From Spirosoma sp. KCTC 42546 (GTDB taxonomy: Bacteria; Bacteroidota; Bacteroidia; Cytophagales; Spirosomataceae): a stretch of 64,000 bases of DNA. Positions within the stretch are counted from its first letter, which is position 1, and each line of letters begins with the position of its first letter. Below the pieces are notes generated by a model. It made no database searches. It saw only the letters and a list, made by a program, of their open reading frames with translations, and was not told where the DNA came from. Shown in pieces: positions 1-64,000 of the stretch. The position numbers were made by a program, and so were the translations under genes. Location of the stretch: NCBI RefSeq assembly GCF_006965485.1, contig NZ_CP041360.1, forward strand, positions 806,001 through 870,000, read 5' to 3'.

Positions 1-1357
1 TCCGGTTCGAAGGCAGGAAAAACTGCGAGGGGCCAACGACGAAATACTTCTTTTGCTGGGCACCCGCTAAGGCTTTCAGCGAATCCGCTTTTTTATCTGT
101 GTTAGTTAGATAAATCGCGGTATCGCCAATGGCCAGACCATAGCTGTTGATGGTCGATACGTACGATTTATACGCATCGGTACCGGCGGCATCGTAGGTA
201 TCAGCTTTCCAGACCATGCGGAATGAGTTGTCGAAACGGCTATCGTTCCCCCGATCAGCAAAGGCGGTTTCGAGCAGCCATTTGGTGGGCGCGAAGTGGC
301 GCAATGGCCGACCGTATTGCAGTACGCGACTGGTGAAAATAGTCTTTCCGGCAAGCGGTACATACGGGTAATTGCCGGGGACTGCCTGTTGGTAGTTCAT
401 GTTGAACAGATTGTTGGCCAGGTTTACTTTGTTGGCAAAATCAGTACTCGGGCTGGGCGATTCATTGGCTGCGTTGTTGAGTGGCATCCGTTCTACCGAA
501 AACATGATTTCGGAATTATAATCATTACCTTCTTCCATCACCTTGCCAAAATCCTGCTGCAAGGCTGTTCCATAGGTCGACTGTCCATTGATCAGTTTTT
601 TCGCCGTGTCATACGCATTCTGAAAATCACTGCCCTGTTTTACCGTCGAATAGCCCCGAAACAGATAGACTTTCGCCAGCATATGGAGCGCAGCCGCCTG
701 TGATAGTTTGAAAGCGCCCGAAGGTCGGGTAATGGGCAGGTTGGCACTGGCATAAATCAAATCATCGATCATCGCCTGGTAATCTTTCACCAGCACATCA
801 TTCAGCGGTAACCGATAGAATGCCGTTGTGGGGGTTGTGTTGAATTTCAGATCGCCCGACCCCAGATTGACCGGAACGGCCCCGAATTGTTGCACCAGTA
901 ACAGGTAGAATTGGGCTCGTAAATACCGGGCTTCGGCAATCAGGACTGTTTTGGCTGCGGCATCCATTTGGACTTCTGGCGCAAAATCGACTACTGCATT
1001 GCACAGATTGATGTGCCAGTAATTTCGGTTCCAGGGCGTTTGAATCGCCCCATCATTGGAATTCAGCCCGTAGGTTCCTTCCTGAAACGCATCGCCCGTT
1101 AGACTTTGGTCGCCCATGGTCCACTCATCGGTGCCCATATTCGAAATGTCTAAGGCACCGATAGGGCCGAAATCATAGCGAAGGCCCGCATAGGCTGCCG
1201 TAACGGCACTTTGAAGGCCAGTGGCCGATTTAAAATAATCCGTTGTAAATACGGTATAGGGTTGTTCTTCCAGAATATCGTCTTTACAACCGAATGGCAA
1301 GCCGAGTAAGGCAAGGGTCAGCAACCGAACGACAGCTAATTTATACTTCGTTTTCAT
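1..1357 (-). CDS. SusD/RagB family outer-membrane lipoprotein, C-terminus beyond window
   Basis: The reading frame stays open from an ATG at 1357 to the left window edge (about 452 codons), so the C-terminus is missing. The N-terminus is a lipoprotein signal: a Lys-rich start, a Leu-rich stretch and the lipobox LPFGC with Cys24. Downstream, the EEQPYTVFTTDYF start, the TDEWTMGDQ stretch, AEARYLRAQFYLLLVQQFG and the TPR-like helices are typical of SusD/RagB. Family role: a surface glycan-binding lipoprotein that caps the partner SusC pore. It starts 23 bp after the SusC stop (1381) and is the last visible gene of the sigma-FecR-SusC-SusD series. The glycan specificity cannot be read from the sequence. 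Confidence 0.93.
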   Translation of the reverse strand, partial: MKTKYKLAVVRLLTLALLGLPFGCKDDILEEQPYTVFTTDYFKSATGLQSAVTAAYAGLRYDFGPIGALDISNMGTDEWTMGDQSLTGDAFQEGTYGLNSNDGAIQTPWNRNYWHINLCNAVVDFAPEVQMDAAAKTVLIAEARYLRAQFYLLLVQQFGAVPVNLGSGDLKFNTTPTTAFYRLPLNDVLVKDYQAMIDDLIYASANLPITRPSGAFKLSQAAALHMLAKVYLFRGYSTVKQGSDFQNAYDTAKKLINGQSTYGTALQQDFGKVMEEGNDYNSEIMFSVERMPLNNAANESPSPSTDFANKVNLANNLFNMNYQQAVPGNYPYVPLAGKTIFTSRVLQYGRPLRHFAPTKWLLETAFADRGNDSRFDNSFRMVWKADTYDAAGTDAYKSYVSTINSYGLAIGDTAIYLTNTDKKADSLKALAGAQQKKYFVVGPSQFFLPSNR

Positions 1358-1380
1358 AGTCAGGATTTGTTGTTCAGGAA

Positions 1381-4300
1381 TTAGAAACCAAGATTGACAC
1401 CCACGATGAAGGAGCGGGTTGGCGGGGTATTCAGCGAAATGGTGAGCGCCCGGTTCGGGATGTTTCCGCCACTCTGCACAAACCCATTGGTACCCGTGCC
1501 GGTCGGCTCTGGATCAACGCCACCCGCTTTGACGTAGGGCGAGAACAGCAAAAATGGATTCTGCGCCTGCACATAAACCCGAACAGAGCGTGCGCCTAAC
1601 CGACTCAGTACGTTCGTGTTGACCGTATAGCCCAGATTGATGCTTCTGATTTTGACGAATGATGCATCATAATACCCCAGCGTTGACCAGGCATTGCTGG
1701 CGTTAGGTGGTGTTATTTGCGACGAGGGCATCGGGAACGCATTCGTTGGATTCGTTGGTGTCCAGTAATCGACAGCTAGCTGATTCCGACGGCCATCCAG
1801 AATAGCCAGGTAACCCGCATAAGGCTGGTGAACACCGCTGACAAGCGTGCCTCCGATACGGGCGTAGGCAACGAATGAAAAGTCGAAACCTTTGTAGGTG
1901 AATCGGTTGGTGAGACCTCCCTGTAGTTTAGCCTGGCCACTCCCGATGATGGTCCGGTCGTTGTCGGCATCGATCTTGCCATCGGGTTTGCCATCGGGTC
2001 CGCTGATATCCCGTACTTTAATCTGACCCGGTACCTGACCAAATGTAGCGGCCTGGGCGGCTTCGTTGATCTGCCAGATCCCCAGTTTATCGTAATCATA
2101 AATCGCCGAGAGTGGTTGCCCTACGTGCAGACCATTGGGTATGTTTCGTACAAACCCATCGTTCAGACTCAGTAACTTATTCCGGTTGAAGAACAGGTTC
2201 AGATCCGTCGACCAGGTAAAGCCGCTTTGAGTTCGAACGTTAACACTGCTCAACGTTATTTCCAGCCCCTTGTTCTCCATCTTCCCGATGTTGGTCACGA
2301 AATTGCCCGGAATTCCCGACGACGACGGCAGGGCCAGACCATAAAGAATGTTGTACGTTTGGGCATTGTAGTAGTCAACCGAACCCGTCAGGCGATTGCC
2401 AAAGAGACCAAAATCCAGACCGATGTTCGTTGTGCGGGTGTATTCCCAATCCAGGGCAGTGTTGGGAGCTGCGTTTACATAATAGCCACTCTGGATGCTG
2501 GTGCCGTAGTTGTACAGAATTGGCACGTTCACGTTGCCGTTCGCAATGGTATTCGTCACCCCACCCAACGAGGAATACGGGGCAACGGCCTGATTCGAGG
2601 TTTCGCCCCAGCCAGCCCGTAGTTTCAGGTTGGTAATTACTTTAATGGGATTCATGAAGGCTTCGTTGGCAATATTCCAACCCAGCGAAACCGCCGGGTA
2701 GTTGTGCCATTTATTAGCCAGCCGCGAAGACCCATCCCGACGTCCCGTTATGGTAAGCAGGTACTTATCATTGTAGGCATAATTGACCCGCAGCATGTAG
2801 GAGATAAGCCCCCAGGTTGATTCGCTCCCGCTTAGTGTTGGCCGATTTGTTGCCGATTGTTTCGCCTGACCCAGGTTATAGAACTGGATGAAGTCCTGGT
2901 CAATCGAGTCGACTTTTGCGTAGCTGTTGTACGTGCGGTCAACCTGCCGACTGTATAGGCCCGTTAAGCTGATCCGGTGTTTTTTAGCAATGGTTTTATC
3001 ATAGGTCAGCAGGTTTTCAATGGTATAGCCGAAGCCTTCGATGTTATTGACACTGGCTGTATTGCCCATTTTCACCCGGAAATAGCTGTCGGCTCCCTGA
3101 AACTGAGCCTGTTGCTCCTGCCGATAATCCAGACCCAGATTCAACCGGTATTTTAATCCATCAATGATCTGAAATTCAGCATACAGGCTGTTGAAGGTAC
3201 GGAGACGACGTTTCCGGTCAACCCAGTTATTGTTGTTGTTGAATAGCAACAACGGGCTGTAGGTGTTAGCCTGATCATCCACGTTACCCGCCGGGGCTTT
3301 CACGATACCGCCATTGGCGTCATAAGCGGGCATTAGTGGGCTCAGCGACAGGATGTTGAACATGGGGTTTACGAACTGATCGCCGTTGGTAATGCCCAGG
3401 GTGTTCAGCGTATTCAGGCCCAGTTTAAAGCGTTTACCGATTCGGGAGTCGATGGTGGCGCGCAGGGAGTAGCGGGTAAAGTCCTGTCCGGGCAACACCG
3501 TTGTTTGCTTAAAATAACCACCCGCGAGCGAGAACTGCGTGTCTTGCGTGCCGCCCGACAAACCCAGACTATTATCGCTGATAAAGCCGTTTTTGTACAT
3601 CAAATCCTGCCAGTCTGTGGTGCGTCCGGTCTTGATTGACTCCAGTTCTTCGAGCATGTAGCCACCGTTGAAGACCGAAATGTCCCGCAGTGCACGGTAC
3701 TGATCGGCATTATAAACGGGGTATCGCCGGACTACGGTGCTAACGCCATAATAAGAGTTAACCGTCAGTTTGGCGGGGCCAGCCTTCCCGCGTTTGGTCG
3801 TAACGAGAATAATCCCGTTGGCTCCGCGCGAACCATAAATGGCAGTCGCTGAGGCATCCTTCAGCACTTCAACCGATTCGACTTCATTGGGGTTAATGTC
3901 ATTCAGGTTGCCGCCTTCAAAAGGAATTCCGTCCAGTACGATCAGTGGATCGTTGGAGCCGTTGATGGAGCGTTCACCCCGGATACGAATCTGTGCACCC
4001 GCACCCGGTTTGGTGCCAATCTGCTGAATTTCAAGCCCCGCAGCCCGCCCCTGAAGGGCTTGTTGCAGGTTGGCAACGGGCACTTCACGCAGGGCTTCTG
4101 AGCTAACCGACGCTACCGAACCCGTAATATCACTCTTCCGCTGTGTACCGTAGCCGACCACCACCACCTCATTCAGTGACTTAATATCTGTCACTAATTT
4201 GATATCTATAGCTGACCGATTACCAATCAACACTTCCTGCGACACGTAACCAATGAAGGAAAAAATCAGCGTGCCGCCACTATTGGGCACATTTACTGAG

Positions 4301-4842
4301 TACCGGCCATTAATATCCGTTACACTGCCGGTCTGCGTTCCCTTCAGCAAAACGCTCACACCGGGTAGCCCTTCACCTTTCTCATCCGTTACTACGCCGG
4401 TTACAGCCCGATCGACCCGTTCGGGTTCCAGAACAGTCTGGGGCTGTTCGGTGGGCGTGGGGAGAGTGAGCCCTACAGAAGGGTCATTCGGGACACGGGT
4501 CAGGATAATCTGCTGACCCGATACATTGTAGCTCACCCGTAACGGAGATAGCAGGTTTTCCAGTACCTCCCGCAGGGTTGTGTTCTGCATCGAGAACGAC
4601 ACCAGGCGTTTAGCCGGTACGATCTGCGGGCTATACGAAAATTTGACGTCCGCCATTTTTTCAATATCCCGCAAAACGGCTTTAATATTCTCGTTTCGAA
4701 CAGTCAGGCTGAGCCGTCGATCCAGTAGCTCCTGGGCCGTTACGTCGGTGGCCCAGGATGCACTCATGAACAGCACCGCCAACAAGGCTTGTACACAGGT
4801 AATTTTCATACACCTTACTATAAAAGGAGTAGGTTTTTTCAT
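1381..4842 (-). CDS. SusC/RagA TonB-dependent transporter with N-terminal STN signalling domain
   Basis: 1153 residues. Order: signal peptide (about 1-37, ending near DVTAQ), STN (secretin/TonB N-terminal) domain about 45-115 (SLTVRNENIKAVLRDIEK, then ILTR), carboxypeptidase-regulatory-like beta domain about 145-220 (GVVTDEKGEGLPGVSVLLKG), TonB box VVVVGYGTQRK, plug with IRIRGERSINGSNDPLIVLDG and ATAIYGSRGANGIILVTTK, then the 22-strand barrel ending in an aromatic residue (VGVNLGF). The STN domain marks it as a signalling transporter that contacts the FecR protein encoded upstream, so substrate binding should be relayed to the ECF sigma factor. The substrate is unknown but probably an oligosaccharide, given the SusD partner. 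About 207 bp separate it from fecR, with a stem-loop in that gap. Confidence 0.95.
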   Translation of the reverse strand: MKKPTPFIVRCMKITCVQALLAVLFMSASWATDVTAQELLDRRLSLTVRNENIKAVLRDIEKMADVKFSYSPQIVPAKRLVSFSMQNTTLREVLENLLSPLRVSYNVSGQQIILTRVPNDPSVGLTLPTPTEQPQTVLEPERVDRAVTGVVTDEKGEGLPGVSVLLKGTQTGSVTDINGRYSVNVPNSGGTLIFSFIGYVSQEVLIGNRSAIDIKLVTDIKSLNEVVVVGYGTQRKSDITGSVASVSSEALREVPVANLQQALQGRAAGLEIQQIGTKPGAGAQIRIRGERSINGSNDPLIVLDGIPFEGGNLNDINPNEVESVEVLKDASATAIYGSRGANGIILVTTKRGKAGPAKLTVNSYYGVSTVVRRYPVYNADQYRALRDISVFNGGYMLEELESIKTGRTTDWQDLMYKNGFISDNSLGLSGGTQDTQFSLAGGYFKQTTVLPGQDFTRYSLRATIDSRIGKRFKLGLNTLNTLGITNGDQFVNPMFNILSLSPLMPAYDANGGIVKAPAGNVDDQANTYSPLLLFNNNNNWVDRKRRLRTFNSLYAEFQIIDGLKYRLNLGLDYRQEQQAQFQGADSYFRVKMGNTASVNNIEGFGYTIENLLTYDKTIAKKHRISLTGLYSRQVDRTYNSYAKVDSIDQDFIQFYNLGQAKQSATNRPTLSGSESTWGLISYMLRVNYAYNDKYLLTITGRRDGSSRLANKWHNYPAVSLGWNIANEAFMNPIKVITNLKLRAGWGETSNQAVAPYSSLGGVTNTIANGNVNVPILYNYGTSIQSGYYVNAAPNTALDWEYTRTTNIGLDFGLFGNRLTGSVDYYNAQTYNILYGLALPSSSGIPGNFVTNIGKMENKGLEITLSSVNVRTQSGFTWSTDLNLFFNRNKLLSLNDGFVRNIPNGLHVGQPLSAIYDYDKLGIWQINEAAQAATFGQVPGQIKVRDISGPDGKPDGKIDADNDRTIIGSGQAKLQGGLTNRFTYKGFDFSFVAYARIGGTLVSGVHQPYAGYLAILDGRRNQLAVDYWTPTNPTNAFPMPSSQITPPNASNAWSTLGYYDASFVKIRSINLGYTVNTNVLSRLGARSVRVYVQAQNPFLLFSPYVKAGGVDPEPTGTGTNGFVQSGGNIPNRALTISLNTPPTRSFIVGVNLGF

Positions 4843-4934
4843 AGTTTTGATTTGTCAGTTCGGTTTGCAAAAAAATCGGGCAAAACAATCCCCGTCAGCC
4901 TGAATCGGGCCGTATCACCTAAGGGGAAGAATCC

Positions 4935-4963
4935 AGCCAATGGTGCTTGTCCCACCATTGGCT
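4935..4963 (-). promoter_or_regulatory. Perfect 11-bp stem-loop between fecR and susC
   Basis: AGCCAATGGTG at 4935-4945 is perfectly complementary to CACCATTGGCT at 4953-4963, with a 7-nt loop. In the transcription direction of the operon (minus) it lacks a strong U-tract after the stem; on the plus strand it is followed by TTTT. It could act as a partial terminator or mRNA-processing site that uncouples the low-level regulators from the highly expressed SusC/SusD. That role is an inference. Confidence 0.6.
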
Positions 4964-5049
4964 TTTCACGAAAAATTGGGGAGCAGTAGCGAGTAATTAC
5001 AGATTCATAGCATACAGGTTAAGGTTAGCTTTAGGGTTAGTAAGATTTT

Positions 5050-6168
5050 TTACTGGCAATTTCCTCCGTTCACAATCACCTGACCATCCAGAATTTCGTA
5101 GGTGGCCCCAACTGTTTTGCAAATAATATCCAGCTTCTGTTCGAATGACTCGGCTTCCAGCGATGCACTTAACTGGCAATGGACCAGTGCTTCCTGATTG
5201 AAGCGAATGTCGATTCCGTAGGCGTCTTTTAAATCCTGAAACACCCGAGCAATAGGCGTTTCGTCGTACGAAAAGTGAACCGACTGCTTCTTTACCGTAG
5301 CCAGGATATGGGGTGAATCGACGAGGGTCTTATTAAATTGCTCGGTTTGCCGGGAGAACACAACCTGCTGGTTGGGCAGCAGCAAAACGCCTTTGGTATC
5401 AGCGGATGCAGTTGTCGTTTGGGGTGCTTGAGCCAGATCGCGGTAAACGGATACCTGCCCGGATTGAACGTCAACACGTACTTCGGTTTCTTTCTCGAAT
5501 GCCCGAACGATGAACTTCGTTCCCAGCACTTTCGTCACCACTTCGTTTGCGTAGACCAAAAAGGGCTTGTGTGGATTTTTAGTGACCTCAAACGTAGCCT
5601 CGCCTGACAAATAGACGGTTCGGGTTTGCTTCCCAAAATCAGCTGCGAAACTCAATCGACTTCCGGGAGCCAGAGAAACGTCGGAGCCATCGGCCAGATG
5701 AATCGACTGAGGTTGCGTTGTCGTATTTATCGTTTCAGTGAATGCATGTTTAAGTACGGTGAGGTGTTTTTCGTAAGGAGACTCTACCGCATTCGTCAGT
5801 TGGAACCAGAAACCAACTCCCAGCGCGAGAAGCACACAGGCTGCGGCAACCCATCCCATCCTGGCCCAGCGACGATTCGGTACCTCAACGATCAGGGTTT
5901 CCTGCTGTGCATTCGTCTGTTTAATTCGACTGAGTAGCGCATGGATGGCCTCCTCCGACAACTGCGTTTGGGCATAGTCGTCGAGACCCAGGCGAACGGC
6001 CTTTAGTAAATCAACGGCCTGTTGCCAGTGTGCGTACCGATGCGGATGTTGATCAAGCCAGTTCGCCCAGAAGACCGTCGATTGGGGCGTGGGCGTAAGC
6101 TGATGCGTAACGAACGAGTCGTCAGTTAGAAAATCAGCGGATGAAAAGGTCTCGTAAGCGGGTCGCAC
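5050..6168 (-). CDS. FecR family anti-sigma factor (DUF4974)
   Basis: 372 residues from a GTG start. A cytoplasmic N-terminal region (about 1-105) should bind the sigma factor. One transmembrane helix lies about 108-126 (WVAAACVLLALGVGFWFQL). A periplasmic FecR domain lies about 150-245 (IHLADGSDVSLAPGSRLSF, YLSGEATFEVTKNPHKPFLV, VLGTKFIVRAF), followed by a DUF4974 domain about 295-370 (VHFSYDETPIARVFQDL, YEILDGQVIVNGG). Family role: it holds the ECF sigma factor inactive until the STN domain of the cognate SusC signals ligand binding. It lies between its probable partners, 55 bp after the sigma gene and 207 bp before susC. Confidence 0.95.
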   Translation of the reverse strand: MRPAYETFSSADFLTDDSFVTHQLTPTPQSTVFWANWLDQHPHRYAHWQQAVDLLKAVRLGLDDYAQTQLSEEAIHALLSRIKQTNAQQETLIVEVPNRRWARMGWVAAACVLLALGVGFWFQLTNAVESPYEKHLTVLKHAFTETINTTTQPQSIHLADGSDVSLAPGSRLSFAADFGKQTRTVYLSGEATFEVTKNPHKPFLVYANEVVTKVLGTKFIVRAFEKETEVRVDVQSGQVSVYRDLAQAPQTTTASADTKGVLLLPNQQVVFSRQTEQFNKTLVDSPHILATVKKQSVHFSYDETPIARVFQDLKDAYGIDIRFNQEALVHCQLSASLEAESFEQKLDIICKTVGATYEILDGQVIVNGGNCQ

Positions 6169-6223
6169 AATCTACCGGGTTTGTCAGTAGATGACGATTT
6201 TTGAAAAACGTACTCACTTAATC

Positions 6224-6796
6224 CTAAAAAAAATGGAAAAAAGTTAAAAAGGGGAGAACAATCCAGCCACGAAGCTTCTCAACGGCTCGAAAAACCAGAT
6301 TTTTAGCCGATTGCTGATTGACTGATAATACTTCCCCGATCTGGTTGTAATCCATATTTTCGACAAAGCGCAATTTGAGGGCTTCCTGTTGGCGCGGGGG
6401 CAACTGGGCAATGAGTCGCTGGAGACGTTGCTGGCGGGAGGTGGCCGCTTCCAGTTCTTCCAGAATTTCCAGATCGTTTGGTTCATCCCAGAGCGTATCG
6501 AAGTCGGTTTCGGTTAACGACTGGAAAGGGCGCTCTTTGCGCTCGAGCTGATGGATAATTCGGGTTTTGAGGGATTTGAGTAAGTAAGACCGAACGTTGT
6601 CGGGGGTAGTCAGACGCGAGCGTTTTACCCAGATTTCCGTAAATACATCATGGATAGAATCCAGCACGAAGGCTTCGGATGCCGACACCAGACTCATGCC
6701 ATAGCGGTACATAGCCCGAATATGCAACTGGTAAAGTTGCGTATAGGCGTCCTCATCACCCGTCTGAAACGATTTCCAAAGTTGTTGTTCGTCCAC
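6224..6796 (-). CDS. ECF RNA polymerase sigma factor (SusC/FecR-linked)
   Basis: 190 residues. The frame is closed upstream by a TGA and GTG at 6796 is the only usable start. Sigma region 2 covers about 10-80 (AYTQLYQLHIRAMYRYG, DSIHDVFTEIWVKRSRL). Region 4 covers about 130-180 (LPPRQQEALKLRF, YNQIGEVLSVNQQSAKNLVFRAVEKLRG, a helix-turn-helix for the -35 element). It heads the sigma-FecR-SusC-SusD set and should direct RNA polymerase to the susCD promoter when released by FecR. Target promoter sequences are not evident. Confidence 0.94.
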   Translation of the reverse strand: MDEQQLWKSFQTGDEDAYTQLYQLHIRAMYRYGMSLVSASEAFVLDSIHDVFTEIWVKRSRLTTPDNVRSYLLKSLKTRIIHQLERKERPFQSLTETDFDTLWDEPNDLEILEELEAATSRQQRLQRLIAQLPPRQQEALKLRFVENMDYNQIGEVLSVNQQSAKNLVFRAVEKLRGWIVLPFLTFFHFF

Positions 6797-6923
6797 CTCG
6801 GTATCAACTAATCAATTCACGTAGTACAAATGCGAATTGTATCAATAAATCTAACAAAAATAAGACATAAATCAGCTAGTAGGCAGGTTGGGATATTGCC
6901 AGATGTGCCGTGATGGGTTCACT

Positions 6924-6950
6924 TTCTGTGCCTCTGTGGTTAACAATTTT
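6924..6950. repeat. Half-copy of the ACCACAGAGGCACAGAG repeat family
   Basis: TCTGTGCCTCTGTGGTTAA at 6924-6942 is one arm of the palindromic repeat that occurs complete at 20811-20901 and 23467-23568 and in diverged form at 30047-30127. The opposite arm is not present here, so this is a solitary or decayed copy. Confidence 0.7.
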
Positions 6951-7178
6951 GCGTGTTTACTGCTAAAAGGTCAGCTAAAAAAAACGCGTAGATGACTAAC
7001 GATAATGACAGGATATAATCTTTTACCTGCACACGCAACAGGCAACGCTCTGGATAAATGGTATTCAACAGTTTTAGGGGGATAAGTCCAGTTGCCGGGC
7101 AATTTCCTGATTGGATAACTACTGATAACGACTTAAAAAGAAAACCTTCTGGGCCGTCTCGGGTAATGGACAAATCAA
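6940..7178 (-). pseudogene. Decayed ECF sigma factor, region 4 remnant
   Basis: Reading the minus strand from about 7175 gives LPETAQKVFFLSRYQ, an in-frame TAG, then LSNQEIARQLDLSP. A one-base shift then gives PKTVEYHLSRAL, and a second shift back gives LRVQVKDYILSLSL. Put together, this is the usual ECF sigma region 4 (LPE..R.VF.LSRY.GLS..EIA..L.IS.KTVE.HL..AL..LR), carrying one stop and two frameshifts. It lies upstream of the intact sigma gene on the same strand. The rest of the gap to 7417 is AT-rich and shows nothing else that I recognise. Confidence 0.75.
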
Positions 7179-7417
7179 ACCGGGGCACACGACTTAACAA
7201 ACAGATCTAAGTATAAACACTCAACACGATCTGTTCATCCTCCTTACGTATTTATTTTTTTGATAAGGACACATGTCGTCACAAATACCTGCCTGCTTAT
7301 GTGGGTAAGCCAACTATAAAGTAATATTTTAAAAAATTTTATTTTATGATGTGGGGTTAAAGAAATTTATTAATATTGTATAAAATTTCTCTAACTTAAG
7401 CTTAATCAGATTATTGT

Positions 7418-10400
7418 ATGGCAAAAGATTTACTGAGGCTTGTTATCCTACTGTTGATAATAAGCACGCCCGCATTGGCTCAGTCGATTTCGGGTAGGGT
7501 TACTGCAAGCAATGATGGTCAGCCGTTACCAGGTGTCTCTATTGTGGTAAAAGGCAGCACGTCGGGTACCATTACAGATACGGACGGAAAATACACGATT
7601 GCCGCTGCCAAAAACAGAGTATTAGTCTTCTCGTTCATTGGCTACAAAACCAAGGAAGTTGCAGTCGAAAACAGAGCTACTGTTGACATCGTGCTGGACG
7701 AAGATGCTTCCTCAATTGATGAAGTTGTTGTAACGGCTCTGGGTATTAAACGGGAAGAGCGCGCATTAGGCTACGCTACGGCTGTTGTTAAGAATGATGC
7801 CCTGATTAAAACGGCATCACCAAACTTTGCCACGGCACTTTATGGTAAAGCTCCTGGTGTAACCATCAATGCTACGCCGGGTGGCGCAACCAGTGCTGTA
7901 AGTATCAGCATCCGGGGCCTGGCTTCCATTACTGGTAATACACAGCCACTGATCGTCATGGATGGTATCCCCATTCGGAATGGTGAAGTACGGAACAATG
8001 ATTATTGGGGTGACCAGCGTATTCGTGGGAATGGCCTGCTTGACCTAAACCCGGCCGATATTGAAAACATCTCAATTCTCAAAGGTGCTTCGGCAGCTGC
8101 GCTTTACGGCTCCGAAGCGGTGAACGGCGTGGTCCTGGTGACTACCAAAACGGGTAAAGGCAAAAAAGGCCTGGGTGTAGATTTCAGCGCGAGCTATAGC
8201 GAAGATAAAATTGCCTATCTGCCACGTTATCAGAACGTAAGAGGTCCCGGCTACTTTAAAAATTATGCGGATGGTGGGCAGGATGCCAACGGATTCATCT
8301 CCTACGATACCGATGGTGACGGAAAAGGCGACACACGTGGATTGCTCGGGGCTACGGTCAACTTCGGCCCCAAGTTTGATGGCCAGCCGGTTATGGCCTT
8401 TGATGGAGTAGTTCGACCTTATTTACCCTCCAACAACAGTTACGCTAATTTATTCCAGGCTGCCCACAGTGCAAACATTAACCTGGCAATCTCGAAAGCA
8501 ACGGAGAATTCAAACCTGCGCTTTTCGTACACACGCCAGGATAACGGAATGATTAGCTATGGCGCGAAAAACGAAAAGAACATCATGAACCTGAATGCCA
8601 GCTTTAATATCAACCCAAAGCTGAAAACGGATCTGATGGTTAACTACGTCAACCAGTATACGCATAACCGCCCCTACAAAGTGGATCGCATGATCAACAA
8701 CTTTACGGGGATGATGAACCGGTTTGAATCGGCCGACTGGTATTTCAATAAATATCAGACGAGCCAGGGCTATAAGTACGTGACTGGAACGAACCAGAGC
8801 TTAACACCTGCCGAGAACATCATTCGGAATGGTTTCAAAACGGATATTGGTGATTACGTATGGAGCACCCGCGCCAACACTTACGATGAGTACAGCAACC
8901 GGGTAATCGCCAGCGTTACGCAGACCTGGAATATTCTGGACAACCTCTCGCTTCGTGGCCGGGTTGGAACGGACTTTACCTCGGAGCGGCTGGAAGATAA
9001 GCAACGTAGTGATAAGCCGTTGGCTTTTGGTTATTCCGGTTCCTTCTCGATGAGCAACAACTTCTACAGTAATGTCTATACAGACGTTCTGCTTAACTAT
9101 ACCAAGAAGTTGAACGAAGATATGACCGTTTCGGCCAGAGGTGGTTACACGGCCAACAAGACGCTGAATACATTACTACAACGGTCAACCAACGGTGGAT
9201 TGAGTACCGAAAATTTCTTTGATGTCTCGGCTTCTGTCAACACCGCAAACGGTAGTAACACTCGTGACCGCTACGTTCGGGATGCCTTTTTGGGTACGGT
9301 AAACTTTGATTATAAAAACTTCTTCTTTGTTGAAGGGACGATCCGTCGTGACCGCACATCAACGCTGGCACCGGGTAATAATGCGTTCGTTTATCCGTCC
9401 GTAAACTCGAGCCTGGTGTTCAGTGATTTATTTAGACTGCCTAACGCTATCAGCTACGCTAAACTGCGGGCTTCGTGGGGTATTGTGGGTAACTATCCAG
9501 CTATCTACAGCGCCAACAATGCCTACAATCAGGGAAGCCTGAGCTTACAGCAGGCGGGTGGTAGCTCAGTTCTGTATACCAACATCAGCAGTGACTACGG
9601 CAATGACAAAATCCGCCCTGAGCAGAAACATGAGTTTGAATTCGGTTTGGAAGCCCGGCTTTTCAGAAATCGCCTGGGCGTCGATTTGTCTTATTACAAT
9701 GCACAAATCGTCGATCAGATTCTGCCTTTAACCATTGCCGCCAGTTCGGGTGCCAAGTCGGTTCTGGCCAATATCGGTACGCTTAGAAACCAGGGTCTGG
9801 AACTGGCGTTGAACATCTCACCGATACGGAGCACAGGCACGAATGGGTTGAACTGGGATTTGACGTTGAACCTGGCTAAAAACAGCAACAAGGTAGAAAA
9901 ACTGACCAACAATTCGACTGAACTGTTACACGCCGACTACGACGGTAATGCTGCTCAGTTACGCTCTACAGTTGGGCAGCCAATGGGTGATATTTACGTC
10001 CATGGTATCCTGAAAAATGCCGATGGCAAGAACGTAGTTGGCCCCAACGGTATCTATCAACTGGATGGAAACAACTGGATCAAGGCGGGCAATGCCATGC
10101 CGAAATTGACGGGTGGTTTGCTGAATAACTTTAGCTATAAAGGCTTTAATCTGGACGTAGTTGTTGACTTCCGCTACGGTGGCTCTATTATGCCAACAGG
10201 TATTAACTGGCTGACATCAAGGGGTCTGACGGAAGAAAGCCTTACGGCTATGGATGCTGAACACGGTGGTCTGAGCTATTATATCGATGCAAATGGCAAA
10301 GGTGTTCAGACGACGGCTTCTGCCGGACCAGGCGGCCAGGTAGTATACCACGATGGTATGTTGATGGACGGCGTACTGCCAACTGGCGAAGCCAATACCA

Positions 10401-10741
10401 ACGTTGTTTCGCAGGCTGTTTATTACAACAGTACGTACAACTGGGGTGGTCCTCAGTACAGCAGTTCGCGCTATGAATTGTATGTGAAGGAAAACACCTA
10501 CGTCAAAATGAGGGAGATCTCGTTAGGCTATCGGATTCCGGCCAGCATCACCCGTAAAATTGGCACGCAGAACCTGACCCTGTCCGTATTTGGTCGTAAC
10601 CTGTTCTTTATCTACAGAACCATCAAAGACCTGGATGCTGAGCAAACCAACGTGGGTACGAAATGGTCGGATAACATCAATAACGCTGGTAACAACCCAT
10701 CTTTCCGTACAATGGGTGTCATGTTACGTGCCAGCTTCTAA
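7418..10741 (+). CDS. SusC/RagA TonB-dependent transporter (no STN domain)
   Basis: 1107 residues from ATG 7418. Signal peptide about 1-21 (LLIISTPALAQ), then a carboxypeptidase-regulatory-like domain about 24-105 (ISGRVTASNDGQPLPGVSIVVKG, FSFIGYKTKEVAV), TonB box region IDEVVVTALGIKREER, plug (VSISIRGLASITGNTQPLIVMDG, AALYGSEAVNGVVLVTTKTGKG) and a beta-barrel ending MLRASF. Unlike the SusC at 1381-4842 it lacks an STN domain, so control should come from elsewhere, for example the ROK or LytTR regulators nearby. It opens the plus-strand glycan locus and is followed 13 bp later by its SusD partner. The upstream 100 bp is very AT-rich, but no clear TAnnTTTG element was found. Confidence 0.95.
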   Translation: MAKDLLRLVILLLIISTPALAQSISGRVTASNDGQPLPGVSIVVKGSTSGTITDTDGKYTIAAAKNRVLVFSFIGYKTKEVAVENRATVDIVLDEDASSIDEVVVTALGIKREERALGYATAVVKNDALIKTASPNFATALYGKAPGVTINATPGGATSAVSISIRGLASITGNTQPLIVMDGIPIRNGEVRNNDYWGDQRIRGNGLLDLNPADIENISILKGASAAALYGSEAVNGVVLVTTKTGKGKKGLGVDFSASYSEDKIAYLPRYQNVRGPGYFKNYADGGQDANGFISYDTDGDGKGDTRGLLGATVNFGPKFDGQPVMAFDGVVRPYLPSNNSYANLFQAAHSANINLAISKATENSNLRFSYTRQDNGMISYGAKNEKNIMNLNASFNINPKLKTDLMVNYVNQYTHNRPYKVDRMINNFTGMMNRFESADWYFNKYQTSQGYKYVTGTNQSLTPAENIIRNGFKTDIGDYVWSTRANTYDEYSNRVIASVTQTWNILDNLSLRGRVGTDFTSERLEDKQRSDKPLAFGYSGSFSMSNNFYSNVYTDVLLNYTKKLNEDMTVSARGGYTANKTLNTLLQRSTNGGLSTENFFDVSASVNTANGSNTRDRYVRDAFLGTVNFDYKNFFFVEGTIRRDRTSTLAPGNNAFVYPSVNSSLVFSDLFRLPNAISYAKLRASWGIVGNYPAIYSANNAYNQGSLSLQQAGGSSVLYTNISSDYGNDKIRPEQKHEFEFGLEARLFRNRLGVDLSYYNAQIVDQILPLTIAASSGAKSVLANIGTLRNQGLELALNISPIRSTGTNGLNWDLTLNLAKNSNKVEKLTNNSTELLHADYDGNAAQLRSTVGQPMGDIYVHGILKNADGKNVVGPNGIYQLDGNNWIKAGNAMPKLTGGLLNNFSYKGFNLDVVVDFRYGGSIMPTGINWLTSRGLTEESLTAMDAEHGGLSYYIDANGKGVQTTASAGPGGQVVYHDGMLMDGVLPTGEANTNVVSQAVYYNSTYNWGGPQYSSSRYELYVKENTYVKMREISLGYRIPASITRKIGTQNLTLSVFGRNLFFIYRTIKDLDAEQTNVGTKWSDNINNAGNNPSFRTMGVMLRASF

Positions 10742-10754
10742 CCTTACTTCAGTC

Positions 10755-12359
10755 ATGAAAATGAAAAAAATATCTTTCCTGTTTTTAGGTGGGCTTCTCC
10801 TGGCAAATGTGTCCTGTAAGGAGTCTGATTTTTCGGAAGCCTATCCAAACCCTGCCAAGATTGCTGAGACAACCGTTGAAAAGCAGTTTACGGGCGTCCT
10901 GTATGCTAACAAAGATTATGTGCTTCCGGGCTATCGGTATTACTTTGTTACCCTGAGAACCTCCCTAAACCATTACAATCAGGCAACGGGCTGGGTTAAT
11001 TCATCAGGCCAGTACATTCCGGGGTCGTCGGGCGTGGAAGACGTATGGTACAACTATTATAACATGCTGGCGCAGTATCGGGAACTGCAAAAAGTGTACG
11101 CATCGAAAACGGCAGAACAGCAGAACGACCGGAAAATATTCATGCTGGCAGCCGCGGTTTACGTGTATGATTACACAGCCAAGATGGTCGACTTGCTAGG
11201 CTCCATTCCGTTCAGTGCAGCTGGTTTATTAAGCACCAATGGGGGAGATTACCTGGCTTCCAGCGCCAAATTCGATACCGCCGAAAGTATCTATACATTC
11301 TTGCTGGATGATCTGAAGCGTATCTCGACCGAGTTGAACGGGATTACGTTGAACGCCGGTTACCAGAAATCGTTTCAGACGCAGGATTTCCTGAACAAAG
11401 GGGATGTAACAGCCTGGAAACGGTATACAAATTCGCTTCGTTTGCGGTTGTTGAACCGTGTTTCGGATGTGGACAGCTTCAAGTCGCGGTCGAATACCGA
11501 AATGGCTGAGATTCTGGGGAATGCAACAACTTACCCCATAGTTGAAACCAACGCGCAGAATATTCAGATCAACGTGTATGATATCAACACAGATATCAAT
11601 TCGAAAGGATTCCAGGATGGTTTAGAGTCAGCGGGCTGGTTTGGTAATACAGCGGGTAAAGCGATGATCGACAATATGAATGCGAATAACGACCCCCGTT
11701 TACCTATCCTGTTTGAGCCAGGGGCTAGTGCAGGTGGAAAGTACGTTGGTATTGATCCTACAGCTACGGAAGCGTCTCAGACGGCCCTGTTTAATGCTGG
11801 CCAGGTTGCGATCTATAACCGCTTCACGTTAAGCCGTAATCAGTTCTTCCCAGGTGTGCTGATCAATGCTGCGCAAATGAACCTGATCAAAGCGGAGTAT
11901 TATTTGAGAACGGGTAATGATGCTGCGGCAAAAACGGCTTACGAAACGGGAATTACGCAATCGGTTCAATTCTATAACGGAATTCTGGCACTGACCAACG
12001 CTACGGGTATTACAGGCTCTACGATCCCAACAGCGGCAACTACGGCTTCCATTTCGGCCTACATTGCTGGGCCGGGTGTAAGCTGGAGCAGCGCAACTAC
12101 CAGTGCCGACAAGCTAAAGTTGATTGCTACCCAGAAATGGCTGCACTACAACCTTGTTCAGCCCTACGAAAACTGGTCAGACCTCCGCCGGCTGGATTAT
12201 CCAACGTTGAGTTTCCAGGTTGATAACGCGAACAACCAAACATTACCTCCTGTTCGTTGGACGATTCCGGGTAATGAAATCACGTACAATGCAACCAATT
12301 ATGCCGCTGTGAAAGCAACGGACAATCTGAAAACCAAGATTTTCTGGGATGTGAAATAA
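10755..12359 (+). CDS. SusD/RagB-like outer-membrane lipoprotein
   Basis: 534 residues from ATG 10755. A longer in-frame start at 10590 would run inside the SusC gene and is rejected because ATG 10755 gives a clean lipoprotein signal (MKMKKISFLFLGGLLLANVSC, lipobox ANVSC, Cys21). The body has the SusD-like-2 look: VWYNYYNMLAQYRELQKVY near the N-terminus, AWKRYTNSLRLRLLNRVS, NLIKAEYYLRTGN, and near the C-terminus QKWLHYNLVQPYENWSDLRRLDYP. It is a surface glycan-binding partner of the preceding SusC. A terminator hairpin follows at 12398. Confidence 0.94.
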   Translation: MKMKKISFLFLGGLLLANVSCKESDFSEAYPNPAKIAETTVEKQFTGVLYANKDYVLPGYRYYFVTLRTSLNHYNQATGWVNSSGQYIPGSSGVEDVWYNYYNMLAQYRELQKVYASKTAEQQNDRKIFMLAAAVYVYDYTAKMVDLLGSIPFSAAGLLSTNGGDYLASSAKFDTAESIYTFLLDDLKRISTELNGITLNAGYQKSFQTQDFLNKGDVTAWKRYTNSLRLRLLNRVSDVDSFKSRSNTEMAEILGNATTYPIVETNAQNIQINVYDINTDINSKGFQDGLESAGWFGNTAGKAMIDNMNANNDPRLPILFEPGASAGGKYVGIDPTATEASQTALFNAGQVAIYNRFTLSRNQFFPGVLINAAQMNLIKAEYYLRTGNDAAAKTAYETGITQSVQFYNGILALTNATGITGSTIPTAATTASISAYIAGPGVSWSSATTSADKLKLIATQKWLHYNLVQPYENWSDLRRLDYPTLSFQVDNANNQTLPPVRWTIPGNEITYNATNYAAVKATDNLKTKIFWDVK

Positions 12360-12397
12360 GACGTCCCGGTTCGGTAAGACAAATTAGTGTTTAAGTT

Positions 12398-12430
12398 AAA
12401 TGGGCAGGCCGCTTGGTTTGCCCATTTTTG
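12398..12430 (+). terminator. Rho-independent terminator after susCD
   Basis: AAATGGGCA (12398-12406) pairs with TGCCCATTT (12419-12427) around a 12-nt loop and is followed by a T-rich stretch. It lies 39 bp after the SusD stop, as expected for the end of the susCD transcript. Confidence 0.8.
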
Positions 12431-12433
12431 TTG

Positions 12434-12478
12434 TTTGGGCGTTCCCCTCACCCAAAACGGGAGAGGGGAACGCCCAAA
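12434..12478. repeat. CCCCTC/GAGGGG palindromic repeat, copy 1
   Basis: The arms TTTGGGCGTTCCCCTC (12434-12449) and GAGGGGAACGCCCAAA (12463-12478) are perfectly complementary over 16 bp with a short CAAAACGGG-type loop. A shorter related hairpin occurs at 14325-14348. It resembles the widespread CCCCTCTCC...GGAGAGGGG intergenic repeats (from memory). Confidence 0.7.
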
Positions 12479-12488
12479 GTCCCGCTCT

Positions 12489-12635
12489 GTTCTCGCTTGG
12501 CTTTCCGACCGGGCTGGCGTACCAGTGAGGATTAGTATTTTAACGGCCTCTGGCCGGTATCATGAAGAATAATTCTAATATGGGCCAGAGGCCCTTAAAA
12601 AGATAGCTCTCACTCGGCGTAGCCAAGCGTGAACG
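12489..12635. repeat. Nested palindromic intergenic element, family A copy 1
   Basis: The outer arms are GTTCTCGCTTGGCT on the left and AGCCAAGCGTGAAC on the right. Inner arms are TTTTAACGGCCTCTGGCC and GGGCCAGAGGCCCTTAAAA. The left outer arm matches copy 3 (26106-26274) and the right outer arm matches copy 2 (18478-18618), so this copy looks like a chimera of two subtypes. No protein-coding potential is seen. Confidence 0.85.
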
Positions 12636-12636
12636 T

Positions 12637-12676
12637 GGAGGATAAACAGCTCTCTGTTTAACTCCGTTTATCCTCC
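12637..12676. repeat. Short palindrome next to repeat A copy 1
   Basis: GGAGGATAAAC (12637-12647) and GTTTATCCTCC (12666-12676) are an 11-bp perfect inverted repeat. It lies between the family A element and the 3' end of the convergent FG-GAP gene and could serve as its terminator; no long T-tract is seen. Confidence 0.5.
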
Positions 12677-12703
12677 GTTCCTCTGTGTTTAAAAAATCCT
12701 GCT

Positions 12704-14284
12704 CTATTTCCCCTTATTCTCCAGCACCAGCAATTGCGGAAAAGACGTAATGCCTTTAAAGAGCAATTGGGTCATTTCGCCAACGGTGTGAAAATAGGAG
12801 CCCAACACAATGTCGATATCTCCATCCTGATCGAAGTCGGCGGCTTCCATGGTCAACCATTTTCCATAGGCGGCTTCTGGTGTGCTGAAGGGCTTGAAGG
12901 TGAGTTTTCCTTCGTTGGCCAGGTAAATAAATCCCTGTTCGGGTTGGGCCAGATTGGTGTAAAAAGATGTGGCGGCAATGTCGAGATCGCCATCGTTATC
13001 AAAATCCCGGGCAACGGCTTTGCTAGCCCCGTACATCGGATAAAACCAGGCTTCTTTAAAGTTGTCTTTTCTGTCGTTTAGGTAGATACGCACCCCGTGG
13101 TAATTTTTGTTAATGGCCGAGTAATCCCAATTGTCGCCGTTTGCCAGCAGAATATCCTGAAAACCATCCTTATTGAAATCAACCAGTTCGAAATAACTGG
13201 ACCCGAATAGGGGGGAGAAACGTAGCACGGTTTTTTCTTTAAACTTGCCGTTTCCCTGATTATAAAATATAGATATCTCTTCCCGAGCCTGGGCCATCAG
13301 GACCATGATGTCGGGCTTTTTATCGCCGTTGAAGTCGGCAATTTCCACTTTCCGGGCACCGGGAAACGCTTTCAGAATATGCTCTTTGGTTGGCTCAAAA
13401 TCATCGTACCAGAACAGCTTTCCGGCGTTGTTGCCAAACCCACAGATAACCACATCTTCGTTGCCATCGGCATTCAGGTCGCCTGCTGCAAACTGAACGG
13501 GTCTGGGCAATCCTTTGATATTGATCGGAACAGAACCTGCTTTTGCGGATCGCTCCAGTGTCATGAGTCGGCCCAGTTGCTGGTCGGATGGGCTAAAAAT
13601 GCCAACGGTGAGTACCCTCGGAGCGGCATTCTTGGGAAAATCTATATCGGTCGGTGGGGTATCAACCAACCAGGTATCTTTCAGCAATGTGCCGTCTGGC
13701 TGCAATTTCCCATCGAGCACATAAACGACGTTCTGCGCATCACCCACGTAAAGCTGAGCCGTATTCTTATCGTATTTCAGCATCGTTGTCTGCGGTACCG
13801 GCTTGTTGCTAAGCACGAGTTCCTTTACCTTGAATAAGGGAAGCTGATTCGTAACGTCCGGATGCGATTTTTGTGGGAGTGGTTCTTCAGGCGCGGTACG
13901 TTCGTAGTAGCGTACAATTTTGTCCCAGTCTTGCCTTGGTAACGCGGGCGTTTCGGGATAAATGTTCAACTGGCTGATGGCTTTTTCTTCCTCGGGCGAG
14001 AGGGCTCTCAGCGTATCCTGACCGGGTTGTTTGATGCCAAGCCGCATCCCCATGTTCGGCAGTACGCCCGTAACCCAGGTCTTTTTGTCTAATAGTTCAG
14101 GCTCGGGAAACAGATGGCAGCTACTACAGTAACGGACTGCCAGTTGCCTGCCTGCATTAAGTGAATCAGTCAGCACGGCTTCTTTTTTGTCCCCGTTATT
14201 CGTAGAGTTGTTCGTTTCGATGTCAGAAAAAGAAACTACACCGAGAGAAATAAAAAGTAGCAACCCGATTTTAATAGAAGCCAT
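12704..14284 (-). CDS. Exported c-type heme / FG-GAP (VCBS) repeat protein
   Basis: 526 residues. Signal peptide about 1-20. A single c-heme motif CxxCH (RYCSSCHLFPEP) lies about residue 54, within a short cytochrome-like N-terminal region. From about residue 165 on there are repeated FG-GAP/VCBS Ca-binding beta-propeller units, visible as GDLNADGNEDVVICG, DFNGDKKPDIMVL, DFNKDGFQDILLANGD, DFDNDGDLDIAATS and DFDQDGDIDIVLGS. It is probably periplasmic or surface-located. The heme motif suggests electron transfer or redox sensing, but no partner oxidase is nearby. It is oriented opposite to the glycan genes and downstream of the ROK regulator on the same strand (72 bp gap). Confidence 0.85.
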   Translation of the reverse strand: MASIKIGLLLFISLGVVSFSDIETNNSTNNGDKKEAVLTDSLNAGRQLAVRYCSSCHLFPEPELLDKKTWVTGVLPNMGMRLGIKQPGQDTLRALSPEEEKAISQLNIYPETPALPRQDWDKIVRYYERTAPEEPLPQKSHPDVTNQLPLFKVKELVLSNKPVPQTTMLKYDKNTAQLYVGDAQNVVYVLDGKLQPDGTLLKDTWLVDTPPTDIDFPKNAAPRVLTVGIFSPSDQQLGRLMTLERSAKAGSVPINIKGLPRPVQFAAGDLNADGNEDVVICGFGNNAGKLFWYDDFEPTKEHILKAFPGARKVEIADFNGDKKPDIMVLMAQAREEISIFYNQGNGKFKEKTVLRFSPLFGSSYFELVDFNKDGFQDILLANGDNWDYSAINKNYHGVRIYLNDRKDNFKEAWFYPMYGASKAVARDFDNDGDLDIAATSFYTNLAQPEQGFIYLANEGKLTFKPFSTPEAAYGKWLTMEAADFDQDGDIDIVLGSYFHTVGEMTQLLFKGITSFPQLLVLENKGK

Positions 14285-14324
14285 CAGGTGATTCGTAAAA
14301 GTTAAAGTGCAATCCCACGTTGCA

Positions 14325-14348
14325 CCCCTCTCTGTAACGGGAGAGGGG
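14325..14348. repeat. CCCCTCTC/GAGAGGGG hairpin, copy 2
   Basis: CCCCTCTC (14325-14332) and GAGAGGGG (14341-14348) form a perfect 8-bp stem with an 8-nt loop. It lies just after the 3' end of the ROK gene and before the FG-GAP gene on the minus strand. It is related to the longer hairpin at 12434-12478 and has no U-tract in the minus direction. Confidence 0.6.
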
Positions 14349-14356
14349 CTAAAAAT

Positions 14357-15589
14357 TTACACGTCCATAAACAGACTTTCTATAACATACGCGTGCGTAC
14401 CGAGCCACTTAGCCGCTCCCTGGAGCTGCGTCACCTCAACCATCAGGTTGTTCCGGAATCCGCTCAGACAATGTTTGTTGATCGCCTGCCGGATGGAGTT
14501 GGTGATGAATAGGGAGTCTTCTGCCAGTACGCCATCAACGATAATAATCTCCGGATTGAACAGCGTAACGGCAATGGCCAACCCTTTACCTAATTGATAA
14601 CCAGTCTCATGCAATTGATCGATAGCGAAGGTGTCGCCCTGATTGGCAGCCTGGATAACCTCGCTGATCGTAATATGGGAAGGGTTGTCGCGGTAGCTAG
14701 CTAATTTGGTTGCCTGACCCGCGAGTACTTCCCGTTGCACCCGCTTCACCAGGGCCGATGCGGAGGTGATCGTATCCAGGCACCCTATTTTGCCACAATA
14801 GCATAATTCGCCCTGTGGGTCTACCTGAATATGACCTAACTCACCCGCAAATCCCGAGGCACCGTGAAAAACCTCTCCATTGCTAATAATTGCCAATCCT
14901 ACGCCCCAGTCAATGTTGATCGTCAGGGCGTGTTGCTTGCCCTGGCTACTACCAAACCGGTGTTCCCCCAGCGCGGTAGCTTTCGTGTCGTTGATCATAA
15001 AAACAGGCAAACCCCATTGCTGCTCCAGCCAGACCTTAATGGATTGCTCGGGTAAGCCAAGGTCAGGATAGCTCAAATTAAGGCCCTGTCGCGAATCAAT
15101 TAGCCCCGGCATCGACAACCCGACCCCAATAACATCTGTTTTGGCAATGCCTGATTCGGCCAGTGCTTCGTTCACGAACGATACCAGAAAATCCGAAAAA
15201 CTGGCTTTGTTCTCCAATATGGTATCGGCGCTATGCTGGAACACAATCTGTCGTAGCAGATTAACCAGCATTAGCTTCGTTTCGTGGGTGTTGCTATCTA
15301 GAATAAGGGCATAATGGCCCACCGGATTCAGGCTAAACAGAACGGGCCTTCGCCCATTGTTGCCGGAAACCGTTCCCAGGGTGCTTACCCAGCCTTCGTC
15401 GATTAACTGTTCGATTATGAGTGTAACAGAAGGAACACTGGTATTGAGCATTTCGGCCAGTTTGGCCAGTGTGCAGGAGCCTTCCTGATACAGGTATGAA
15501 AGTGCCCTCTTGACTTGCTGGTTTTTTTTAAAAGCAACAATAGACTTTTTGGTAATACTGGGGCCTTCGGCGGGGATAGATGTGAGCAT
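14357..15589 (-). CDS. ROK family transcriptional regulator (NagC/XylR-like)
   Basis: 410 residues from ATG 15589. An N-terminal winged helix-turn-helix lies about 25-90 (SYLYQEGSCTLAKLAEMLN, SVTLIIEQLIDEGWV, GRRPVLFSLNP). The ROK sugar-kinase fold follows: IGVGLSMPGLID, INIDWGVGLAIISNG, GFAGELGHIQVDPQG, the zinc motif CYCGKIGCLD and IIIVDGVL. The helix-turn-helix makes it a sugar-sensing repressor and not a plain kinase. Family knowledge: ROK regulators often respond to GlcNAc, N-acetylmannosamine or other monosaccharides. It is divergent from the GH18 gene, and the 247 bp between them hold the GH18 promoter, so it probably controls the glycoside-hydrolase run. Confidence 0.9.
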   Translation of the reverse strand: MLTSIPAEGPSITKKSIVAFKKNQQVKRALSYLYQEGSCTLAKLAEMLNTSVPSVTLIIEQLIDEGWVSTLGTVSGNNGRRPVLFSLNPVGHYALILDSNTHETKLMLVNLLRQIVFQHSADTILENKASFSDFLVSFVNEALAESGIAKTDVIGVGLSMPGLIDSRQGLNLSYPDLGLPEQSIKVWLEQQWGLPVFMINDTKATALGEHRFGSSQGKQHALTINIDWGVGLAIISNGEVFHGASGFAGELGHIQVDPQGELCYCGKIGCLDTITSASALVKRVQREVLAGQATKLASYRDNPSHITISEVIQAANQGDTFAIDQLHETGYQLGKGLAIAVTLFNPEIIIVDGVLAEDSLFITNSIRQAINKHCLSGFRNNLMVEVTQLQGAAKWLGTHAYVIESLFMDV

Positions 15590-15801
15590 AGGTAATAACG
15601 ACTACTCGGCTAAAAGCCGTCGCTTAAGTAGAAGCGTATAAGTCTGTACGGGTAGAAAGGCGTACTAGACCTATTTCTATTTAATAATCCAGAAAACTTA
15701 TATACATACTACTAGTATGCAGCTTTTATGCCATTTATCAGCATAGTTAATAAATATTTTTTTAAATAAGGTCATATTATTAAAAAAATTTAAAATATAG
15801 G

Positions 15802-15809
15802 TATCTTTG
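15802..15809 (+). promoter_or_regulatory. Bacteroidota -7 promoter element TATCTTTG
   Basis: TATCTTTG at 15802-15809 fits the Bacteroidota -7 consensus TAnnTTTG exactly and follows an AT-rich stretch. No convincing -33 TTG was found at the usual spacing. Transcription would begin near 15815, which rules out the TTG at 15807 as the GH18 start codon and supports GTG 15837. Confidence 0.65.
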
Positions 15810-15836
15810 TCTCGTACTCCTTTTTACCAAAGAATA

Positions 15837-16994
15837 GTGAAGCCACGTATATTATTGCCAGCTTTTTTATTGGCCGTTTCCTTGTTCGGCCTATTGCTAC
15901 CCTATTCCTATACGGTAGCTGCTCAAACGCCCCCAAAACGGTACGTACTCATTGGTTACGTGAGTGGAAACGGGTGGACGAAAGATCAGATCGAAGCCCG
16001 TAAACTCACGCACATTAACTACGCATTTACCGTGCCCGCCGAAAACGGTGAATTTGCGCCCATTACGCCCAAAGATTCGGCTAACCTGGCCGCGTTAACC
16101 TCGCTTCGGTCGGTTAATAAAGACCTGAAAATACTGATCTCGGTCGGTGGTTGGGGTGGTTGCAAGTATTTCTCAGATGCTGCCCTGACGGATGCTTCAC
16201 GGCGGAAATTTGCCAACAGTGCCGTGGCGTTCCTGAAAAAACATAAGCTCGATGGCGTTGACATCGACTGGGAATACCCGGCTCAGATTGGCGCAGGCAA
16301 TATCTTTCGGCCCGAAGACAAGGGGAATTTTACCCTGTTCCTGAAAGCCATTCGGGATCGGCTCGATGAGCAGGGGAAGGTAGACAAACGCACAGGCACA
16401 AATCATTACCTGCTAACGGCTGCCACCGGGGGCGATACCGCTTTTGTGAGCCATACTAATCTGGGTGAAGCGCAACGCTACCTGGATTACGTCAACATCA
16501 TGACGTATGACCTTTACCACGGCAACGATAAAGTAACGGGGCATCATAGTCCACTGGCGCAATCTAAAAAAGGTGATCAATCACGCAACAGTTCTATTTC
16601 GGCCGTAGAGGGACACATTAAGGCGGGCGTTCCTGTTCATAAAATTGTACTGGGTATTCCGTTTTACGGGCGTGGCTGGGCCGACACTCGTCCGGTTGAC
16701 AATGGTTTGTACCAGCCTTCAACGGGTAAGCACTCATTCATCAGCCACGATGAACTGGTGGACAAATACATCAACAAAAACGGATTTGTCCGCTACTGGG
16801 ACGCCGACGCCAAAGCGCCTTATCTGTGGAATGCGACCTCACATACCTTTATTTCTTATGGCGATGCCGAATCATTCGGACCGAAGATCGACTATGTGAA
16901 GAAAAAAGGACTGGGCGGCATTATGTTCTGGGAATACATCTACGACCTGAAGCATAAAGCGCTTCTTGATCCGGTGGTCAACGGCCTGAAATAA
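15837..16994 (+). CDS. Glycoside hydrolase family 18 (chitinase-like / endo-beta-N-acetylglucosaminidase)
   Basis: 385 residues from GTG 15837. This start gives a signal peptide (MKPRILLPAFLLAVSLFG...AQ), whereas the upstream in-frame TTG at 15807 lies inside the promoter element. The GH18 barrel begins at KRYVLIGYVSGNGW. The motif ILISVGGWGGC and the catalytic DxxDxDxE in DGVDIDWEYP are present, with Glu146 as the acid. Later barrel marks are VNIMTYDLYHG, VLGIPFYGRGW and GGIMFWEYIYDL. Family role: substrate-assisted retaining cleavage of beta-1,4-GlcNAc linkages. WEYP is typical of chitinases, but the fucosidase, hexosaminidase and mannosidase-type neighbours make an N-glycan endo-enzyme possible. 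The next gene follows after 23 bp. Confidence 0.92.
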   Translation: MKPRILLPAFLLAVSLFGLLLPYSYTVAAQTPPKRYVLIGYVSGNGWTKDQIEARKLTHINYAFTVPAENGEFAPITPKDSANLAALTSLRSVNKDLKILISVGGWGGCKYFSDAALTDASRRKFANSAVAFLKKHKLDGVDIDWEYPAQIGAGNIFRPEDKGNFTLFLKAIRDRLDEQGKVDKRTGTNHYLLTAATGGDTAFVSHTNLGEAQRYLDYVNIMTYDLYHGNDKVTGHHSPLAQSKKGDQSRNSSISAVEGHIKAGVPVHKIVLGIPFYGRGWADTRPVDNGLYQPSTGKHSFISHDELVDKYINKNGFVRYWDADAKAPYLWNATSHTFISYGDAESFGPKIDYVKKKGLGGIMFWEYIYDLKHKALLDPVVNGLK

Positions 16995-17017
16995 CCCTAT
17001 ACTGACAGTTCCTACCC

Positions 17018-18475
17018 ATGAAGAATACCTATTTTAATTCATTGTACTACGGCTGGCTTCTATCCCTTTTGCTGGTATCAAGTACCGGTTTCGCTCAGCA
17101 ACATTCCGAACAAAACCACGCGCACTACGTACCACCCAAAGACAGTCTGGTGAGCCGAAAACTGGCCCAATGGCAGGACATCAAGTTCGGGCTGCTCATG
17201 CACTGGGGCACTTACAGCAAGTGGGGCATTGTGGAGTCCTGGTCGCTGTGCCCGGAAGATGAAGGCTGGTGCGAGCGCCGGGGGCCCTACGCAGGCAACT
17301 GGTACGAGTACAAAAAGGCGTATGAGGATATCCGGACAACCTTCAACCCTACGGAGTTCAATCCTGAACGATGGGCTTCGGCGGCTAAAGATGCGGGTAT
17401 GAAATATGTGGTGTTCACCACGAAACACCACGACGGATTCTGCATGTTCGACACCAAGCAGACAGACTACAAAATCACCGATCCGAAAACGGCGTTCTCG
17501 TCGAATCCACGGAGTAACATCGCCAAAGAAGTGTTCAGTGCATTTCGTGACAAGAACTTCATGGTAGGAGCTTATTTCTCAAAGCCGGACTGGCATATAC
17601 CTTATTACTGGGACCCCTATTTCCCGCCCAAAGATCGGAACGTATCGTATGCGCCCAAAAAATACCCCCAGAAATGGCAGCAGTTCAAAGACTTTACCTA
17701 CAACCAGATTCAGGAACTGATGACGGATTACGGTAAAATCGATATTCTGTGGCTCGATGGTGGCTGGGTCCGTCCGGCGTCTACGATTGATTCTACCATT
17801 AGCTGGCAACGCACCATTCCCTACGATCAGGATATCGACATGGCGCGTATTGCCAGCATGGGCCGTAGTAAACAGCCGGGATTGCTGGTCGTAGATCGTA
17901 CCGTAACGGGTGAGTTTGAAAACTACGTTACGCCTGAGCAGTCCATTCCCGATGCGTACATGCCCATTCCCTGGGAGTCGTGCATGACAATGGGCGATTC
18001 GTGGTCGTATATCCCGAAAGAGAACTTTAAGTCGGCCCGCAAATTGATTCACACACTGGTGGACATTGTCGCTAAGAACGGCAACCTGCTCCTGAACATA
18101 GCGCCTAGTCCCAACGGCGACTGGCACCCCGAAGCTTACCAGCGGTTACAGGAAATTGGGGCCTGGCTGCGCGTCAACGGTGAGTCGATTTACGGCACAA
18201 AACCCGTAGCGCCTTACCGGCAGAAGCAGTGGGCTTATACCGGTAACGGTAAAACGAAGTACCAAACGTACCTGCCCGCCGAGAAAGAAACCGTACCTGC
18301 AACCATTACACTTAACAACGTTACTCAAAGCAAACCAACGGTAAAACTGCTCGGATACGCCAAATCGCTGAAAGCCAGTAAAACAGCAGAAGGTTTGGTT
18401 GTTGTCCTGCCCGAAGCCGCACGACAATTATTGGCCGCACAACCGGCCTGGGTTTTCAAACTGGAAGAAAAATAA
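17018..18475 (+). CDS. Alpha-L-fucosidase, GH29
   Basis: 485 residues. Signal peptide about 1-26 (SLLLVSSTGFAQ). GH29 signatures: FGLLMHWGTYSKWG, EFNPERWASAAKDAGMKYVV, FTTKHHDGFCMFDT, the nucleophile Asp247 in ILWLDGGW, and LVDIVAKNGNLLLNIAPSPNG. The C-terminal ~90 residues form a small beta domain typical of the family. Reaction: retaining removal of alpha-L-fucose from glycans in the periplasm or at the cell surface. It is 23 bp after GH18 and therefore probably in the same transcript; a second, larger GH29 follows. Confidence 0.95.
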   Translation: MKNTYFNSLYYGWLLSLLLVSSTGFAQQHSEQNHAHYVPPKDSLVSRKLAQWQDIKFGLLMHWGTYSKWGIVESWSLCPEDEGWCERRGPYAGNWYEYKKAYEDIRTTFNPTEFNPERWASAAKDAGMKYVVFTTKHHDGFCMFDTKQTDYKITDPKTAFSSNPRSNIAKEVFSAFRDKNFMVGAYFSKPDWHIPYYWDPYFPPKDRNVSYAPKKYPQKWQQFKDFTYNQIQELMTDYGKIDILWLDGGWVRPASTIDSTISWQRTIPYDQDIDMARIASMGRSKQPGLLVVDRTVTGEFENYVTPEQSIPDAYMPIPWESCMTMGDSWSYIPKENFKSARKLIHTLVDIVAKNGNLLLNIAPSPNGDWHPEAYQRLQEIGAWLRVNGESIYGTKPVAPYRQKQWAYTGNGKTKYQTYLPAEKETVPATITLNNVTQSKPTVKLLGYAKSLKASKTAEGLVVVLPEAARQLLAAQPAWVFKLEEK

Positions 18476-18477
18476 TT

Positions 18478-18618
18478 CTCATGTTCACGCTTGGCTTCGC
18501 CGAGTGTGTGCTATTATTTCAAGGGCCTCCGGCCCGTTTGGGATATTAGTTTGCGTCACACCGGCCAGAGGCCGTAAAATAATAACACACACTCGGCGAA
18601 GCCAAGCGTGAACGTGAG
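18478..18618. repeat. Nested palindromic intergenic element, family A copy 2
   Basis: The left arm begins CTCATGTTCACGCTTGGC at 18478 and continues TTCGCCGAGTGTGTG; the right arm ends GCCAAGCGTGAACGTGAG at 18618. The outer arms pair over nearly 40 bp, and inner arms with GGCCTCCGGCC and GGCCAGAGGCC enclose the centre. It starts 3 bp after the GH29 stop codon and could cap the 3' end of that mRNA. Confidence 0.88.
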
Positions 18619-18723
18619 TAAACAATCGGGACCAGTGCGCATAGTTTTCAACTTCTCCGAACAATCGCCGGAAAGGCTAACTAAAGGCCTTGTTACATTA
18701 TTCTGATTACCTGTTTTTATTCA

Positions 18724-20787
18724 ATGCAAATACGACTCATTGCCCTTTTTGTCATCCTGTCACGACTAACCCTGGCCCAAACGCCAGCGCCTTTCGGAGC
18801 TGTGCCATCTGCCCGCCAGTTGCAGTGGCATAAGTTGAAGTACTACGCCTTCGTGCACTTCAACATGAACACCTTCACCAACGAAGAGTGGGGCCACGGT
18901 ACCGAAACCGCCGACATGTTCAACCCGACCCAACTTGATTGTCGGCAGTGGGCGCGGGTGGCTAAAGAAGCGGGCATGGAAGGGATTGTGATCACGGCCA
19001 AACACCACGATGGTTTCTGTTTGTGGCCCAGCAAATTCACCGAACACTCGGTCAAGAACAGCAAATGGCGCGATGGCAAAGGCGATGTCCTGAAAGACCT
19101 CTCGGCTGCCTGTAAAGAATATGGCTTGAAATTCGGGGTCTACCTCTCGCCCTGGGATCGTAACCACCCCGCCTACGGAACCCCCGAATACAACGAAATC
19201 TTTAAGAATACCCTCAAGGAAGTGCTGACCCAGTACGGCGACGTGTTTGAAGTGTGGTTCGATGGAGCTAACGGCGAAGGGCCGAACGGTAAGAAACAAG
19301 TCTACGACTGGCCGGGCTTTATTGCTACGGTTCGGCAATATCAACCCAATGCAGTCATTTTTAGCGATGGGGGGCCTGATATTCGTTGGGTAGGTAACGA
19401 AGATGGCTATGCGGGTGAAACCAACTGGGCAACCTTAAACCGGGATAAAGTTTATCCGGGTTATCCGAATTACTGGGAGCTGACGCCGGGCCATGAAGAT
19501 GGTACGCATTGGGTACCCACCGAAGTGAACTGTTCGATTCGGCCGGGTTGGTACTACCACGCCAGTGAAGACAGTAAAGTGAAATCGCTGGAGCATCTGG
19601 TCGATATTTATTACAGCTCAATTGGGCGCAATGGCAACTGGCTGCTCAATCTGCCCGTTGATCGCCGGGGGCTTGTTCACGAAAACGACGTGGCCCGGCT
19701 TATGGAACTGAAAGCCTATACCGATAAGGCGTCGGTCAATCTGGCTGGTGGGAAGAAAATCGTCGCCAGTAGCGTCTTCAGTAAAGTGCCAACCTTTGCC
19801 GCGAGCAATATATTGGACAAAAGCCGAGATACGTATTGGGCAGCTGCCGAAGGGGCCAAACAATCCACCCTCGACATCGACTTGGGCAAATCCATTACCC
19901 TCAACCGACTGCTCATTGAAGAATACATCGCACTGGGCCAACGGGTGAAGAAGTTTTCAGTATCAGCCTGGAAGGATGGCAACTACCAACCTGTTGCACA
20001 GGGAACAACCATCGGCAATCGGCGTATTCTGCGCTTCCCGACTGTAACAACAAGCAAAATCCGGGTAAACATTGAGGAGTCCAAAGCCAGCCCGCTTATC
20101 CGCCATATCGAAATCTATAACGCGCCTGAGCTGATCGTAACCCCGGTTATCAGTCGCAGTAAAGACGGCCTGGTAACCATCGCCTGCCCTCGCACGACCG
20201 ATCCGGTTATTACCTATACTACTGATGGGTCGGAGCCAACGGCTAGTAGCCCGCGTTTCAGTCAGCCATTTTCAATGCTTCAGAGTGGTACCGTGAAAGC
20301 CCGCGCGTTCATCAACAACATGAAAAAAGCCAGCAGCCCCGTTTCCACTGACTTCGACATTAGCTCGGCAAAATGGACGGTCGTATCGGCTGGTAGCTCG
20401 GCATCCGGTAAGGGAATTGACCGGCTAATTGACGGGAATACGAATAGCTTCTGGCAGCAGCGTAAAGCGGGCGAAGGGACTGTGTCTGTTGTTCTTGACC
20501 TGGGCGAAACATTGTCATTGAAAGGCTTTACCTATATGCCCCGCCAGGATGGTAAAAAAGACGGCATCGTGTACCGATATGCCGTGTCGGTGAGTCAGGA
20601 TGGAAAAACCTGGGCAGCACCGGTTAGCCAGGGCGCTTTCAGCAATATCAATAACAACCCGGTTGGGCAATCGGTCCGGTTCGACCAGCCGCAGTCGGCG
20701 CGTTACCTGAAATTCGATGCGCTCGAAACCACCGGTGAAAAAGACGCCACTGTTTCCATTGCCGAACTGGGCGTTTTGACGCGCTAA
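18724..20787 (+). CDS. Alpha-L-fucosidase GH29 with chitobiase-C-like and F5/8C (CBM32-like) domains
   Basis: 687 residues. Signal peptide about 1-18. GH29 catalytic domain about 30-340: YAFVHFNMNTFTNEEWG, ITAKHHDGFCLWPSKFTEHS, nucleophile Asp180 in VFEVWFDGANGEG, and SIGRNGNWLLNLPVDRRG. A first discoidin-like module lies about 345-470 (SNILDKSRDTYWAAAEG, LDIDLGKSITLNRLLIEEYI). A chitobiase/HEX C-terminal-like segment follows (VITYTTDGSEPTASSPRFSQ), then a second F5/8C module (GIDRLIDGNTNSFWQQRK, SVVLDLGETLSLKGFTYMPRQ). The modules suggest binding to complex surface glycans. It differs clearly from the GH29 just upstream, so the two probably cut different fucosyl linkages. Confidence 0.94.
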   Translation: MQIRLIALFVILSRLTLAQTPAPFGAVPSARQLQWHKLKYYAFVHFNMNTFTNEEWGHGTETADMFNPTQLDCRQWARVAKEAGMEGIVITAKHHDGFCLWPSKFTEHSVKNSKWRDGKGDVLKDLSAACKEYGLKFGVYLSPWDRNHPAYGTPEYNEIFKNTLKEVLTQYGDVFEVWFDGANGEGPNGKKQVYDWPGFIATVRQYQPNAVIFSDGGPDIRWVGNEDGYAGETNWATLNRDKVYPGYPNYWELTPGHEDGTHWVPTEVNCSIRPGWYYHASEDSKVKSLEHLVDIYYSSIGRNGNWLLNLPVDRRGLVHENDVARLMELKAYTDKASVNLAGGKKIVASSVFSKVPTFAASNILDKSRDTYWAAAEGAKQSTLDIDLGKSITLNRLLIEEYIALGQRVKKFSVSAWKDGNYQPVAQGTTIGNRRILRFPTVTTSKIRVNIEESKASPLIRHIEIYNAPELIVTPVISRSKDGLVTIACPRTTDPVITYTTDGSEPTASSPRFSQPFSMLQSGTVKARAFINNMKKASSPVSTDFDISSAKWTVVSAGSSASGKGIDRLIDGNTNSFWQQRKAGEGTVSVVLDLGETLSLKGFTYMPRQDGKKDGIVYRYAVSVSQDGKTWAAPVSQGAFSNINNNPVGQSVRFDQPQSARYLKFDALETTGEKDATVSIAELGVLTR

Positions 20788-20810
20788 TAGTCAATTGTTT
20801 ATCAACTATT

Positions 20811-20901
20811 TTTAACCACAGAGGCACAGAGAACACGGAGATAAAATATTTATTATCAATCCATGAAAGCTCTGTGTTCTGTGTGCCTCTGTGGTTAAAA
20901 A
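20811..20901. repeat. ACCACAGAGGCACAGAG palindromic repeat, copy 1
   Basis: The left arm is TTTAACCACAGAGGCACAGAG (with GAACACGGAG following) and the right arm is CTCTGTGTTCTGTGTGCCTCTGTGGTTAAA, separated by about 30 AT-rich bases. It forms a long hairpin between two glycan genes. The right arm, read as protein, falsely extends the downstream gene at its 5' end. Confidence 0.85.
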
Positions 20902-20918
20902 CGTTACCTCCATCAACT

Positions 20919-23462
20919 ATGTTAAAACGATTCCTTCATCTCGCTCTCTCGCTCCTGTCAATAAGCCATCTTCAGGCACAGACGAAGCCTGAATCAACAA
21001 CCTATTCGTTTACCAAAGGCCTGGTTGCGCTGACCGGTAGCCGATACGGACGCGAAGCAATTTATGCCGATCCGCTGGCCTATCAGCTCTACTCCGGCAC
21101 GCTCAAACAACCAGCCGAAGGTGCTGTTTTCGGTACCGATGATCAAGGAAAGGAAATCAAATGGATGCCCGTTACAGCCGATAGCCTGAACCGGTTGCGG
21201 TTTCGGGGAGGTTTTCGGGGGAATGGTGGAGCACCAGCGGGTCCCGGTGTCGTAGCAGGTAGCCTTCGGGGTGGCATCGGTGGAGGAGGTGGCTATATTT
21301 ACCTGACGTACTCATCGACCCGCGAACAGATTGCCCTGCTCAATATAAAAGGCAACAGCAACGTCTACGTAAATGGCGAACAGCACATGGGCGATGCCTA
21401 CAGCATGGGCTATCTGCACATACCCGTAAAACTCAAAAAAGGGCTTAATGAGTTTTACGTGCGGGGCGTCATGATCACGGCCAACCTGAATTTCCCGGAC
21501 AAAGCTGCTTTATTGCGTACCGATGATCCCACCTTACCCAGCATCCGGTTGGGACAATCGAACGGATCGCTTCAGGGCGCTGTGGTTGTGGTCAACACCT
21601 CGGCAACACCATTAGCTGGGTTGCAACTAACCAGTAAAGTGGCGGGTAAATCGCAGACAACCAGTTTGCCCGTTATCCCGGCTTTATCGAGTCGGAAAGT
21701 AGCGTTTACCTTCGATGGTAGTGGCGTTAGTGCGAAAGGTCCGCAGCCCTGCGAATTGACCCTTGTTCAGAAAGGAAAGTCGCTGGACGCAGGTACGATT
21801 TCGGTGGAGGCCGTTCCTGCTGGTGCCTCCTATAGCCAGACGTTCGTTAGCCACATCGACGGCAGTTTGCAGTATTATGCCGTAACTCCACAGTCATCGG
21901 CCACGGCGGCTCCCTCCGCACTGTTTCTGTCGGTACACGGCGCGGGTGTAGAAGCCAGCGGACAGGCTCGGGCCTACAAAGCCAAAGACTGGGGAAATCT
22001 GGTGGCGGCTACCAACCGTCGGCCACGCGGTTTCAACTGGGAAGACTGGGGTCGGATAGACGCCCTGGAAGTACTGGCGATTGCTAAAAACCAGTTCAAA
22101 CCCGATCCACAACACATTTACCTGACTGGCCATTCGATGGGCGGACACGGCACATGGTTTCTGGGTGCTACTTATCCCGATAAATGGGCGGCCATTGCCC
22201 CCTGCGCGGGTTACCCAACCCTGAAAGAATACGGTTCTGCCGATGGGGTAATTCCAGATAGTAGTAGCAACCCCCTGGAACAGATGTTGTTACGGTCTGG
22301 CAATCAGAGCGATGTGCTGAAACTGACGAGTAATTACAAACCACTGGGAATCTATGTCCTTCACGGCGATGCCGACCGAACCGTTCCGGTTACCTACGCT
22401 CGTCAGATGCGCAAAATCCTGGGTGAATCTCAACCCGACATGAGCTACTACGAATATCCCGGCGGTAGTCACTGGTTTGGTGATGAGAGTGTTGACTGGA
22501 AACCCTTGTTCGATTTCTTCAAATGGCACAAGATTGCCGTTGATTCGACGGTGAATACCATCGATTTTATGACAGCCAATCCCGGTATTTCATCGGCGTA
22601 TCGTTGGGCAGCTATTGAACAGCAAACCCAACCGCTACTTTATAGCCGGATACAACTCGGACGGAAAGGTCAGGCTATTACGGGGACAACGACAAACGTA
22701 GCCCTTTTGAAGCTGGCACTGGATGGATTTGCGGCAAAAACACCCGTGACGATTACGCTGGACGGAACCCCGGCGCTTACCTACACCACTACGAGTGCCC
22801 AGGATACCTTGTTTCTGCGTCGCGAAAACGGTCAATGGAAGCAGTCGCAACGACCCGATGCGGCTCAGAAAGGCCCGCATCGGAATGGTACCTTCAAAGA
22901 TGCCTTCAACAACCGAATGGTGTTTGTGTACGGAACGAAGGGTACGAAAGAAGAAAACGGCTGGAACTGGCAGAAGGCTCGCTACGACGCTGAAACCTGG
23001 TATTACCGGGGCAATGGTGCTATCGACATCGTAGCCGATACTGATTTTTCGCTGGCGAACTATGCCGATCGGGGTGTTGTCCTGTTCGGAAATGCAACCA
23101 ATAATGCCGCCTGGAAACAACTACTGGCCGACTGCCCAATCCAACTGGAACGCAATCGTGTGCTGGCAGGTGCTCAGCAGTGGCAGGGCGATGACCTGGC
23201 AGCCTATTTCGTTTGGCCGATCAAAGGTTCGAAAACGGCTTCGGTAGCGGTCATTGGTGGCACAGGGCTCAAAGGCATGCGGGCGGCTTCGGCCAACCAG
23301 TACTTTGCCGGAGCCAGTGGTTTCCCCGACTTCATGATTTTCGGACTGGACATGGTTCGGGATGGGAGCAAAGGCGTTCGCATGGCGGGCTTCTTTGATA
23401 ACAACTGGAAACTGATGCCGAACCAGTACGTTGTCAATGGCCAGAAGAGCGGGGCTGAGTAA
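20919..23462 (+). CDS. Exported alpha/beta-hydrolase, prolyl-oligopeptidase (S9)-like
   Basis: 847 residues from ATG 20919. An in-frame ATG at 20874 lies within the repeat, and its 15 extra residues precede the true signal peptide (MLKRFLHLALSLLSISHLQAQ). The N-terminal ~330 residues are beta-rich, including Gly-rich RGGIGGGGGYIYLTYSS. The alpha/beta-hydrolase domain carries Ser406 in GHSMGGHG, an Asp in HGDADRTVP (about 484-486) and His518 in GGSHWFGDES. A C-terminal beta region follows. Within this locus it may be a carbohydrate esterase (deacylating glycan) or a peptidase freeing glycopeptides. The family alone does not decide between these. Confidence 0.85.
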   Translation: MLKRFLHLALSLLSISHLQAQTKPESTTYSFTKGLVALTGSRYGREAIYADPLAYQLYSGTLKQPAEGAVFGTDDQGKEIKWMPVTADSLNRLRFRGGFRGNGGAPAGPGVVAGSLRGGIGGGGGYIYLTYSSTREQIALLNIKGNSNVYVNGEQHMGDAYSMGYLHIPVKLKKGLNEFYVRGVMITANLNFPDKAALLRTDDPTLPSIRLGQSNGSLQGAVVVVNTSATPLAGLQLTSKVAGKSQTTSLPVIPALSSRKVAFTFDGSGVSAKGPQPCELTLVQKGKSLDAGTISVEAVPAGASYSQTFVSHIDGSLQYYAVTPQSSATAAPSALFLSVHGAGVEASGQARAYKAKDWGNLVAATNRRPRGFNWEDWGRIDALEVLAIAKNQFKPDPQHIYLTGHSMGGHGTWFLGATYPDKWAAIAPCAGYPTLKEYGSADGVIPDSSSNPLEQMLLRSGNQSDVLKLTSNYKPLGIYVLHGDADRTVPVTYARQMRKILGESQPDMSYYEYPGGSHWFGDESVDWKPLFDFFKWHKIAVDSTVNTIDFMTANPGISSAYRWAAIEQQTQPLLYSRIQLGRKGQAITGTTTNVALLKLALDGFAAKTPVTITLDGTPALTYTTTSAQDTLFLRRENGQWKQSQRPDAAQKGPHRNGTFKDAFNNRMVFVYGTKGTKEENGWNWQKARYDAETWYYRGNGAIDIVADTDFSLANYADRGVVLFGNATNNAAWKQLLADCPIQLERNRVLAGAQQWQGDDLAAYFVWPIKGSKTASVAVIGGTGLKGMRAASANQYFAGASGFPDFMIFGLDMVRDGSKGVRMAGFFDNNWKLMPNQYVVNGQKSGAE

Positions 23463-23466
23463 GCTA

Positions 23467-23568
23467 TTTTAACCACAGAGGCACAGAGGACACAGATTTA
23501 TAACCTGATTAATATCGCACATTTACCTCTCTGTGTTCTCTGTGCCTCTGTGCCTCTGTGGTTAAAAT
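23467..23568. repeat. ACCACAGAGGCACAGAG palindromic repeat, copy 2
   Basis: TTTTAACCACAGAGGCACAG begins at 23467 and the complementary arm ends GTGGTTAAAA near 23568. The right arm has a small internal duplication (TGTGCCTC repeated), unlike copy 1. It sits 5 bp after the stop of the hydrolase gene. Confidence 0.85.
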
Positions 23569-23590
23569 TTTGTCTTAAACCCAATAGAAT

Positions 23591-23606
23591 AGCCAAGCGA
23601 GAACGT
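23591..23606. repeat. Solitary arm of repeat family A
   Basis: AGCCAAGCGAGAACGT matches the right outer arm of family A (copy 3). The rest of the element is missing, which suggests decay or a partial copy. Confidence 0.6.
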
Positions 23607-23641
23607 AGGAACAGCGATTCTAATAAATTACCCATATTCTA

Positions 23642-25921
23642 ATGATTCGATTACATTACCTGTTACTGGCCTTATTCGTCACCTTGTCTATTCAGGCGCA
23701 GGATGTGGCTCAGCGGTACCCGCTTATCCCGTATCCAACATCGCTAACACCTGCATCGGGACAATTTGTCGTAACGGCTCAAACGGCGCTGATCGTTCAG
23801 GACAGTCGGTTTGAGAATGAAGCCAGGCAGTTGCAGGCACTGTTAGAACCAGGTCTGGGCAAACGACTCTCCAGCAAAGGGAATAGCTCCAAAATCGTGC
23901 TTCAATACGATGCGTCGATTACGAATCCTGAAGGGTATGATCTCACGATTACACCCCAGCAAGTGACGTTGAAAGCCAGTCAGCCCGTCGGGATGTTTCG
24001 CGCTGTTCAAACGATTCGTCAACTGCTGCCGGTGGCTATTGAGAAAGCAACGAAACCGCTGTCGTCGATAACGATTCCGGCCGTTCAGATTCGTGACCAA
24101 CCGGCCTATGCCTGGCGGGGTATGCACCTCGATGTATCGCGGCATTTTTATTCGATGGACTACTTACACACGTTCATTGACCGGCTGGCACTCTATAAAT
24201 TCAATAAATTTCACCTGCACCTGACCGATGATCAGGGCTGGCGGCTGGAAATAAAAGCCTATCCTAAACTAACGAGCGAAGGGGCGTGGCGAACCTATAA
24301 TAATCAGGATTCGGTCGTCTTGAAACGGGCGGTCACTAATCCCGACTTTGACCTGCCCAAACAGTTTATCCGGCAACAGAATGGGCAAACGCAGTACGGG
24401 GGTTTCTACACCCAGGCACAAATGCGCGACCTGATTGCCTACGCAGCCGCCCGACACGTTGAGATCATTCCCGAAATCGACATGCCCGGCCATCTAACGG
24501 CGGCTATTAAGGCGTATCCGTTTCTAAGTTGCACCGGTCAGGAAGGTTGGGGGAAAACGTTTTCAGTACCCATTTGTCCTTGCAACGAGCCAACCTACAC
24601 GTTCATGGAAACGGTGCTGAGCGAAGTCATCGCACTGTTCCCGAGTCCGTACGTTCATATTGGTGCCGATGAGGTCGAGAAATCGACCTGGGCACAATCG
24701 GCGGGTTGCCAGGAGTTGATGAAACGGGAGAACATTAAAAACGTGGAGGAGTTGCAGAGCTATTTCGTGCACCGGATTGAGAAGTTTGTGCAGTCGAAAG
24801 GTAAGAAGCTGATGGTTTGGGACGATGCCCTCGAAGGTGGACTTAAGCCGTCTACGGCAGTCATGTACTGGCGCAGTTGGGTAAAAGATGCTCCCCATAA
24901 AGCCGCTCAGAACGGGAATGATGTCGTCATGACGCCCGTGAGTAACCTGTATTTTGATAGCCCTCCGGGAATTCAATCCGTCGAAAATATATATAATCTT
25001 AACGTCGTGCCTGAACGGATAACCGCTGGGCAAACAAAGCAGTTTCTGGGTGCACAGGCTAACATCTGGACCGAATACATCCCAACCGAAAACCGCGTGG
25101 ACTACATGAGTATGCCCCGCATGACGGCGCTGGCGGAAGTAGTCTGGACGGCAAAAAAGGATTATTCATCATACCAGAAGCGGCTTCTCCAGCACTTCCT
25201 GCGCATGGAGCAACTGGGCATTCATTACCGCCTGCCCGACCTCACGGGTTTTGCCGAGGAGAACGTCTTTGTCGATCAGGCTACGTTACGCATCAAAAAG
25301 CCGTTGGACAGCTATTCTCTCCGCTATACAACTGACGGGTCGAACCCTCAGTCAAATTCACCCGAATTACCAGGCGGGTTATCCATTACAAAACCACAAA
25401 CGGTTAAGGTAGCGGCCTTCACGCCATCGGGTGTGCGGGGCGATGTGTATTCGCTCCGTTACCAGCAGCAAGCCTATGCAACGCCGGTTACCATTGCCAA
25501 TCCACAAGCCGGTTTAACGAGCAGTTATTTCAAAAAGTACTTCAAGGAAACCAAGCTGATGAAGCAGCAAACCCCCGATAGCACGTATACGATCAACAAC
25601 GTTGTGGTACCAAAATCCGTAAACGCGCCTAGCTTTGGTATCCAGTTTCGGGGGTATCTGACCGTACCCGAAACGGGTGTTTATAGCTTCTTCTATACCT
25701 GCGACGACGGCGGCATTCTCCGTATCGCCGACCGGATGGTGGTCGATAATGATGGCAACCATTTTCCTATCGAAAAAAGTGGTCAGGTGGCTTTACAAAA
25801 AGGCGCACACCCCTTCGAAGCCGATTTTATTGAAGGCGGTGGTGGCTTCACGCTCAAACTGAAATACAGCCTGAACGGCTCCGAACCAATGGACATACCG
25901 GATAGCTGGTTTGGGCATTGA
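23642..25921 (+). CDS. Beta-N-acetylhexosaminidase GH20 with C-terminal PA14 domain
   Basis: 759 residues. Signal peptide about 1-19 (LFVTLSIQAQ). N-terminal GH20b domain about 25-150 (YPLIPYPTSLTPASG). GH20 catalytic barrel about 155-520: AWRGMHLDVSRHFY, KFHLHLTDDQGWRLEIK, EIIPEIDMPGHLTAAI, catalytic Asp343-Glu344 in HIGADEVEKSTW, and LGAQANIWTEYI. A chitobiase C-terminal-like stretch (SLRYTTDGSNPQSNS) follows, then a PA14 domain about 625-755 (GIQFRGYLTVPETGVYSFFY, DDGGILRIADRMVVDNDG). Reaction: retaining, substrate-assisted removal of terminal GlcNAc or GalNAc. PA14 probably binds glycan. Confidence 0.95.
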   Translation: MIRLHYLLLALFVTLSIQAQDVAQRYPLIPYPTSLTPASGQFVVTAQTALIVQDSRFENEARQLQALLEPGLGKRLSSKGNSSKIVLQYDASITNPEGYDLTITPQQVTLKASQPVGMFRAVQTIRQLLPVAIEKATKPLSSITIPAVQIRDQPAYAWRGMHLDVSRHFYSMDYLHTFIDRLALYKFNKFHLHLTDDQGWRLEIKAYPKLTSEGAWRTYNNQDSVVLKRAVTNPDFDLPKQFIRQQNGQTQYGGFYTQAQMRDLIAYAAARHVEIIPEIDMPGHLTAAIKAYPFLSCTGQEGWGKTFSVPICPCNEPTYTFMETVLSEVIALFPSPYVHIGADEVEKSTWAQSAGCQELMKRENIKNVEELQSYFVHRIEKFVQSKGKKLMVWDDALEGGLKPSTAVMYWRSWVKDAPHKAAQNGNDVVMTPVSNLYFDSPPGIQSVENIYNLNVVPERITAGQTKQFLGAQANIWTEYIPTENRVDYMSMPRMTALAEVVWTAKKDYSSYQKRLLQHFLRMEQLGIHYRLPDLTGFAEENVFVDQATLRIKKPLDSYSLRYTTDGSNPQSNSPELPGGLSITKPQTVKVAAFTPSGVRGDVYSLRYQQQAYATPVTIANPQAGLTSSYFKKYFKETKLMKQQTPDSTYTINNVVVPKSVNAPSFGIQFRGYLTVPETGVYSFFYTCDDGGILRIADRMVVDNDGNHFPIEKSGQVALQKGAHPFEADFIEGGGGFTLKLKYSLNGSEPMDIPDSWFGH

Positions 25922-25961
25922 GGGTGTGAGAAAGCTACATTATCTTAAGCTATCCTGATTG

Positions 25962-26055
25962 ATTTTGTCATGCTGACGAAGGAAGCATTTTAAGATTTCC
26001 TTACTTACTCATTAGGATAGTTTAAGATGCTTCCTTCGTCAGCATGACAAAAAAT
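25962..26055. repeat. TCATGCTGACGAAGGAAGCAT palindromic repeat (family C)
   Basis: ATTTTGTCATGCTGACGAAG on the left pairs with CTTCGTCAGCATGACAAAAAAT on the right, arms about 30 bp, with a roughly 30-base centre containing TTCCTTACTTACTC. It follows the GH20 stop by about 40 bp. I recall TCATGCTGACGAAGGAAGCAT-type repeats as frequent in Cytophagales genomes. Confidence 0.82.
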
Positions 26056-26085
26056 CATCGAATGTTCCTTCATCGAACTAACTAC

Positions 26086-26105
26086 ATGAACTATATCAAA
26101 CACCC
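26086..26105 (+). repeat. Displaced copy of the first 20 bp of the GH2 gene
   Basis: The 20 bases at 26086-26105 equal the first 20 bases of the GH2 coding sequence (26308-26327) except for one C/T difference. The two copies flank repeat A copy 3, directly on its left and 33 bp from it on its right. The arrangement suggests that the palindromic element arrived with a duplication of the gene start. Confidence 0.75.
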
Positions 26106-26274
26106 GCCGTTCTCGCTTGGCTATCCGACCGGGCTGGCGTACCAGCGTGAGCTATTATTTTGACGGCCTCTAGCCGGAGAAAAATACCAGTACAGCCAAT
26201 ACGGGCCAGAGGCCATTGAAGGAATAGTCCTCACTGGTACGCCAGCCCGGTCGGCGGAGCCAAGCGAGAACGGC
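26106..26274. repeat. Nested palindromic intergenic element, family A copy 3
   Basis: Outer arms GCCGTTCTCGCTTGGCT and AGCCAAGCGAGAACGGC continue inward as CCGACCGGGCTGGCGTACCAG and its complement, about 40 bp in all with a few mismatches. Inner arms contain GACGGCCTCTAGCCGG and GGGCCAGAGGCC. It is the longest of the three copies. Confidence 0.88.
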
Positions 26275-26307
26275 AGCGCTAATACATACAACCTGAAAAT
26301 ATCATCA

Positions 26308-28944
26308 ATGAACTATATCAAATACCCACTACTGGCACTGCTACTAGCGCTCCCGTTCTGGACGCAGGCGCAGAAGCAGTATGAATTGAATTCAGGCTGG
26401 CAGTGTAGCCCAATTGCAAAAACAAAGGATACTGGCTTAATCATTTCAGCACCGACCTATTCGCTCGCGGGCTGGTTGCCAGCTGTTGTTCCCGGCACCG
26501 TGCTAACAACCCTACTGGCCAATAAGCAGGTGCCGGACCCATTCTATGGGATGAACAACAATAAAATCCCGGATATCTATGCCACTGGACGGGACTATTA
26601 CACCTATTGGTTCGTGAAGGAGTTTCAGGAAACGCCGAAGTCGGGTGAACAGGTATGGCTCAACTTTCGAGGAATAAACTACAGTTGCGATGTGTTTCTG
26701 AACGGCCAGAAAGTGAATAGTCGCCCGTTTGTGGGCATGTTTCTGCGGCAGTCGTTTAACATTACATCGCTACTTCGGAAGGATGGTAAAAATCGGCTGG
26801 CCGTTATCGTGCATCCACCCGACCCGGTTGGAAACGCCAATGGAGGTCAAGGGGGCGATGGCACTATTGCTAAAAACGTGGCGCACCAGTACGTAGCGGG
26901 TTGGGACTGGATTCAACCCATTCGTGATCGGAATACCGGAATCTGGGACAAAGTAACCATCGAAAAAACGGGCGCTGTCAACCTGAAAAATCCACATGTT
27001 ATTACGAATGTGCCGGGTAAACGCCTTCCCGACGGGCCTCAACAACCAGCAATGATGCGTGTATCCGCCGAGCTGGAAAATACCTCTGCTATGCGGCAGT
27101 CGGGGGTGCTTCGGTACACATTGAATGGTCAGGTCGTAACGAAGGCCGTGAGTCTTGCCCCCCGTACGACAACAACCGTCGATTTGCCCGCGCTGACGCT
27201 GACGAATCCGAAATTATGGTGGCCTGCCGGATACGGGGAGCAGCACCTGTATCCGATGAATGTGCAGTTCCTGACGGGCGATAAAGCCGTTTCGGATGAG
27301 GAAAGCCTGCTGGTGGGTGTCCGCGAAATTCAATCCGAGTGGAACAGCTTTACCCGAAGCCGTCAGGTTTTGGTGAACGGGCAGAAAGTGTTCATTAAAG
27401 GGGCCAACTGGATTGTTTCGGATGCGATGCTTCGGTTTACGCCCGAGCGGTACAACGCCGAGATTCGGTTCCACCGCGATATGAACCTGAACCTAATTCG
27501 GATCTGGGGTGGTGCGCTGTCGGAGCGTCCGGAGTTTTATCAGGCATGCGATAAATACGGGTTGCTTGTGATGCAGGATTTCTGGGGATCAGGCGACTGC
27601 AACGGTCGATGGGTCGATCCGATGAAAAAAGAAGACCAGTGGACGCGCCGAAATTACCCCGACGATCATGACTTATTTCTAACCTCAGCGGCCGATCAGA
27701 TCAAGATGATTCGCAACCACGCGTCGCTGGCCATCTGGTGCGGAGGGAATGAAATTACGTTGCCGCAGGATATCATGACGCCCCTTCGCGACACAATATT
27801 GCCCAAACTGGATGGGACGCGCTGGTTCATCGACTACTCGAACTCAGATGAAATGTCGTTCAACTTTCTGGGTGGAAACGGCGATGGCCCGTATGGTATT
27901 CAGCCGATCCGTCATTTCTGGGAACATAGAACCTGGCCGTTTAACTCCGAAGTAGGTTCGGTTGGTGTGGGCGACTATGCATCGCTGGAGCGGTTTATTC
28001 CCAAAGAGAATCTGGTGGCCCCAGTGTACGCGAAAAATGGAAAAAGCCAGGTCGATTCGGTTTGGGATTACCACAAATATATTGGCTACGATGCCTCCAT
28101 TGATCCGTACGGAAAAGCGACCGACGTGCGTGATTTTGCCAAAAAAGCACAGCTCGTAAATTACGACCAATATCGGGCGTTGATGGAAGGATTCAGTTCG
28201 CACATGTGGGACTGGTACACCGGAACAATCATCTGGAAAACGCAAAACCCCTGGACAGCCATGCGCGGGCAGATGTACGATTATTACCTCGACCCGAATG
28301 CCTGTCTCTACGGTCTGCATAACGGTAGCGAACCCCTGCACATCATGTACAATCCTGTCGATAGCATGGTAATGGTGGTGAACAATACGTTCCGCTACTA
28401 CCGCGACATGATGATGGTGATCAAGGTCTACGACATGGCGGGTAAAGAAACGACCATAACGCAGGTGTTTTCTGAAATCGGCCCGACGCTGGTTCGTCCA
28501 TACGTACCCATTGGCCGAACATTGCAGGCGCTGACCAAAGACAAAGGGGCGTTCCTGATGCTGCAACTCCTCGATCTGAATAAGAAACCCATAAGCGAAA
28601 ATATGTACTGGCTTCCCGACGCAACCGGTGAGTACTCCGGCTTGCAGCAGCTGGCCAAAGCGCCCGTTCAGGTGAAGGCCCGGCAAATTTCCAGCGGAAA
28701 AGTAGAGGTAACCCTAACGAACCCCGCCAGAAACCCGGTTGCGTTTTTCAATCGGCTATCGCTGGTCGATGCGGCAACGAAAGCTCGCTTGCTACCCGTT
28801 TTCTATAGTGACAACTACGTTTCGGTCCCGCCCGGTCAGCAGAAAACCGTAACCATCGATTTTACGCCTTCTGCCAGTACGCCAATGGTTTCGCTGGAAG
28901 GCTGGAACGTGACTGAGCAGTATATTCCAATAGCTAAGCCTTGA
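26308..28944 (+). CDS. Glycoside hydrolase family 2, exo-beta-D-glucosaminidase / beta-mannosidase type
   Basis: 878 residues. Signal peptide about 1-21 (LALLLALPFWTQAQ). A jelly-roll sugar-binding domain about 25-215 (VWLNFRGINYSCDVFLNGQKV), an Ig-like domain about 225-345, then a TIM barrel starting LVNGQKVFIKGANW. Acid/base Glu482 lies in IWCGGNE and the nucleophile Glu548 in FNSEVGSVG. LWWPAGYGEQHLYPM and MQDFWGSGDCNGRWVDP are typical of the CsxA-like exo-glucosaminidase and beta-mannosidase branch of GH2. C-terminal Ig-like domains follow. It closes the hydrolase run. The substrate could be the N-glycan core mannose or glucosamine oligomers. Confidence 0.92.
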   Translation: MNYIKYPLLALLLALPFWTQAQKQYELNSGWQCSPIAKTKDTGLIISAPTYSLAGWLPAVVPGTVLTTLLANKQVPDPFYGMNNNKIPDIYATGRDYYTYWFVKEFQETPKSGEQVWLNFRGINYSCDVFLNGQKVNSRPFVGMFLRQSFNITSLLRKDGKNRLAVIVHPPDPVGNANGGQGGDGTIAKNVAHQYVAGWDWIQPIRDRNTGIWDKVTIEKTGAVNLKNPHVITNVPGKRLPDGPQQPAMMRVSAELENTSAMRQSGVLRYTLNGQVVTKAVSLAPRTTTTVDLPALTLTNPKLWWPAGYGEQHLYPMNVQFLTGDKAVSDEESLLVGVREIQSEWNSFTRSRQVLVNGQKVFIKGANWIVSDAMLRFTPERYNAEIRFHRDMNLNLIRIWGGALSERPEFYQACDKYGLLVMQDFWGSGDCNGRWVDPMKKEDQWTRRNYPDDHDLFLTSAADQIKMIRNHASLAIWCGGNEITLPQDIMTPLRDTILPKLDGTRWFIDYSNSDEMSFNFLGGNGDGPYGIQPIRHFWEHRTWPFNSEVGSVGVGDYASLERFIPKENLVAPVYAKNGKSQVDSVWDYHKYIGYDASIDPYGKATDVRDFAKKAQLVNYDQYRALMEGFSSHMWDWYTGTIIWKTQNPWTAMRGQMYDYYLDPNACLYGLHNGSEPLHIMYNPVDSMVMVVNNTFRYYRDMMMVIKVYDMAGKETTITQVFSEIGPTLVRPYVPIGRTLQALTKDKGAFLMLQLLDLNKKPISENMYWLPDATGEYSGLQQLAKAPVQVKARQISSGKVEVTLTNPARNPVAFFNRLSLVDAATKARLLPVFYSDNYVSVPPGQQKTVTIDFTPSASTPMVSLEGWNVTEQYIPIAKP

Positions 28945-29168
28945 GTATAAGTCCGGATCATACCTGATATACGTTTGTACAGCCTGCATGTTTCTCCAGT
29001 ACAAAGGCCTTCGGTCGGATTTTAGTCTCCCGGAGAATAGAGATTCAGATATGATTTCACGCTGTTCAGACAACGAATCAATCAGTTGAAATAATGAAGC
29101 CTGTGATCGCGTAACCAGTCGCCTTACCTTGTTGTGGAATTTCTTAACTGGCTTCATCACAATTGCTT

Positions 29169-30035
29169 ATGCTTCATATCTACTGGCTATTTACGGCTAT
29201 TCTATGGATAGGCTCCACCCAGACGAATCCACGTTCTGCCCAGACCGATTACGAAAATTTAATTGCAGCCGAACGAGCTTTTGCTCAACTGGCGCTGGAT
29301 CAGGGTGTAAAGAAGGCTTTTGTCGAAAACCTTGATGAACAATCTGTTGTCTTTCAGAATAATCGCTTTTTGCCCGGTAAGACAACGTACCAGCAACTCC
29401 CGGATGGATCGGGTAAATTAACCTGGCGACCTGCTTACGCAGAAATCTCGGCTTCGGGCACACTTGGCTATACAACCGGCCCCTTTGAATTTCGGCCCCG
29501 CTCGCTGGACGAAGAACCGGTTAGTTATGGGCAGTTTACCAGCGTTTGGCACAAAACAGCAACAGGCCAATGGAAAGTGCTGATTGACTTTGGCTGTACG
29601 CTTTCCAAGCCCAATCAGCCAGACTTTATCTTACAGATACCTACTCAGGTTTCATCCAAATCGACGCTACTCCTGGATACATCGGTAGTTAGCCGAGCGT
29701 TACGGAAAACAGAACTTGCCTTTATTCAGACAGCCCAAACCAAAAGCCTGCGGGAAGCCTACCAGTCTGTACTGCCTACCAGCGACTCGATTCGCCTGTT
29801 GCGGGAAGGCAGTAGTAGCTCTGTAGGACTAACAGCCAAAAAGATAGCCGTTGCTTCCGATCAAAAAGTCGACTATCAGCTTGTTCGTATAATTTCGTCT
29901 CCTGCGGGCGATCTAGGTTATAGTTATGGCTATGCCACCTTCGGCAATTCTCGGCAAGGTTACCTGCGTATTTGGCGAAAGCGACATAATCGCTGGCAAT
30001 TGGCGCATGAAGTTCTTGGCGTCAAGCTCACCTGA
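29169..30035 (+). CDS. Exported NTF2/SnoaL-like (DUF4440-type) protein, two repeats
   Basis: 288 residues from ATG 29169 (an in-frame TTG two codons upstream is less likely). An N-terminal hydrophobic stretch MLHIYWLFTAILWIG is a signal peptide or anchor. Two similar ~130-residue units are visible. The first has NLIAAERAFAQLALDQGVKKAF, DEQSVVFQNNRFLPG, GTLGYTTGPFEFRP, and QFTSVWHKTATGQWKVLIDFG. The second has AFIQTAQTKSLREAYQSVL, DSIRLLREGS, DLGYSYGYATFG, and YLRIWRKRHNRWQLAHEVL. This is the usual layout of DUF4440-type NTF2-fold proteins. No enzyme function can be assigned. Confidence 0.75.
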   Translation: MLHIYWLFTAILWIGSTQTNPRSAQTDYENLIAAERAFAQLALDQGVKKAFVENLDEQSVVFQNNRFLPGKTTYQQLPDGSGKLTWRPAYAEISASGTLGYTTGPFEFRPRSLDEEPVSYGQFTSVWHKTATGQWKVLIDFGCTLSKPNQPDFILQIPTQVSSKSTLLLDTSVVSRALRKTELAFIQTAQTKSLREAYQSVLPTSDSIRLLREGSSSSVGLTAKKIAVASDQKVDYQLVRIISSPAGDLGYSYGYATFGNSRQGYLRIWRKRHNRWQLAHEVLGVKLT

Positions 30036-30046
30036 CCAGAACAATA

Positions 30047-30127
30047 AAAATTAGTAACCACACAGGCACGCAGAAAAGGTATTTACAATAACTCTTTATT
30101 CTCTGTGCCTGCGTGGTTACTAATTTT
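30047..30127. repeat. Diverged ACCACAGAGGCACAGAG palindromic repeat, copy 3
   Basis: AAAATTAGTAACCACACAGG on the left pairs with CCTGCGTGGTTACTAATTTT on the right (about 25-bp arms, AT-rich centre). The core is ACCACACAGGCACGCAGA, a variant of copies 1 and 2 with compensating changes in both arms, as expected if the hairpin is maintained. It follows the NTF2-like gene by 12 bp. Confidence 0.75.
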
Positions 30128-30256
30128 GCCTAATTGCTTTATTACAAACGACTATTGGTTGAAGAAATAGCTGTCCAGTAGTTTTTACTGACTCTGTATT
30201 CTTGATATACTAAGCCTTACCGTTTACGTTTATTGCCCTTTTGCCAGCGACCGACT

Positions 30257-31465
30257 ATGACGCGAATCGACAAACTTCTGCAACGGGCCAACTTGCTGAT
30301 TACGTACCGGCAGTTCTGGCGTTATGCCTTTATTTTCTGGGGCATCTTAGCCATCATTTCCTATATTCAGAGTACGCTGGTCTGGTTGTTGAGTAATGCC
30401 CAAACTATGTACGTTTCAGAGTCGATCCAATGGTTGATTAACTACCTGCTGTGGCTGGGGTCTTCTCCTCTGATTTTATACGCAGCCTACCGGTTCCCAT
30501 TCCGGCTGACTGGCAGTAACTATTCGTGGCCCAGAACGATCATCATTCACGTACTGATTGCCTCTGCCCTTGGACTGCTAATTACCGTTATATCCTACGC
30601 ATTGGTCCGGCCCTTACACGCCCATGAAACGGGGCATTGGATGAATCCAAAAACTATTTTACTTTGGTTTTTCTATGGCTATTCCCTTTCTGTAATCACT
30701 TACTTATTGGTTGTGGTAGGCTATAGCATCATTTCTTACACAACTCACTATCAAGCCCTAAAAGAACAGAATCTCAAGTACGAACTGAATAATGAGCAGT
30801 TGAAAACCCAATTGACGAGTGCGCAGCTCCAATCGTTAAAGATGCAGCTGAATCCTCATTTTTTGTTCAACACCCACCATGCTATTGTTAGCCTGATGTT
30901 GCAGAATGACACCCGTAAAGCCATTGATATGGTTACCGCTCTGAGTGATTTATTACGGGGTGTTCTTGCTCATCAGACCGAGAACTTCCTGACTCTGCGC
31001 GACGAGCTGAACTTAACTCAGCAATATTTAGCCATTCAGCAAATTCGCTTTCAGGATCGACTGCGCATCGAATACGATATTGATCCGGCCACAGAGCACT
31101 GTCTGGTACCGCAGCTTATCCTTCAGCCACTGGTTGAGAATGCCATTACGCACGGAATTTCTTCCCTGACCAACGATGCGCTCATTCGGATCACCACCCG
31201 GAAACAGGAGGATTCGATTCAACTAACTGTTTTCGATAATGGCGTTGGCAAAAGTAGCTCTGATACGTATCGGAGCGGCCGTAATGGCTCTGGTTTGGGA
31301 CTTAACAATACCCGCCTACGGCTAGCGCAGGCATTTGGGAAGGCCGCTCAGTTTACGTTCGACCAACCTTCGGGCGGAAATACAAGGGTTATCATTACGT
31401 TTCCCTACCAACCCAGTCTGCTAACGAATTCCACTCATGACAACCTATCGTTCGCTCATTATTGA
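30257..31465 (+). CDS. LytS/YehU-family sensor histidine kinase
   Basis: 402 residues from ATG 30257. Four predicted membrane helices lie in the first ~165 residues (YAFIFWGILAIISYI, INYLLWLGSSPLILYAAY, IIIHVLIASALGLLITVI, WFFYGYSLSVITYLLVVV). A short coiled coil (LKEQNLKYELNNEQLKTQL) follows. The His_kinase domain has phospho-acceptor His201 in LQLNPHFLFNTHHAI. The HATPase_c domain has LILQPLVENAITHGI and GSGLGLNNTRLRL. There is no recognisable extracellular sensor domain. It overlaps the response regulator gene by 29 bp, so the two are translationally coupled. Confidence 0.94.
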   Translation: MTRIDKLLQRANLLITYRQFWRYAFIFWGILAIISYIQSTLVWLLSNAQTMYVSESIQWLINYLLWLGSSPLILYAAYRFPFRLTGSNYSWPRTIIIHVLIASALGLLITVISYALVRPLHAHETGHWMNPKTILLWFFYGYSLSVITYLLVVVGYSIISYTTHYQALKEQNLKYELNNEQLKTQLTSAQLQSLKMQLNPHFLFNTHHAIVSLMLQNDTRKAIDMVTALSDLLRGVLAHQTENFLTLRDELNLTQQYLAIQQIRFQDRLRIEYDIDPATEHCLVPQLILQPLVENAITHGISSLTNDALIRITTRKQEDSIQLTVFDNGVGKSSSDTYRSGRNGSGLGLNNTRLRLAQAFGKAAQFTFDQPSGGNTRVIITFPYQPSLLTNSTHDNLSFAHY

Positions 31466-32237
31466 TGATGAAGTGCTGGCCCGAGGGGTCATTCGTACGT
31501 TTCTAAAAGCCGACCCATCCATCGTTGTGGTGGACGAAGCGGGCAATGGAACAGAAGCCGTCATTAAAATTCTACAGTATCGGCCTGATCTGATTTTTCT
31601 GGATATTCAGATGCCCGAACTGGATGGGTTCGAGGTTCTTAAAGAGATCTGGCCGCATCATCAGCCATTTGTGGTATTCACGACTGCCTACGATCAATAC
31701 GCCCTGAAAGCCTTTGAGGTCAATGCCATTGATTACCTGCTTAAACCGTTTAACGAAATGCGCTTCCATCAGGCGCTAGGGCGTGTGCAGGAGCGACTTG
31801 CTCAACAAACTCAGCCACGTATCGAAGCCTTAGTTAACCAACTGATGGCCGATCAGACTACCCAACCCAAAAGTGCCTATCTGCGCCGGATTCTGGTTAA
31901 AGAAACGGGACGCATGTACTTCGTGAAAACCAATGACATCATGTACCTCGATGCTGATGGTAATTATATTACGCTGCATACCGCTACCAGTAGCGACGGG
32001 TATGTGGGCGTGGAACGGCACGTTATCTATGACAGCCTGACCAGCCTCGAAACCAAACTTGACCCGACTGATTTTGTCAGAATTCATCGCTCCTATATTG
32101 TCAACCTTAACTACATCGACGAAGTTGAAACCTACTTTAATGGCGACTACATGGTTAAGCTGAAAAACGGTCAGCAACTTAAGTGGACCCGCAATTATCG
32201 GGATAACCTGAAAGCATTTTATTCGAAATCTGCCTAA
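31437..32237 (+). CDS. LytTR response regulator
   Basis: 266 residues. Receiver domain about 1-125 with phosphorylation site Asp56 in LIFLDIQMPELDGF, the conserved Thr in FTTAYDQYALKAF, and Lys in LLKPFN. LytTR DNA-binding domain about 155-262 (ILVKETGRMYFVKTNDIMYLDADGNY, FVRIHRSYIVNLNYIDEVE, and LKNGQQLKWTRNYRD). It begins inside the kinase gene (29-bp overlap). The pair lies downstream of the glycan locus and may regulate it, or the NTF2-like gene; the target is not visible. Confidence 0.95.
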   Translation: MTTYRSLIIDDEVLARGVIRTFLKADPSIVVVDEAGNGTEAVIKILQYRPDLIFLDIQMPELDGFEVLKEIWPHHQPFVVFTTAYDQYALKAFEVNAIDYLLKPFNEMRFHQALGRVQERLAQQTQPRIEALVNQLMADQTTQPKSAYLRRILVKETGRMYFVKTNDIMYLDADGNYITLHTATSSDGYVGVERHVIYDSLTSLETKLDPTDFVRIHRSYIVNLNYIDEVETYFNGDYMVKLKNGQQLKWTRNYRDNLKAFYSKSA

Positions 32238-32479
32238 GCAACCGGGTTTAGTTGATCAGGCAGAATTAAGTTGCCCGTTATTGAGTTACTGGCTATTTAT
32301 TCCAGATTGACACATTAAAAAAACACTGGTGTTCAACTGAACAGGGCGATAAAGGGAGTCAGGTGTTTTTTCATGACAAACATTACTAAAAAAACATGTA
32401 AAAGTAGTTACTGCCTGGTATAACTGCCCAATTGATCACTGGTAATAGCTACTACCCCTTTTGTCCGCAAATAGACTGC

Positions 32480-33634
32480 TTATTGAACCGAGTACTGGGA
32501 GAATTCCTTTAAATCTGTTGTTGCCTCGAGAGCGATTACCCGCCGGTAAACTTCCAGGGTTTGATTAACCATTTGGTCTGTGGAGAACGCTTCCTGCCGC
32601 CGATAACCTTTCTGACGTAAAGACTGACGCAACCCAGGATCGATAAGAATGGATTCAATCTGTTGACGAATGGAGCGGCCAGACTCAGGATCAAAATAAA
32701 GGGCCGCATCCTGGGCTACGTCTGGAAAACACGATCTATTACTTAACACAACGGGACAGCCAGCCGCAAAGGCTTCCAGAATCGGAATTCCAAATCCTTC
32801 GTAAAGTGAAGGATAAATAAACGCCAGGGCATGTTGGTATAACCGATACAAAATCAGGTCATTGATCGCGTAATGAACTACCTGGCCGGTTAATCCCAGT
32901 TGCTCAATAAGTCGAATTTCATCGACCGAAAACGTACCACCACCCCCACAAAGTAGTTTCAACGTTGAATCGTTCTTGAGCAGTGGAGCAAGAGCCTGCA
33001 GAAACGGACCGAAGTTTTTGTAACTGTCCCGGCTGCCTACGTAGAGCAGGTAAGAGCTGGGTATCTGGATTTGAAACGTATCGGGTACTGCTAGATTTCG
33101 GAAATGAGTCGCGTGATGAATAACTGTAATTTTATCGGCCTGAATCTGGAATAGCTCAATTAAATCATTCTTGGTGTTCTCTGATACCGCAATGATATGA
33201 GCTGCCCGGTTGAATAAAACCTGTTTTTGGGCCTTCGACGCATTATCAACGTGCCCGTATCTATCGCCGAATTTATCTTTTATGGCATCGTGATAAGTTA
33301 AGACAAAGGGTTTATTCCCAATAAATTTCAGGAAGTAGGGATGGAAAAAGGTGGGATGAAACAGGTCATACTGCCCACGCCGTACTTGCACCGAACTCCA
33401 CAGCCGATTAATCAATGAAAAGAGCCGGTTCGTATGCCTGTAGCCCAGGAAGTATTGAAAGGATGTAGTACGCGACCATTGATTTTGGTTTAAATACTCA
33501 TTATTGGAAAATCGGATTGCTACGCTGGTCTCGATGCCTTGTCGGCGAAGGGCACTCATCAGTTGATAAAAATAGCGGGAAATGCCCCCAAATCTATTGG
33601 CAGTAAAGGTTTGGTGATCGTACAGGATTTTCAT
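32480..33634 (-). CDS. Glycosyltransferase family 4 (GT-B fold)
   Basis: 384 residues. The N-terminal Rossmann domain begins MKILYDHQTFTANRFGGISRY, with GGIS as the glycine-rich acceptor-side loop. Domain 2 has YLLYVGSRDSYKNFGPFLQAL and the family motif YPSLYEGFGIPILEAFAAG (EX7E: the Glu of YEGFG and of LEAFA), followed by CPVVLSNRSCFPDV. There is no signal peptide, so it is cytoplasmic. Members transfer sugar from nucleotide sugars during exopolysaccharide or LPS synthesis. It stands alone on the minus strand with no visible biosynthetic partners. Convergent with the LytTR gene. Confidence 0.92.
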   Translation of the reverse strand: MKILYDHQTFTANRFGGISRYFYQLMSALRRQGIETSVAIRFSNNEYLNQNQWSRTTSFQYFLGYRHTNRLFSLINRLWSSVQVRRGQYDLFHPTFFHPYFLKFIGNKPFVLTYHDAIKDKFGDRYGHVDNASKAQKQVLFNRAAHIIAVSENTKNDLIELFQIQADKITVIHHATHFRNLAVPDTFQIQIPSSYLLYVGSRDSYKNFGPFLQALAPLLKNDSTLKLLCGGGGTFSVDEIRLIEQLGLTGQVVHYAINDLILYRLYQHALAFIYPSLYEGFGIPILEAFAAGCPVVLSNRSCFPDVAQDAALYFDPESGRSIRQQIESILIDPGLRQSLRQKGYRRQEAFSTDQMVNQTLEVYRRVIALEATTDLKEFSQYSVQ

Positions 33635-34611
33635 TCTGGGTGTATTTTTATGGATATGGGGATAGAATAGCAGGCATAGGGACCGGACCTATTGGCCGGA
33701 AAAAGTCGCTTGAAACGACTACAAATCCACGCAGCTTAGGGGTGGCTCCGTTGGTGCCTTTGCAAAGGCCATAGGGAGAACTGCCTTAACCGTGTATCAT
33801 TTCGGCTAACGGCTTCACAGGAAGCGACGGAATCTAATAAGATTGGTAACCGCTTCGTTTAGAGTTGGTTGGGAGAGTAGGTGAACGGGGTGGTGGTCAA
33901 TTAGGAGTTTCATTCTGTTTTTGGCTAGAGGTGTGTTTTCGTCAAGACCCCAAAAGAGAATGAGTGGTTGGATTTCCCGTTCTGTCTTTTTTATAATTTT
34001 AGGCTGACAGACAGTACCGGTTCTCAGTGGGAAGCCGAAATTAAACGCATTCTCTCTCACCTACAATAGAAGATATACAACTACTTTGCGCCCTGAAAGC
34101 CGAAGGCAAGCAGAGATCGTCTATAGTAAAATTACTTTTCAGAGTTAGAGTGCTCTGGAATTCGGTTTCTAATCAAATCGTGCCATAGGTATAAAAGGAT
34201 GACTAACTACTGACCGATAAGCAACCTGTTGAGCAGACTACTCATTCGCCTTTAGTCTCAATAGGTATGGGCGTTGTTAGAGCGGCCTGTTCATAGTTGT
34301 ACTGGGTGCCTACCCTGACTTTTCTGGTATAGCACTGCTTCAGCGTCTGGTGTCGATCAGAAAGCTATACATTATTTTTTACTCTGAGAAGGGGTAAATT
34401 ACCCTTTTTTGAGGGGCGATTTACCGGAAATTAGATGGGTGACTGACAAGAGTCAAGCATTATAAGAAAGAAGGATAGATAGTGGTCAGTTAGGAAGTGG
34501 GTACTACATATCTAACTATTTGTTTCTATTATTTATTTTTAATTAATAAATAGTGACCGATATGGTATCTGTAGTCTAAAATATGAACTGTAACTTAATC
34601 GTTTATTAATT
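33635..34611. other. Gene-poor stretch, no supported gene
   Basis: I see no convincing gene here. The longest open frame (33815-34060, minus, 81 codons) has no recognisable motif. A plus-strand stretch near 34066-34190 reads LSPTIEDIQLLCALKAEGK, vaguely like the helix-turn-helix start of an IS30-type transposase, but it is too short to call. Composition becomes AT-rich towards 34500-34560. Confidence 0.5.
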
Positions 34612-34710
34612 ATGGATACTCAAAATCGTCATTCAATTATTCTGGACTATGTTATCCTGGCACTAGGTTTCCTATCGAGTCTTGTCATCGGATTGATTAC
34701 CTTCCTATAA
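34612..34710 (+). CDS. Small single-span membrane peptide (32 aa)
   Basis: ATG at 34612 opens a 32-codon frame ending TAA at 34708-34710. The peptide has a polar start (MDTQNRHS) followed by a continuous hydrophobic helix IILDYVILALGFLSSLVIG and LITFL at the end. The leader is AT-rich. Small hydrophobic peptides of this form are common in bacteria (toxins, enzyme regulators), but no partner or antisense RNA is recognised here. Support is only the start codon and a clean transmembrane profile in a gene-poor region. Confidence 0.45.
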   Translation: MDTQNRHSIILDYVILALGFLSSLVIGLITFL

Positions 34711-34825
34711 TACCCTGAAGACGTCAAGTTGATAACCTGCTCGGCTGAAGTGGTGAGGGCGGTAAAATATCTTTTTTCTATTTCCTTTTTAAGAGTAGCC
34801 TGTCTCAGGGGTACTTTCGCTAGGT

Positions 34826-34872
34826 AAGCCCACTTTTAAACGTGGAAGTCTAACACCTTGCTGGGCTTTTTG
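34826..34872 (+). terminator. Possible terminator hairpin
   Basis: AAGCCCA (34826-34832) pairs with TGGGCTT (34862-34868), followed by TTTTG. The loop is about 29 nt and contains a second weak stem (CAC...GTG). It could end the transcript of the small membrane peptide. The rest of the stretch up to 35050 shows only a 38-codon frame (34946-35059, reading SRVKIKLDSGYTVNVVLMEQ), which may be a gene remnant. Confidence 0.4.
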
Positions 34873-35050
34873 CTTGCCTGAGAAGAAGCACTTGGCTTTA
34901 CCTCGTCAGCCGCCCGTCTCTATGCTATACTGATTCCCTCCCAAATTGCTTCAGGCTAACTATACGAGTAGAGTTAAAATCAAGCTCGATAGTGGCTATA
35001 CTGTTAACGTAGTATTGATGGAGCAGGTTAAGAATGTGGCTGATGGCACT

Positions 35051-35605
35051 TCAGCTTAAACACTGTTGAACACACAGACTTTTTACCTTTTCCCGGCTCC
35101 TCTTGAGCCGCATCTTGACCGCACTAGGCTTGAGATCATACAACTGAGCAAGTTCTTCAATACTCATACCATCCTCGTACTTCAGGCGCAGGAACGTCCG
35201 TTCTTCAACCGATAAGGTTGTCATCGCCTGCTGGACGACTTGAAGGGTTTCCTCATGCAACTGAGTTTCCTCCTCATCAGCAGTATTGTGGTCAATGCCG
35301 GCTTCTTCCCAGGTAGTGGTCGGCAATCGCTTGGCCATACGGAGTTGATCAGCACAGTAATTATACGAAATTGAATAGAGCCAGGTCGAAAAACTAGACC
35401 GTTCTTGAAAGGCATCCAGTTTGTTGAATACTTTCAGGAAAATATCCTGTGTAAAATCCTCCGCCTGCTCAGCATCTTTAGTCATTGATAGGCACCGCTG
35501 ATAGACCTTTTTTACATATCGGGAATAGAGGGCTTCGAAGCATTGATTGGGTTGACTAGGCAATAACTGACGAATAGTTTCTTCGTCGGATAAGGAAGCG
35601 TACAT
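35051..35605 (-). CDS. Orphan ECF RNA polymerase sigma factor
   Basis: 184 residues. Sigma region 2 covers about 20-90 (CFEALYSRYVKKVYQRCLSM, AEQAEDFTQDIFLKVFNKL, SSFSTWLYSISYNYCADQLR). Region 4 covers about 125-178 (LSVEERTFLRLKYEDGMSIEELAQLYDLKPSAVKMRLKRSREKVK). No FecR or zinc anti-sigma gene is adjacent, and no SusC is in the same orientation nearby, so control differs from the sigma factor at 6224. The acidic linker between the regions (NTADEEETQLHEE) is longer than usual. Confidence 0.92.
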   Translation of the reverse strand: MYASLSDEETIRQLLPSQPNQCFEALYSRYVKKVYQRCLSMTKDAEQAEDFTQDIFLKVFNKLDAFQERSSFSTWLYSISYNYCADQLRMAKRLPTTTWEEAGIDHNTADEEETQLHEETLQVVQQAMTTLSVEERTFLRLKYEDGMSIEELAQLYDLKPSAVKMRLKRSREKVKSLCVQQCLS

Positions 35606-36321
35606 GAATAAATGAAATGTTAAAATTTAAAAATATCATATATGGTTAACTAAAGAGGTATTTGTAATATACTTTAGATGTAAATCGAGTAATTAAGACA
35701 CAATTAATCTACTAGACGGTATATAAATGTAGGGTTGCCTTTTTTTAGGGTATTTAGTGTGCTGAGTAGATTTACTCAGCAAGCTGCGGATAGATTAAAC
35801 GGTTTTGTTGATGGGATATATTGTTTATATAGGTTATGAAAATATGACCTGCCGACCCGATCGATTAAAAAAAGCTCCGTAATTGGTGACCTTATATTCC
35901 TGGCCTACTTAAACGTACTTCGAAGCCAACAGGATAATTGAGCCGTTCTACCCTTTTGTTACCAATATAGAAGCCCGATGGGAGCACCACGGATTATAGC
36001 TAAGGAGTGAACGTGGCGTATTTGAACCGTGACCTTTCGGGCTAGTGCCAGTCTAATGATCAGTAGTTTTAATAAATCTGTAAATAAACTAAAAGTCTGG
36101 CTACTAGGTCCAAATCACATCTTATACTCGTTGAGGAAGAGTCAAAACACGAACAAACATTGACTATTAGTATGTGTTGTAGGGTCTGATAGCTCTGTCA
36201 ACGCAACCTTGCTCAGAAGCCTTTGTATCCGTACTAAAGATTGTGATTGGCCAAACGCTTTTCATTGCGAAAACGCTGAACCCCTGGCTTGCCTGTTAAG
36301 GGCCCCCTTCATTACCCATAA
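35606..36321. other. 716-bp gap without a supported gene
   Basis: AT-rich upstream region of the sigma gene (35606-35800), followed by stretches without long open frames. A short plus-strand frame near 35920-35997 reads FEANRIIEPFYPFV and ends in a stop, possibly a small gene fragment. No terminator, RNA gene or repeat is recognised. Confidence 0.4.
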
Positions 36322-36711
36322 ATGAATACTAGATCTTTGAGGAGTCAACGACTCCACCCGAATCAGTTGGAAAGCAGCAATGTTGTCGCATCCTGGTCAG
36401 AGTCGCTCGCTCTGTTTCATGCCTACTATTACAAAGTAATGGCCTGTCTTCAAGAAAATAAACGCAGACCAAGATCTGATCAGAACCAGTTCATTAGCAG
36501 GTGCTCACAGGATAGACTAGTAGCTCTGCTGATGAGAATGCAGGCGGAGCTGCAAATGCTCTTTCAGGATATTGATGGCTTAGTACTCCTAACTCCTGGC
36601 ATCGACAACGGATTAACTAAAAAGCTAGCCATTCACGCAAAGTACCTAACCCAATTAAATCAGCAAGCCCGCTTACTGCTTACGGATCAGTTTCCAAACC
36701 AGGTAGTTTAA
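36322..36711 (+). CDS. Hypothetical protein, helical
   Basis: 129 residues from ATG 36322. No signal peptide or membrane helix. The sequence looks helical and polar (WSESLALFHAYYYKVMACLQEN, LVALLMRMQAELQMLFQDI, LAIHAKYLTQLNQQARLLL). I recognise no family. It is the only frame of reasonable length and composition between the orphan sigma factor and the SASA gene, and is followed directly by a broken coding remnant. The call rests on length and helical amino-acid pattern alone. Confidence 0.5.
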   Translation: MNTRSLRSQRLHPNQLESSNVVASWSESLALFHAYYYKVMACLQENKRRPRSDQNQFISRCSQDRLVALLMRMQAELQMLFQDIDGLVLLTPGIDNGLTKKLAIHAKYLTQLNQQARLLLTDQFPNQVV

Positions 36712-36886
36712 TTTAGCTGTAGCCATTGGATCTCCTGTTGCCAGATTTAATCCAAATTTTGTTGCTCAAACACGGCTTTTCTAGCTAGAAAAGGCACGCA
36801 AACAGGACCAGAAAAGACTACAAGCATTGGAGCAAAAGCAGACCGAACTGGAGCACTTGTTAAAGCAGATTATAAGCCGGAAGTAG
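36712..36886 (+). pseudogene. C-terminal coding remnant with coiled coil and in-frame stop
   Basis: Immediately after the stop at 36711, another frame reads IGSPVARFNPNFVAQTRLF, an in-frame TAG (36782-36784), then LEKARKQDQKRLQALEQKQ and TELEHLLKQIISRK before a stop at 36884-36886. The heptad-like Leu/Lys/Gln pattern is a typical coiled-coil C-terminus of Bacteroidota surface proteins. The N-terminal part is absent, so this is a decayed gene fragment. The family is unknown. Confidence 0.5.
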
Positions 36887-37018
36887 GTATATAATTGGGG
36901 TTCTTGGCAGTTTATTTGTGTCGGAAGTGTGGAGAATGCAGGCTATAAAACGTCTTTTCTGTCTGTGACCTTTTGTCCGCTTTCTGGCCCAATGGGCCGT
37001 TTGCAAACTATAAATATT

Positions 37019-37047
37019 AAGCCTGGCTTATATCGCCGGGCTTTTTT
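37019..37047 (+). terminator. Rho-independent terminator
   Basis: AAGCCTGGC (37019-37027) pairs with GCCGGGCTT (37035-37043, one G.U pair) around a 7-nt loop and is followed by TTTT. It would terminate transcription coming from 36322-36886. Confidence 0.75.
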
Positions 37048-37398
37048 CGTGTAGAACTCAGCAGAATAAATGGAGATAATTTCGCGTTAACTAACTAACC
37101 TGTTCGTAGCAAGCACCCAGAAATGTATCCTTAGTTATTTGTGGAATCACAGACATCCCAGTGTGTTTACCAGTGTAGATAGCATCGAAAGCCCACTTTC
37201 CTAGTCCAGGCTTTTTTGTAGCATAAAATGCCAGATTTGGATATTTTATGTTATAAAAAATGATTATTTGGTGTATATTCGCGACCTTAACTACCCGAAA
37301 AGGGAAATTTTATCAACACTAATCTATAGCTGTGGTATATCATTGCCATGCGGCTTATAATTATTTGTAAAAATTAATATATGATCAACTTTTGTAAT

Positions 37399-37406
37399 TA
37401 CCTTTG
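37399..37406 (+). promoter_or_regulatory. Candidate -7 promoter element TACCTTTG for the SASA gene
   Basis: TACCTTTG fits TAnnTTTG. Transcription would start near 37413 and give a roughly 215-nt leader before the SASA start at 37629. No good -33 element is seen at the expected distance. The rest of the 37048-37628 gap is AT-rich and holds only a 62-codon frame (37415-37603) with no recognised motif and a weak AAGCC/GGCTT stem followed by T's near 37189-37217. Confidence 0.45.
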
Positions 37407-37628
37407 AAGTATAGTTGTTCTGGTGGGTAAGCTCCAGGAGCTATTTTGAGGTATTACTAATCAACAACCACAGTTTACTTTTTAAACAGTTTCGCAGGAC
37501 TGCCTGTGCGGTAAAAAACTGCCGGGCTGCGGGAGCGGATGAGTTTACAGGTTATTGTAGACTCAGTCATTTTTCTACGATAAATCAATCGAAGACTCAA
37601 TGATAAGACCGCTTCTACTTTACACATT

Positions 37629-39605
37629 ATGATTCATACAATTTATCGGGCTTTTTTTTTGTGTGCACTGCCCTATCTGCTCCAGGCGCAGTTTATCATT
37701 AACTCTCCTAAGACCCGTTCAGTCATTCAACGCGATGGCGCCAATCGTGCCCAACTCATTATCGCCGGTACTGCTCCCAATTCATCCTCTACTATCGAAG
37801 CGCGCCTGATACCAATGGTGGTAGGGCAAGGTACTCCTAGCGACTGGACGACCGTAGCCACCGTCACTGGTGATCACACATTTAGAGGCACACTGGCCGC
37901 CCTGGGCGGCTGGTATCGGGTTGAGATACGCGCCAAAGCAGCAACTGCGATTATTGCCGATACGGCTGTCAATCGTATCGGTGTAGGCGAGGTATTTGTC
38001 ATTGCGGGCCAATCTAATGCCCAGGGCGGTATCGAGAAAAATGTCCCACCGGCCATTGATGACCGGGTATCCTGCATCGACTTATTTCAATATAACTCGA
38101 TTGACACCCAGGCCTTCCCCTTCATGTTCAGTCATGTCAGTGCAGGAGCCAGCATTGGCCCATCGAATTCGCCCTACCTCTGGGGTATTTTGGGCGATAG
38201 TCTGACCAAACGGCTCAATGTACCGATTCTGTTTCTGGGGGCCGCTCAGGGCGGCAGTAATAGTACTGAGTGGGCAATCAGTGCTGCGGCAACGCCAGCT
38301 ACTCTCCCCTATCAGCGCATCAGTGCCACGCTCTTATCCTACATTAATCGACTGGGTATGAGGGCCATCTTGTGGCATCAGGGTGAAAGCGACGGCGGGG
38401 TGGCTGAACAGGCGTACGTCAACAACCTCAACTCGATCATCAGTAAAAGTCGTCAGCAACTGAATCATAGTCGCCTGGCCTGGCTGATATCACGGGCTAG
38501 TTACATATCGGGCCAAACAAATAGCCAGGTAATTGCTGCCCAGAACCGCTTAAGTAGGGAGGTATCAGATGTATACGCTGGTCCAGCAACTGATGGGCTG
38601 ATTGGTCCCGATAACCGCGTCGATGACATCCATTTTGGTGGAAATGGTCTTTGGCGCGTGGCCAATTTATGGAATCAGAGTCTGACAGATCTGTTTTTTA
38701 GTCAGTCAATTCCGTTCATCCCTACAACCTCTACCATCGGGACCGATGCGGGCTGGCAACCTGTTACAACAGGCAGTCCGTTTAGCAGTCTCCAGCGGGT
38801 AGGTTATCGCTATGAGTCGTCGTCGCGCGGTTTTTTTCTGTTAGTCGGCTCAAGCGGACCAGTTGAGGGGCGGTTAGAACGGCTGGATAGTGGTGAGTTC
38901 ACGGACACATCCTGGTCTACGCTTACCCCCACGGCTAGTTCAAGCTCTAACAATCCGGGTTTCAGTGATTATGCGTCTTTACGTGGTTATCCGTCCAGTA
39001 TATCGCCGGGCCGCTATAGGCTATCAGTACGCCAGGTTGGGGATACGGGCCCAGGTTATCAACTCGAGACGGTCTTACACGATTATCGTAATACTCTATT
39101 CATCGGTAATGAGCCCGTTATCCAACAGACTGGCCCAGTAGTCAGCTCCGATTTAACCATCAATCTGGACTTACCGCAGGCTAACTTCGCAACCGCAGGC
39201 AATGTGGATAATTTCGTGGTGAATGTCTTTGAGGTAGCTGGCCTACCCACTTCTTCGGGCAATGTCCGGGTCAACATTACCGTCCCTGTTGGTTATAGCC
39301 TCTCTTTTGCCTCCAGTCTGACCAATATCAACGTATCCGGCGGAGCATATAACCCGGTAGCGGTGGATAATTCACAGTGGACAGCAACACCTTTGGTGGC
39401 GGATCGGCAGTTAACCCTGACGATGAACGCAGGAACCTTTATCCCTGGTAATGGCAAGTCGAGTTTAGGTTTTAGCATCATCCGGACAACGGCTAACCCT
39501 GGCAGTGCGGCTAACATCACGGTCAACGTAGCGGATGACCCGACCAAGAGTTATGATAGCAACCTGTCCAACAATGTGTATGTCCGCGTCATCAGTGGAT
39601 TATAA
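37629..39605 (+). CDS. Exported SGNH-type carbohydrate esterase (SASA / sialate O-acetylesterase-like) with C-terminal beta domain
   Basis: 658 residues. Signal peptide about 1-21 (FFLCALPYLLQAQ). The SASA/SGNH hydrolase domain carries the nucleophile Ser129 in FVIAGQSNAQGG, the Gly/Asn block with LWHQGESDGG, and the DxxH pair Asp332/His335 in VDDIHFGGNGLWRVANLW. After about residue 365 come beta-rich modules, the last resembling a DUF11/CARDB-like segment (INLDLPQANFATAGNVDNFVVNVFEV split around it, then VNITVPVGYSL). Reaction: probable removal of acetyl groups from sugars. It has its own terminator at 39757 and is not part of the large glycan locus. Confidence 0.85.
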   Translation: MIHTIYRAFFLCALPYLLQAQFIINSPKTRSVIQRDGANRAQLIIAGTAPNSSSTIEARLIPMVVGQGTPSDWTTVATVTGDHTFRGTLAALGGWYRVEIRAKAATAIIADTAVNRIGVGEVFVIAGQSNAQGGIEKNVPPAIDDRVSCIDLFQYNSIDTQAFPFMFSHVSAGASIGPSNSPYLWGILGDSLTKRLNVPILFLGAAQGGSNSTEWAISAAATPATLPYQRISATLLSYINRLGMRAILWHQGESDGGVAEQAYVNNLNSIISKSRQQLNHSRLAWLISRASYISGQTNSQVIAAQNRLSREVSDVYAGPATDGLIGPDNRVDDIHFGGNGLWRVANLWNQSLTDLFFSQSIPFIPTTSTIGTDAGWQPVTTGSPFSSLQRVGYRYESSSRGFFLLVGSSGPVEGRLERLDSGEFTDTSWSTLTPTASSSSNNPGFSDYASLRGYPSSISPGRYRLSVRQVGDTGPGYQLETVLHDYRNTLFIGNEPVIQQTGPVVSSDLTINLDLPQANFATAGNVDNFVVNVFEVAGLPTSSGNVRVNITVPVGYSLSFASSLTNINVSGGAYNPVAVDNSQWTATPLVADRQLTLTMNAGTFIPGNGKSSLGFSIIRTTANPGSAANITVNVADDPTKSYDSNLSNNVYVRVISGL

Positions 39606-39756
39606 CGGAGGGATAATGTTGTCTTTGTGAGTTGTTTTAGTCATTAATGTTCAGGGCTCTGACTTGGGACTGTCGTTTTTTAGTGACCTATTTTGGGGAT
39701 TGTCTTCTAAGCTGTGCGATTGCGCCAATATAGCAGCAATACATACGGTAGATTTT

Positions 39757-39789
39757 AACGCTGGCTTCTCTTGAGGCCAGCGTTTTTTT
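39757..39789 (+). terminator. Rho-independent terminator after the SASA gene
   Basis: AACGCTGGC (39757-39765) pairs perfectly with GCCAGCGTT (39776-39784) around a 10-nt loop and is followed by TTTTT. Nothing else is recognised in the 39606-39941 gap. Confidence 0.9.
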
Positions 39790-39941
39790 ATAGCAAAACA
39801 GTACCATCGTGATTTATAGGATTGATATTGGAAGCAGCCTAGTTGCCATTCCCTAAGTTCCAATCACCGTTAAATCAAAGGACGAGCCTTTGTATTGGAC
39901 AGAGGTTTAATTTACTGTGCTCTTTTAAGCTGCTCAACCCC

Positions 39942-40853
39942 ATGAACCAATCTATTTTTATCCTCATTAGCCTGCTCATACGAGTTTCAGCAACTCAGGC
40001 ACAACCGACTGTTGGATTAAATACGGTCAACCGTTCCGTCGAATCCACAGTAGCGGAGAAAGCTCCCTACACCAGTAAGGCCACCGAGGCCCCCTTTTAC
40101 ATAAAGGCTTATGGGTTTTACAGCCTGCTGACACCAGGGACAGAAATCAATTATAGTGGGTCACAAAGCCAAATCAGTTCACCCACCACCTACAAGCCAA
40201 TCAATACGCATCTGGGGGCTGGCCCGCGCGCTGGTATCGGAGTTGGAGTCATCGTCAGTGACTTCATTAACGTTGGAATTGATGCCGATGTTCTGATTGG
40301 AACAGCGCTGAAGGTTGACAACAATGTTTTCGTTGGCAGTGGCAGTACCTATAGCTTCTATGCCATTTCCACCAATACAACACTAAGGGTCTTGTCTATT
40401 ATACCCAACATCACCTTTAAGGCCCTCTCGCGGCCAGCCTATTACATTTACAATCGACTCGGTCTGGTGGGAGGGCTCGTACTGGATTACAAGACGACTA
40501 GTAATGTTCTTGAAACGCCTACTAAAGGAGCAGTCACTACGTCTGTAGGCAACACTACGTACACAAAAAATTCCCTGGCGTTGGGGTATCAGGCCGCCCT
40601 GGGGATTCAGTTTCGGTTGAGTCAATCTATCCGGGGGTTTGCCGAAGTGGTGGCGTACAATCAATCGTTCAAACCCAGGGAGGTTCAAAATACCACGACC
40701 AGTACAAAGAGTGGAGTCGCGACCCTACAGAATTCCACTACCGAATTCAAAGATCAGGGCGACTATAATAAATCCAACCCCTACGAACAACCAAGCTATA
40801 ATGTAGCAATCAATAGTGTGGGCATAGGGGCAGGTCTGGTAGTCCGGTTTTAG
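39942..40853 (+). CDS. Outer-membrane beta-barrel protein, tandem paralogue 1
   Basis: 303 residues from ATG 39942. An in-frame start at 39843 adds 33 residues ahead of the signal peptide (MNQSIFILISLLIRVSATQAQ) and is rejected. The mature part alternates polar and aromatic strands: FYIKAYGFYSLLTPGTEINY, GAGPRAGIGVGVIVSDFINV, TLRVLSIIPNITFKALSRPA, YYIYNRLGLVGGLVLDYKT, LALGYQAALGIQFRLSQSI, with C-terminal IGAGLVVRF ending in Phe. This is a small 8-10-stranded barrel of the OMP_b-brl type. The next gene is a close paralogue. Role unknown. Confidence 0.8.
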   Translation: MNQSIFILISLLIRVSATQAQPTVGLNTVNRSVESTVAEKAPYTSKATEAPFYIKAYGFYSLLTPGTEINYSGSQSQISSPTTYKPINTHLGAGPRAGIGVGVIVSDFINVGIDADVLIGTALKVDNNVFVGSGSTYSFYAISTNTTLRVLSIIPNITFKALSRPAYYIYNRLGLVGGLVLDYKTTSNVLETPTKGAVTTSVGNTTYTKNSLALGYQAALGIQFRLSQSIRGFAEVVAYNQSFKPREVQNTTTSTKSGVATLQNSTTEFKDQGDYNKSNPYEQPSYNVAINSVGIGAGLVVRF

Positions 40854-40937
40854 TTGCAGACCAATTAGTCATGCCAACATAATCTCAAAGCTCGTAATAG
40901 ACTGTAAATCTCAGATAAACCGTCAACGCTTCTACTC

Positions 40938-41846
40938 ATGAATCGATTCGTCATGCTCCTCATCGGCTTGCTCATGTGCACTGCAATGGTGCAAGCCCAG
41001 TCTACCCTTGCATCAAATACCCTACACCCGGTGGACAAAACGGCTGCACCAGAAACTGCTCCACGCAAGACTAAAGCCAGCGAGTCTCCCTTTTATGTTA
41101 AGCTGTATGGATCGTATGGCTTATTAACGCCGGGAGTACAGATCAACTACAGCGAGACACAAAGTGCGACTGGTATTGCTTTTCCATTCAAAACAACGAA
41201 TAAAGGATTGGGCGCTGGTCCACGCGCCGGTATCGGAGTTGGCCTGATCGCGAGCGAATTCATCAATGTGGGCGTTGATGCCGATATCCTGTTTGGAACA
41301 GCAGTAACAATTACGAATAGTTATAACGATGGTTCTTTTACGTACACAAACTCGTCGAGCACAACGCTGAAGGTTTTATCCATTACGCCCAACATCACCT
41401 TCAAAGCTCTCTCGCGGCCAGCCTATTACATCTATAACCGACTTGGCCTGGTGGGAGGGCTCGTGCTCGATTATAAGACGGTCGACAACGCGCTTAACCA
41501 GCCAAACAGAGGAGTTGCTAGTTCATTTGAAACCACTGCAACGTACACAAAAAACTCCCTGGCATTGGGGTATCAGGCCGCCCTGGGGATTCAGTTTCGG
41601 CTGAGTCAGGCCATCCGGGGGTTTGCCGAAGTAGTGGCGTACAATCAATCATTCAAGCCAAAAAGACTTGAAGTTGTCAGTTCCAACGTAATTGCGGGAA
41701 AACCCACTAACGGTGTTGTCGTTACGGAATACACGGATGAGGGCAGCATAGTAAATTCGACCACTTCCCAACCGAATCAAGCCTTGAGCTTTAACGTAGC
41801 CATGAACAGTGTGGGTGTCGGGGTAGGTCTGGTAGTCCGGTTTTAA
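40938..41846 (+). CDS. Outer-membrane beta-barrel protein, tandem paralogue 2
   Basis: 302 residues. Signal peptide MNRFVMLLIGLLMCTAMVQAQ. It shares long identical blocks with the previous protein (PNITFKALSRPAYYIYNRLG, KNSLALGYQAALGIQFRLSQ, IRGFAEVVAYNQSFKP) and the same C-terminal GLVVRF. The variable parts are the segment after INYS and the region after QSFKP, probably surface loops. The two genes are 84 bp apart, in the same orientation, and are a recent tandem duplication. Role unknown. Confidence 0.8.
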   Translation: MNRFVMLLIGLLMCTAMVQAQSTLASNTLHPVDKTAAPETAPRKTKASESPFYVKLYGSYGLLTPGVQINYSETQSATGIAFPFKTTNKGLGAGPRAGIGVGLIASEFINVGVDADILFGTAVTITNSYNDGSFTYTNSSSTTLKVLSITPNITFKALSRPAYYIYNRLGLVGGLVLDYKTVDNALNQPNRGVASSFETTATYTKNSLALGYQAALGIQFRLSQAIRGFAEVVAYNQSFKPKRLEVVSSNVIAGKPTNGVVVTEYTDEGSIVNSTTSQPNQALSFNVAMNSVGVGVGLVVRF

Positions 41847-41882
41847 TTGCTCCTTACGCTGCCCTGCAACCTAGGTTGAACC

Positions 41883-43901
41883 TTACCAAACGGTTATCCT
41901 TGCCGTTTCTGGTTTATATAGTTTATCACCCGGTTGCACATTAAATGCTTTGTAAAAAGGCGTGAAGTTCATCAGCGGTCCGTTTACGCGCCACTTGGCC
42001 GGTGAATGCGGATTGGTGTTTACGTACATGCGCATAAACTCATCCTTTGTTTTTACGCGCCATATTCTTGCTATTGAGATGAAAAAACGCTGATCAGGTG
42101 TAAAGCCATCCAGTTTTGTCGTGTCTTTACCTTGGTCCGTCAATTTAAAGGCATCATAAGCAATAGCGACACCAGCAATGTCGGCGGTGTTTTCACCCAC
42201 CGTTAAGGCCCCTTTTACATGCATCGAATCGAGTACGGTAAACGAGTTGTACTGGTCAATTACCTGTTGGGTCTTCGCTTTAAATTTATCATAATCCGAT
42301 TTTTTCCACCAGTTGGTCACATTGCCGACTTTATCATACTGGGCTCCCTGATCGTCGAACGAGTGCGTTATTTCGTGACCAATCACCATACCGATGCCCC
42401 CATAATTAAGTGCATCATCGGCATATAAGTTAAAATAAGGGGATTGTAAGATGCCAGCCGGGAAAACAATCTCATTGAGCGGAGGATTGTTGTACGCTGT
42501 TACCGTTGGTGGCGTCGTGAACCATTCCGTTCTGTCGACCGGCTTTCCTACTTTAGCCAGGCTGTAGAGGTAGTCATTTTTATTCGCCGACAACCGGTTT
42601 TCAAAATAAGCATCTCGTTTCACGTCCACTTTTGAGTAATCTCGCCATCTATCCGGATAACCGATTTTTTCCGTGAAGGCGAACAGTTTTTCTTTAGCCT
42701 TTGCTTTGGTGGAATCGCTCATCCAATCCAGCTTGTTGATGCGGGCTTCAAAGGCTTTTTCCAGGTTGTCGACCAGAACGGCCATGCGCTTCTTGGCATC
42801 TTCCGGAAAATATTTTTTCACATACAACTGGGCCAGTGCCTGTCCGAGCGAGCCATCGACAGCTTGCGTCATTTCTTCGGCACGTGTTTTCTTAACCGCT
42901 TGTCCGGTCAGAATTTTTGTGTAGGCAAACGACGCATCAACAAACGGTTGGCTTAAGAATTTCGAATAGTTGGTCAGCGCATTGGCTTTTAAATAGACTT
43001 TCCAATCGTTGATGGGGACCGATTTTACGAGTGTATTCAGCTTGTCATAATAAGCAGGTTGGCCGACGTTAACTGAATCGGCCTTTACGCCCAAGTCGTT
43101 CAACAACGTTGTCCAGCGTAGGTTAGCATGTTTCTTTGACAGCGCAGCAACCGCCAGTTTGTTGTAGTTCGCCTTTACATTTCGGAGTTCGATATTTGTT
43201 CGATGTGCGTTGGCTAACTGTTTTTCAATATCATAGGTCACTGTGGCGTTTTTCTGGGCGGCAGCGGCATCGGTGCCGGTCAATTCAAACAAGCGGGTGA
43301 GGTATGTTTTGTAGGCTTTTTGAATAGCGAGTGTCGACGAATCGGTCTTGAAATAATAATCTCGTTCCGGCAAGCCAATACCCGCCTGATAAAACTGCGC
43401 AATATTGACCGTACTGTGTTTGTCATCGGGACCTACCGAAAAACCAATGATGGAACCATCACCTGATTTTTGTTCGTCAGCCACCAGCTTCAGCAGTAAA
43501 GCTATATCGGTCACAGCATCGATTCGGGCGAGCACGGGCTTGATGGGTTCATAACCGCGTTTGTTAATTGCGGTTGTGTCCATTCCTGACGCATAAAAAT
43601 CGCCTACCTTTTGTTCGATGCTTCCCGCCGGATGAGTGCTTCCCGAAATGCTGTCCAGAATCGCCTGTAGCCGTATCCGCTGCGGGAAATTCATAAAGGA
43701 GTATGAACCCACACCTGTTTGACTAGGTGGTATCTGGGCAGTATCGTACCAAATTCCGTTGGCGTACATAAAAAAGTCATCGCCGGGTTTTTTGGTCGTG
43801 TCGATTCCCGTTAGAACTACGCGGTTTGTATCCGTATCAGAAACATGCTTACAAGCGCCTGCCAGCAACAGCGCCAGAGCGAAAAATAGTAGTCTTTTCA
43901 T
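41883..43901 (-). CDS. M13 family zinc metallopeptidase (neprilysin/PepO-like), lipoprotein
   Basis: 672 residues. Lipoprotein signal MKRLLFFALALLLAGAC (Cys17). N-terminal M13 domain from about 35 (PGDDFFMYANGIWYD). The C-terminal catalytic domain has NPPLNEIVFPAGILQSPYF, the zinc motif HEITH (His509, Glu510, His513) in VIGHEITHSFDDQGAQYD, and the third ligand Glu in GENTADIAG. Near the end are RFFISIARIWRVK and YVNTNPHSPAKWRVNGPL, and the C-terminus is TVW in place of the usual CxVW. Role: endopeptidase for peptides, anchored to the cell envelope. It faces the barrel genes convergently (36 bp gap). Confidence 0.95.
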   Translation of the reverse strand: MKRLLFFALALLLAGACKHVSDTDTNRVVLTGIDTTKKPGDDFFMYANGIWYDTAQIPPSQTGVGSYSFMNFPQRIRLQAILDSISGSTHPAGSIEQKVGDFYASGMDTTAINKRGYEPIKPVLARIDAVTDIALLLKLVADEQKSGDGSIIGFSVGPDDKHSTVNIAQFYQAGIGLPERDYYFKTDSSTLAIQKAYKTYLTRLFELTGTDAAAAQKNATVTYDIEKQLANAHRTNIELRNVKANYNKLAVAALSKKHANLRWTTLLNDLGVKADSVNVGQPAYYDKLNTLVKSVPINDWKVYLKANALTNYSKFLSQPFVDASFAYTKILTGQAVKKTRAEEMTQAVDGSLGQALAQLYVKKYFPEDAKKRMAVLVDNLEKAFEARINKLDWMSDSTKAKAKEKLFAFTEKIGYPDRWRDYSKVDVKRDAYFENRLSANKNDYLYSLAKVGKPVDRTEWFTTPPTVTAYNNPPLNEIVFPAGILQSPYFNLYADDALNYGGIGMVIGHEITHSFDDQGAQYDKVGNVTNWWKKSDYDKFKAKTQQVIDQYNSFTVLDSMHVKGALTVGENTADIAGVAIAYDAFKLTDQGKDTTKLDGFTPDQRFFISIARIWRVKTKDEFMRMYVNTNPHSPAKWRVNGPLMNFTPFYKAFNVQPGDKLYKPETARITVW

Positions 43902-44154
43902 GGTTTACAGTTTATTGGTATTAGGCAATGTACACCAATATTCTTGTCAAGATTAAAAAAGCATCGATCTAAATTGAGTAGCAAGGGTTGAGCAGTAAAA
44001 CTAGTTTCAAGATCATTTTTGACTAGTGAGCTTCAACTGGCTTATATATGACTTTATTCCTGGACTAGTCAGATATATAGCGTTTAGGCTTTTGGGAAAT
44101 TTTGAGCAAGCTTTGGAGCAGCTATTCTGTCGTGATAGCCAAACCCATTTACAT

Positions 44155-44199
44155 TATTTAAGTACAAAATATACACACATATATTTTTGTACTTAAATA
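44155..44199 (-). terminator. AT-rich perfect 15-bp hairpin after the NACHT gene
   Basis: TATTTAAGTACAAAA (44155-44169) and TTTTGTACTTAAATA (44185-44199) are perfect inverted repeats around a 15-nt AT-rich loop. It lies 8 bp beyond the stop codon of the NACHT gene. It is the likely terminator, and also marks the point where composition changes to AT-rich. The gap 43902-44154 holds nothing else recognised. Confidence 0.65.
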
Positions 44200-44207
44200 A
44201 CACGGTT

Positions 44208-46079
44208 TTAAATAAAGTTAGTTATGTCTAATTCGACAGCTTCAATATCTTTTAAATATGATTTACAAGATTTTAGTTGAGAAGTTAAAATGCCTACGAC
44301 TTTGTTTACTTCCGAATCTATCTCATGCTTTACATTTTGACTTATCCAGTCAAAACTTAAATTTGAATCTTTATTGTCATACACATGGGAAATTAAAGGC
44401 ATTGTATCAACTTTTCGAATACTACTAAACTCTTGAGTTGGAATTACTTTTTCACTCTTTAGTATTGCGAATAAATTCCCTATAAACTCTTCAATAAGCA
44501 TATAATATTTGAAGGGTGGATGTACATAGCCAATAACTTCCCACTCGTCATTATCTATTATCTCTTTACTGTTACTTACAACTAAGCCAGAAGTAAAAAT
44601 ATTTAACACCGCTTTTAGTTGTGCATTTACACCTCTTCTTTTTAATTTAGATATTAAATCTTTGATTATAGGGATTTCTATATATTTTACATAATTATAT
44701 TTGTCTAACTCTTTGCATAAAGACATGAAATTTTGAATATCCGATCCGTATGTATGAGCTGTGCTATTTTTCTTGTACTCTAACCTAACACGTATTTTAG
44801 CATAAATGGCCTCTTTGTTGGAACTTGTACTTTCAATGCAAGATGCTGCAAAATATTCTTGCATTGATCTATGAGCGAACGAAAGTATACCACTATCCTC
44901 GACCCATATTCCTATGGCAGTTTTTAAATCATCAACTACCTTATTCAGATCAAAATTTGGGAAATTTTTATTTTTATCTATGGCGATCTTTTTGGCAATA
45001 CCTAATTTTTGCTTTGCATAACCTCTGTCAAATGAATATTGGCTATCAAAAAAAGTTATTAAGGAGAAAGCCTTAAGAAGTTCTTCAAATTGCTCTTGAT
45101 GTAAAGTTGAAGAAAATTCCCTTTCGAAGCCGATTTTACTAGCTGAATCATGCTCTCTATATAATACCTCAAAAACTCGTCTATAGAATATAGATTTGCT
45201 ATCGGGAACACTTGAATTAGTTGAATAAGTTACAATATATAATGTTAGTAATAAGGGATTAGTTAAGTAAGAGTTTATATAATTATTTTTTGCTATTGCT
45301 AGAGATTGTTTTATTTTATCTGCAAGATTTTGCTTAATCTTTTGCAAATCAATAAATTTTCCAATATCATCCTCAGATAAGTCTTGCATATAATAATTAT
45401 GAAATTTGGGTAGCATTTCTAGATTACTATATGGCCTTGTAGTGATTAAATATCTATTCTTGTCATATTTTTCTACAAAGCTGTTTATTGAGGTGATTAC
45501 TTTATTCTTATGTTTAGCTTGCACTTCGTCATACCCATCAAGTAGAAATACAAAATTTCCAGCATTTAACAGCCTATTTAGAATTTCATTGTTTTGAGCT
45601 AGTTTTAAATTTATAATTTTCTCCTTAATGAAATGTTGTAAATCATTAGAACATTCATTTAAGTCTCTAAGTTGAATTAGTATTGGAATACCAAACTTCT
45701 CTTTTATGCAGTTTAAAAATAAATGCTTTATTAAAGTACTTTTACCGCTACCAGCATCGCCTGTTACTGTTACAAATCGAGTATTCCAAAAGACGCGATT
45801 TACAGATTGGGTATCTACTATAGCTTCATGCGATTTGTTATGTTCTCTTTTTTTGAGTTTTGCAGGAAAATAAATTTCATAGAAAGGCACAGGCTCATGT
45901 CTATGTAGAATAGTCTTTATGAGTCTAAAATCAACTTCATATTTATAAAGATATTCTGATAGAGCATCACTAAACAATTGCTTTGCTTCATCTTTAATGC
46001 CTCCTAGAAAGCTACTGGAAGTTTGGTATACCTCTTTAATTATCGCTGGGGCGGCAGACTTTAAAAGCGTTGCTTCCAT
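44208..46079 (-). CDS. NACHT-domain NTPase, candidate anti-phage protein
   Basis: 623 residues, clearly more AT-rich than genes to its left. N-terminal helical region about 1-90. The NACHT module has Walker A GDAGSGKST (107-115), Walker B with acidic tail VFLLDGYDE (177-185), and the sensor-type RYLITTRPYSNLEML. A winged-helix-like part follows (LTNPLLLTLYIVTYS, IFYRRVFEVLYREHD, LSFAHRSMQEYFAASCIES). The C-terminal ~200 residues are helical and do not show clear LRR or TPR repeats. No effector nuclease domain is recognised. Family knowledge: bacterial NACHT proteins (bNACHT) can protect against phages; this role is inferred. An IS sits 67 bp upstream of the start codon. Confidence 0.88.
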   Translation of the reverse strand: MEATLLKSAAPAIIKEVYQTSSSFLGGIKDEAKQLFSDALSEYLYKYEVDFRLIKTILHRHEPVPFYEIYFPAKLKKREHNKSHEAIVDTQSVNRVFWNTRFVTVTGDAGSGKSTLIKHLFLNCIKEKFGIPILIQLRDLNECSNDLQHFIKEKIINLKLAQNNEILNRLLNAGNFVFLLDGYDEVQAKHKNKVITSINSFVEKYDKNRYLITTRPYSNLEMLPKFHNYYMQDLSEDDIGKFIDLQKIKQNLADKIKQSLAIAKNNYINSYLTNPLLLTLYIVTYSTNSSVPDSKSIFYRRVFEVLYREHDSASKIGFEREFSSTLHQEQFEELLKAFSLITFFDSQYSFDRGYAKQKLGIAKKIAIDKNKNFPNFDLNKVVDDLKTAIGIWVEDSGILSFAHRSMQEYFAASCIESTSSNKEAIYAKIRVRLEYKKNSTAHTYGSDIQNFMSLCKELDKYNYVKYIEIPIIKDLISKLKRRGVNAQLKAVLNIFTSGLVVSNSKEIIDNDEWEVIGYVHPPFKYYMLIEEFIGNLFAILKSEKVIPTQEFSSIRKVDTMPLISHVYDNKDSNLSFDWISQNVKHEIDSEVNKVVGILTSQLKSCKSYLKDIEAVELDITNFI

Positions 46080-46179
46080 TTCTTATTTATTATATTTTTA
46101 TTTAAATCTAAGCTCTAATATTGAATATCCTACAGCGATTTTAATTGGATCAAGGTCAAAAGTTGTGGAGCATCTTAGA

Positions 46180-47028
46180 TTAAGCATATAACTGAGTGAG
46201 CCGATATAAGAAGAACTCCACATTGCTAACCCCTCTAAACTGAGCCCGAAACGCCTTGATCTTGGCATTAAAGGACTCCGCTGAGGCATTGGTGCTGCGG
46301 TTATCAAAGTAGTTCAGGATGGTTTCATAGTGGTTCTGGATCGAACGAGCCACCGTGTTGAAGGCCTTGAAACCCGCTTGGCGTACTTTTTCGTGCCATT
46401 TGGCCAACCGCCCTAAGCCGTAGAGTTTGTCGGTGGTGGCCTCAAAGATGTGACTCAGGGCCTGACTTAACTCATAAGCAGCCTTCAACTCTGGATAACG
46501 CTCAAACAGCAAAGCAGCCCGCTCTCGCTGGCTTTCTGTCCAGTCAGGCGCCTTTTTATAAAGCACATAGCGGCTGCGAGCCAGCAATTGTTTCACTGTA
46601 TCCCCATTGGTAAGTAACTCTGGTTGATAGTCGATCTGGTTAAACGTAGCCTGCTCAAGAGCCTCATTTTCAGCCTCCAAGGCTTGCCAGCGGTACTCAA
46701 CTCGCATAGTCTGGACGGCCTCCAGAGCCAGTTGTTGCACATGGAAACGGTCGGTCACTTGGATAGCCTTAGGGAAACATTTTTTAGCGATTAGGGCCAT
46801 ATTGCCTGCCATATCCAGGGTAATTTCCTTTACCTTTTTGCGCTGGTTTTCAGATAACTTACGCAATATCTCAATCACCGTCTCGGCTTTAGTACCCGCC
46901 ACAATGGCTACGATACTGCCCTTGCCTCCTCTAGCGGCTTTATTGGTCAGAATCGTATAGAGTTCCCCTTGTGAAAGACTCGTTTCATCTAGCGACAAAT
47001 GCGTACCCAGGTTTTGGGGATAAAGCAA
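46180..47028 (-). CDS. ISL3/ISAon1-type transposase, catalytic part
   Basis: 282 residues if started at TTG 47028. The same frame is open to 47172 and encodes residues that look conserved (NPTNINSIGGFYGVGGKILL, RQYRDYQSGFANWQQKQHAK), so the true product probably begins upstream or is made by frameshift from the preceding gene. DDE-type catalytic marks: LGTHLSLDETSLSQGELYT (first Asp), VKEITLDMAGNMALIAKKCF and QVTDRFHVQQLALEAVQTMR (second Asp), and STNASAESFNAKIKAFRAQFRG (the Glu). This is the DDE_Tnp_ISL3 fold. The similarity to the ISAon1 group is from memory. Confidence 0.88.
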   Translation of the reverse strand: MLYPQNLGTHLSLDETSLSQGELYTILTNKAARGGKGSIVAIVAGTKAETVIEILRKLSENQRKKVKEITLDMAGNMALIAKKCFPKAIQVTDRFHVQQLALEAVQTMRVEYRWQALEAENEALEQATFNQIDYQPELLTNGDTVKQLLARSRYVLYKKAPDWTESQRERAALLFERYPELKAAYELSQALSHIFEATTDKLYGLGRLAKWHEKVRQAGFKAFNTVARSIQNHYETILNYFDNRSTNASAESFNAKIKAFRAQFRGVSNVEFFLYRLTQLYA

Positions 47029-47152
47029 CCAGTCTTTGGCATGTTGCTTTTGTTGCCAATTGGCAAATCCACTCTGATAATCACGGTATTGGCGTAATAG
47101 AATTTTGCCACCAACCCCATAAAAGCCGCCAATGGAGTTGATATTAGTCGGG

Positions 47153-47506
47153 TTAGTATCGACTGATTTGTTTTAAAAAAGCGGGAAACTCACCGGTCAT
47201 CCGCGTTCCATCTGCTACCTGAGTCCAGTCTCGATAGACGACTTTGCCGGTTTGGGTATTGAGCCAGCGACGGCGTTTGATATGCAGGAATACCTGGTGG
47301 CCCCGGATGGGAAAGTCCTGGACGGTGATAGTGGGGAAAAAGCCTTTGGAGAGCAGATTCTTCCGTTGAGGGTCCGTCTCATCGGCATTTTTCTCTTCGA
47401 TATGAACATGAAAGACTCCCTCAGGGTGGTCGATGGAGGTCAATTCAAAATTTTGTAGGATGAACTCAGGCAACAGAAACTGAACGATGGGCAAGAAACT
47501 CTCCAA
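47153..47506 (-). CDS. ISL3/ISAon1-type transposase, N-terminal region protein
   Basis: 117 residues from TTG 47506. It reads FLPIVQFLLPEFILQNFELT, HPEGVFHVHIEEKN, FPTITVQDFPIRGHQVFLHI, RRRWLNTQTGKVVYRDW, and ends FLKQISRY. It is the N-terminal DNA-binding half of the transposase, encoded in a frame +1 to the catalytic ORF. The frames overlap by about 20 bp (47153-47172). Two-gene organisation or programmed frameshifting are both possible. Confidence 0.8.
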   Translation of the reverse strand: MESFLPIVQFLLPEFILQNFELTSIDHPEGVFHVHIEEKNADETDPQRKNLLSKGFFPTITVQDFPIRGHQVFLHIKRRRWLNTQTGKVVYRDWTQVADGTRMTGEFPAFLKQISRY

Positions 47507-47624
47507 AACAACTAGATTTGATTAATTCACAAACCTAAAAAAATACAATGCCCTCCACAACTTTTGGAACTGATCCTTTTAATTGAATTAAAATTAACTT
47601 ACAGTATAACCAACAATAAAAAAG

Positions 47625-47661
47625 CAAAAACCCCTCAGAAATCATTTCTGAGGGGTTTTTG
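47625..47661 (-). terminator. Bidirectional terminator beside the tRNA fragment
   Basis: AAAAACCCCTCAGAAA pairs with TTTCTGAGGGGTTTTT around a tiny loop, giving T-runs on both strands. It sits 10 bp from the 3' end of the tRNA-Val fragment and is the natural tRNA terminator on the original chromosome side of the integration site. Confidence 0.9.
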
Positions 47662-47670
47662 TGATTTGTG

Positions 47671-47719
47671 TGGGAGTTGACGGGTTCGAACCGCCGACCC
47701 TCTGCTTGTAAGGCAGAGG
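47671..47719 (-). other. 3' half of tRNA-Val(UAC): probable attachment site of an integrative element
   Basis: Read on the minus strand this is the anticodon arm CTCTGC-CTTACAA-GCAGAG (anticodon UAC), a variable loop, the T arm with loop TTCGAAC, and the 3' acceptor strand AACTCCC plus discriminator A. The D arm and 5' acceptor strand are missing: beyond 47719 there is no GGGAGTT partner. A tRNA 3' half next to a tyrosine recombinase is the usual attR/attL left by integration. The acceptor end points to low coordinates, so the element extends to the right. Confidence 0.85.
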
Positions 47720-47830
47720 TAATTATATTTCGAATAGTTCTGGCTTTACACTTTAAAGCCTATATATCAGAATTTTAAGACTCTTTTTTTCTGGTTAGTA
47801 TTGGTTATTTCTGGTTGTTATGGTAGATTT

Positions 47831-47868
47831 GTTTCAACCAACGTTTCAACTAACTCGTTGGTTGAAAC
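47831..47868. promoter_or_regulatory. Operator-like inverted and direct repeats before the integrase
   Basis: GTTTCAACCAACG (47831-47843) and CGTTGGTTGAAAC (47856-47868) are perfect 13-bp inverted repeats. A second direct copy, GTTTCAACTAAC, lies between them from 47843. The right arm ends 4 bp before the integrase ATG. It may be a regulator or recombinase/excisionase binding site, or a translation-blocking hairpin. Confidence 0.6.
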
Positions 47869-47872
47869 AAAA

Positions 47873-49228
47873 ATGGCAGGCACTCGAACAACAGACCATA
47901 AAGAAGGGAAAGCTACTGTCAAAGTAGTTTATTATACACATAAAACACTCGCTGATGGATCTCATCCATTTGTGGTCCGTATTACTAAGAACAGAAAGAA
48001 TCGTTGGATTTCAACCGGACTGAGTTTGCAGCCCAAATATTGGAACGAGCAGAAAAAGGAGATACGTCGTAGTTATCCTGAACCAGATCGATCGAAGCTG
48101 CTAAAAAAGCTAGCAGAGTGGCAGGATAAATATGAGAAGGTTGTTGAAATAGTGGCTGATACGGATGAGCAATACGATGTTAAATCGATAGCTGCGAAAG
48201 CTGTGGAAAGTCGCAAACAAACACGTAAGGTAACCTTGTTAGCTTATATTGATTCGATCGTTGAGGGTATGGTAAAAGCTAACCAAACTGGAAACGGCAT
48301 CGTTTATCGGGATCTACGCAATCAGTTATATAAATTCATTGTAGACGAATATGATGCCTCTGATGTGTCCTTCGATAAGATTACAGTGAAATTCTGTTAT
48401 GAATGGGAAAACACCTTACGCATTACAGGGTCGACAGAAAATACATTAAGTAATCGCTTTAGGACACTGCGTGCTGTATTAAACCGGGCTATAGCCAATG
48501 GCTATGCAAAGGCGGATAATTATCCTTTTGCGCGTAATGTGGCAGAAAAACATAAGTTTAGTGTAGGCAAGTTTGATACGTCAACGCAGAAACGGGCTAT
48601 TAGTCGAGACCATATACGTAAAATTGAAGCTTATCAACCAGTTGGAAGCGCTACTGGTCCATACGCTCAGCTGAAAAATGCTGCTGAGATTGAACGGCTC
48701 CAACGGGCTAAAGATATTTTCCTATTCTCGTTTTACTTAGCTGGGATAAATTTTGTTGACTTAGCGAAGCTCCGCTGGCGAGATATTCAGATTGATGATA
48801 CTGAAAACCAACGCATTAATTACGTTCGACAAAAAACCGGAGGGAAATTTTCTCTGAAGCTTTTAGAACCAGCAATAGCTATAATTGAGTGTTACAGAGC
48901 AGAAACGTATAGTGGAGCAGATAGCTATATTTTCCCTATCCTCAATGATCAAATACATACTACGGTTGTTAAAATCAACAACCGTATTCACAAGGTATTG
49001 GGGCAAACGAATACAGACTTAAAAACTATTGGCAAGACTATTGGGTTGGGAATCCCATTGACGACTTATGTAGCCCGTCATTCATTTGCCATGGCTCTTA
49101 TTCGAGCTGGGGCTGGCAAATCAGTCGTTGGGCAAGCTTTTCAACATGGAGCTGAGTCAACTACGAATGTGTATGTGAATAGTTTTGAAAATAGCGATGT
49201 TGATAGGGCTATGGATTCGTTGCTATAA
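47873..49228 (+). CDS. Tyrosine recombinase (phage-integrase family, SAM-like N-terminal domain)
   Basis: 451 residues from ATG 47873; an in-frame TTG at 47801 would begin ahead of the operator repeats and is less likely. N-terminal arm-binding domain about 15-100 (VVYYTHKTLADGSHPFVVRI, WISTGLSLQPKYWNEQKKEI). SAM-like core-binding domain about 125-235 (RDLRNQLYKFIVDEYDASDV, RFRTLRAVLNRAIANGYAK). Catalytic domain: Arg in AKLRWRDI, core Arg-His in TTYVARHSFAMALIRAGAGK, then QAFQHGAESTTNVYVNSF with the nucleophile Tyr in VYVNSF. This architecture is usual for Bacteroidota integrative elements. It lies 154 bp from the tRNA-Val fragment and should catalyse integration there. Confidence 0.93.
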   Translation: MAGTRTTDHKEGKATVKVVYYTHKTLADGSHPFVVRITKNRKNRWISTGLSLQPKYWNEQKKEIRRSYPEPDRSKLLKKLAEWQDKYEKVVEIVADTDEQYDVKSIAAKAVESRKQTRKVTLLAYIDSIVEGMVKANQTGNGIVYRDLRNQLYKFIVDEYDASDVSFDKITVKFCYEWENTLRITGSTENTLSNRFRTLRAVLNRAIANGYAKADNYPFARNVAEKHKFSVGKFDTSTQKRAISRDHIRKIEAYQPVGSATGPYAQLKNAAEIERLQRAKDIFLFSFYLAGINFVDLAKLRWRDIQIDDTENQRINYVRQKTGGKFSLKLLEPAIAIIECYRAETYSGADSYIFPILNDQIHTTVVKINNRIHKVLGQTNTDLKTIGKTIGLGIPLTTYVARHSFAMALIRAGAGKSVVGQAFQHGAESTTNVYVNSFENSDVDRAMDSLL

Positions 49229-49491
49229 AGAATATTACCAACCTATTGTTTTCTAATTGATCTTGATACTTTTCATTCAAAATGGCTATCTGTTTGGCCA
49301 CATGATTTAGTAATGACTCTGGAGAAAGTAATTGTGTGCTACTACCCAGCCGTATAATTTCGGCTATGAATTCATAGTTGAGGGTAAGTTTATATTGAAG
49401 CGTTACATCAGTTTTATTGACCAAGTGTATTTGCTTTGTTTGATGAATCTGGAGTCTATTAGTGCTGGAGATGACTTCCTCCCAGTAAACT
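49209..49491 (-). pseudogene. C-terminal fragment of a WYL-type regulator, truncated by an IS
   Basis: The minus frame is open from the IS border at 49491 to TAG at 49209-49211: VYWEEVISSTNRLQIHQTKQ, then TLQYKLTLNYEFIAEIIRLG, SSTQLLSPESLLNHVAKQIA, ILNEKYQDQL. The pattern (hydrophobic-Glu..Ile..LG...LL.PESL...V...I..L...Y) is that of WYL-domain C-termini. The N-terminal helix-turn-helix half is missing, and it ends exactly at the IS end. It overlaps the integrase 3' end by 20 bp, tail to tail. WYL proteins often control mobile elements and defence genes. Family call at moderate confidence. Confidence 0.6.
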
Positions 49492-51245
49492 GGCTCTTAC
49501 GCACTTTGTGTGGTTCAGGACCGATAAAGAGCTCGTTGTCGTAATAAGTCCAGCTTGGCCCGCCTATACATTTGCCGCTTAATAAGCTTGATGCGGGTCA
49601 CTTGTCCCTCGGTTTGGTCATTGCTCCATTCCATTGCCAAGGCCGCTCGTACAGCAGCATAGTCCTGTTGAAGTAGCAACCCAAACTGTCGCAACAACGC
49701 AGCCGAAGAGTTCTGATAACGAACCAACCAATCGTCTAATGCCTTCACTTGATGCCTACGAACCATAACGGCAAACTCCTTAGCTAATTCATAAACTTGG
49801 TTAATAGTAGGACCTTGATAGACATGAATCAGAAGTTGGTGATCAATCTCTTCTAAAAGGGAGCCAGGGCGCACCATCAGCCAAGCAAGCTGTTGAGTGG
49901 AAGGAAGTTCAGCTGTCGGCCTGGGTGCAGTCACAAGCTATTGATTAGATAAAGAGTAGTCTGTTACTACCTGATTTTCAGCCAAGGGTGCATCTTCGGT
50001 CAGGCGTCGACTGAGCCACTTAGTGGGTTGACTATCTGAACCTGAGTAGCCTTGTTGACAAATCTCCCGCCATAACTGTTGAGCATTATGACACCCCTCT
50101 TGGTAACGCTGTTCCAGGTAAGACAAGTAAGGTGTTAACATGCTACGACCTGTGGGACGCTGAATCCGCTCAGGAAACGATTCGGCGAAGACATACCGGC
50201 GCACCGTAGTCCGATTCAAATTAACTTCTCGACTGATTTGCCGAATGAACCAGCCCGCCTGATACAAGTGCTGTACCTTGTGGTAACAAGCCAGCTGCCT
50301 TTCTCGACTATTATAACGAGTTGCTAGTTCATTTTGCGAATAATCTCGCAAAAGGTAAATCAGTCGCTCAGTAGATTGTTTTACTGATAAGTTCCTTCCA
50401 GAAGTGGGTAGATTACGAAGCCGTTGATAGCTACCGGTCAGTATTCGTTCTACTACTTGCTCAAGATTTTGTAATAAATGCCATCGATCAGCTACTTGCT
50501 GGGCCTGCGGAGCGCCTTCTCGTGCACCCCGAGCATACTCTCCAGAGCGATCTCTTGTAATAACTTCTACGTCAGGATGCATTTGTAGCCAGTCCGTAAC
50601 CCTTCGGCAGTACGGCCTTCGAGTAAATCGCTAGGTTGATGGCGCTCAAGATCGACAAGGATTGTGCCGTATGTCTTCGCTTTGCGTATGGCCCAATCGT
50701 CAACTCCTAAAGCATGGGGTATGGGCGAGGCCGTCGGCTGCCATTTTCGAATAAGCCGTAATAAAGTATCATGACTGGTGGGCATATGTAAGTGAGCCAG
50801 TAAGCGGCTACCGGCTTTCCCGTCTAGCATCATGGCCACATTCCGTTGGGCCTGTGTTAATCGGCTGGTATGACGCGCATAAGCAGGCAACCAATCGGGA
50901 CAAGGCTGGCTAAACGTACGCCTAGGACAAGCCGGATTCAGACACAGAAATCGTCGCAGCCGAAGTTTCAGTTGGACAGATCTGTCACTAATAGGTAAAT
51001 CGGTAGGCTTACGGTAATAGAATCCATTCGATCGGTTTGAAACTTGTTGACAGAGAAGGCAGTAAGCCCGGTTATTGATTGAGTAGGCTGTTAAGACATA
51101 GCCCTTTTCAAGGGACTGACAGTTTATAATTTGGCAGTTTGGCAAATAAACTGGAAATGGAAGCTGAGTGCTCATTTAGTCAGAACACTAGAAGCTGAAA
51201 ATCAGATCATTCAAGCAGAGCAGCCATACAAACTGCGTAAGAGCC
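49492..51245 (-). mobile_element. Decayed ISL3 family insertion sequence
   Basis: Ends: GGCTCTTACGCACTTTGTGT at 49492 and, read inward from 51245, GGCTCTTACGCAGTTTGTAT; the GGCTCTT start is characteristic of ISL3 ends (from memory). Length 1754 bp. The bases flanking the two ends share only AGTA, so a clean 8-bp duplication is no longer visible. The transposase inside is broken. Confidence 0.85.
49515..51175 (-). pseudogene. ISL3 family transposase, broken by a frameshift and an in-frame stop
   Basis: Three minus-strand pieces together make a ~550-residue ISL3 transposase. 50567-51175 holds the zinc-finger part (AYCLLCQQVSNRSNGFYYRK, FLCLNPACPRRTFSQPCPDW) and the first catalytic Asp (HALGVDDWAIRKAKTYGTIL). 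49938-50582, in another frame, holds VEVITRDRSGEYARGAREGA and QVADRWHLLQNLEQVVERIL, with a helix-turn-helix insertion. After an in-frame TAG (49938-49940), 49515-49934 holds the acidic residue region AALAMEWSNDQTEGQVTRIK. One frameshift lies near 50567-50582. The gene cannot make a full transposase. Confidence 0.88.
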
Positions 51246-51292
51246 AGTATTTGTAGGCCCTCACTGCTTTGATACGTATAACATGTACTAGC

Positions 51293-51318
51293 CACAAAAA
51301 AAACGGGATATTTCCCGT
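51293..51318 (-). terminator. Terminator-like hairpin pointing toward the IS relic
   Basis: On the minus strand ACGGGA-AATA-TCCCGT is followed by eight T's, a classic short terminator. The gene it once ended on that strand would have lain where the plus-strand operon now begins, so it may be a leftover, or it may insulate the operon from the IS. Confidence 0.6.
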
Positions 51319-51393
51319 AATATTACATTACGTGGGTTAGTACCTTACGCGCTGATATTTAATACACTAATATCAATTACCTGTTATCACGCT

Positions 51394-51732
51394 GTGAGAC
51401 TATTATCAATCCTCTTTCTAACAGTTGCAATTGCCCGGCAAGTTTGCCATGCTCAAACAGCCGGAACAGATTCATCATCGGTCGCTGAAATCAGCTATTC
51501 GATTAGCACGAAGCTACTCCTAAGTCAGGAGTATTTTGAAAAGCAAGGGAATAAAAGTATAAGCAATAAACTAGAAAAGGTTAGTAATACATTTTCTCAA
51601 ATTAGTGAAGGGTTATCTAATGTGAGGCCTAGCATTGAATATATCGCTGCCTTTAAAGGTTATGATAAGGTGATTGCTTCTCTGCAAACGATCCCTCAAG
51701 CTTCTGCTTTACAATTACTGGATGACATCTAA
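51394..51732 (+). CDS. Exported helical protein, N-terminal part of a gene split by an in-frame stop
   Basis: 112 residues from GTG 51394. Signal peptide MRLLSILFLTVAIARQVCHA, then a helical region (ISYSISTKLLLSQEYFEKQG, SISNKLEKVSNTFSQISEG, KVIASLQTIPQASALQLLDD). The stop TAA at 51730-51732 is followed in the same frame by GAG GAC ATG and a further 115 codons, so with the downstream ORF this looks like one 229-residue periplasmic protein interrupted by a single nonsense codon. First gene of the Srf-like operon; no -7 promoter element was identified. Family unknown. Confidence 0.65.
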   Translation: MRLLSILFLTVAIARQVCHAQTAGTDSSSVAEISYSISTKLLLSQEYFEKQGNKSISNKLEKVSNTFSQISEGLSNVRPSIEYIAAFKGYDKVIASLQTIPQASALQLLDDI

Positions 51733-51738
51733 GAGGAC

Positions 51739-52083
51739 ATGGAAGTGAAGTTACAGCGAGACAATAGTATGAAACTAGACGACAAGTTTACCCGGCCCGT
51801 TAAAGTAAAAATTGTAACACGTAGAATAGTGGATGGTAAGGAAGTGGATGTGCCTGGATATATTATCAAATACAAACTTTGGTTTTTGAAAGACGAGAAA
51901 ACCCCATTGTTCAATTTTACCAACCCCACCCTTTCAGCAGAGAAGTCCATTACACCTGGCAACTACGATATATGGGCAGAATTACCCAGTTCTAGTAAGC
52001 AATACCCACAAAAGCGAACAAGAATGCGTATCCCCGACGTAGACGGTAGTGATGCAATAACTATTGTGCTACTCCTTAACTAA
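51739..52083 (+). CDS. Beta-sandwich-like domain, C-terminal part of the split gene
   Basis: 114 residues from ATG 51739, in the same frame as 51394-51732. It reads VKVKIVTRRIVDGKEVDVPG, YIIKYKLWFLKDEKTPLFNF, ITPGNYDIWAELPSSSKQYP, and ends ITIVLLLN. This looks like an extracytoplasmic carboxypeptidase-regulatory-like beta-sandwich (the SITPGNYDIWA turn is typical). It has no signal peptide of its own, which favours it being the tail of the upstream exported protein. Alone it would stay in the cytoplasm. Confidence 0.6.
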   Translation: MEVKLQRDNSMKLDDKFTRPVKVKIVTRRIVDGKEVDVPGYIIKYKLWFLKDEKTPLFNFTNPTLSAEKSITPGNYDIWAELPSSSKQYPQKRTRMRIPDVDGSDAITIVLLLN

Positions 52084-52095
52084 CTGGATATTAGC

Positions 52096-52720
52096 ATGAA
52101 AGCCTTTTTCGAAAAGCTACAATCATATTGGGTTATACTAACACAGGCAACTATCTGGATTGGTTCAGCATTTAGCAGCTTTTTGCTCCCCCCCCCCCTT
52201 AGACTATATGGGTAGCGATCAAGGTACTTACAATCCGTTTATTCAATTTCTGACTACTCTATTAATTGGATTTGTCTTCTTACCAATCCAAGTTCGGTCA
52301 GCATCCCGTTATTCTTGGTTTTGGTGGAAGATAGCATTGGCGTTCGTCATTGTTGGCATAATTGCCTTTTTAGGATATCAAAGTTTCAAGGTAAATCATT
52401 CTATAGAGTATCCTAAGCGTAGCAATAATTATAAAATCAATGGTAATACATTGACACCTCTGGCGCAGAAAAAAATGGACCAGGGAGAAGCTGAATCCAT
52501 TGAAGTATTACTCGAAGATGCAGCAGGGGATGCCCGTTTACTTTGGCCTATGCAAGAAATAAGGTCTAACACGATTATACTTCTGCTTTTATACGGATTT
52601 TGTCAATTTTCATTTACTATAGGCATTATCACACTCCTACAAGCTATCGACTGCCATCTAAAAAAAGAGCCCACTGAAGATAGTAGCCCAACAGAAACCC
52701 TTCCAACACTACCTCCATGA
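52096..52720 (+). CDS. Four-helix membrane protein, frame interrupted at an 11-base poly-C tract
   Basis: ATG 52096 opens a frame reading MKAFFEKLQSYWVILTQATI, WIGSAFSSFLLPPP, which hits TAG shortly after the poly-C at 52188-52198. With one C fewer the frame continues LDYMGSDQGTYNPFIQFLTT, LLIGFVFLPIQVRS, to the stop at 52718-52720, giving about 207 residues. Predicted helices: VILTQATIWIGSAFSSFLL, FLTTLLIGFVFLPIQV, KIALAFVIVGIIAFLGY, TIILLLLYGFCQFSFTIGII, with an extracytoplasmic loop between the last two. The frame may be phase-variable by slippage, pseudogenised, or a sequencing error. Its stop overlaps the next start (ATGA). Confidence 0.7.
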
Positions 52721-54441
52721 GACAGTTTTTATTTGTACACCAACTTCGTACATCCCGCATTATCGTACTTTTTTATCTGCTTAGTAATGGCTATTCAGCG
52801 TTTGGCCAGCAGACTAGTAATTCTGGCGCATTAGGTAATGTTCGGGAACTAGGCACTTCTGATGCGCTCGAACAGATGATCGCTGAGGAAGCAGCTCGAC
52901 TAGACCGTACAACTGGCTTTTCCACCCCTGTACGCATAACAGATGGACCTATCGAGGCAAATCCACAGTATGGCATTTTAATCAATAAAAGGCGTTTACA
53001 AAGCTTTCTGAGTCAATCGGAGATGCACTCTATGCGCGATTTGGTTCAGGCTGTTTTAGCTCATGAAAAAGCTCACTGGATACAATACCGCGATAATCGT
53101 TACGGGTTTCAAATACTTAACTGGGGTTTTGAACAAAAGAGAATAATTGAATGCCAGGCAGATATTCTCGCTGGCAAATATTTTACAGAAACATTTGGTA
53201 CCGCTAAAGCCAAACGACTTGAAAACCCTTTGCCACTTACAGCAACAGATAGAACCCCGGCGAACGTTAAAGACATCCTTCAATTAGCCTTTGATCTAGG
53301 AAGTTACGAATCTACATCAAATAGAGGCAGCGATGTACACCCTAGTCGACAAGCACGGCGAATTGCTTTCCGGTTTGGTATGTCAGTTGGTGGGTTAGAT
53401 TTTGCAAAACGTGAAATAGCACGACTTTCTCGATCCTCTGAACCTGGCAGTTCTCAACTCATCCAAGACTATAGGAACATGATAGACGTAGTTTCTTATA
53501 AAACATCATTCAATCCTCAACAAACAGATGTGTTAGACTGGAGTTTCTGGCAGGCAAGCCGAATTACTCATTATAACACAGCCGCTAGTAAGGATATAAG
53601 TTTTGTAATTAATAACGAACAGTGGAGTCGAAATCCCAATAATCCAACTGTTACTTACTCGGTCACCGTTCAAAATAATGGAGAACGTTCAATCAGAAGC
53701 GACTTCGCTATTCAATGTGATTGGTTTCCTAAAGAAGATATACGTAATACAAAGGAATCCTTACTTATTAGCATCAAATCATATCGTTTTACGCTTAAAC
53801 CAGGAGAGAAACGAACACTTGAGGCTAGTTTACCCACTTCTCAAATAGGAATACCCAATGCCGAAGACTATGTAATGATATTAACGGTACCTCCTATGCC
53901 AACATCGCTGATGCGGTTTGAATACGTAGATGAGCAACCTAATGATCAAAGCCCCACCAGCACTCATGCTTTTGGTGTAAAGTCGACAAGGCCAATACGA
54001 GATGATTTACTGAGAATTCTGCCAGCATACGCCAAAGCTGTTCGTAATAACTACAAGGATCTAATTGCTGGTCCCAGCCTTCGCTATGGTTATGAAGTAG
54101 ATACCGATAAAGTGATTCAGTATGGTTTCACACCCTATGAAAACATTGTAGAAACGAAAATTATTAGTAGTGCTTCAGACCGTTATCCACCTATGCTGGC
54201 GGTCACCTTATTTCAAACGCTAGATTCTGATGAACAAGATGATGTTTTCTCCGACATAGCTGAGAAGTTGACTACAATTGATGGTATCAATCGATATCAG
54301 CTTAATGATGGGACAGATCCCAATAAAGTTCTTGTCTTTACCTACAATTTAACGCCTAACCATTTTTTAGCACTCGCAAAAATAAAAGCTCCTAACTCAA
54401 GGTACGAAGTGCAATTAATATTTAAAAAAATGAGTAGTTAA
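52717..54441 (+). CDS. Exported HExxH zinc metalloprotease-like protein
   Basis: 574 residues. It starts within ATGA of the upstream gene, so it is translationally coupled. Signal peptide about 1-31 (IIVLFYLLSNGYSAFGQ). A zincin core: HEKAH (116-120) in VQAVLAHEKAHWIQYRD and the downstream acidic motif ECQAD (Glu145, Asp149) in IIECQADILAGKYFTE, as in many gluzincins. HPSRQARRIAFRFGMSVGG follows. The C-terminal half (about 280-574) is beta-rich: an Ig-like stretch (VTYSVTVQNNGERSIRSDFA) and a final domain ending VQLIFKKM. It should act in the periplasm or outside. Exact family unknown. In the operon it precedes the DUF3887-like gene and srfB. Confidence 0.78.
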   Translation: MRQFLFVHQLRTSRIIVLFYLLSNGYSAFGQQTSNSGALGNVRELGTSDALEQMIAEEAARLDRTTGFSTPVRITDGPIEANPQYGILINKRRLQSFLSQSEMHSMRDLVQAVLAHEKAHWIQYRDNRYGFQILNWGFEQKRIIECQADILAGKYFTETFGTAKAKRLENPLPLTATDRTPANVKDILQLAFDLGSYESTSNRGSDVHPSRQARRIAFRFGMSVGGLDFAKREIARLSRSSEPGSSQLIQDYRNMIDVVSYKTSFNPQQTDVLDWSFWQASRITHYNTAASKDISFVINNEQWSRNPNNPTVTYSVTVQNNGERSIRSDFAIQCDWFPKEDIRNTKESLLISIKSYRFTLKPGEKRTLEASLPTSQIGIPNAEDYVMILTVPPMPTSLMRFEYVDEQPNDQSPTSTHAFGVKSTRPIRDDLLRILPAYAKAVRNNYKDLIAGPSLRYGYEVDTDKVIQYGFTPYENIVETKIISSASDRYPPMLAVTLFQTLDSDEQDDVFSDIAEKLTTIDGINRYQLNDGTDPNKVLVFTYNLTPNHFLALAKIKAPNSRYEVQLIFKKMSS

Positions 54442-54488
54442 AAGCTCAATCGTATACTTTGCCTGGCTTTACCTTAACCATTTCAACT

Positions 54489-54908
54489 ATGAAAATTAAC
54501 AGTTTACATATCATTTCTTTTGCATTGTTATTGCTGCCAACGCATCGTTTAGAAAGTTCATCCAATCAAATTGACAACGTCATTATTAGGCGAAGTATAG
54601 ACGAAAGCTCCCGTATGGTAATAGCTCAAAAAATCATTGATAATCTAGCAAAAGAAAAGTTTGAAGCTGTAAGAGCAGATTTCGCAGGAGTGCTAAAACA
54701 ACAACTTTCACCCCAGAACATTAAGGATGTTTGGTTAAGCACCACTGCACAGCTTGGTCGATTTGAGAAAGTAGTTGCTACAAGAACAGCTGTCATACAA
54801 GGTTATAATCAAGTCATTAGCCGTTGTAAGTTTGAAAGTGATGTTATAAACATCGAAGTTACCTTTAATGAAGATGATAAAGTTTTCGGGCTATTTCTGA
54901 AACCATAA
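54489..54908 (+). CDS. Exported DUF3887-like protein
   Basis: 139 residues from ATG 54489; the upstream in-frame start at 54459 is not needed and would precede the signal peptide (MKINSLHIISFALLLLPTHR). The mature part has IAQKIIDNLAKEKFEAVRAD, FAGVLKQQLSPQNIKDVWLS, TTAQLGRFEKVVATRTA, and DVINIEVTFNEDDKVFGLFL. This matches my memory of the DUF3887 pattern (a helix pair followed by LG.F..V and a beta-sheet ending in F.L). An NTF2-like fold of unknown function. Located between the metalloprotease and srfB. Confidence 0.68.
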   Translation: MKINSLHIISFALLLLPTHRLESSSNQIDNVIIRRSIDESSRMVIAQKIIDNLAKEKFEAVRADFAGVLKQQLSPQNIKDVWLSTTAQLGRFEKVVATRTAVIQGYNQVISRCKFESDVINIEVTFNEDDKVFGLFLKP

Positions 54909-54930
54909 GTAGTTAAATACATTTCAGAAA

Positions 54931-54985
54931 CTGTCTACAATTCTCAATGAAATTAATTTCGGCTTTTGTTGGGAATTGTAGACAG
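54931..54985 (+). terminator. 13-bp perfect hairpin before srfB
   Basis: CTGTCTACAATTC (54931-54943) and GAATTGTAGACAG (54973-54985) are perfectly complementary, with a 29-nt centre, followed by CTTTTGAT. It can act as a terminator or attenuator between the exported-protein genes and srfBC. The T-run is short, so read-through is likely. Confidence 0.6.
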
Positions 54986-55030
54986 CTTTTGATATAATTG
55001 AAACAAATTGACCAAGCCATACCTTTTACC

Positions 55031-58000
55031 ATGACCTTTTCATTAATTGCCAATTCAGGTATCCAATTTCATAGATTTGAAATAACTATAGATCCTAATG
55101 CAGAAGTTATAGGCACAATGGGTTTCCATGAATACGAGGATTTGCTAAATGCTCGTATTTCTATTGAAAATGCATTCTTTTTACCCGATCAGGACTTTTG
55201 GGTTCCAAAGCAAGTACTTCAACATCATGGTTACCTTGATGGAGACGGTAACTTACATACTGATATTGTAAATTTAAACGAAATAAAAGGCTTCCGTCTT
55301 AAAGAAGATAAAGATTATTTCACTGTAGGTGACATTCAGACTTGCCTCGAGTACTTTTTATCGAAAGACGACGAAGTTATTTGGCTACCTGTACCTTTTT
55401 TTAAGCGTACTAATAATGCTGCCCAAACGTTTGGTCCAATTGCTTGGGCGAGGATGATGATTAAGGAAATTCCTGCCGAGAATGCAGGAGGAAGAAAAAA
55501 TATTAACCAAAGGTCCAAAATCGCAAAGTATCATATAGTGTTGGCATTTGATACTAAATTAGCCGAGGGTAATGCCTCTTACTATGCTCCAACGATAGCT
55601 GATACAAAGGAGCAAGGCAATCAGTTTTTACTCTGTAATAATGAAGATTTATTGCTCAACTTCTGTAACACTAAGTACCACTGCGGTTGGGTAAATCGCT
55701 ATATAAAAGATCTTGTCCAAACTAGCGAACCCCAACAATTTCCTCGGCAACAATATATTGGATATTATATATACTTTGTCAAATATTTAGCATCTCTTTT
55801 TACCAAGACAGATGATGCGCAGATTCAGCCTTCCTTTCCTGAAGTTGTTCTTTACTCCGATCAAAACATTCCAGTTGAAGTCGATTTAGTATTGGATATT
55901 GGTAATTCTAATACCTGTGGTATCCTATTTGAGCACCCTAGCCCTCACCGGCCTTTTAATTTGACTAGTGCCAAAAAACTGAAAATTAATGATCTGACTC
56001 AGCCTGAAAAAGAATATACCGATCCTTTCTCAATGCGGCTTGTTTTTGCAGAAGCCCGATTTGGAAAAATATATTCTGACTATAACAATTTTAGATGGCC
56101 TAGTCTGCTTCGGCTGGGCTCAGAGGCAAGTCGACTGATTAGTAAGTATACAGTTAATAAAGACCGTGGCTTCGAAACTGCAACTCATCATTCCAGCCCT
56201 AAACGCTATCTCTGGGATAACAAAAGGACGGATGTGCCTTGGGAGTTTATTAACTTTTCCGGGCAAAATGTCAGCGACGCCGTATATTATGAAGGAATAT
56301 CTGAACAGTTTAAAGAGAATGGTGAATTCGCCCACGATGGTGCATTCGCTAGTTTACCTTTCTACTCCCGGAAATCGCTAATGATTTTCGTATTTATCGA
56401 AGTCCTTTTGCATGCTATTGCCCAAGCTAATTCCCACGAATTCAGAACAACTCATGGGAGCTCTGAGATACCACGTAAAATAAAACGATTGACTATTACT
56501 TGTCCCACATCAATTATTCAGAAAGAACAGTTCATACTTCGCGAGTGTGCAGAAATTGCTGTACGAGTATTGGGCCGTTTTTTCTCGGATACATTTCTGG
56601 GTACTTACGATGAAGATGATGCAGCAAGACCTGACTTGGAGATCGTACCAAGCCCTAAAGACCTTTTAAAAAAACGTGATCAGTCTGCCTTCCGTAAAGA
56701 TTGGATTTATGACGAGGCAACTTGTGGACAATTGGTATTCATTTACGGAGAAGTTAGTAGAAGGTACTTGAACAATGCCGACTTGTTTTTTCGGCTTTAT
56801 GGCAAATACCGCGATGACGTCAGCAATACAGATACTAAAGCGTTAACAATTGGTACCATTGATATAGGAGGGGGCACTACTGACCTAATGATTTGTGCTT
56901 ACCAACACGAATCTGATCAAAACTTAGCAGTTATCAAGCCTCACCCACTCTATTGGGAAAGTTTCAATTTTGCGGGTGACGATCTACTAAAAGAGATTGT
57001 TCAACAAGTTCTATTAGAAGGGAACCCCAAAGGCGAAGCCGAAATCGGCTGTGTTGGGGTTTTATCTTATGCAGCAAAAAAAGCAGGTGTGACACAGGTA
57101 TCGGAGAAGATGTTACGATTCTTCGGTCCTGATAGTAATAAGCAGGGATATACGGTTCGGACCAATCGTAAGAACTTCGTCGTACAAATTGCTGTGCCAA
57201 TAGCCTTGCACTATCTCCAGCATGCAATTGATGACAAACCAGACGAGGAAATAAAATTTATTGATTTCTTCCCAGATGTAACTCCGAATCATGAGCTTGT
57301 ACAGTTCTTTAATCAAACATTTTTCCCGCTCAGATTGGAGGATGTAACGTTTAAGCTTTCCAAAAAACGAGTGTTTGACATTGTTGAATTGACTTTTGAC
57401 CCACTATTACGGCAACTTTCCGGAATGATATCTGCTTATGGCTGTGATTTTCTGTTGCTTGCTGGAAAACCGACGACAATACCAAAAATCCGGGAAATGC
57501 TCGTTCGCTATTACCCTGTGTCACCAGATCGGATTATTACGCTAAACAACCAATACCGAGTAGGGCGATGGTATCCATTTGCCGATGATTTGGGCTATAT
57601 CGAAGATCCCAAAACAGTAGTAGCTGTAGGTGCACTGATTGCGTTAATGGGCGGAAAATTAGATGGACTTGATGGCTTCAGGATAAACACGCAATTATTA
57701 CGTCAGCGACTTGAATCAACTGCTGATTATATTGGAACCTTGAATTTTCACACACAATTAATTGACGCAATTTTGATTAGCCCTGGTGAAAATAACAACG
57801 AAATTATTGTACACTCGCTTCCGCTAACCCTTGGCTACAAACAACTACCGAACAAACATTATAGGGGGAAGCCAATTTATAAGTTAGAGTGGAATAATGA
57901 AGAAATCATGAAACGAGTTATTGAGCAAAATCCTATATTATCTGATAATGAGCAAGATGTGGAGAACGCGATGCAGCATTATAAAGTAACCCTTAAAAAT

Positions 58001-58189
58001 AGTATGCCATTTCGGGTAAAGTTGCAGCGCAATTGGTCTGAGAGCAAAGAAACACTAACCATTTCACGCGTTTTGGATGCAAATAAGAATGAGCGCTCAA
58101 GGCAAATGTTATCCCTTTCTATTATGACACTAGCCGATGAATACAGTTATTGGCTCGATACTGGCGAATTTATACTCAATCTACGCTAA
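55031..58189 (+). CDS. srfB: SrfB-like Hsp70/actin-fold ATPase
   Basis: 1052 residues from ATG 55031 (in-frame TTG 54998 adds 11 residues). The start MTFSLIANSGIQFHRFEI matches the LIANSGIQF opening I remember for SrfB. Actin/Hsp70 ATPase marks: phosphate-1 VDLVLDIGNSNTCGILFE (about residue 290), phosphate-2 IGTIDIGGGTTDLMICAY (about 610), and an adenosine motif DFLLLAGKPTTIPKIREML (about 806). The length suits the SrfB family of about 1000 residues. There is no signal peptide, so it is cytoplasmic. In Salmonella, srfB lies with srfA and srfC; here srfC follows 54 bp later. It probably cycles conformation with ATP and controls its partners. Confidence 0.85.
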   Translation: MTFSLIANSGIQFHRFEITIDPNAEVIGTMGFHEYEDLLNARISIENAFFLPDQDFWVPKQVLQHHGYLDGDGNLHTDIVNLNEIKGFRLKEDKDYFTVGDIQTCLEYFLSKDDEVIWLPVPFFKRTNNAAQTFGPIAWARMMIKEIPAENAGGRKNINQRSKIAKYHIVLAFDTKLAEGNASYYAPTIADTKEQGNQFLLCNNEDLLLNFCNTKYHCGWVNRYIKDLVQTSEPQQFPRQQYIGYYIYFVKYLASLFTKTDDAQIQPSFPEVVLYSDQNIPVEVDLVLDIGNSNTCGILFEHPSPHRPFNLTSAKKLKINDLTQPEKEYTDPFSMRLVFAEARFGKIYSDYNNFRWPSLLRLGSEASRLISKYTVNKDRGFETATHHSSPKRYLWDNKRTDVPWEFINFSGQNVSDAVYYEGISEQFKENGEFAHDGAFASLPFYSRKSLMIFVFIEVLLHAIAQANSHEFRTTHGSSEIPRKIKRLTITCPTSIIQKEQFILRECAEIAVRVLGRFFSDTFLGTYDEDDAARPDLEIVPSPKDLLKKRDQSAFRKDWIYDEATCGQLVFIYGEVSRRYLNNADLFFRLYGKYRDDVSNTDTKALTIGTIDIGGGTTDLMICAYQHESDQNLAVIKPHPLYWESFNFAGDDLLKEIVQQVLLEGNPKGEAEIGCVGVLSYAAKKAGVTQVSEKMLRFFGPDSNKQGYTVRTNRKNFVVQIAVPIALHYLQHAIDDKPDEEIKFIDFFPDVTPNHELVQFFNQTFFPLRLEDVTFKLSKKRVFDIVELTFDPLLRQLSGMISAYGCDFLLLAGKPTTIPKIREMLVRYYPVSPDRIITLNNQYRVGRWYPFADDLGYIEDPKTVVAVGALIALMGGKLDGLDGFRINTQLLRQRLESTADYIGTLNFHTQLIDAILISPGENNNEIIVHSLPLTLGYKQLPNKHYRGKPIYKLEWNNEEIMKRVIEQNPILSDNEQDVENAMQHYKVTLKNSMPFRVKLQRNWSESKETLTISRVLDANKNERSRQMLSLSIMTLADEYSYWLDTGEFILNLR

Positions 58190-58243
58190 TAGTAAGTCTT
58201 ACTTAACAACTGACTTGGCAGCTATTTTTAAATTTACCACACT

Positions 58244-61096
58244 ATGACAAATTTACCTGAGAACAAACTGAAAGAGTTAGCTGAATCTGTTGAGAAATTA
58301 GTGGGTGTTATTAATGACGGAATTAAGTGTTCTACAACATTTCATCACCTAGATACTTCATTCAAATTAAAGAAGAATCGTCGTTTACTAAATAAGGTTC
58401 GATTGGCTATTGTCCAAAAACCTACGATAGCACTGTTCGGGGCTAGTCAGGCCGGAAAATCATATCTAGTAAAAAATATACTTTCAGATAAAAATAATCA
58501 ATTATTTATTGCTGATCCTCGTTCTGAAGAAAATACTATAAACTTTATTAAAGAAGCTAACCCAGAAGGAGGTGGAAGTGAGGCAACGAGTTTAGTAACT
58601 CGATTTACTTTTAACGAGCATTCAGGCAAAAGCTTACCTCCTGTCAAAATAAGGCTTCTCCAAGCTAGAGACATCATTACAATAATTTTAGATAGCTATT
58701 TTTCTGATTTCAAAAAACGTAAAAATACTCCTGACATCAATAAAATACAAATTGAATTGTTTTTAAGTAATTTGTCAGAATTGTACGATGTACATATACA
58801 ACATTATCTTACTGAAGATGATGTATATGATATAGAAGATTATATAACAAACGCTTTTGGCTCCGCGTATAAAAATAAGCTTGCTTCTTTAAAAGATGCT
58901 GACTATTGGCGAATCATAGGTGAAAATATACATAAGATTTCTCCTAACAATTGGACTAAATTATTCTCAATCATTTGGGGGCAAACAAAGGAATTAGATC
59001 GACTTTTTAATTTACTGATTGGCGAATTACAAAAGCTAAAATTTTCAACAGAATTATACGCAGAGTTTGATTCTGTTCTTCGAGATAAAGGAGCAATTTT
59101 AAATGTAGTTAGATTACAGCAATTATTTTGGGGTTCTGGACAATCCCTAAGGCTTGTTGATGAGTCTGGGAATAATTTTAGTGCCGATGCCAGTGTATTA
59201 TGTGCTTTGGGAGCAGAGGTCATTTTCAATATTTCTGAAAATTCTATTGAAAAAAATCCATTTATCAAAAATGTTGATATTTTAGACTTTCCTGGTGCTC
59301 GGTCCAGGTTAGAACAAGATGAAAATGATCCGCTTACAGAAGATCACCTTACAAACATGTTGTTACGAGGTAAAGTAGCTTATTTGTTTAACTCTTACTC
59401 ATTACGATATGAATTGAACAATCTGTTCATCTGCACAAATAACCGACAGTCTAATGTGAATGGGCTTTCTGAGCTGATTGACAGTTGGATTAATTATAAT
59501 GTTGGTAATACTCCACAGGAAAGAACACAAACATTAAAAAATGTCAAGACTCCTCCATTATTTATTGTTTTCACATTCTGGAATACACAATTAGAGTATG
59601 ATCAAGATAATGATGAAAAGGATTTGGAGCATAAGTGGGAGCTAAGATTTAATAAACTTTTTCGAGGTGAAATTAAAGGAACGTTTAATTGGCCAACCGA
59701 ATGGACACAGAATGGACCTTTCAATAATTACTTTTTACTGCGTGACCTTAAATATTCAAAAGATCTTTATTCAGGTTTCGAGGCTTTAGGATACGAGAAA
59801 GAATTGCATTCCTTTAGAAAAGGCCATTACGATAATTTGAAAACTTCATTTGAACGATCAATCCTGGTACGTGAGTTTTTTCCTAAGCCAGAAACAGTTT
59901 GGGAACAAACCTCTACATTGAATAACGATGGGAGTAAGTATATTATACAACATATCGATGATATTGCAAATAACCAAATACGTACAAATCGGTTCATCCA
60001 ATTAATTGAAGGCTCTCAAGCAGAAATCAGAAGCTTACTTAGTGAACGGTATCATGATGAAGCTGCTGATAATAAAATTGTAGAGGCTGCTGCCAAGGCA
60101 TCAGAGATTCACGCTGTTATGAACAGCATATTTGGTGAAGATGCATATCGTTTTGGACAGTTCATTGAGAAATTCACCGTTCAGGAAAAGGAAATCTTTG
60201 AACTCTATCATGAAGAGTTACGCAAACTTGCTATTATAAAAGCTCCCGATCTAAAACGGTATCAATTTTACCGAGAATCTAGCCCTCGCTTAAATAGCAA
60301 TAAGACTTACGAAGAGAACTTAGTTATTCTAATGCAAGATTATTTTCGGTCTTCGCCAGAGGCAACAGAGACATACTTCACAGAGGAACTCAAGATAGAT
60401 CTTAAAGAGCTTTTTTATGGGAATTTGTTCAATATAAAAAATAAGTCAGAGGTGCTGGCTGAACAGGCACGTCAGTACTGGATTGAAAAGCGGTTGAACG
60501 TTGAGCATTTCGGCGATATTATTCAGCAGGGACTTAACAAAACATTGTTAGAGCGGCTTTTGGAAAATATGAAAGTATCTTTCGACAAATGCGGCATTAC
60601 TTTACTGATTGCGAAAGAGATACGTATGTTTGTCGATACTGTGAATCGTGTCGACACTGCGGAAGACATGATTGCTGACGCTACAGTTGCTATTATCAAT
60701 GAATTTGTAACCAGCTTCGGTTGGACTTTCTATTCTCCTCAGGAAAAACAGAAAATTAAGGAGGCTAATGATATCGCTAAACTTAATCTCTCACTACCTT
60801 CTGATGAAGAACTGTTTCTATCATTAGATAGATTAGATGAAGAAATCGAAGGGCGTATGTCTCTAGAACGCTTGCTAGAATATATGGTGCATCTGAACGA
60901 ACATCTGAATAAAGTTCCCTTAGATATGGAGGTGGTAAAAACCGTTCCAATGATTAAGAACTATCGATTATGGCGGGAGAAAATGAAAGCCTGTTTCATT
61001 GCTAATTGCGATATTCCTACTTATAATATTGAAGAGAACAGACAATTAGGCATTTTACTTGACCGAATTAAGCTATTTAATTTTTCTCTGTCCTGA
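58244..61096 (+). CDS. srfC: SrfC-like P-loop NTPase (dynamin/GTPase-like)
   Basis: 950 residues from ATG 58244. The Walker A motif GASQAGKS (66-73) lies in IALFGASQAGKSYLVKNIL. A second conserved block EGGGSEATSLVTRFT is as I recall for SrfC. A switch-type motif DILDFPGARSR (about 345-355, DxxG-like) precedes TNMLLRGKVAYLFNSYS. The ~600 C-terminal residues are long, charged and helical (EIHAVMNSIFGEDAYRFGQF, AEDMIADATVAIINEFV), like dynamin-type stalks. There is no signal or membrane segment. It sits directly behind srfB and 17 bp before the SrfA-like/subtilase gene. Nucleotide preference is not certain (GTP suggested by fold). Confidence 0.84.
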   Translation: MTNLPENKLKELAESVEKLVGVINDGIKCSTTFHHLDTSFKLKKNRRLLNKVRLAIVQKPTIALFGASQAGKSYLVKNILSDKNNQLFIADPRSEENTINFIKEANPEGGGSEATSLVTRFTFNEHSGKSLPPVKIRLLQARDIITIILDSYFSDFKKRKNTPDINKIQIELFLSNLSELYDVHIQHYLTEDDVYDIEDYITNAFGSAYKNKLASLKDADYWRIIGENIHKISPNNWTKLFSIIWGQTKELDRLFNLLIGELQKLKFSTELYAEFDSVLRDKGAILNVVRLQQLFWGSGQSLRLVDESGNNFSADASVLCALGAEVIFNISENSIEKNPFIKNVDILDFPGARSRLEQDENDPLTEDHLTNMLLRGKVAYLFNSYSLRYELNNLFICTNNRQSNVNGLSELIDSWINYNVGNTPQERTQTLKNVKTPPLFIVFTFWNTQLEYDQDNDEKDLEHKWELRFNKLFRGEIKGTFNWPTEWTQNGPFNNYFLLRDLKYSKDLYSGFEALGYEKELHSFRKGHYDNLKTSFERSILVREFFPKPETVWEQTSTLNNDGSKYIIQHIDDIANNQIRTNRFIQLIEGSQAEIRSLLSERYHDEAADNKIVEAAAKASEIHAVMNSIFGEDAYRFGQFIEKFTVQEKEIFELYHEELRKLAIIKAPDLKRYQFYRESSPRLNSNKTYEENLVILMQDYFRSSPEATETYFTEELKIDLKELFYGNLFNIKNKSEVLAEQARQYWIEKRLNVEHFGDIIQQGLNKTLLERLLENMKVSFDKCGITLLIAKEIRMFVDTVNRVDTAEDMIADATVAIINEFVTSFGWTFYSPQEKQKIKEANDIAKLNLSLPSDEELFLSLDRLDEEIEGRMSLERLLEYMVHLNEHLNKVPLDMEVVKTVPMIKNYRLWREKMKACFIANCDIPTYNIEENRQLGILLDRIKLFNFSLS

Positions 61097-61113
61097 CTAC
61101 AGCGATAGATCGT

Positions 61114-63759
61114 ATGTCCACACCTTACACGTATGTTATTGATGCAAGAAAGCTTAAGCCAGTTATCTGGCTAAGTTCTCCCGTATACCGTAGCTACGAT
61201 AAGCTAAAAAGCCATTTACGTCTACAGTTAGGTGATGAATCCGCTCTACTTTTTGCCAAACCGTTTATTCAAGAAAAATCCACAGGTGAGTTAGAGAGAA
61301 CCAATTGGTATTGTGAAGGCTTTTCACACAGCCCAACTCCTCTGAATCTACTTCCACAAGGACTTCAGGAAACATACAAGAATTTACTTCAACAAAAACT
61401 CACGGTCTTACTGGAATATTCGCAGCGAATGCTGGAGTCGGACGACGCAGAATCAGTACGCTGGGGTCAGCTCATTAATAAGTCACTTGATATTCCTGGG
61501 GAGGACCAGATTTTATGTGGTGATGGTAATGTTGTGTTAGTTGCATGGGGATTTACGGCTAATACAGACAACACGATTACCTACAGCTTACGTAAAAATT
61601 TTCAACCTATTTTCCCTGCTCCCTCAATAAGTACTGATTTATTAGTAAAACCAACTTCTCAAATTAAGTATGAAGAACAGAATACTGAAACACCTTTAGG
61701 AACTATTCAGGAAAACCCTTCAAGTGCCCAGTTGTCCAATAGGGATAGCGATCTTACTTCTACAAATCCGGTCTCTACGGCCAATGCCAATAAGCCAACA
61801 AGAGATGCTGATATAGCTAATTCGGTTGATAAAGAGACGCTAGGCCATTACCAAGTTATTGCAGGTTCGTCTGGTTTAGAGTCTTCCTCAAAAAAGGCCT
61901 CAACAAACGATCCCCATAAACCGTCGTTCTGGGCGAAATGGAAGCGCTTATGGTGGGCATTACCTCTGTTACTAATTCTAATATTTCTGGCAGCGCGCCA
62001 ATGCGGACCTATTTCATATTTACCGAAACAACCAGGGGTAATAATACCAATTGATACAACTAAAATCGTACTTGATCCTGCTAAAGTACGATATATCGTT
62101 ACTGACCGACTTAATATTGTTTTAACGGGTTCTAATAAAGATGTAGAAGCGTTTGCTAAGGCTTTTAAGAATGCTTACCCTAACGACGATTATAGAGTCA
62201 TTTATTATGATCCAAAGACTTATCGCCTACAACTCGAAATACCGCCAACAGACCGGGAGCAGGTTAAGAAAAACTTATCCTCACAACTATCCGGTTTTAA
62301 AATGTGGATTTTTTATGAAGGAGTTATTCGAGGTCAGCAAATAGCCAATGACCCAGGTTTTACTAATCAACTCCGCAGTTGGTATCATACAGCTGTACAG
62401 GTTCCGGCCGCCTGGCAATATACCCAAGGCGATAACCGACTTGTTGTGGCAGTGGTTGATCAGGGCTTTGATTTGACTCATCCCGAAATTTCAAACCATA
62501 TCGTACATCCGTATAATGTTCTTAATCATTCGCCTAATCTATCTCGCAGTCCCATGCTGGGTATGCACGGAACACACGTTGCGGGGATTGCTATAGGCAC
62601 AGTAAACAACGGTATAGGCTTAGCTGGTATTGCCCCGAACTGCCGATTGATGCCGGTTCAAGTAGGCGATCCGATCGGGCAGATGGGAACAACATCGGTG
62701 ATCGATGGCTTTCTCTATGCCATCGATAATGGGGCTAGCGTTGTTAATATGTCGCTAGGGATGCGGGCGGCTGCTGGCATTAAACTATTCTCCCCCGAAG
62801 AACAGCAGGAATTAGCTAATATTTTATTTAAAGATGAAGAGCTGTTCTGGAATAGCTTATTTGACCGTGCTGAGGAGAAGAATGTTTCAGTGGTTTTAGC
62901 TGCTGGCAATGATGATGTCATTATCGGACTTGACCCCATGCAGCGTTCAGAAAAGACATTTATTATATCAGCGACTGATCAAGCAAATAATAAAGCAGAT
63001 TTCAGTAACTACGGGAATGGCTCTACACTAAGTGCACCCGGAGTAAGGATTTTCAGTAGTGTACCCGACAGACGCTTTGCCTTTTTCGATGGTACAAGTA
63101 TGGCAGCTCCGATTGTAGCAGGCGGAGTTGCTCTACTGAAAAGTGTAAACCCTACGCTGACTTTTCGCCAACTGAAATCAATTCTACAGCAAACAGGGCT
63201 ACCCATTTATTCGTTGGGTGCCTATGTAGGCAACCTTATTCAATTAGGGAAAGCCCTGGAAATAGCTGCTCGTGGTCATCAGAGTGGCGGAGTGGCTAAC
63301 TGCTCCGATGTTCAGCGACAGATTGACAGTTTGCTGTTAATGGTTGAGCAACTCAAACAATCATGTGATGAAAATAACGCAGGCGACACTTTAAAACTTC
63401 CGCCCATTAACACAGGGTTAGATTTTGCAGTTGGACGATGGAAAAGTACGTCAGATATTGTGAATAATAAGGGAGAATTTGTCGAACTTTACTTTGATTT
63501 TCAGAAGACTGGCACCGGGACAATTACCCTGCGTGAAGCAAACGGTACCCAATGCTCTGCACCTTTAGCGTTCGGCCTAACAACCAACGAGTTCCATATA
63601 ACTCAACGTTCGGCGGCAATTTGCTCGCCCCCTCCACAACAGTATGCTTCCTATAGCTTCGGATGCCAATCCGATGCAAATGGTCATGCTTTGTGCACTG
63701 GACAGAATCAGCAAAATGTTGGCAATAATCTACGATTCAACCTTGTAAAAATTCAATAA
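61114..63759 (+). CDS. SrfA-like N-terminal region fused to a transmembrane helix and a subtilisin (S8) protease
   Basis: 881 residues. Cytoplasmic part about 1-165: SSPVYRSYDKLKSHLRLQLG, FIQEKSTGELERTNWYCEG, LCGDGNVVLVAWGF, similar in layout to what I remember of SrfA (PVY..AL.LR, then ...RIDWYAP). A linker rich in Ser/Thr/Asn leads to one membrane helix about 279-297 (WWALPLLLILIFLAARQCG). Outside: a small domain (IVLTGSNKDVEAFAKAFKNA), then the S8 protease with Asp449 in VVAVVDQGFDLTHPE, His485 in GMHGTHVAGIAIG and Ser662 in FDGTSMAAPIVAGG. It ends with a coiled coil (RQIDSLLLMVEQLKQSC) and a Cys-containing beta domain (about 768-881). The protease faces outward while the SrfA part meets SrfB/SrfC inside. 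Confidence 0.85.
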   Translation: MSTPYTYVIDARKLKPVIWLSSPVYRSYDKLKSHLRLQLGDESALLFAKPFIQEKSTGELERTNWYCEGFSHSPTPLNLLPQGLQETYKNLLQQKLTVLLEYSQRMLESDDAESVRWGQLINKSLDIPGEDQILCGDGNVVLVAWGFTANTDNTITYSLRKNFQPIFPAPSISTDLLVKPTSQIKYEEQNTETPLGTIQENPSSAQLSNRDSDLTSTNPVSTANANKPTRDADIANSVDKETLGHYQVIAGSSGLESSSKKASTNDPHKPSFWAKWKRLWWALPLLLILIFLAARQCGPISYLPKQPGVIIPIDTTKIVLDPAKVRYIVTDRLNIVLTGSNKDVEAFAKAFKNAYPNDDYRVIYYDPKTYRLQLEIPPTDREQVKKNLSSQLSGFKMWIFYEGVIRGQQIANDPGFTNQLRSWYHTAVQVPAAWQYTQGDNRLVVAVVDQGFDLTHPEISNHIVHPYNVLNHSPNLSRSPMLGMHGTHVAGIAIGTVNNGIGLAGIAPNCRLMPVQVGDPIGQMGTTSVIDGFLYAIDNGASVVNMSLGMRAAAGIKLFSPEEQQELANILFKDEELFWNSLFDRAEEKNVSVVLAAGNDDVIIGLDPMQRSEKTFIISATDQANNKADFSNYGNGSTLSAPGVRIFSSVPDRRFAFFDGTSMAAPIVAGGVALLKSVNPTLTFRQLKSILQQTGLPIYSLGAYVGNLIQLGKALEIAARGHQSGGVANCSDVQRQIDSLLLMVEQLKQSCDENNAGDTLKLPPINTGLDFAVGRWKSTSDIVNNKGEFVELYFDFQKTGTGTITLREANGTQCSAPLAFGLTTNEFHITQRSAAICSPPPQQYASYSFGCQSDANGHALCTGQNQQNVGNNLRFNLVKIQ

Positions 63760-63772
63760 CCAGACCATAACT

Positions 63773-64000
63773 ATGCCAAATCTTCTACCTTCAGAGTCTA
63801 TACTGGGTAATATCTTGCATGGAGTAGGGCTCATATTCTGTCTTCTCCTTCTCCTTTTTGGCCTACTTTACACCTTTAACGGTGAGATAATTATTAGCGC
63901 TTTTCTAACCATTCTGGCTGGTGCCATTCTAATAGCAATCACTCGAGTGCTTGTACGCTTAAAAAGCCGAAAAGATGCATATAAGCCGTTAGCACCTGAA
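63773..64000 (+). CDS. Membrane protein, N-terminal part (cut by window edge)
   Basis: ATG 63773, 13 bp after the protease stop, opens a frame that continues through the right edge (76 codons). MPNLLPSESILGNILHGVGL is followed by two hydrophobic helices (IFCLLLLLFGLLYTF and IIISAFLTILAGAILIAITRVL), then a basic stretch LVRLKSRKDAY. Tight spacing puts it in the same operon. Family unknown. Confidence 0.7.
   Translation, partial: MPNLLPSESILGNILHGVGLIFCLLLLLFGLLYTFNGEIIISAFLTILAGAILIAITRVLVRLKSRKDAYKPLAPE

Follow-up and report, generated by a model that had tools for sequence, protein, structure and literature searches.

A conserved SrfB, SrfC and SrfA/subtilase gene row in Bacteroidota with a possible role in trans-envelope proteolysis

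Introduction

SrfABC has carried the label of virulence factor from about 2000 onwards, and its function has not been agreed on. What do relatives of SrfB and SrfC do in Spirosoma sp. KCTC 42546, where they are encoded beside protease genes? Herein, we examined a 64,000-nucleotide stretch of this genome (the window) together with srfB loci of other genomes. An earlier note on the window had proposed a same-strand module of eight open reading frames (ORFs) at 51394..64000, built with two envelope proteases. All eight ORFs were present at that place and on that strand, and the motifs named for them (DIGNSNTCG, DIGGGTTD, GASQAGKS, the S8 triad and HEKAH) were all located in the predicted proteins (Table 1).

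Table 1. Features of the locus in window coordinates; positions above 64000 lie in the continuing DNA of the same genome
Feature	Coordinates	Strand	Basis
Tyrosine integrase of presumed integrative element	47801..49228	+	PF13102, PF17293, PF00589
Two exported ORFs (112 and 114 aa) and 186-aa membrane protein	51394..52720	+	ORFs
Exported HExxH protein (HEKAH ... ECQAD)	52717..54441	+	no Pfam family above cut-off
DUF3887 exported protein	54459..54908	+	PF13026 (E 9.4e-18)
srfB, Hsp70/actin-type ATPase-like, first gene of conserved row	55031..58189	+	PF07520
srfC, P-loop protein with DxPG switch motif	58244..61096	+	PF10139
srfA/S8	61114..63759	+	NF040486, PF00082, SrfA profile
4-TM protein gene (start)	63773..64000, ends at 64750	+	ORFs, orthologue table
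DO-GTPase-like gene	64798-66138, outside window	+	ORFs, orthologue table
GAP1-like gene	66153-68531, outside window	+	ORFs, orthologue table
1-TM protein gene	68536-69360, outside window	+	ORFs
Second SrfA-domain protein	72116-75445, outside window	+	ORFs

Results

The assignment of SrfB and SrfC was borne out by Pfam. SrfB matched PF07520 with an E-value of 1.6e-183 (612.8 bits, gathering cut-off 27.1) over residues 9-1058, and SrfC matched PF10139 with 1.6e-120 (404.3 bits, gathering cut-off 28.1). In SrfB, DIGNSNTCG begins at residue 300 and DIGGGTTD at 622, and the key residues of the phosphate motifs were unchanged in all 15 alignment rows, proteobacteria included; a PDB sequence search with SrfB gave no match. 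The srfB ORF is open from TTG 54998. Because the database protein P0001 (1052 aa) fits the ATG near 55031, this ATG, rather than the listed TTG, is probably the real start. SrfC carries GASQAGKS at residue 66 and DFPG at 348, and both GxSQxGKS (Walker A) and DxPG were unchanged in 16/16 rows. A simple hydropathy scan revealed no hydrophobic segment in the SrfB or SrfC of the window. A reading of SrfC as a further DO-GTPase was not supported: profile comparison gave 7.6% against the operon GTPases described below, 0.9% against DO-GTPase1 and 8.8% against DO-GTPase2; against PF01926-type GTPases the value was 81.9%, over 28 columns only.

The third protein of the row is a fusion, in which a SrfA N-domain is followed by a TM helix near residue 280, a linker, an S8 subtilase (442-694) and a SrfA C-domain. 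Its N part matched NF040486 with an E-value of 1.5e-26 over 23-238, at 93.9 bits, below the NCBIfam curated cut-off of 150 bits. A SrfA profile built from four proteobacterial SrfA-like proteins matched the fusion at both ends (22-307 and 770-869), which shows homology to both halves of SrfA. Both ends were also matched in 5/5 other fusions tested, with C-end i-E-values of 3e-7 to 1.3e-3. The subtilase sits between two SrfA halves in six of nine fusions; those of G026, G035 and L013 stop soon after S8 and were left out of the two-halves test. SrfA-N and S8 are separate adjoining genes in flavobacterial loci, and the occurrence of fused and split forms implies joint action. The S8 domain matched PF00082 (E 3.9e-45, 154.8 bits), with the triad D449, H485 and S662 leaving the active site intact by sequence; the triad and the oxyanion Asn were unchanged in 14/14 rows.

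Among the 15 srfB loci with enough sequence, the recurring order was srfB, srfC, SrfA/S8, 4TM, GTPase and GAP1-like. The contigs of L007, L009 and L016 stop short of the test region, and these loci were left out of the counts. According to the orthologue table, the subtilase was present in 14 of the 15 loci (the exception being L014), and the 4TM and GTPase genes in 13 each. The GAP1-like gene was found by HMM in 11/15; in L004 and L006 the sequence stretch ends within this gene. The L013 stretch stops inside the GTPase gene, and the GAP1-like gene of Runella L025 was recognised by position and alignment only. The congeners G026 and G035 are without the 4TM-GTPase-GAP1-like block, and an extra gene separates srfB and srfC in both of them and in L004. 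In the window genome, same-strand ORFs extend about 14 kb beyond the window end. The conserved row consists of SrfB, SrfC, a SrfA anchor with subtilase, a multi-TM protein, and a DO-GTPase relative with its adjacently encoded partner.

The boundaries drawn by the earlier note were not upheld at either side: the row passes position 64000, and the genes of 51394-54908, the DUF3887 gene included, were not found with srfB in 16 other loci. Its pairing of two proteases survived in part, for S8 and not for the HExxH protein. No relative of the HExxH gene was detected in the 16 other srfB loci, 11 of them with at least 8 kb of upstream sequence, nor in 58 other relatives or the plasmid records. With 0/16 and 0/58, it was ruled out as a module member. 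HEKAH lies at residue 116 of this 574-aa protein, and the pattern arose in 11/2000 shuffles of the same protein; the best PDB match (E 1) was not significant. The HExxH and DUF3887 genes, like the ORFs upstream of them, are specific to this locus and lie outside the conserved module. Among these genes, the 112- and 114-aa exported ORFs share one frame with a TAA stop between them, in agreement with the proposed split protein, and the DUF3887-like assignment was confirmed. The supposed four-helix protein of 186 aa gave three membrane segments in a simple hydropathy scan.

By profile, the operon GTPase is closer to DO-GTPases than to the other GTPases compared. Profile comparison gave 97.9% against DO-GTPase1 (score 92, 170 columns), 93.1% against ten PF01926-type GTPases of the window genome (score 53, 130 columns), and 64% against five SRP54-type ORFs named by eye (score 41). 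With the DO-GTPase1 model PF19975 (cut-off 27), the protein of the window genome scored 13.5 bits, under the cut-off, and its Flavobacterium orthologue 31.1 bits, over it. All 13 alignment rows matched PF19975 at a lenient E<=0.1 (best 6.9e-9), and six of them matched PF01926 too (best 8.9e-7). The GAP1 identity of the gene 3' of the GTPase is suggestive only: hhalign against GAP1 gave a probability of 2.8% and a P of 0.016, compared with 0.062 for the best of ten controls. Neither PF20012 nor PF20013 was among the Pfam matches of nine GAP1-like members, and an earlier profile test with three reference sequences was null. A homologue search with alignment A2 matched only the window genome's own protein, and a single Flavobacterium sequence used as query instead yielded 87 homologues. 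No GASH or FNIII component was matched among ten downstream proteins (six of the window genome, four of L010).

The locus has the mobile-looking setting that had been proposed for it. The tyrosine integrase gene and a relaxase gene, about 23 kb beyond the window end, lie on either side, and GC is 0.39 compared with 0.49 for window positions 1-40000. The left neighbour, an M13 peptidase gene, is common to 26 of the 35 genomes searched, own included. When 20 kb of four congeners was compared with 180 kb of the window genome in search of an empty insertion site, one 86-base match was obtained besides this peptidase. A Bacteroidota-type promoter pattern had one match in the window, at chance level and away from srfB. 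Within the genus, srfB occurs in 3/36 genomes, the window genome counted; phage records held no srfB, and viral contigs no confirmed one. The SrfB of the window is 66% identical to that of a Runella plasmid, where BREX genes adjoin, and only 34% identical to that of the congener G026.

Among the matches listed, BREX or type I restriction genes adjoin at least three other srfB loci, too small a number to support a statistical statement. The PADLOC flank set covered 133 ORFs from 14/15 loci (174 kb in all) and the control set 93 ORFs from 11 arbitrary regions of three genomes (G000, G035 and G214; 121 kb); the two sets were unmatched, and the flank matches listed cover 25 of 127 families. Ten flank-search proteins were checked singly, one of which, the L004 methyltransferase, lies inside the row. 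The controls matched 12 other models (PDC-S15, PDC-S03, mad3, RT-Protease_XI and pVip among them). With PADLOC-DB 2023, the eight window proteins matched only a generic subtilase model (E 1.1e-20), the rest being weaker than 0.003. The alphaproteobacterial srfBC loci L026 and L027, whose gene content was taken from existing annotation, have a trypsin-like protease, and L027 and L029 have vWA, ABC-transporter and SUMF1 genes.

Discussion

We infer, with a probability of roughly 0.45, that the row encodes a trans-envelope, NTP-controlled protease system for envelope conflict or stress. The SrfA N-domain would hold a cytosolic complex of SrfB and SrfC, in line with the findings in Xenorhabdus, in which SrfA, SrfB and SrfC co-immunoprecipitate and were described as one complex (PMC6950479). 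The subtilase would be placed on the periplasmic side, where its linker may serve as a pro-domain, and the DO-GTPase and partner protein might set a threshold. A nucleotide-driven change could then travel via SrfA and release subtilase activity, probably in response to envelope attack or intruders. A conflict or defence role is plausible, and more so because of the DO-GTPase link, since DO-GTPases are predicted in NTP-driven, 'GTPase-centric' conflict systems (Kaur et al. 2020, PMC7159879). A point against defence comes from a knock-down screen in which srfB silencing accompanied jumbo-phage resistance, not sensitivity (PMC11797060).

The same screen placed srfB among 16 knock-down genes with >50% swimming and >50% jumbo-phage resistance (PMC11797060), as might be expected if SrfABC aided motility, surface behaviour or envelope-protein export and the subtilase matured surface proteins. 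Such physiology would show more conservation than the patchy occurrence in the genus (3/36), and the mobile setting and DO-GTPase partner also suit an accessory conflict system better, so that we hold this alternative to be rather unlikely. It is distinctly improbable that SrfABC and the protease act as a weapon on other cells. Cytotoxicity towards insect cells and HeLa cells has been reported for Xenorhabdus SrfABC (PMC6950479), and srfBC adjoins T6SS control genes in host-associated Deltaproteobacteria (PMC3608642). However, the SrfB and SrfC of the window, which gave no hydrophobic segment in the hydropathy scan, look like cytosolic NTPases, the SrfA helix tethers the subtilase, and srfB loci come mostly from environmental bacteria and MAGs, judged by record titles. 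Finally, although the window locus and the Runella copy are on mobile or plasmid DNA, it is very improbable that mobile elements brought the subtilase, GTPase and srfBC genes together by chance, given the short gaps, the fused and split SrfA/S8 forms, and an order of srfB, srfC and SrfA/S8 that holds down to about 34% SrfB identity (with the extra gene in L004, G026 and G035).

Under the trans-envelope protease reading, the conserved row connects SrfABC with a protease tethered to the membrane and with GTPases of a family predicted to function in conflict and membrane stress, which offers a concrete, testable mechanism for SrfABC of environmental bacteria. SrfA may serve as a modular anchor, with an outer part exchanged between lineages. 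A wider proposal, possible though doubtful, is that SrfABC stands at the centre of a class of bacterial trans-envelope immune or conflict machines that has gone unrecognised. In these, a SrfA membrane chassis would carry an Hsp70-like/P-loop NTPase pair together with outer modules that can be exchanged (subtilase, vWA, Ig-like repeats and beta-domains), and in Bacteroidota a DO-GTPase/GAP1-like pair would act as the switch. If so, the SrfABC 'virulence factors' of enterobacteria would represent a reduced form of that class.

The pairing of an NTPase with a subtilase resembles IetAS, in which an ATPase and a subtilisin-like protease make up a two-gene defence against phage, whereas the PADLOC IetS model matched the window subtilase protein at an E-value of only 0.026. 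In Deltaproteobacteria, TagQRST/PpkA genes, a trans-envelope signalling module, are found near srfBC (PMC3608642). Similarly, alphaproteobacterial loci put ABC-transporter and SUMF1 genes beside srfBC. These SUMF1 and ABC genes may correspond to TagR and TagST. The Bacteroidota loci differ in showing a subtilase and a GTPase, and no Tag genes were recognised in them by eye.

Some DO-GTPase/GAP1 systems include HSP70 and TM components (PMC7159879). The row resembles them in its DO-GTPase1 relative, the partner gene next to it and its membrane proteins; it differs in having SrfBC as its core, a partner that is a GAP1 candidate, and GASH/FNIII unmatched. The main text of Kaur et al. (PMC7159879) does not contain 'srf', and our literature search found no paper connecting the DO-GTPase family with SrfABC. 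The enterobacterial srfABC locus, plain SrfA-B-C in Rahnella, shares the same three families with the window (SrfA NF040486, SrfB PF07520 and SrfC PF10139). In contrast, the window has the order B-C-A and a subtilase inserted into SrfA, and its row adds the 4TM, DO-GTPase-like and GAP1-like genes.

Conserved genes around srfB and srfC

All eight ORFs named in the earlier note were present in the window, and the identities of SrfB (PF07520, E 1.6e-183), SrfC (PF10139, E 1.6e-120), the S8 subtilase (PF00082, E 3.9e-45; all Pfam) and DUF3887 (Pfam/NCBIfam) were confirmed. The SrfA-like region was matched by NF040486 (E 1.5e-26, NCBIfam), but under its curated cut-off. Past position 64000, the same-strand genes ran on to ~77.8 kb with gaps of no more than 119 bases.

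We gathered 18 srfB loci: this one, two from congeners (of 58 other relatives), one from 394 other genomes of the phylum, thirteen from named genomes (by title, twelve Bacteroidota and a Caenarcaniphilales MAG, L009) and one from a Runella plasmid. Such relatives suggest that the window, too, belongs to Bacteroidota. Among the 15 loci long enough for the gene-content test, S8 was present at 14 (L014 was without it), the four-TM gene and the GTPase at 13 each, the GAP1-like gene at 11 (HMM) and the one-TM protein at 10, the last two counts being lowered because the stretches of L004, L006, and L013 end early. The congeners G026 and G035 had no 4TM-GTPase-GAP1-like block, and in both, as in L004, an extra gene parted srfB from srfC, which in L004 was a type II DNA methyltransferase. 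The order of the genes can vary, since the one-TM gene of L009 lies upstream of srfB. Apparent four-TM, GTPase, and GAP1-like genes also stood alone in G133, a genome with no srfB match, where a model found the GTPase and the remaining two were picked out by eye; they are perhaps a separate small GTPase module.

The key residues of both SrfB phosphate motifs were invariant in all 15 aligned sequences, alpha- and gammaproteobacterial ones among them, and the Walker A and DxPG motifs of SrfC in all 16. A later SrfC motif, T-x-x-D, was T-x-x-N in all twelve Bacteroidota rows (alignment read by eye), and because of this replacement guanine specificity of the Bacteroidota SrfC is doubtful.

Coordinates of features in the window, the same genome and other loci
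Feature	Position	Remarks
Locus-specific upstream genes, HExxH protein included	window 51394-54908	
S8 domain, SrfA/S8 protein	residues 442-694	between both SrfA-profile ends
Second SrfA-domain protein, this genome	window coordinates 72116-75445 (L017:12116-15445)	1109 aa; SrfA profile E 7.7e-12
Tyrosine integrase	window 47801-49228	ISL3 transposase pieces flank both sides
Relaxase	genome 892842-893225	~23 kb beyond window end
NACHT-type STAND NTPase	window 44208-46079 (-)	PF05729 E 4.5e-14; adjoins ISL3 transposase, just left of integrase
DO-GTPase/GAP1-N1 pair, this genome (L043)	G000:C1:7383361-7385269	at 7.38 Mb
Two caspase-domain proteins, G026	L019:9209-10477 and 13645-15180 (-)	PF00656; just past srf locus, opposite strand
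Type II DNA methyltransferase	L004:13197-14501	
One-TM protein gene	L009:921-1694	
Four-TM, GTPase and GAP1-like genes, G133	L046:11679-14826 (-)	

A subtilase between the two ends of SrfA

SrfA and S8 were joined in one protein at nine loci. The S8 triad and the oxyanion Asn were invariant in 14/14 aligned sequences, and the relatives of known structure were thermitase-like and subtilisin proteases. Six of these fusions extend into another domain on the C-terminal side, and in each of them both ends were matched by a profile built from four SrfA-like proteins of proteobacteria, with the S8 domain in between. The window protein was matched at residues 22-307 (i-E 5.7e-17) and 770-869 (i-E 2.6e-7), and the weakest C-end match was that of L005 (i-E 1.3e-3). 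The remaining three fusions (G026, G035, and L013) terminated shortly past S8. In flavobacterial loci, three adjacent genes separately encoded the SrfA N-domain, a one-TM protein, and an S8 protein with a TM anchor.

A Lys/Arg-rich stretch precedes a helix at about residue 280 of the window protein, suggesting that the SrfA N-domain lies on the cytosolic side of the inner membrane and the protease on its outer side. The stretch from helix to protease, conserved in the alignment, could be a pro-domain, confirmed as such by no family.

The earlier note had linked two envelope proteases to the module; its observations stood, and its interpretation held in part. The S8 link was upheld (14/15 loci), but the HExxH link failed (0/16 other loci): neither 58 other relatives nor 72,556 plasmid records yielded a relative of the HExxH protein, and the whole upstream gene set had none in 16 other loci (of which 11 covered 8 kb or more of upstream sequence).

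The SrfA N-domain had other carriers. Two further proteins of G026 contained it (NF040486 E 7.4e-13 and 3e-4). The second SrfA-domain protein of the present genome, to which NF040486 gave no match, had a TM helix and carboxypeptidase-regulatory-like and similar beta-domains; by eye, its C-terminal beta-domain was like that of the flavobacterial one-TM proteins. An alphaproteobacterial member of the SrfA profile (L030) had a vWA domain, also by eye.

GTPase and GAP1-like partner

At the lenient limit of E<=0.1, PF19975 (DO-GTPase1) matched all 13 aligned GTPase copies (best 6.9e-9) and PF01926 likewise six of them (best 8.9e-7). In profile comparisons, the operon GTPase reached 97.9% (score 92 over 170 columns) against twelve canonical DO-GTPase1 proteins and 97.4% (score 86) against DO-GTPase2; against ten GTPases of the PF01926 type from the same genome it reached 93.1% (score 53 over 130 columns), and against five ORFs taken for SRP54-type GTPases 64% (score 41). 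The margin for DO-GTPase lies in scores more than in probabilities, because DO-GTPase2 against the PF01926 set itself gave 97.0%. For the GAP1-like protein, comparison with GAP1-N1 gave a probability of 2.8% and P 0.016, the best of ten control comparisons being P 0.062, which is only suggestive of homology. The genome also has a separate DO-GTPase/GAP1-N1 pair, with a GASH-like gene (by position only) beside it.

Mobile-looking setting and neighbours

The setting of the putative integrative element looked mobile, with an integrase, ISL3 pieces, a relaxase, and lower GC (module 0.39 and its downstream part 0.38 vs 0.49 for window 1-40000). Type I restriction pieces and a metacaspase-like gene lie beyond the relaxase. 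Window SrfB shared 66% identity with the copy on the Runella plasmid vs 34% with that of congener G026, which points to horizontal movement. The NACHT-type NTPase had no PADLOC match at 1e-10.

In the Runella copy, brxC, pglZ, and brxL were annotated before the srf genes, and BrxC, PglX, PglZ, and BrxL models matched among the flank ORFs. L013 and L015 both had type I restriction genes as neighbours, and L015 had ThsB and AbiEii as well. Control regions held none of those defence families but 12 other PADLOC models, in a comparison of small numbers with unmatched flank and control sets. Among loci on alphaproteobacterial plasmids, L026 and L027 had a trypsin-like protease near srfBC, while srfBC of L027 and L029 adjoined vWA, ABC-transporter, and SUMF1 genes. 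In host-associated Deltaproteobacteria, tagQ and ppkA adjoin srfBC, and most also have tagRST, according to passages of PMC3608642. Beside the caspase-domain proteins of G026 was an M48-like HExxH protein (by eye), likewise on the opposite strand.

Proposed working and role

Since Xenorhabdus SrfA, SrfB, and SrfC co-immunoprecipitate and appear as one complex on native gels, as passages of PMC6950479 describe, we infer that SrfB and SrfC would form a cytosolic complex sitting on the SrfA N-domain, with the DO-GTPase and its partner as the switch and the periplasmic subtilase as the output. The conserved link of SrfABC with a subtilase and a DO-GTPase was unexpected, and an old question is now testable, the function being inferred.

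This module may serve in conflict, a role for which the DO-GTPase link, the patchiness and mobility, and some defence neighbours argue. A knock-down screen with a jumbo phage that included srfB was reportedly done in Serratia. The Salmonella swarming phenotype (in passages of PMC4219756) speaks against a conflict role, as does srfB being among the genes whose knock-down gives jumbo-phage resistance (in a passage of PMC11797060). No paper among the matches listed connected SrfB or SrfC with conflict, defence, phage, or subtilase, and 'srf' was absent from the main text of Kaur et al. (PMC7159879) and from a 2024 paper mentioning DO-GTPase (PMC11237479).

Passages of Kaur et al. (PMC7159879) describe a conserved glutamate for the DO-GTPase family and GAP1 as typically encoded downstream of the DO-GTPase. 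The aligned operon GTPases likewise show an invariant Gly-Glu following the Walker B strand, and the GAP1-like gene lies downstream of the GTPase, as GAP1 does in those systems.
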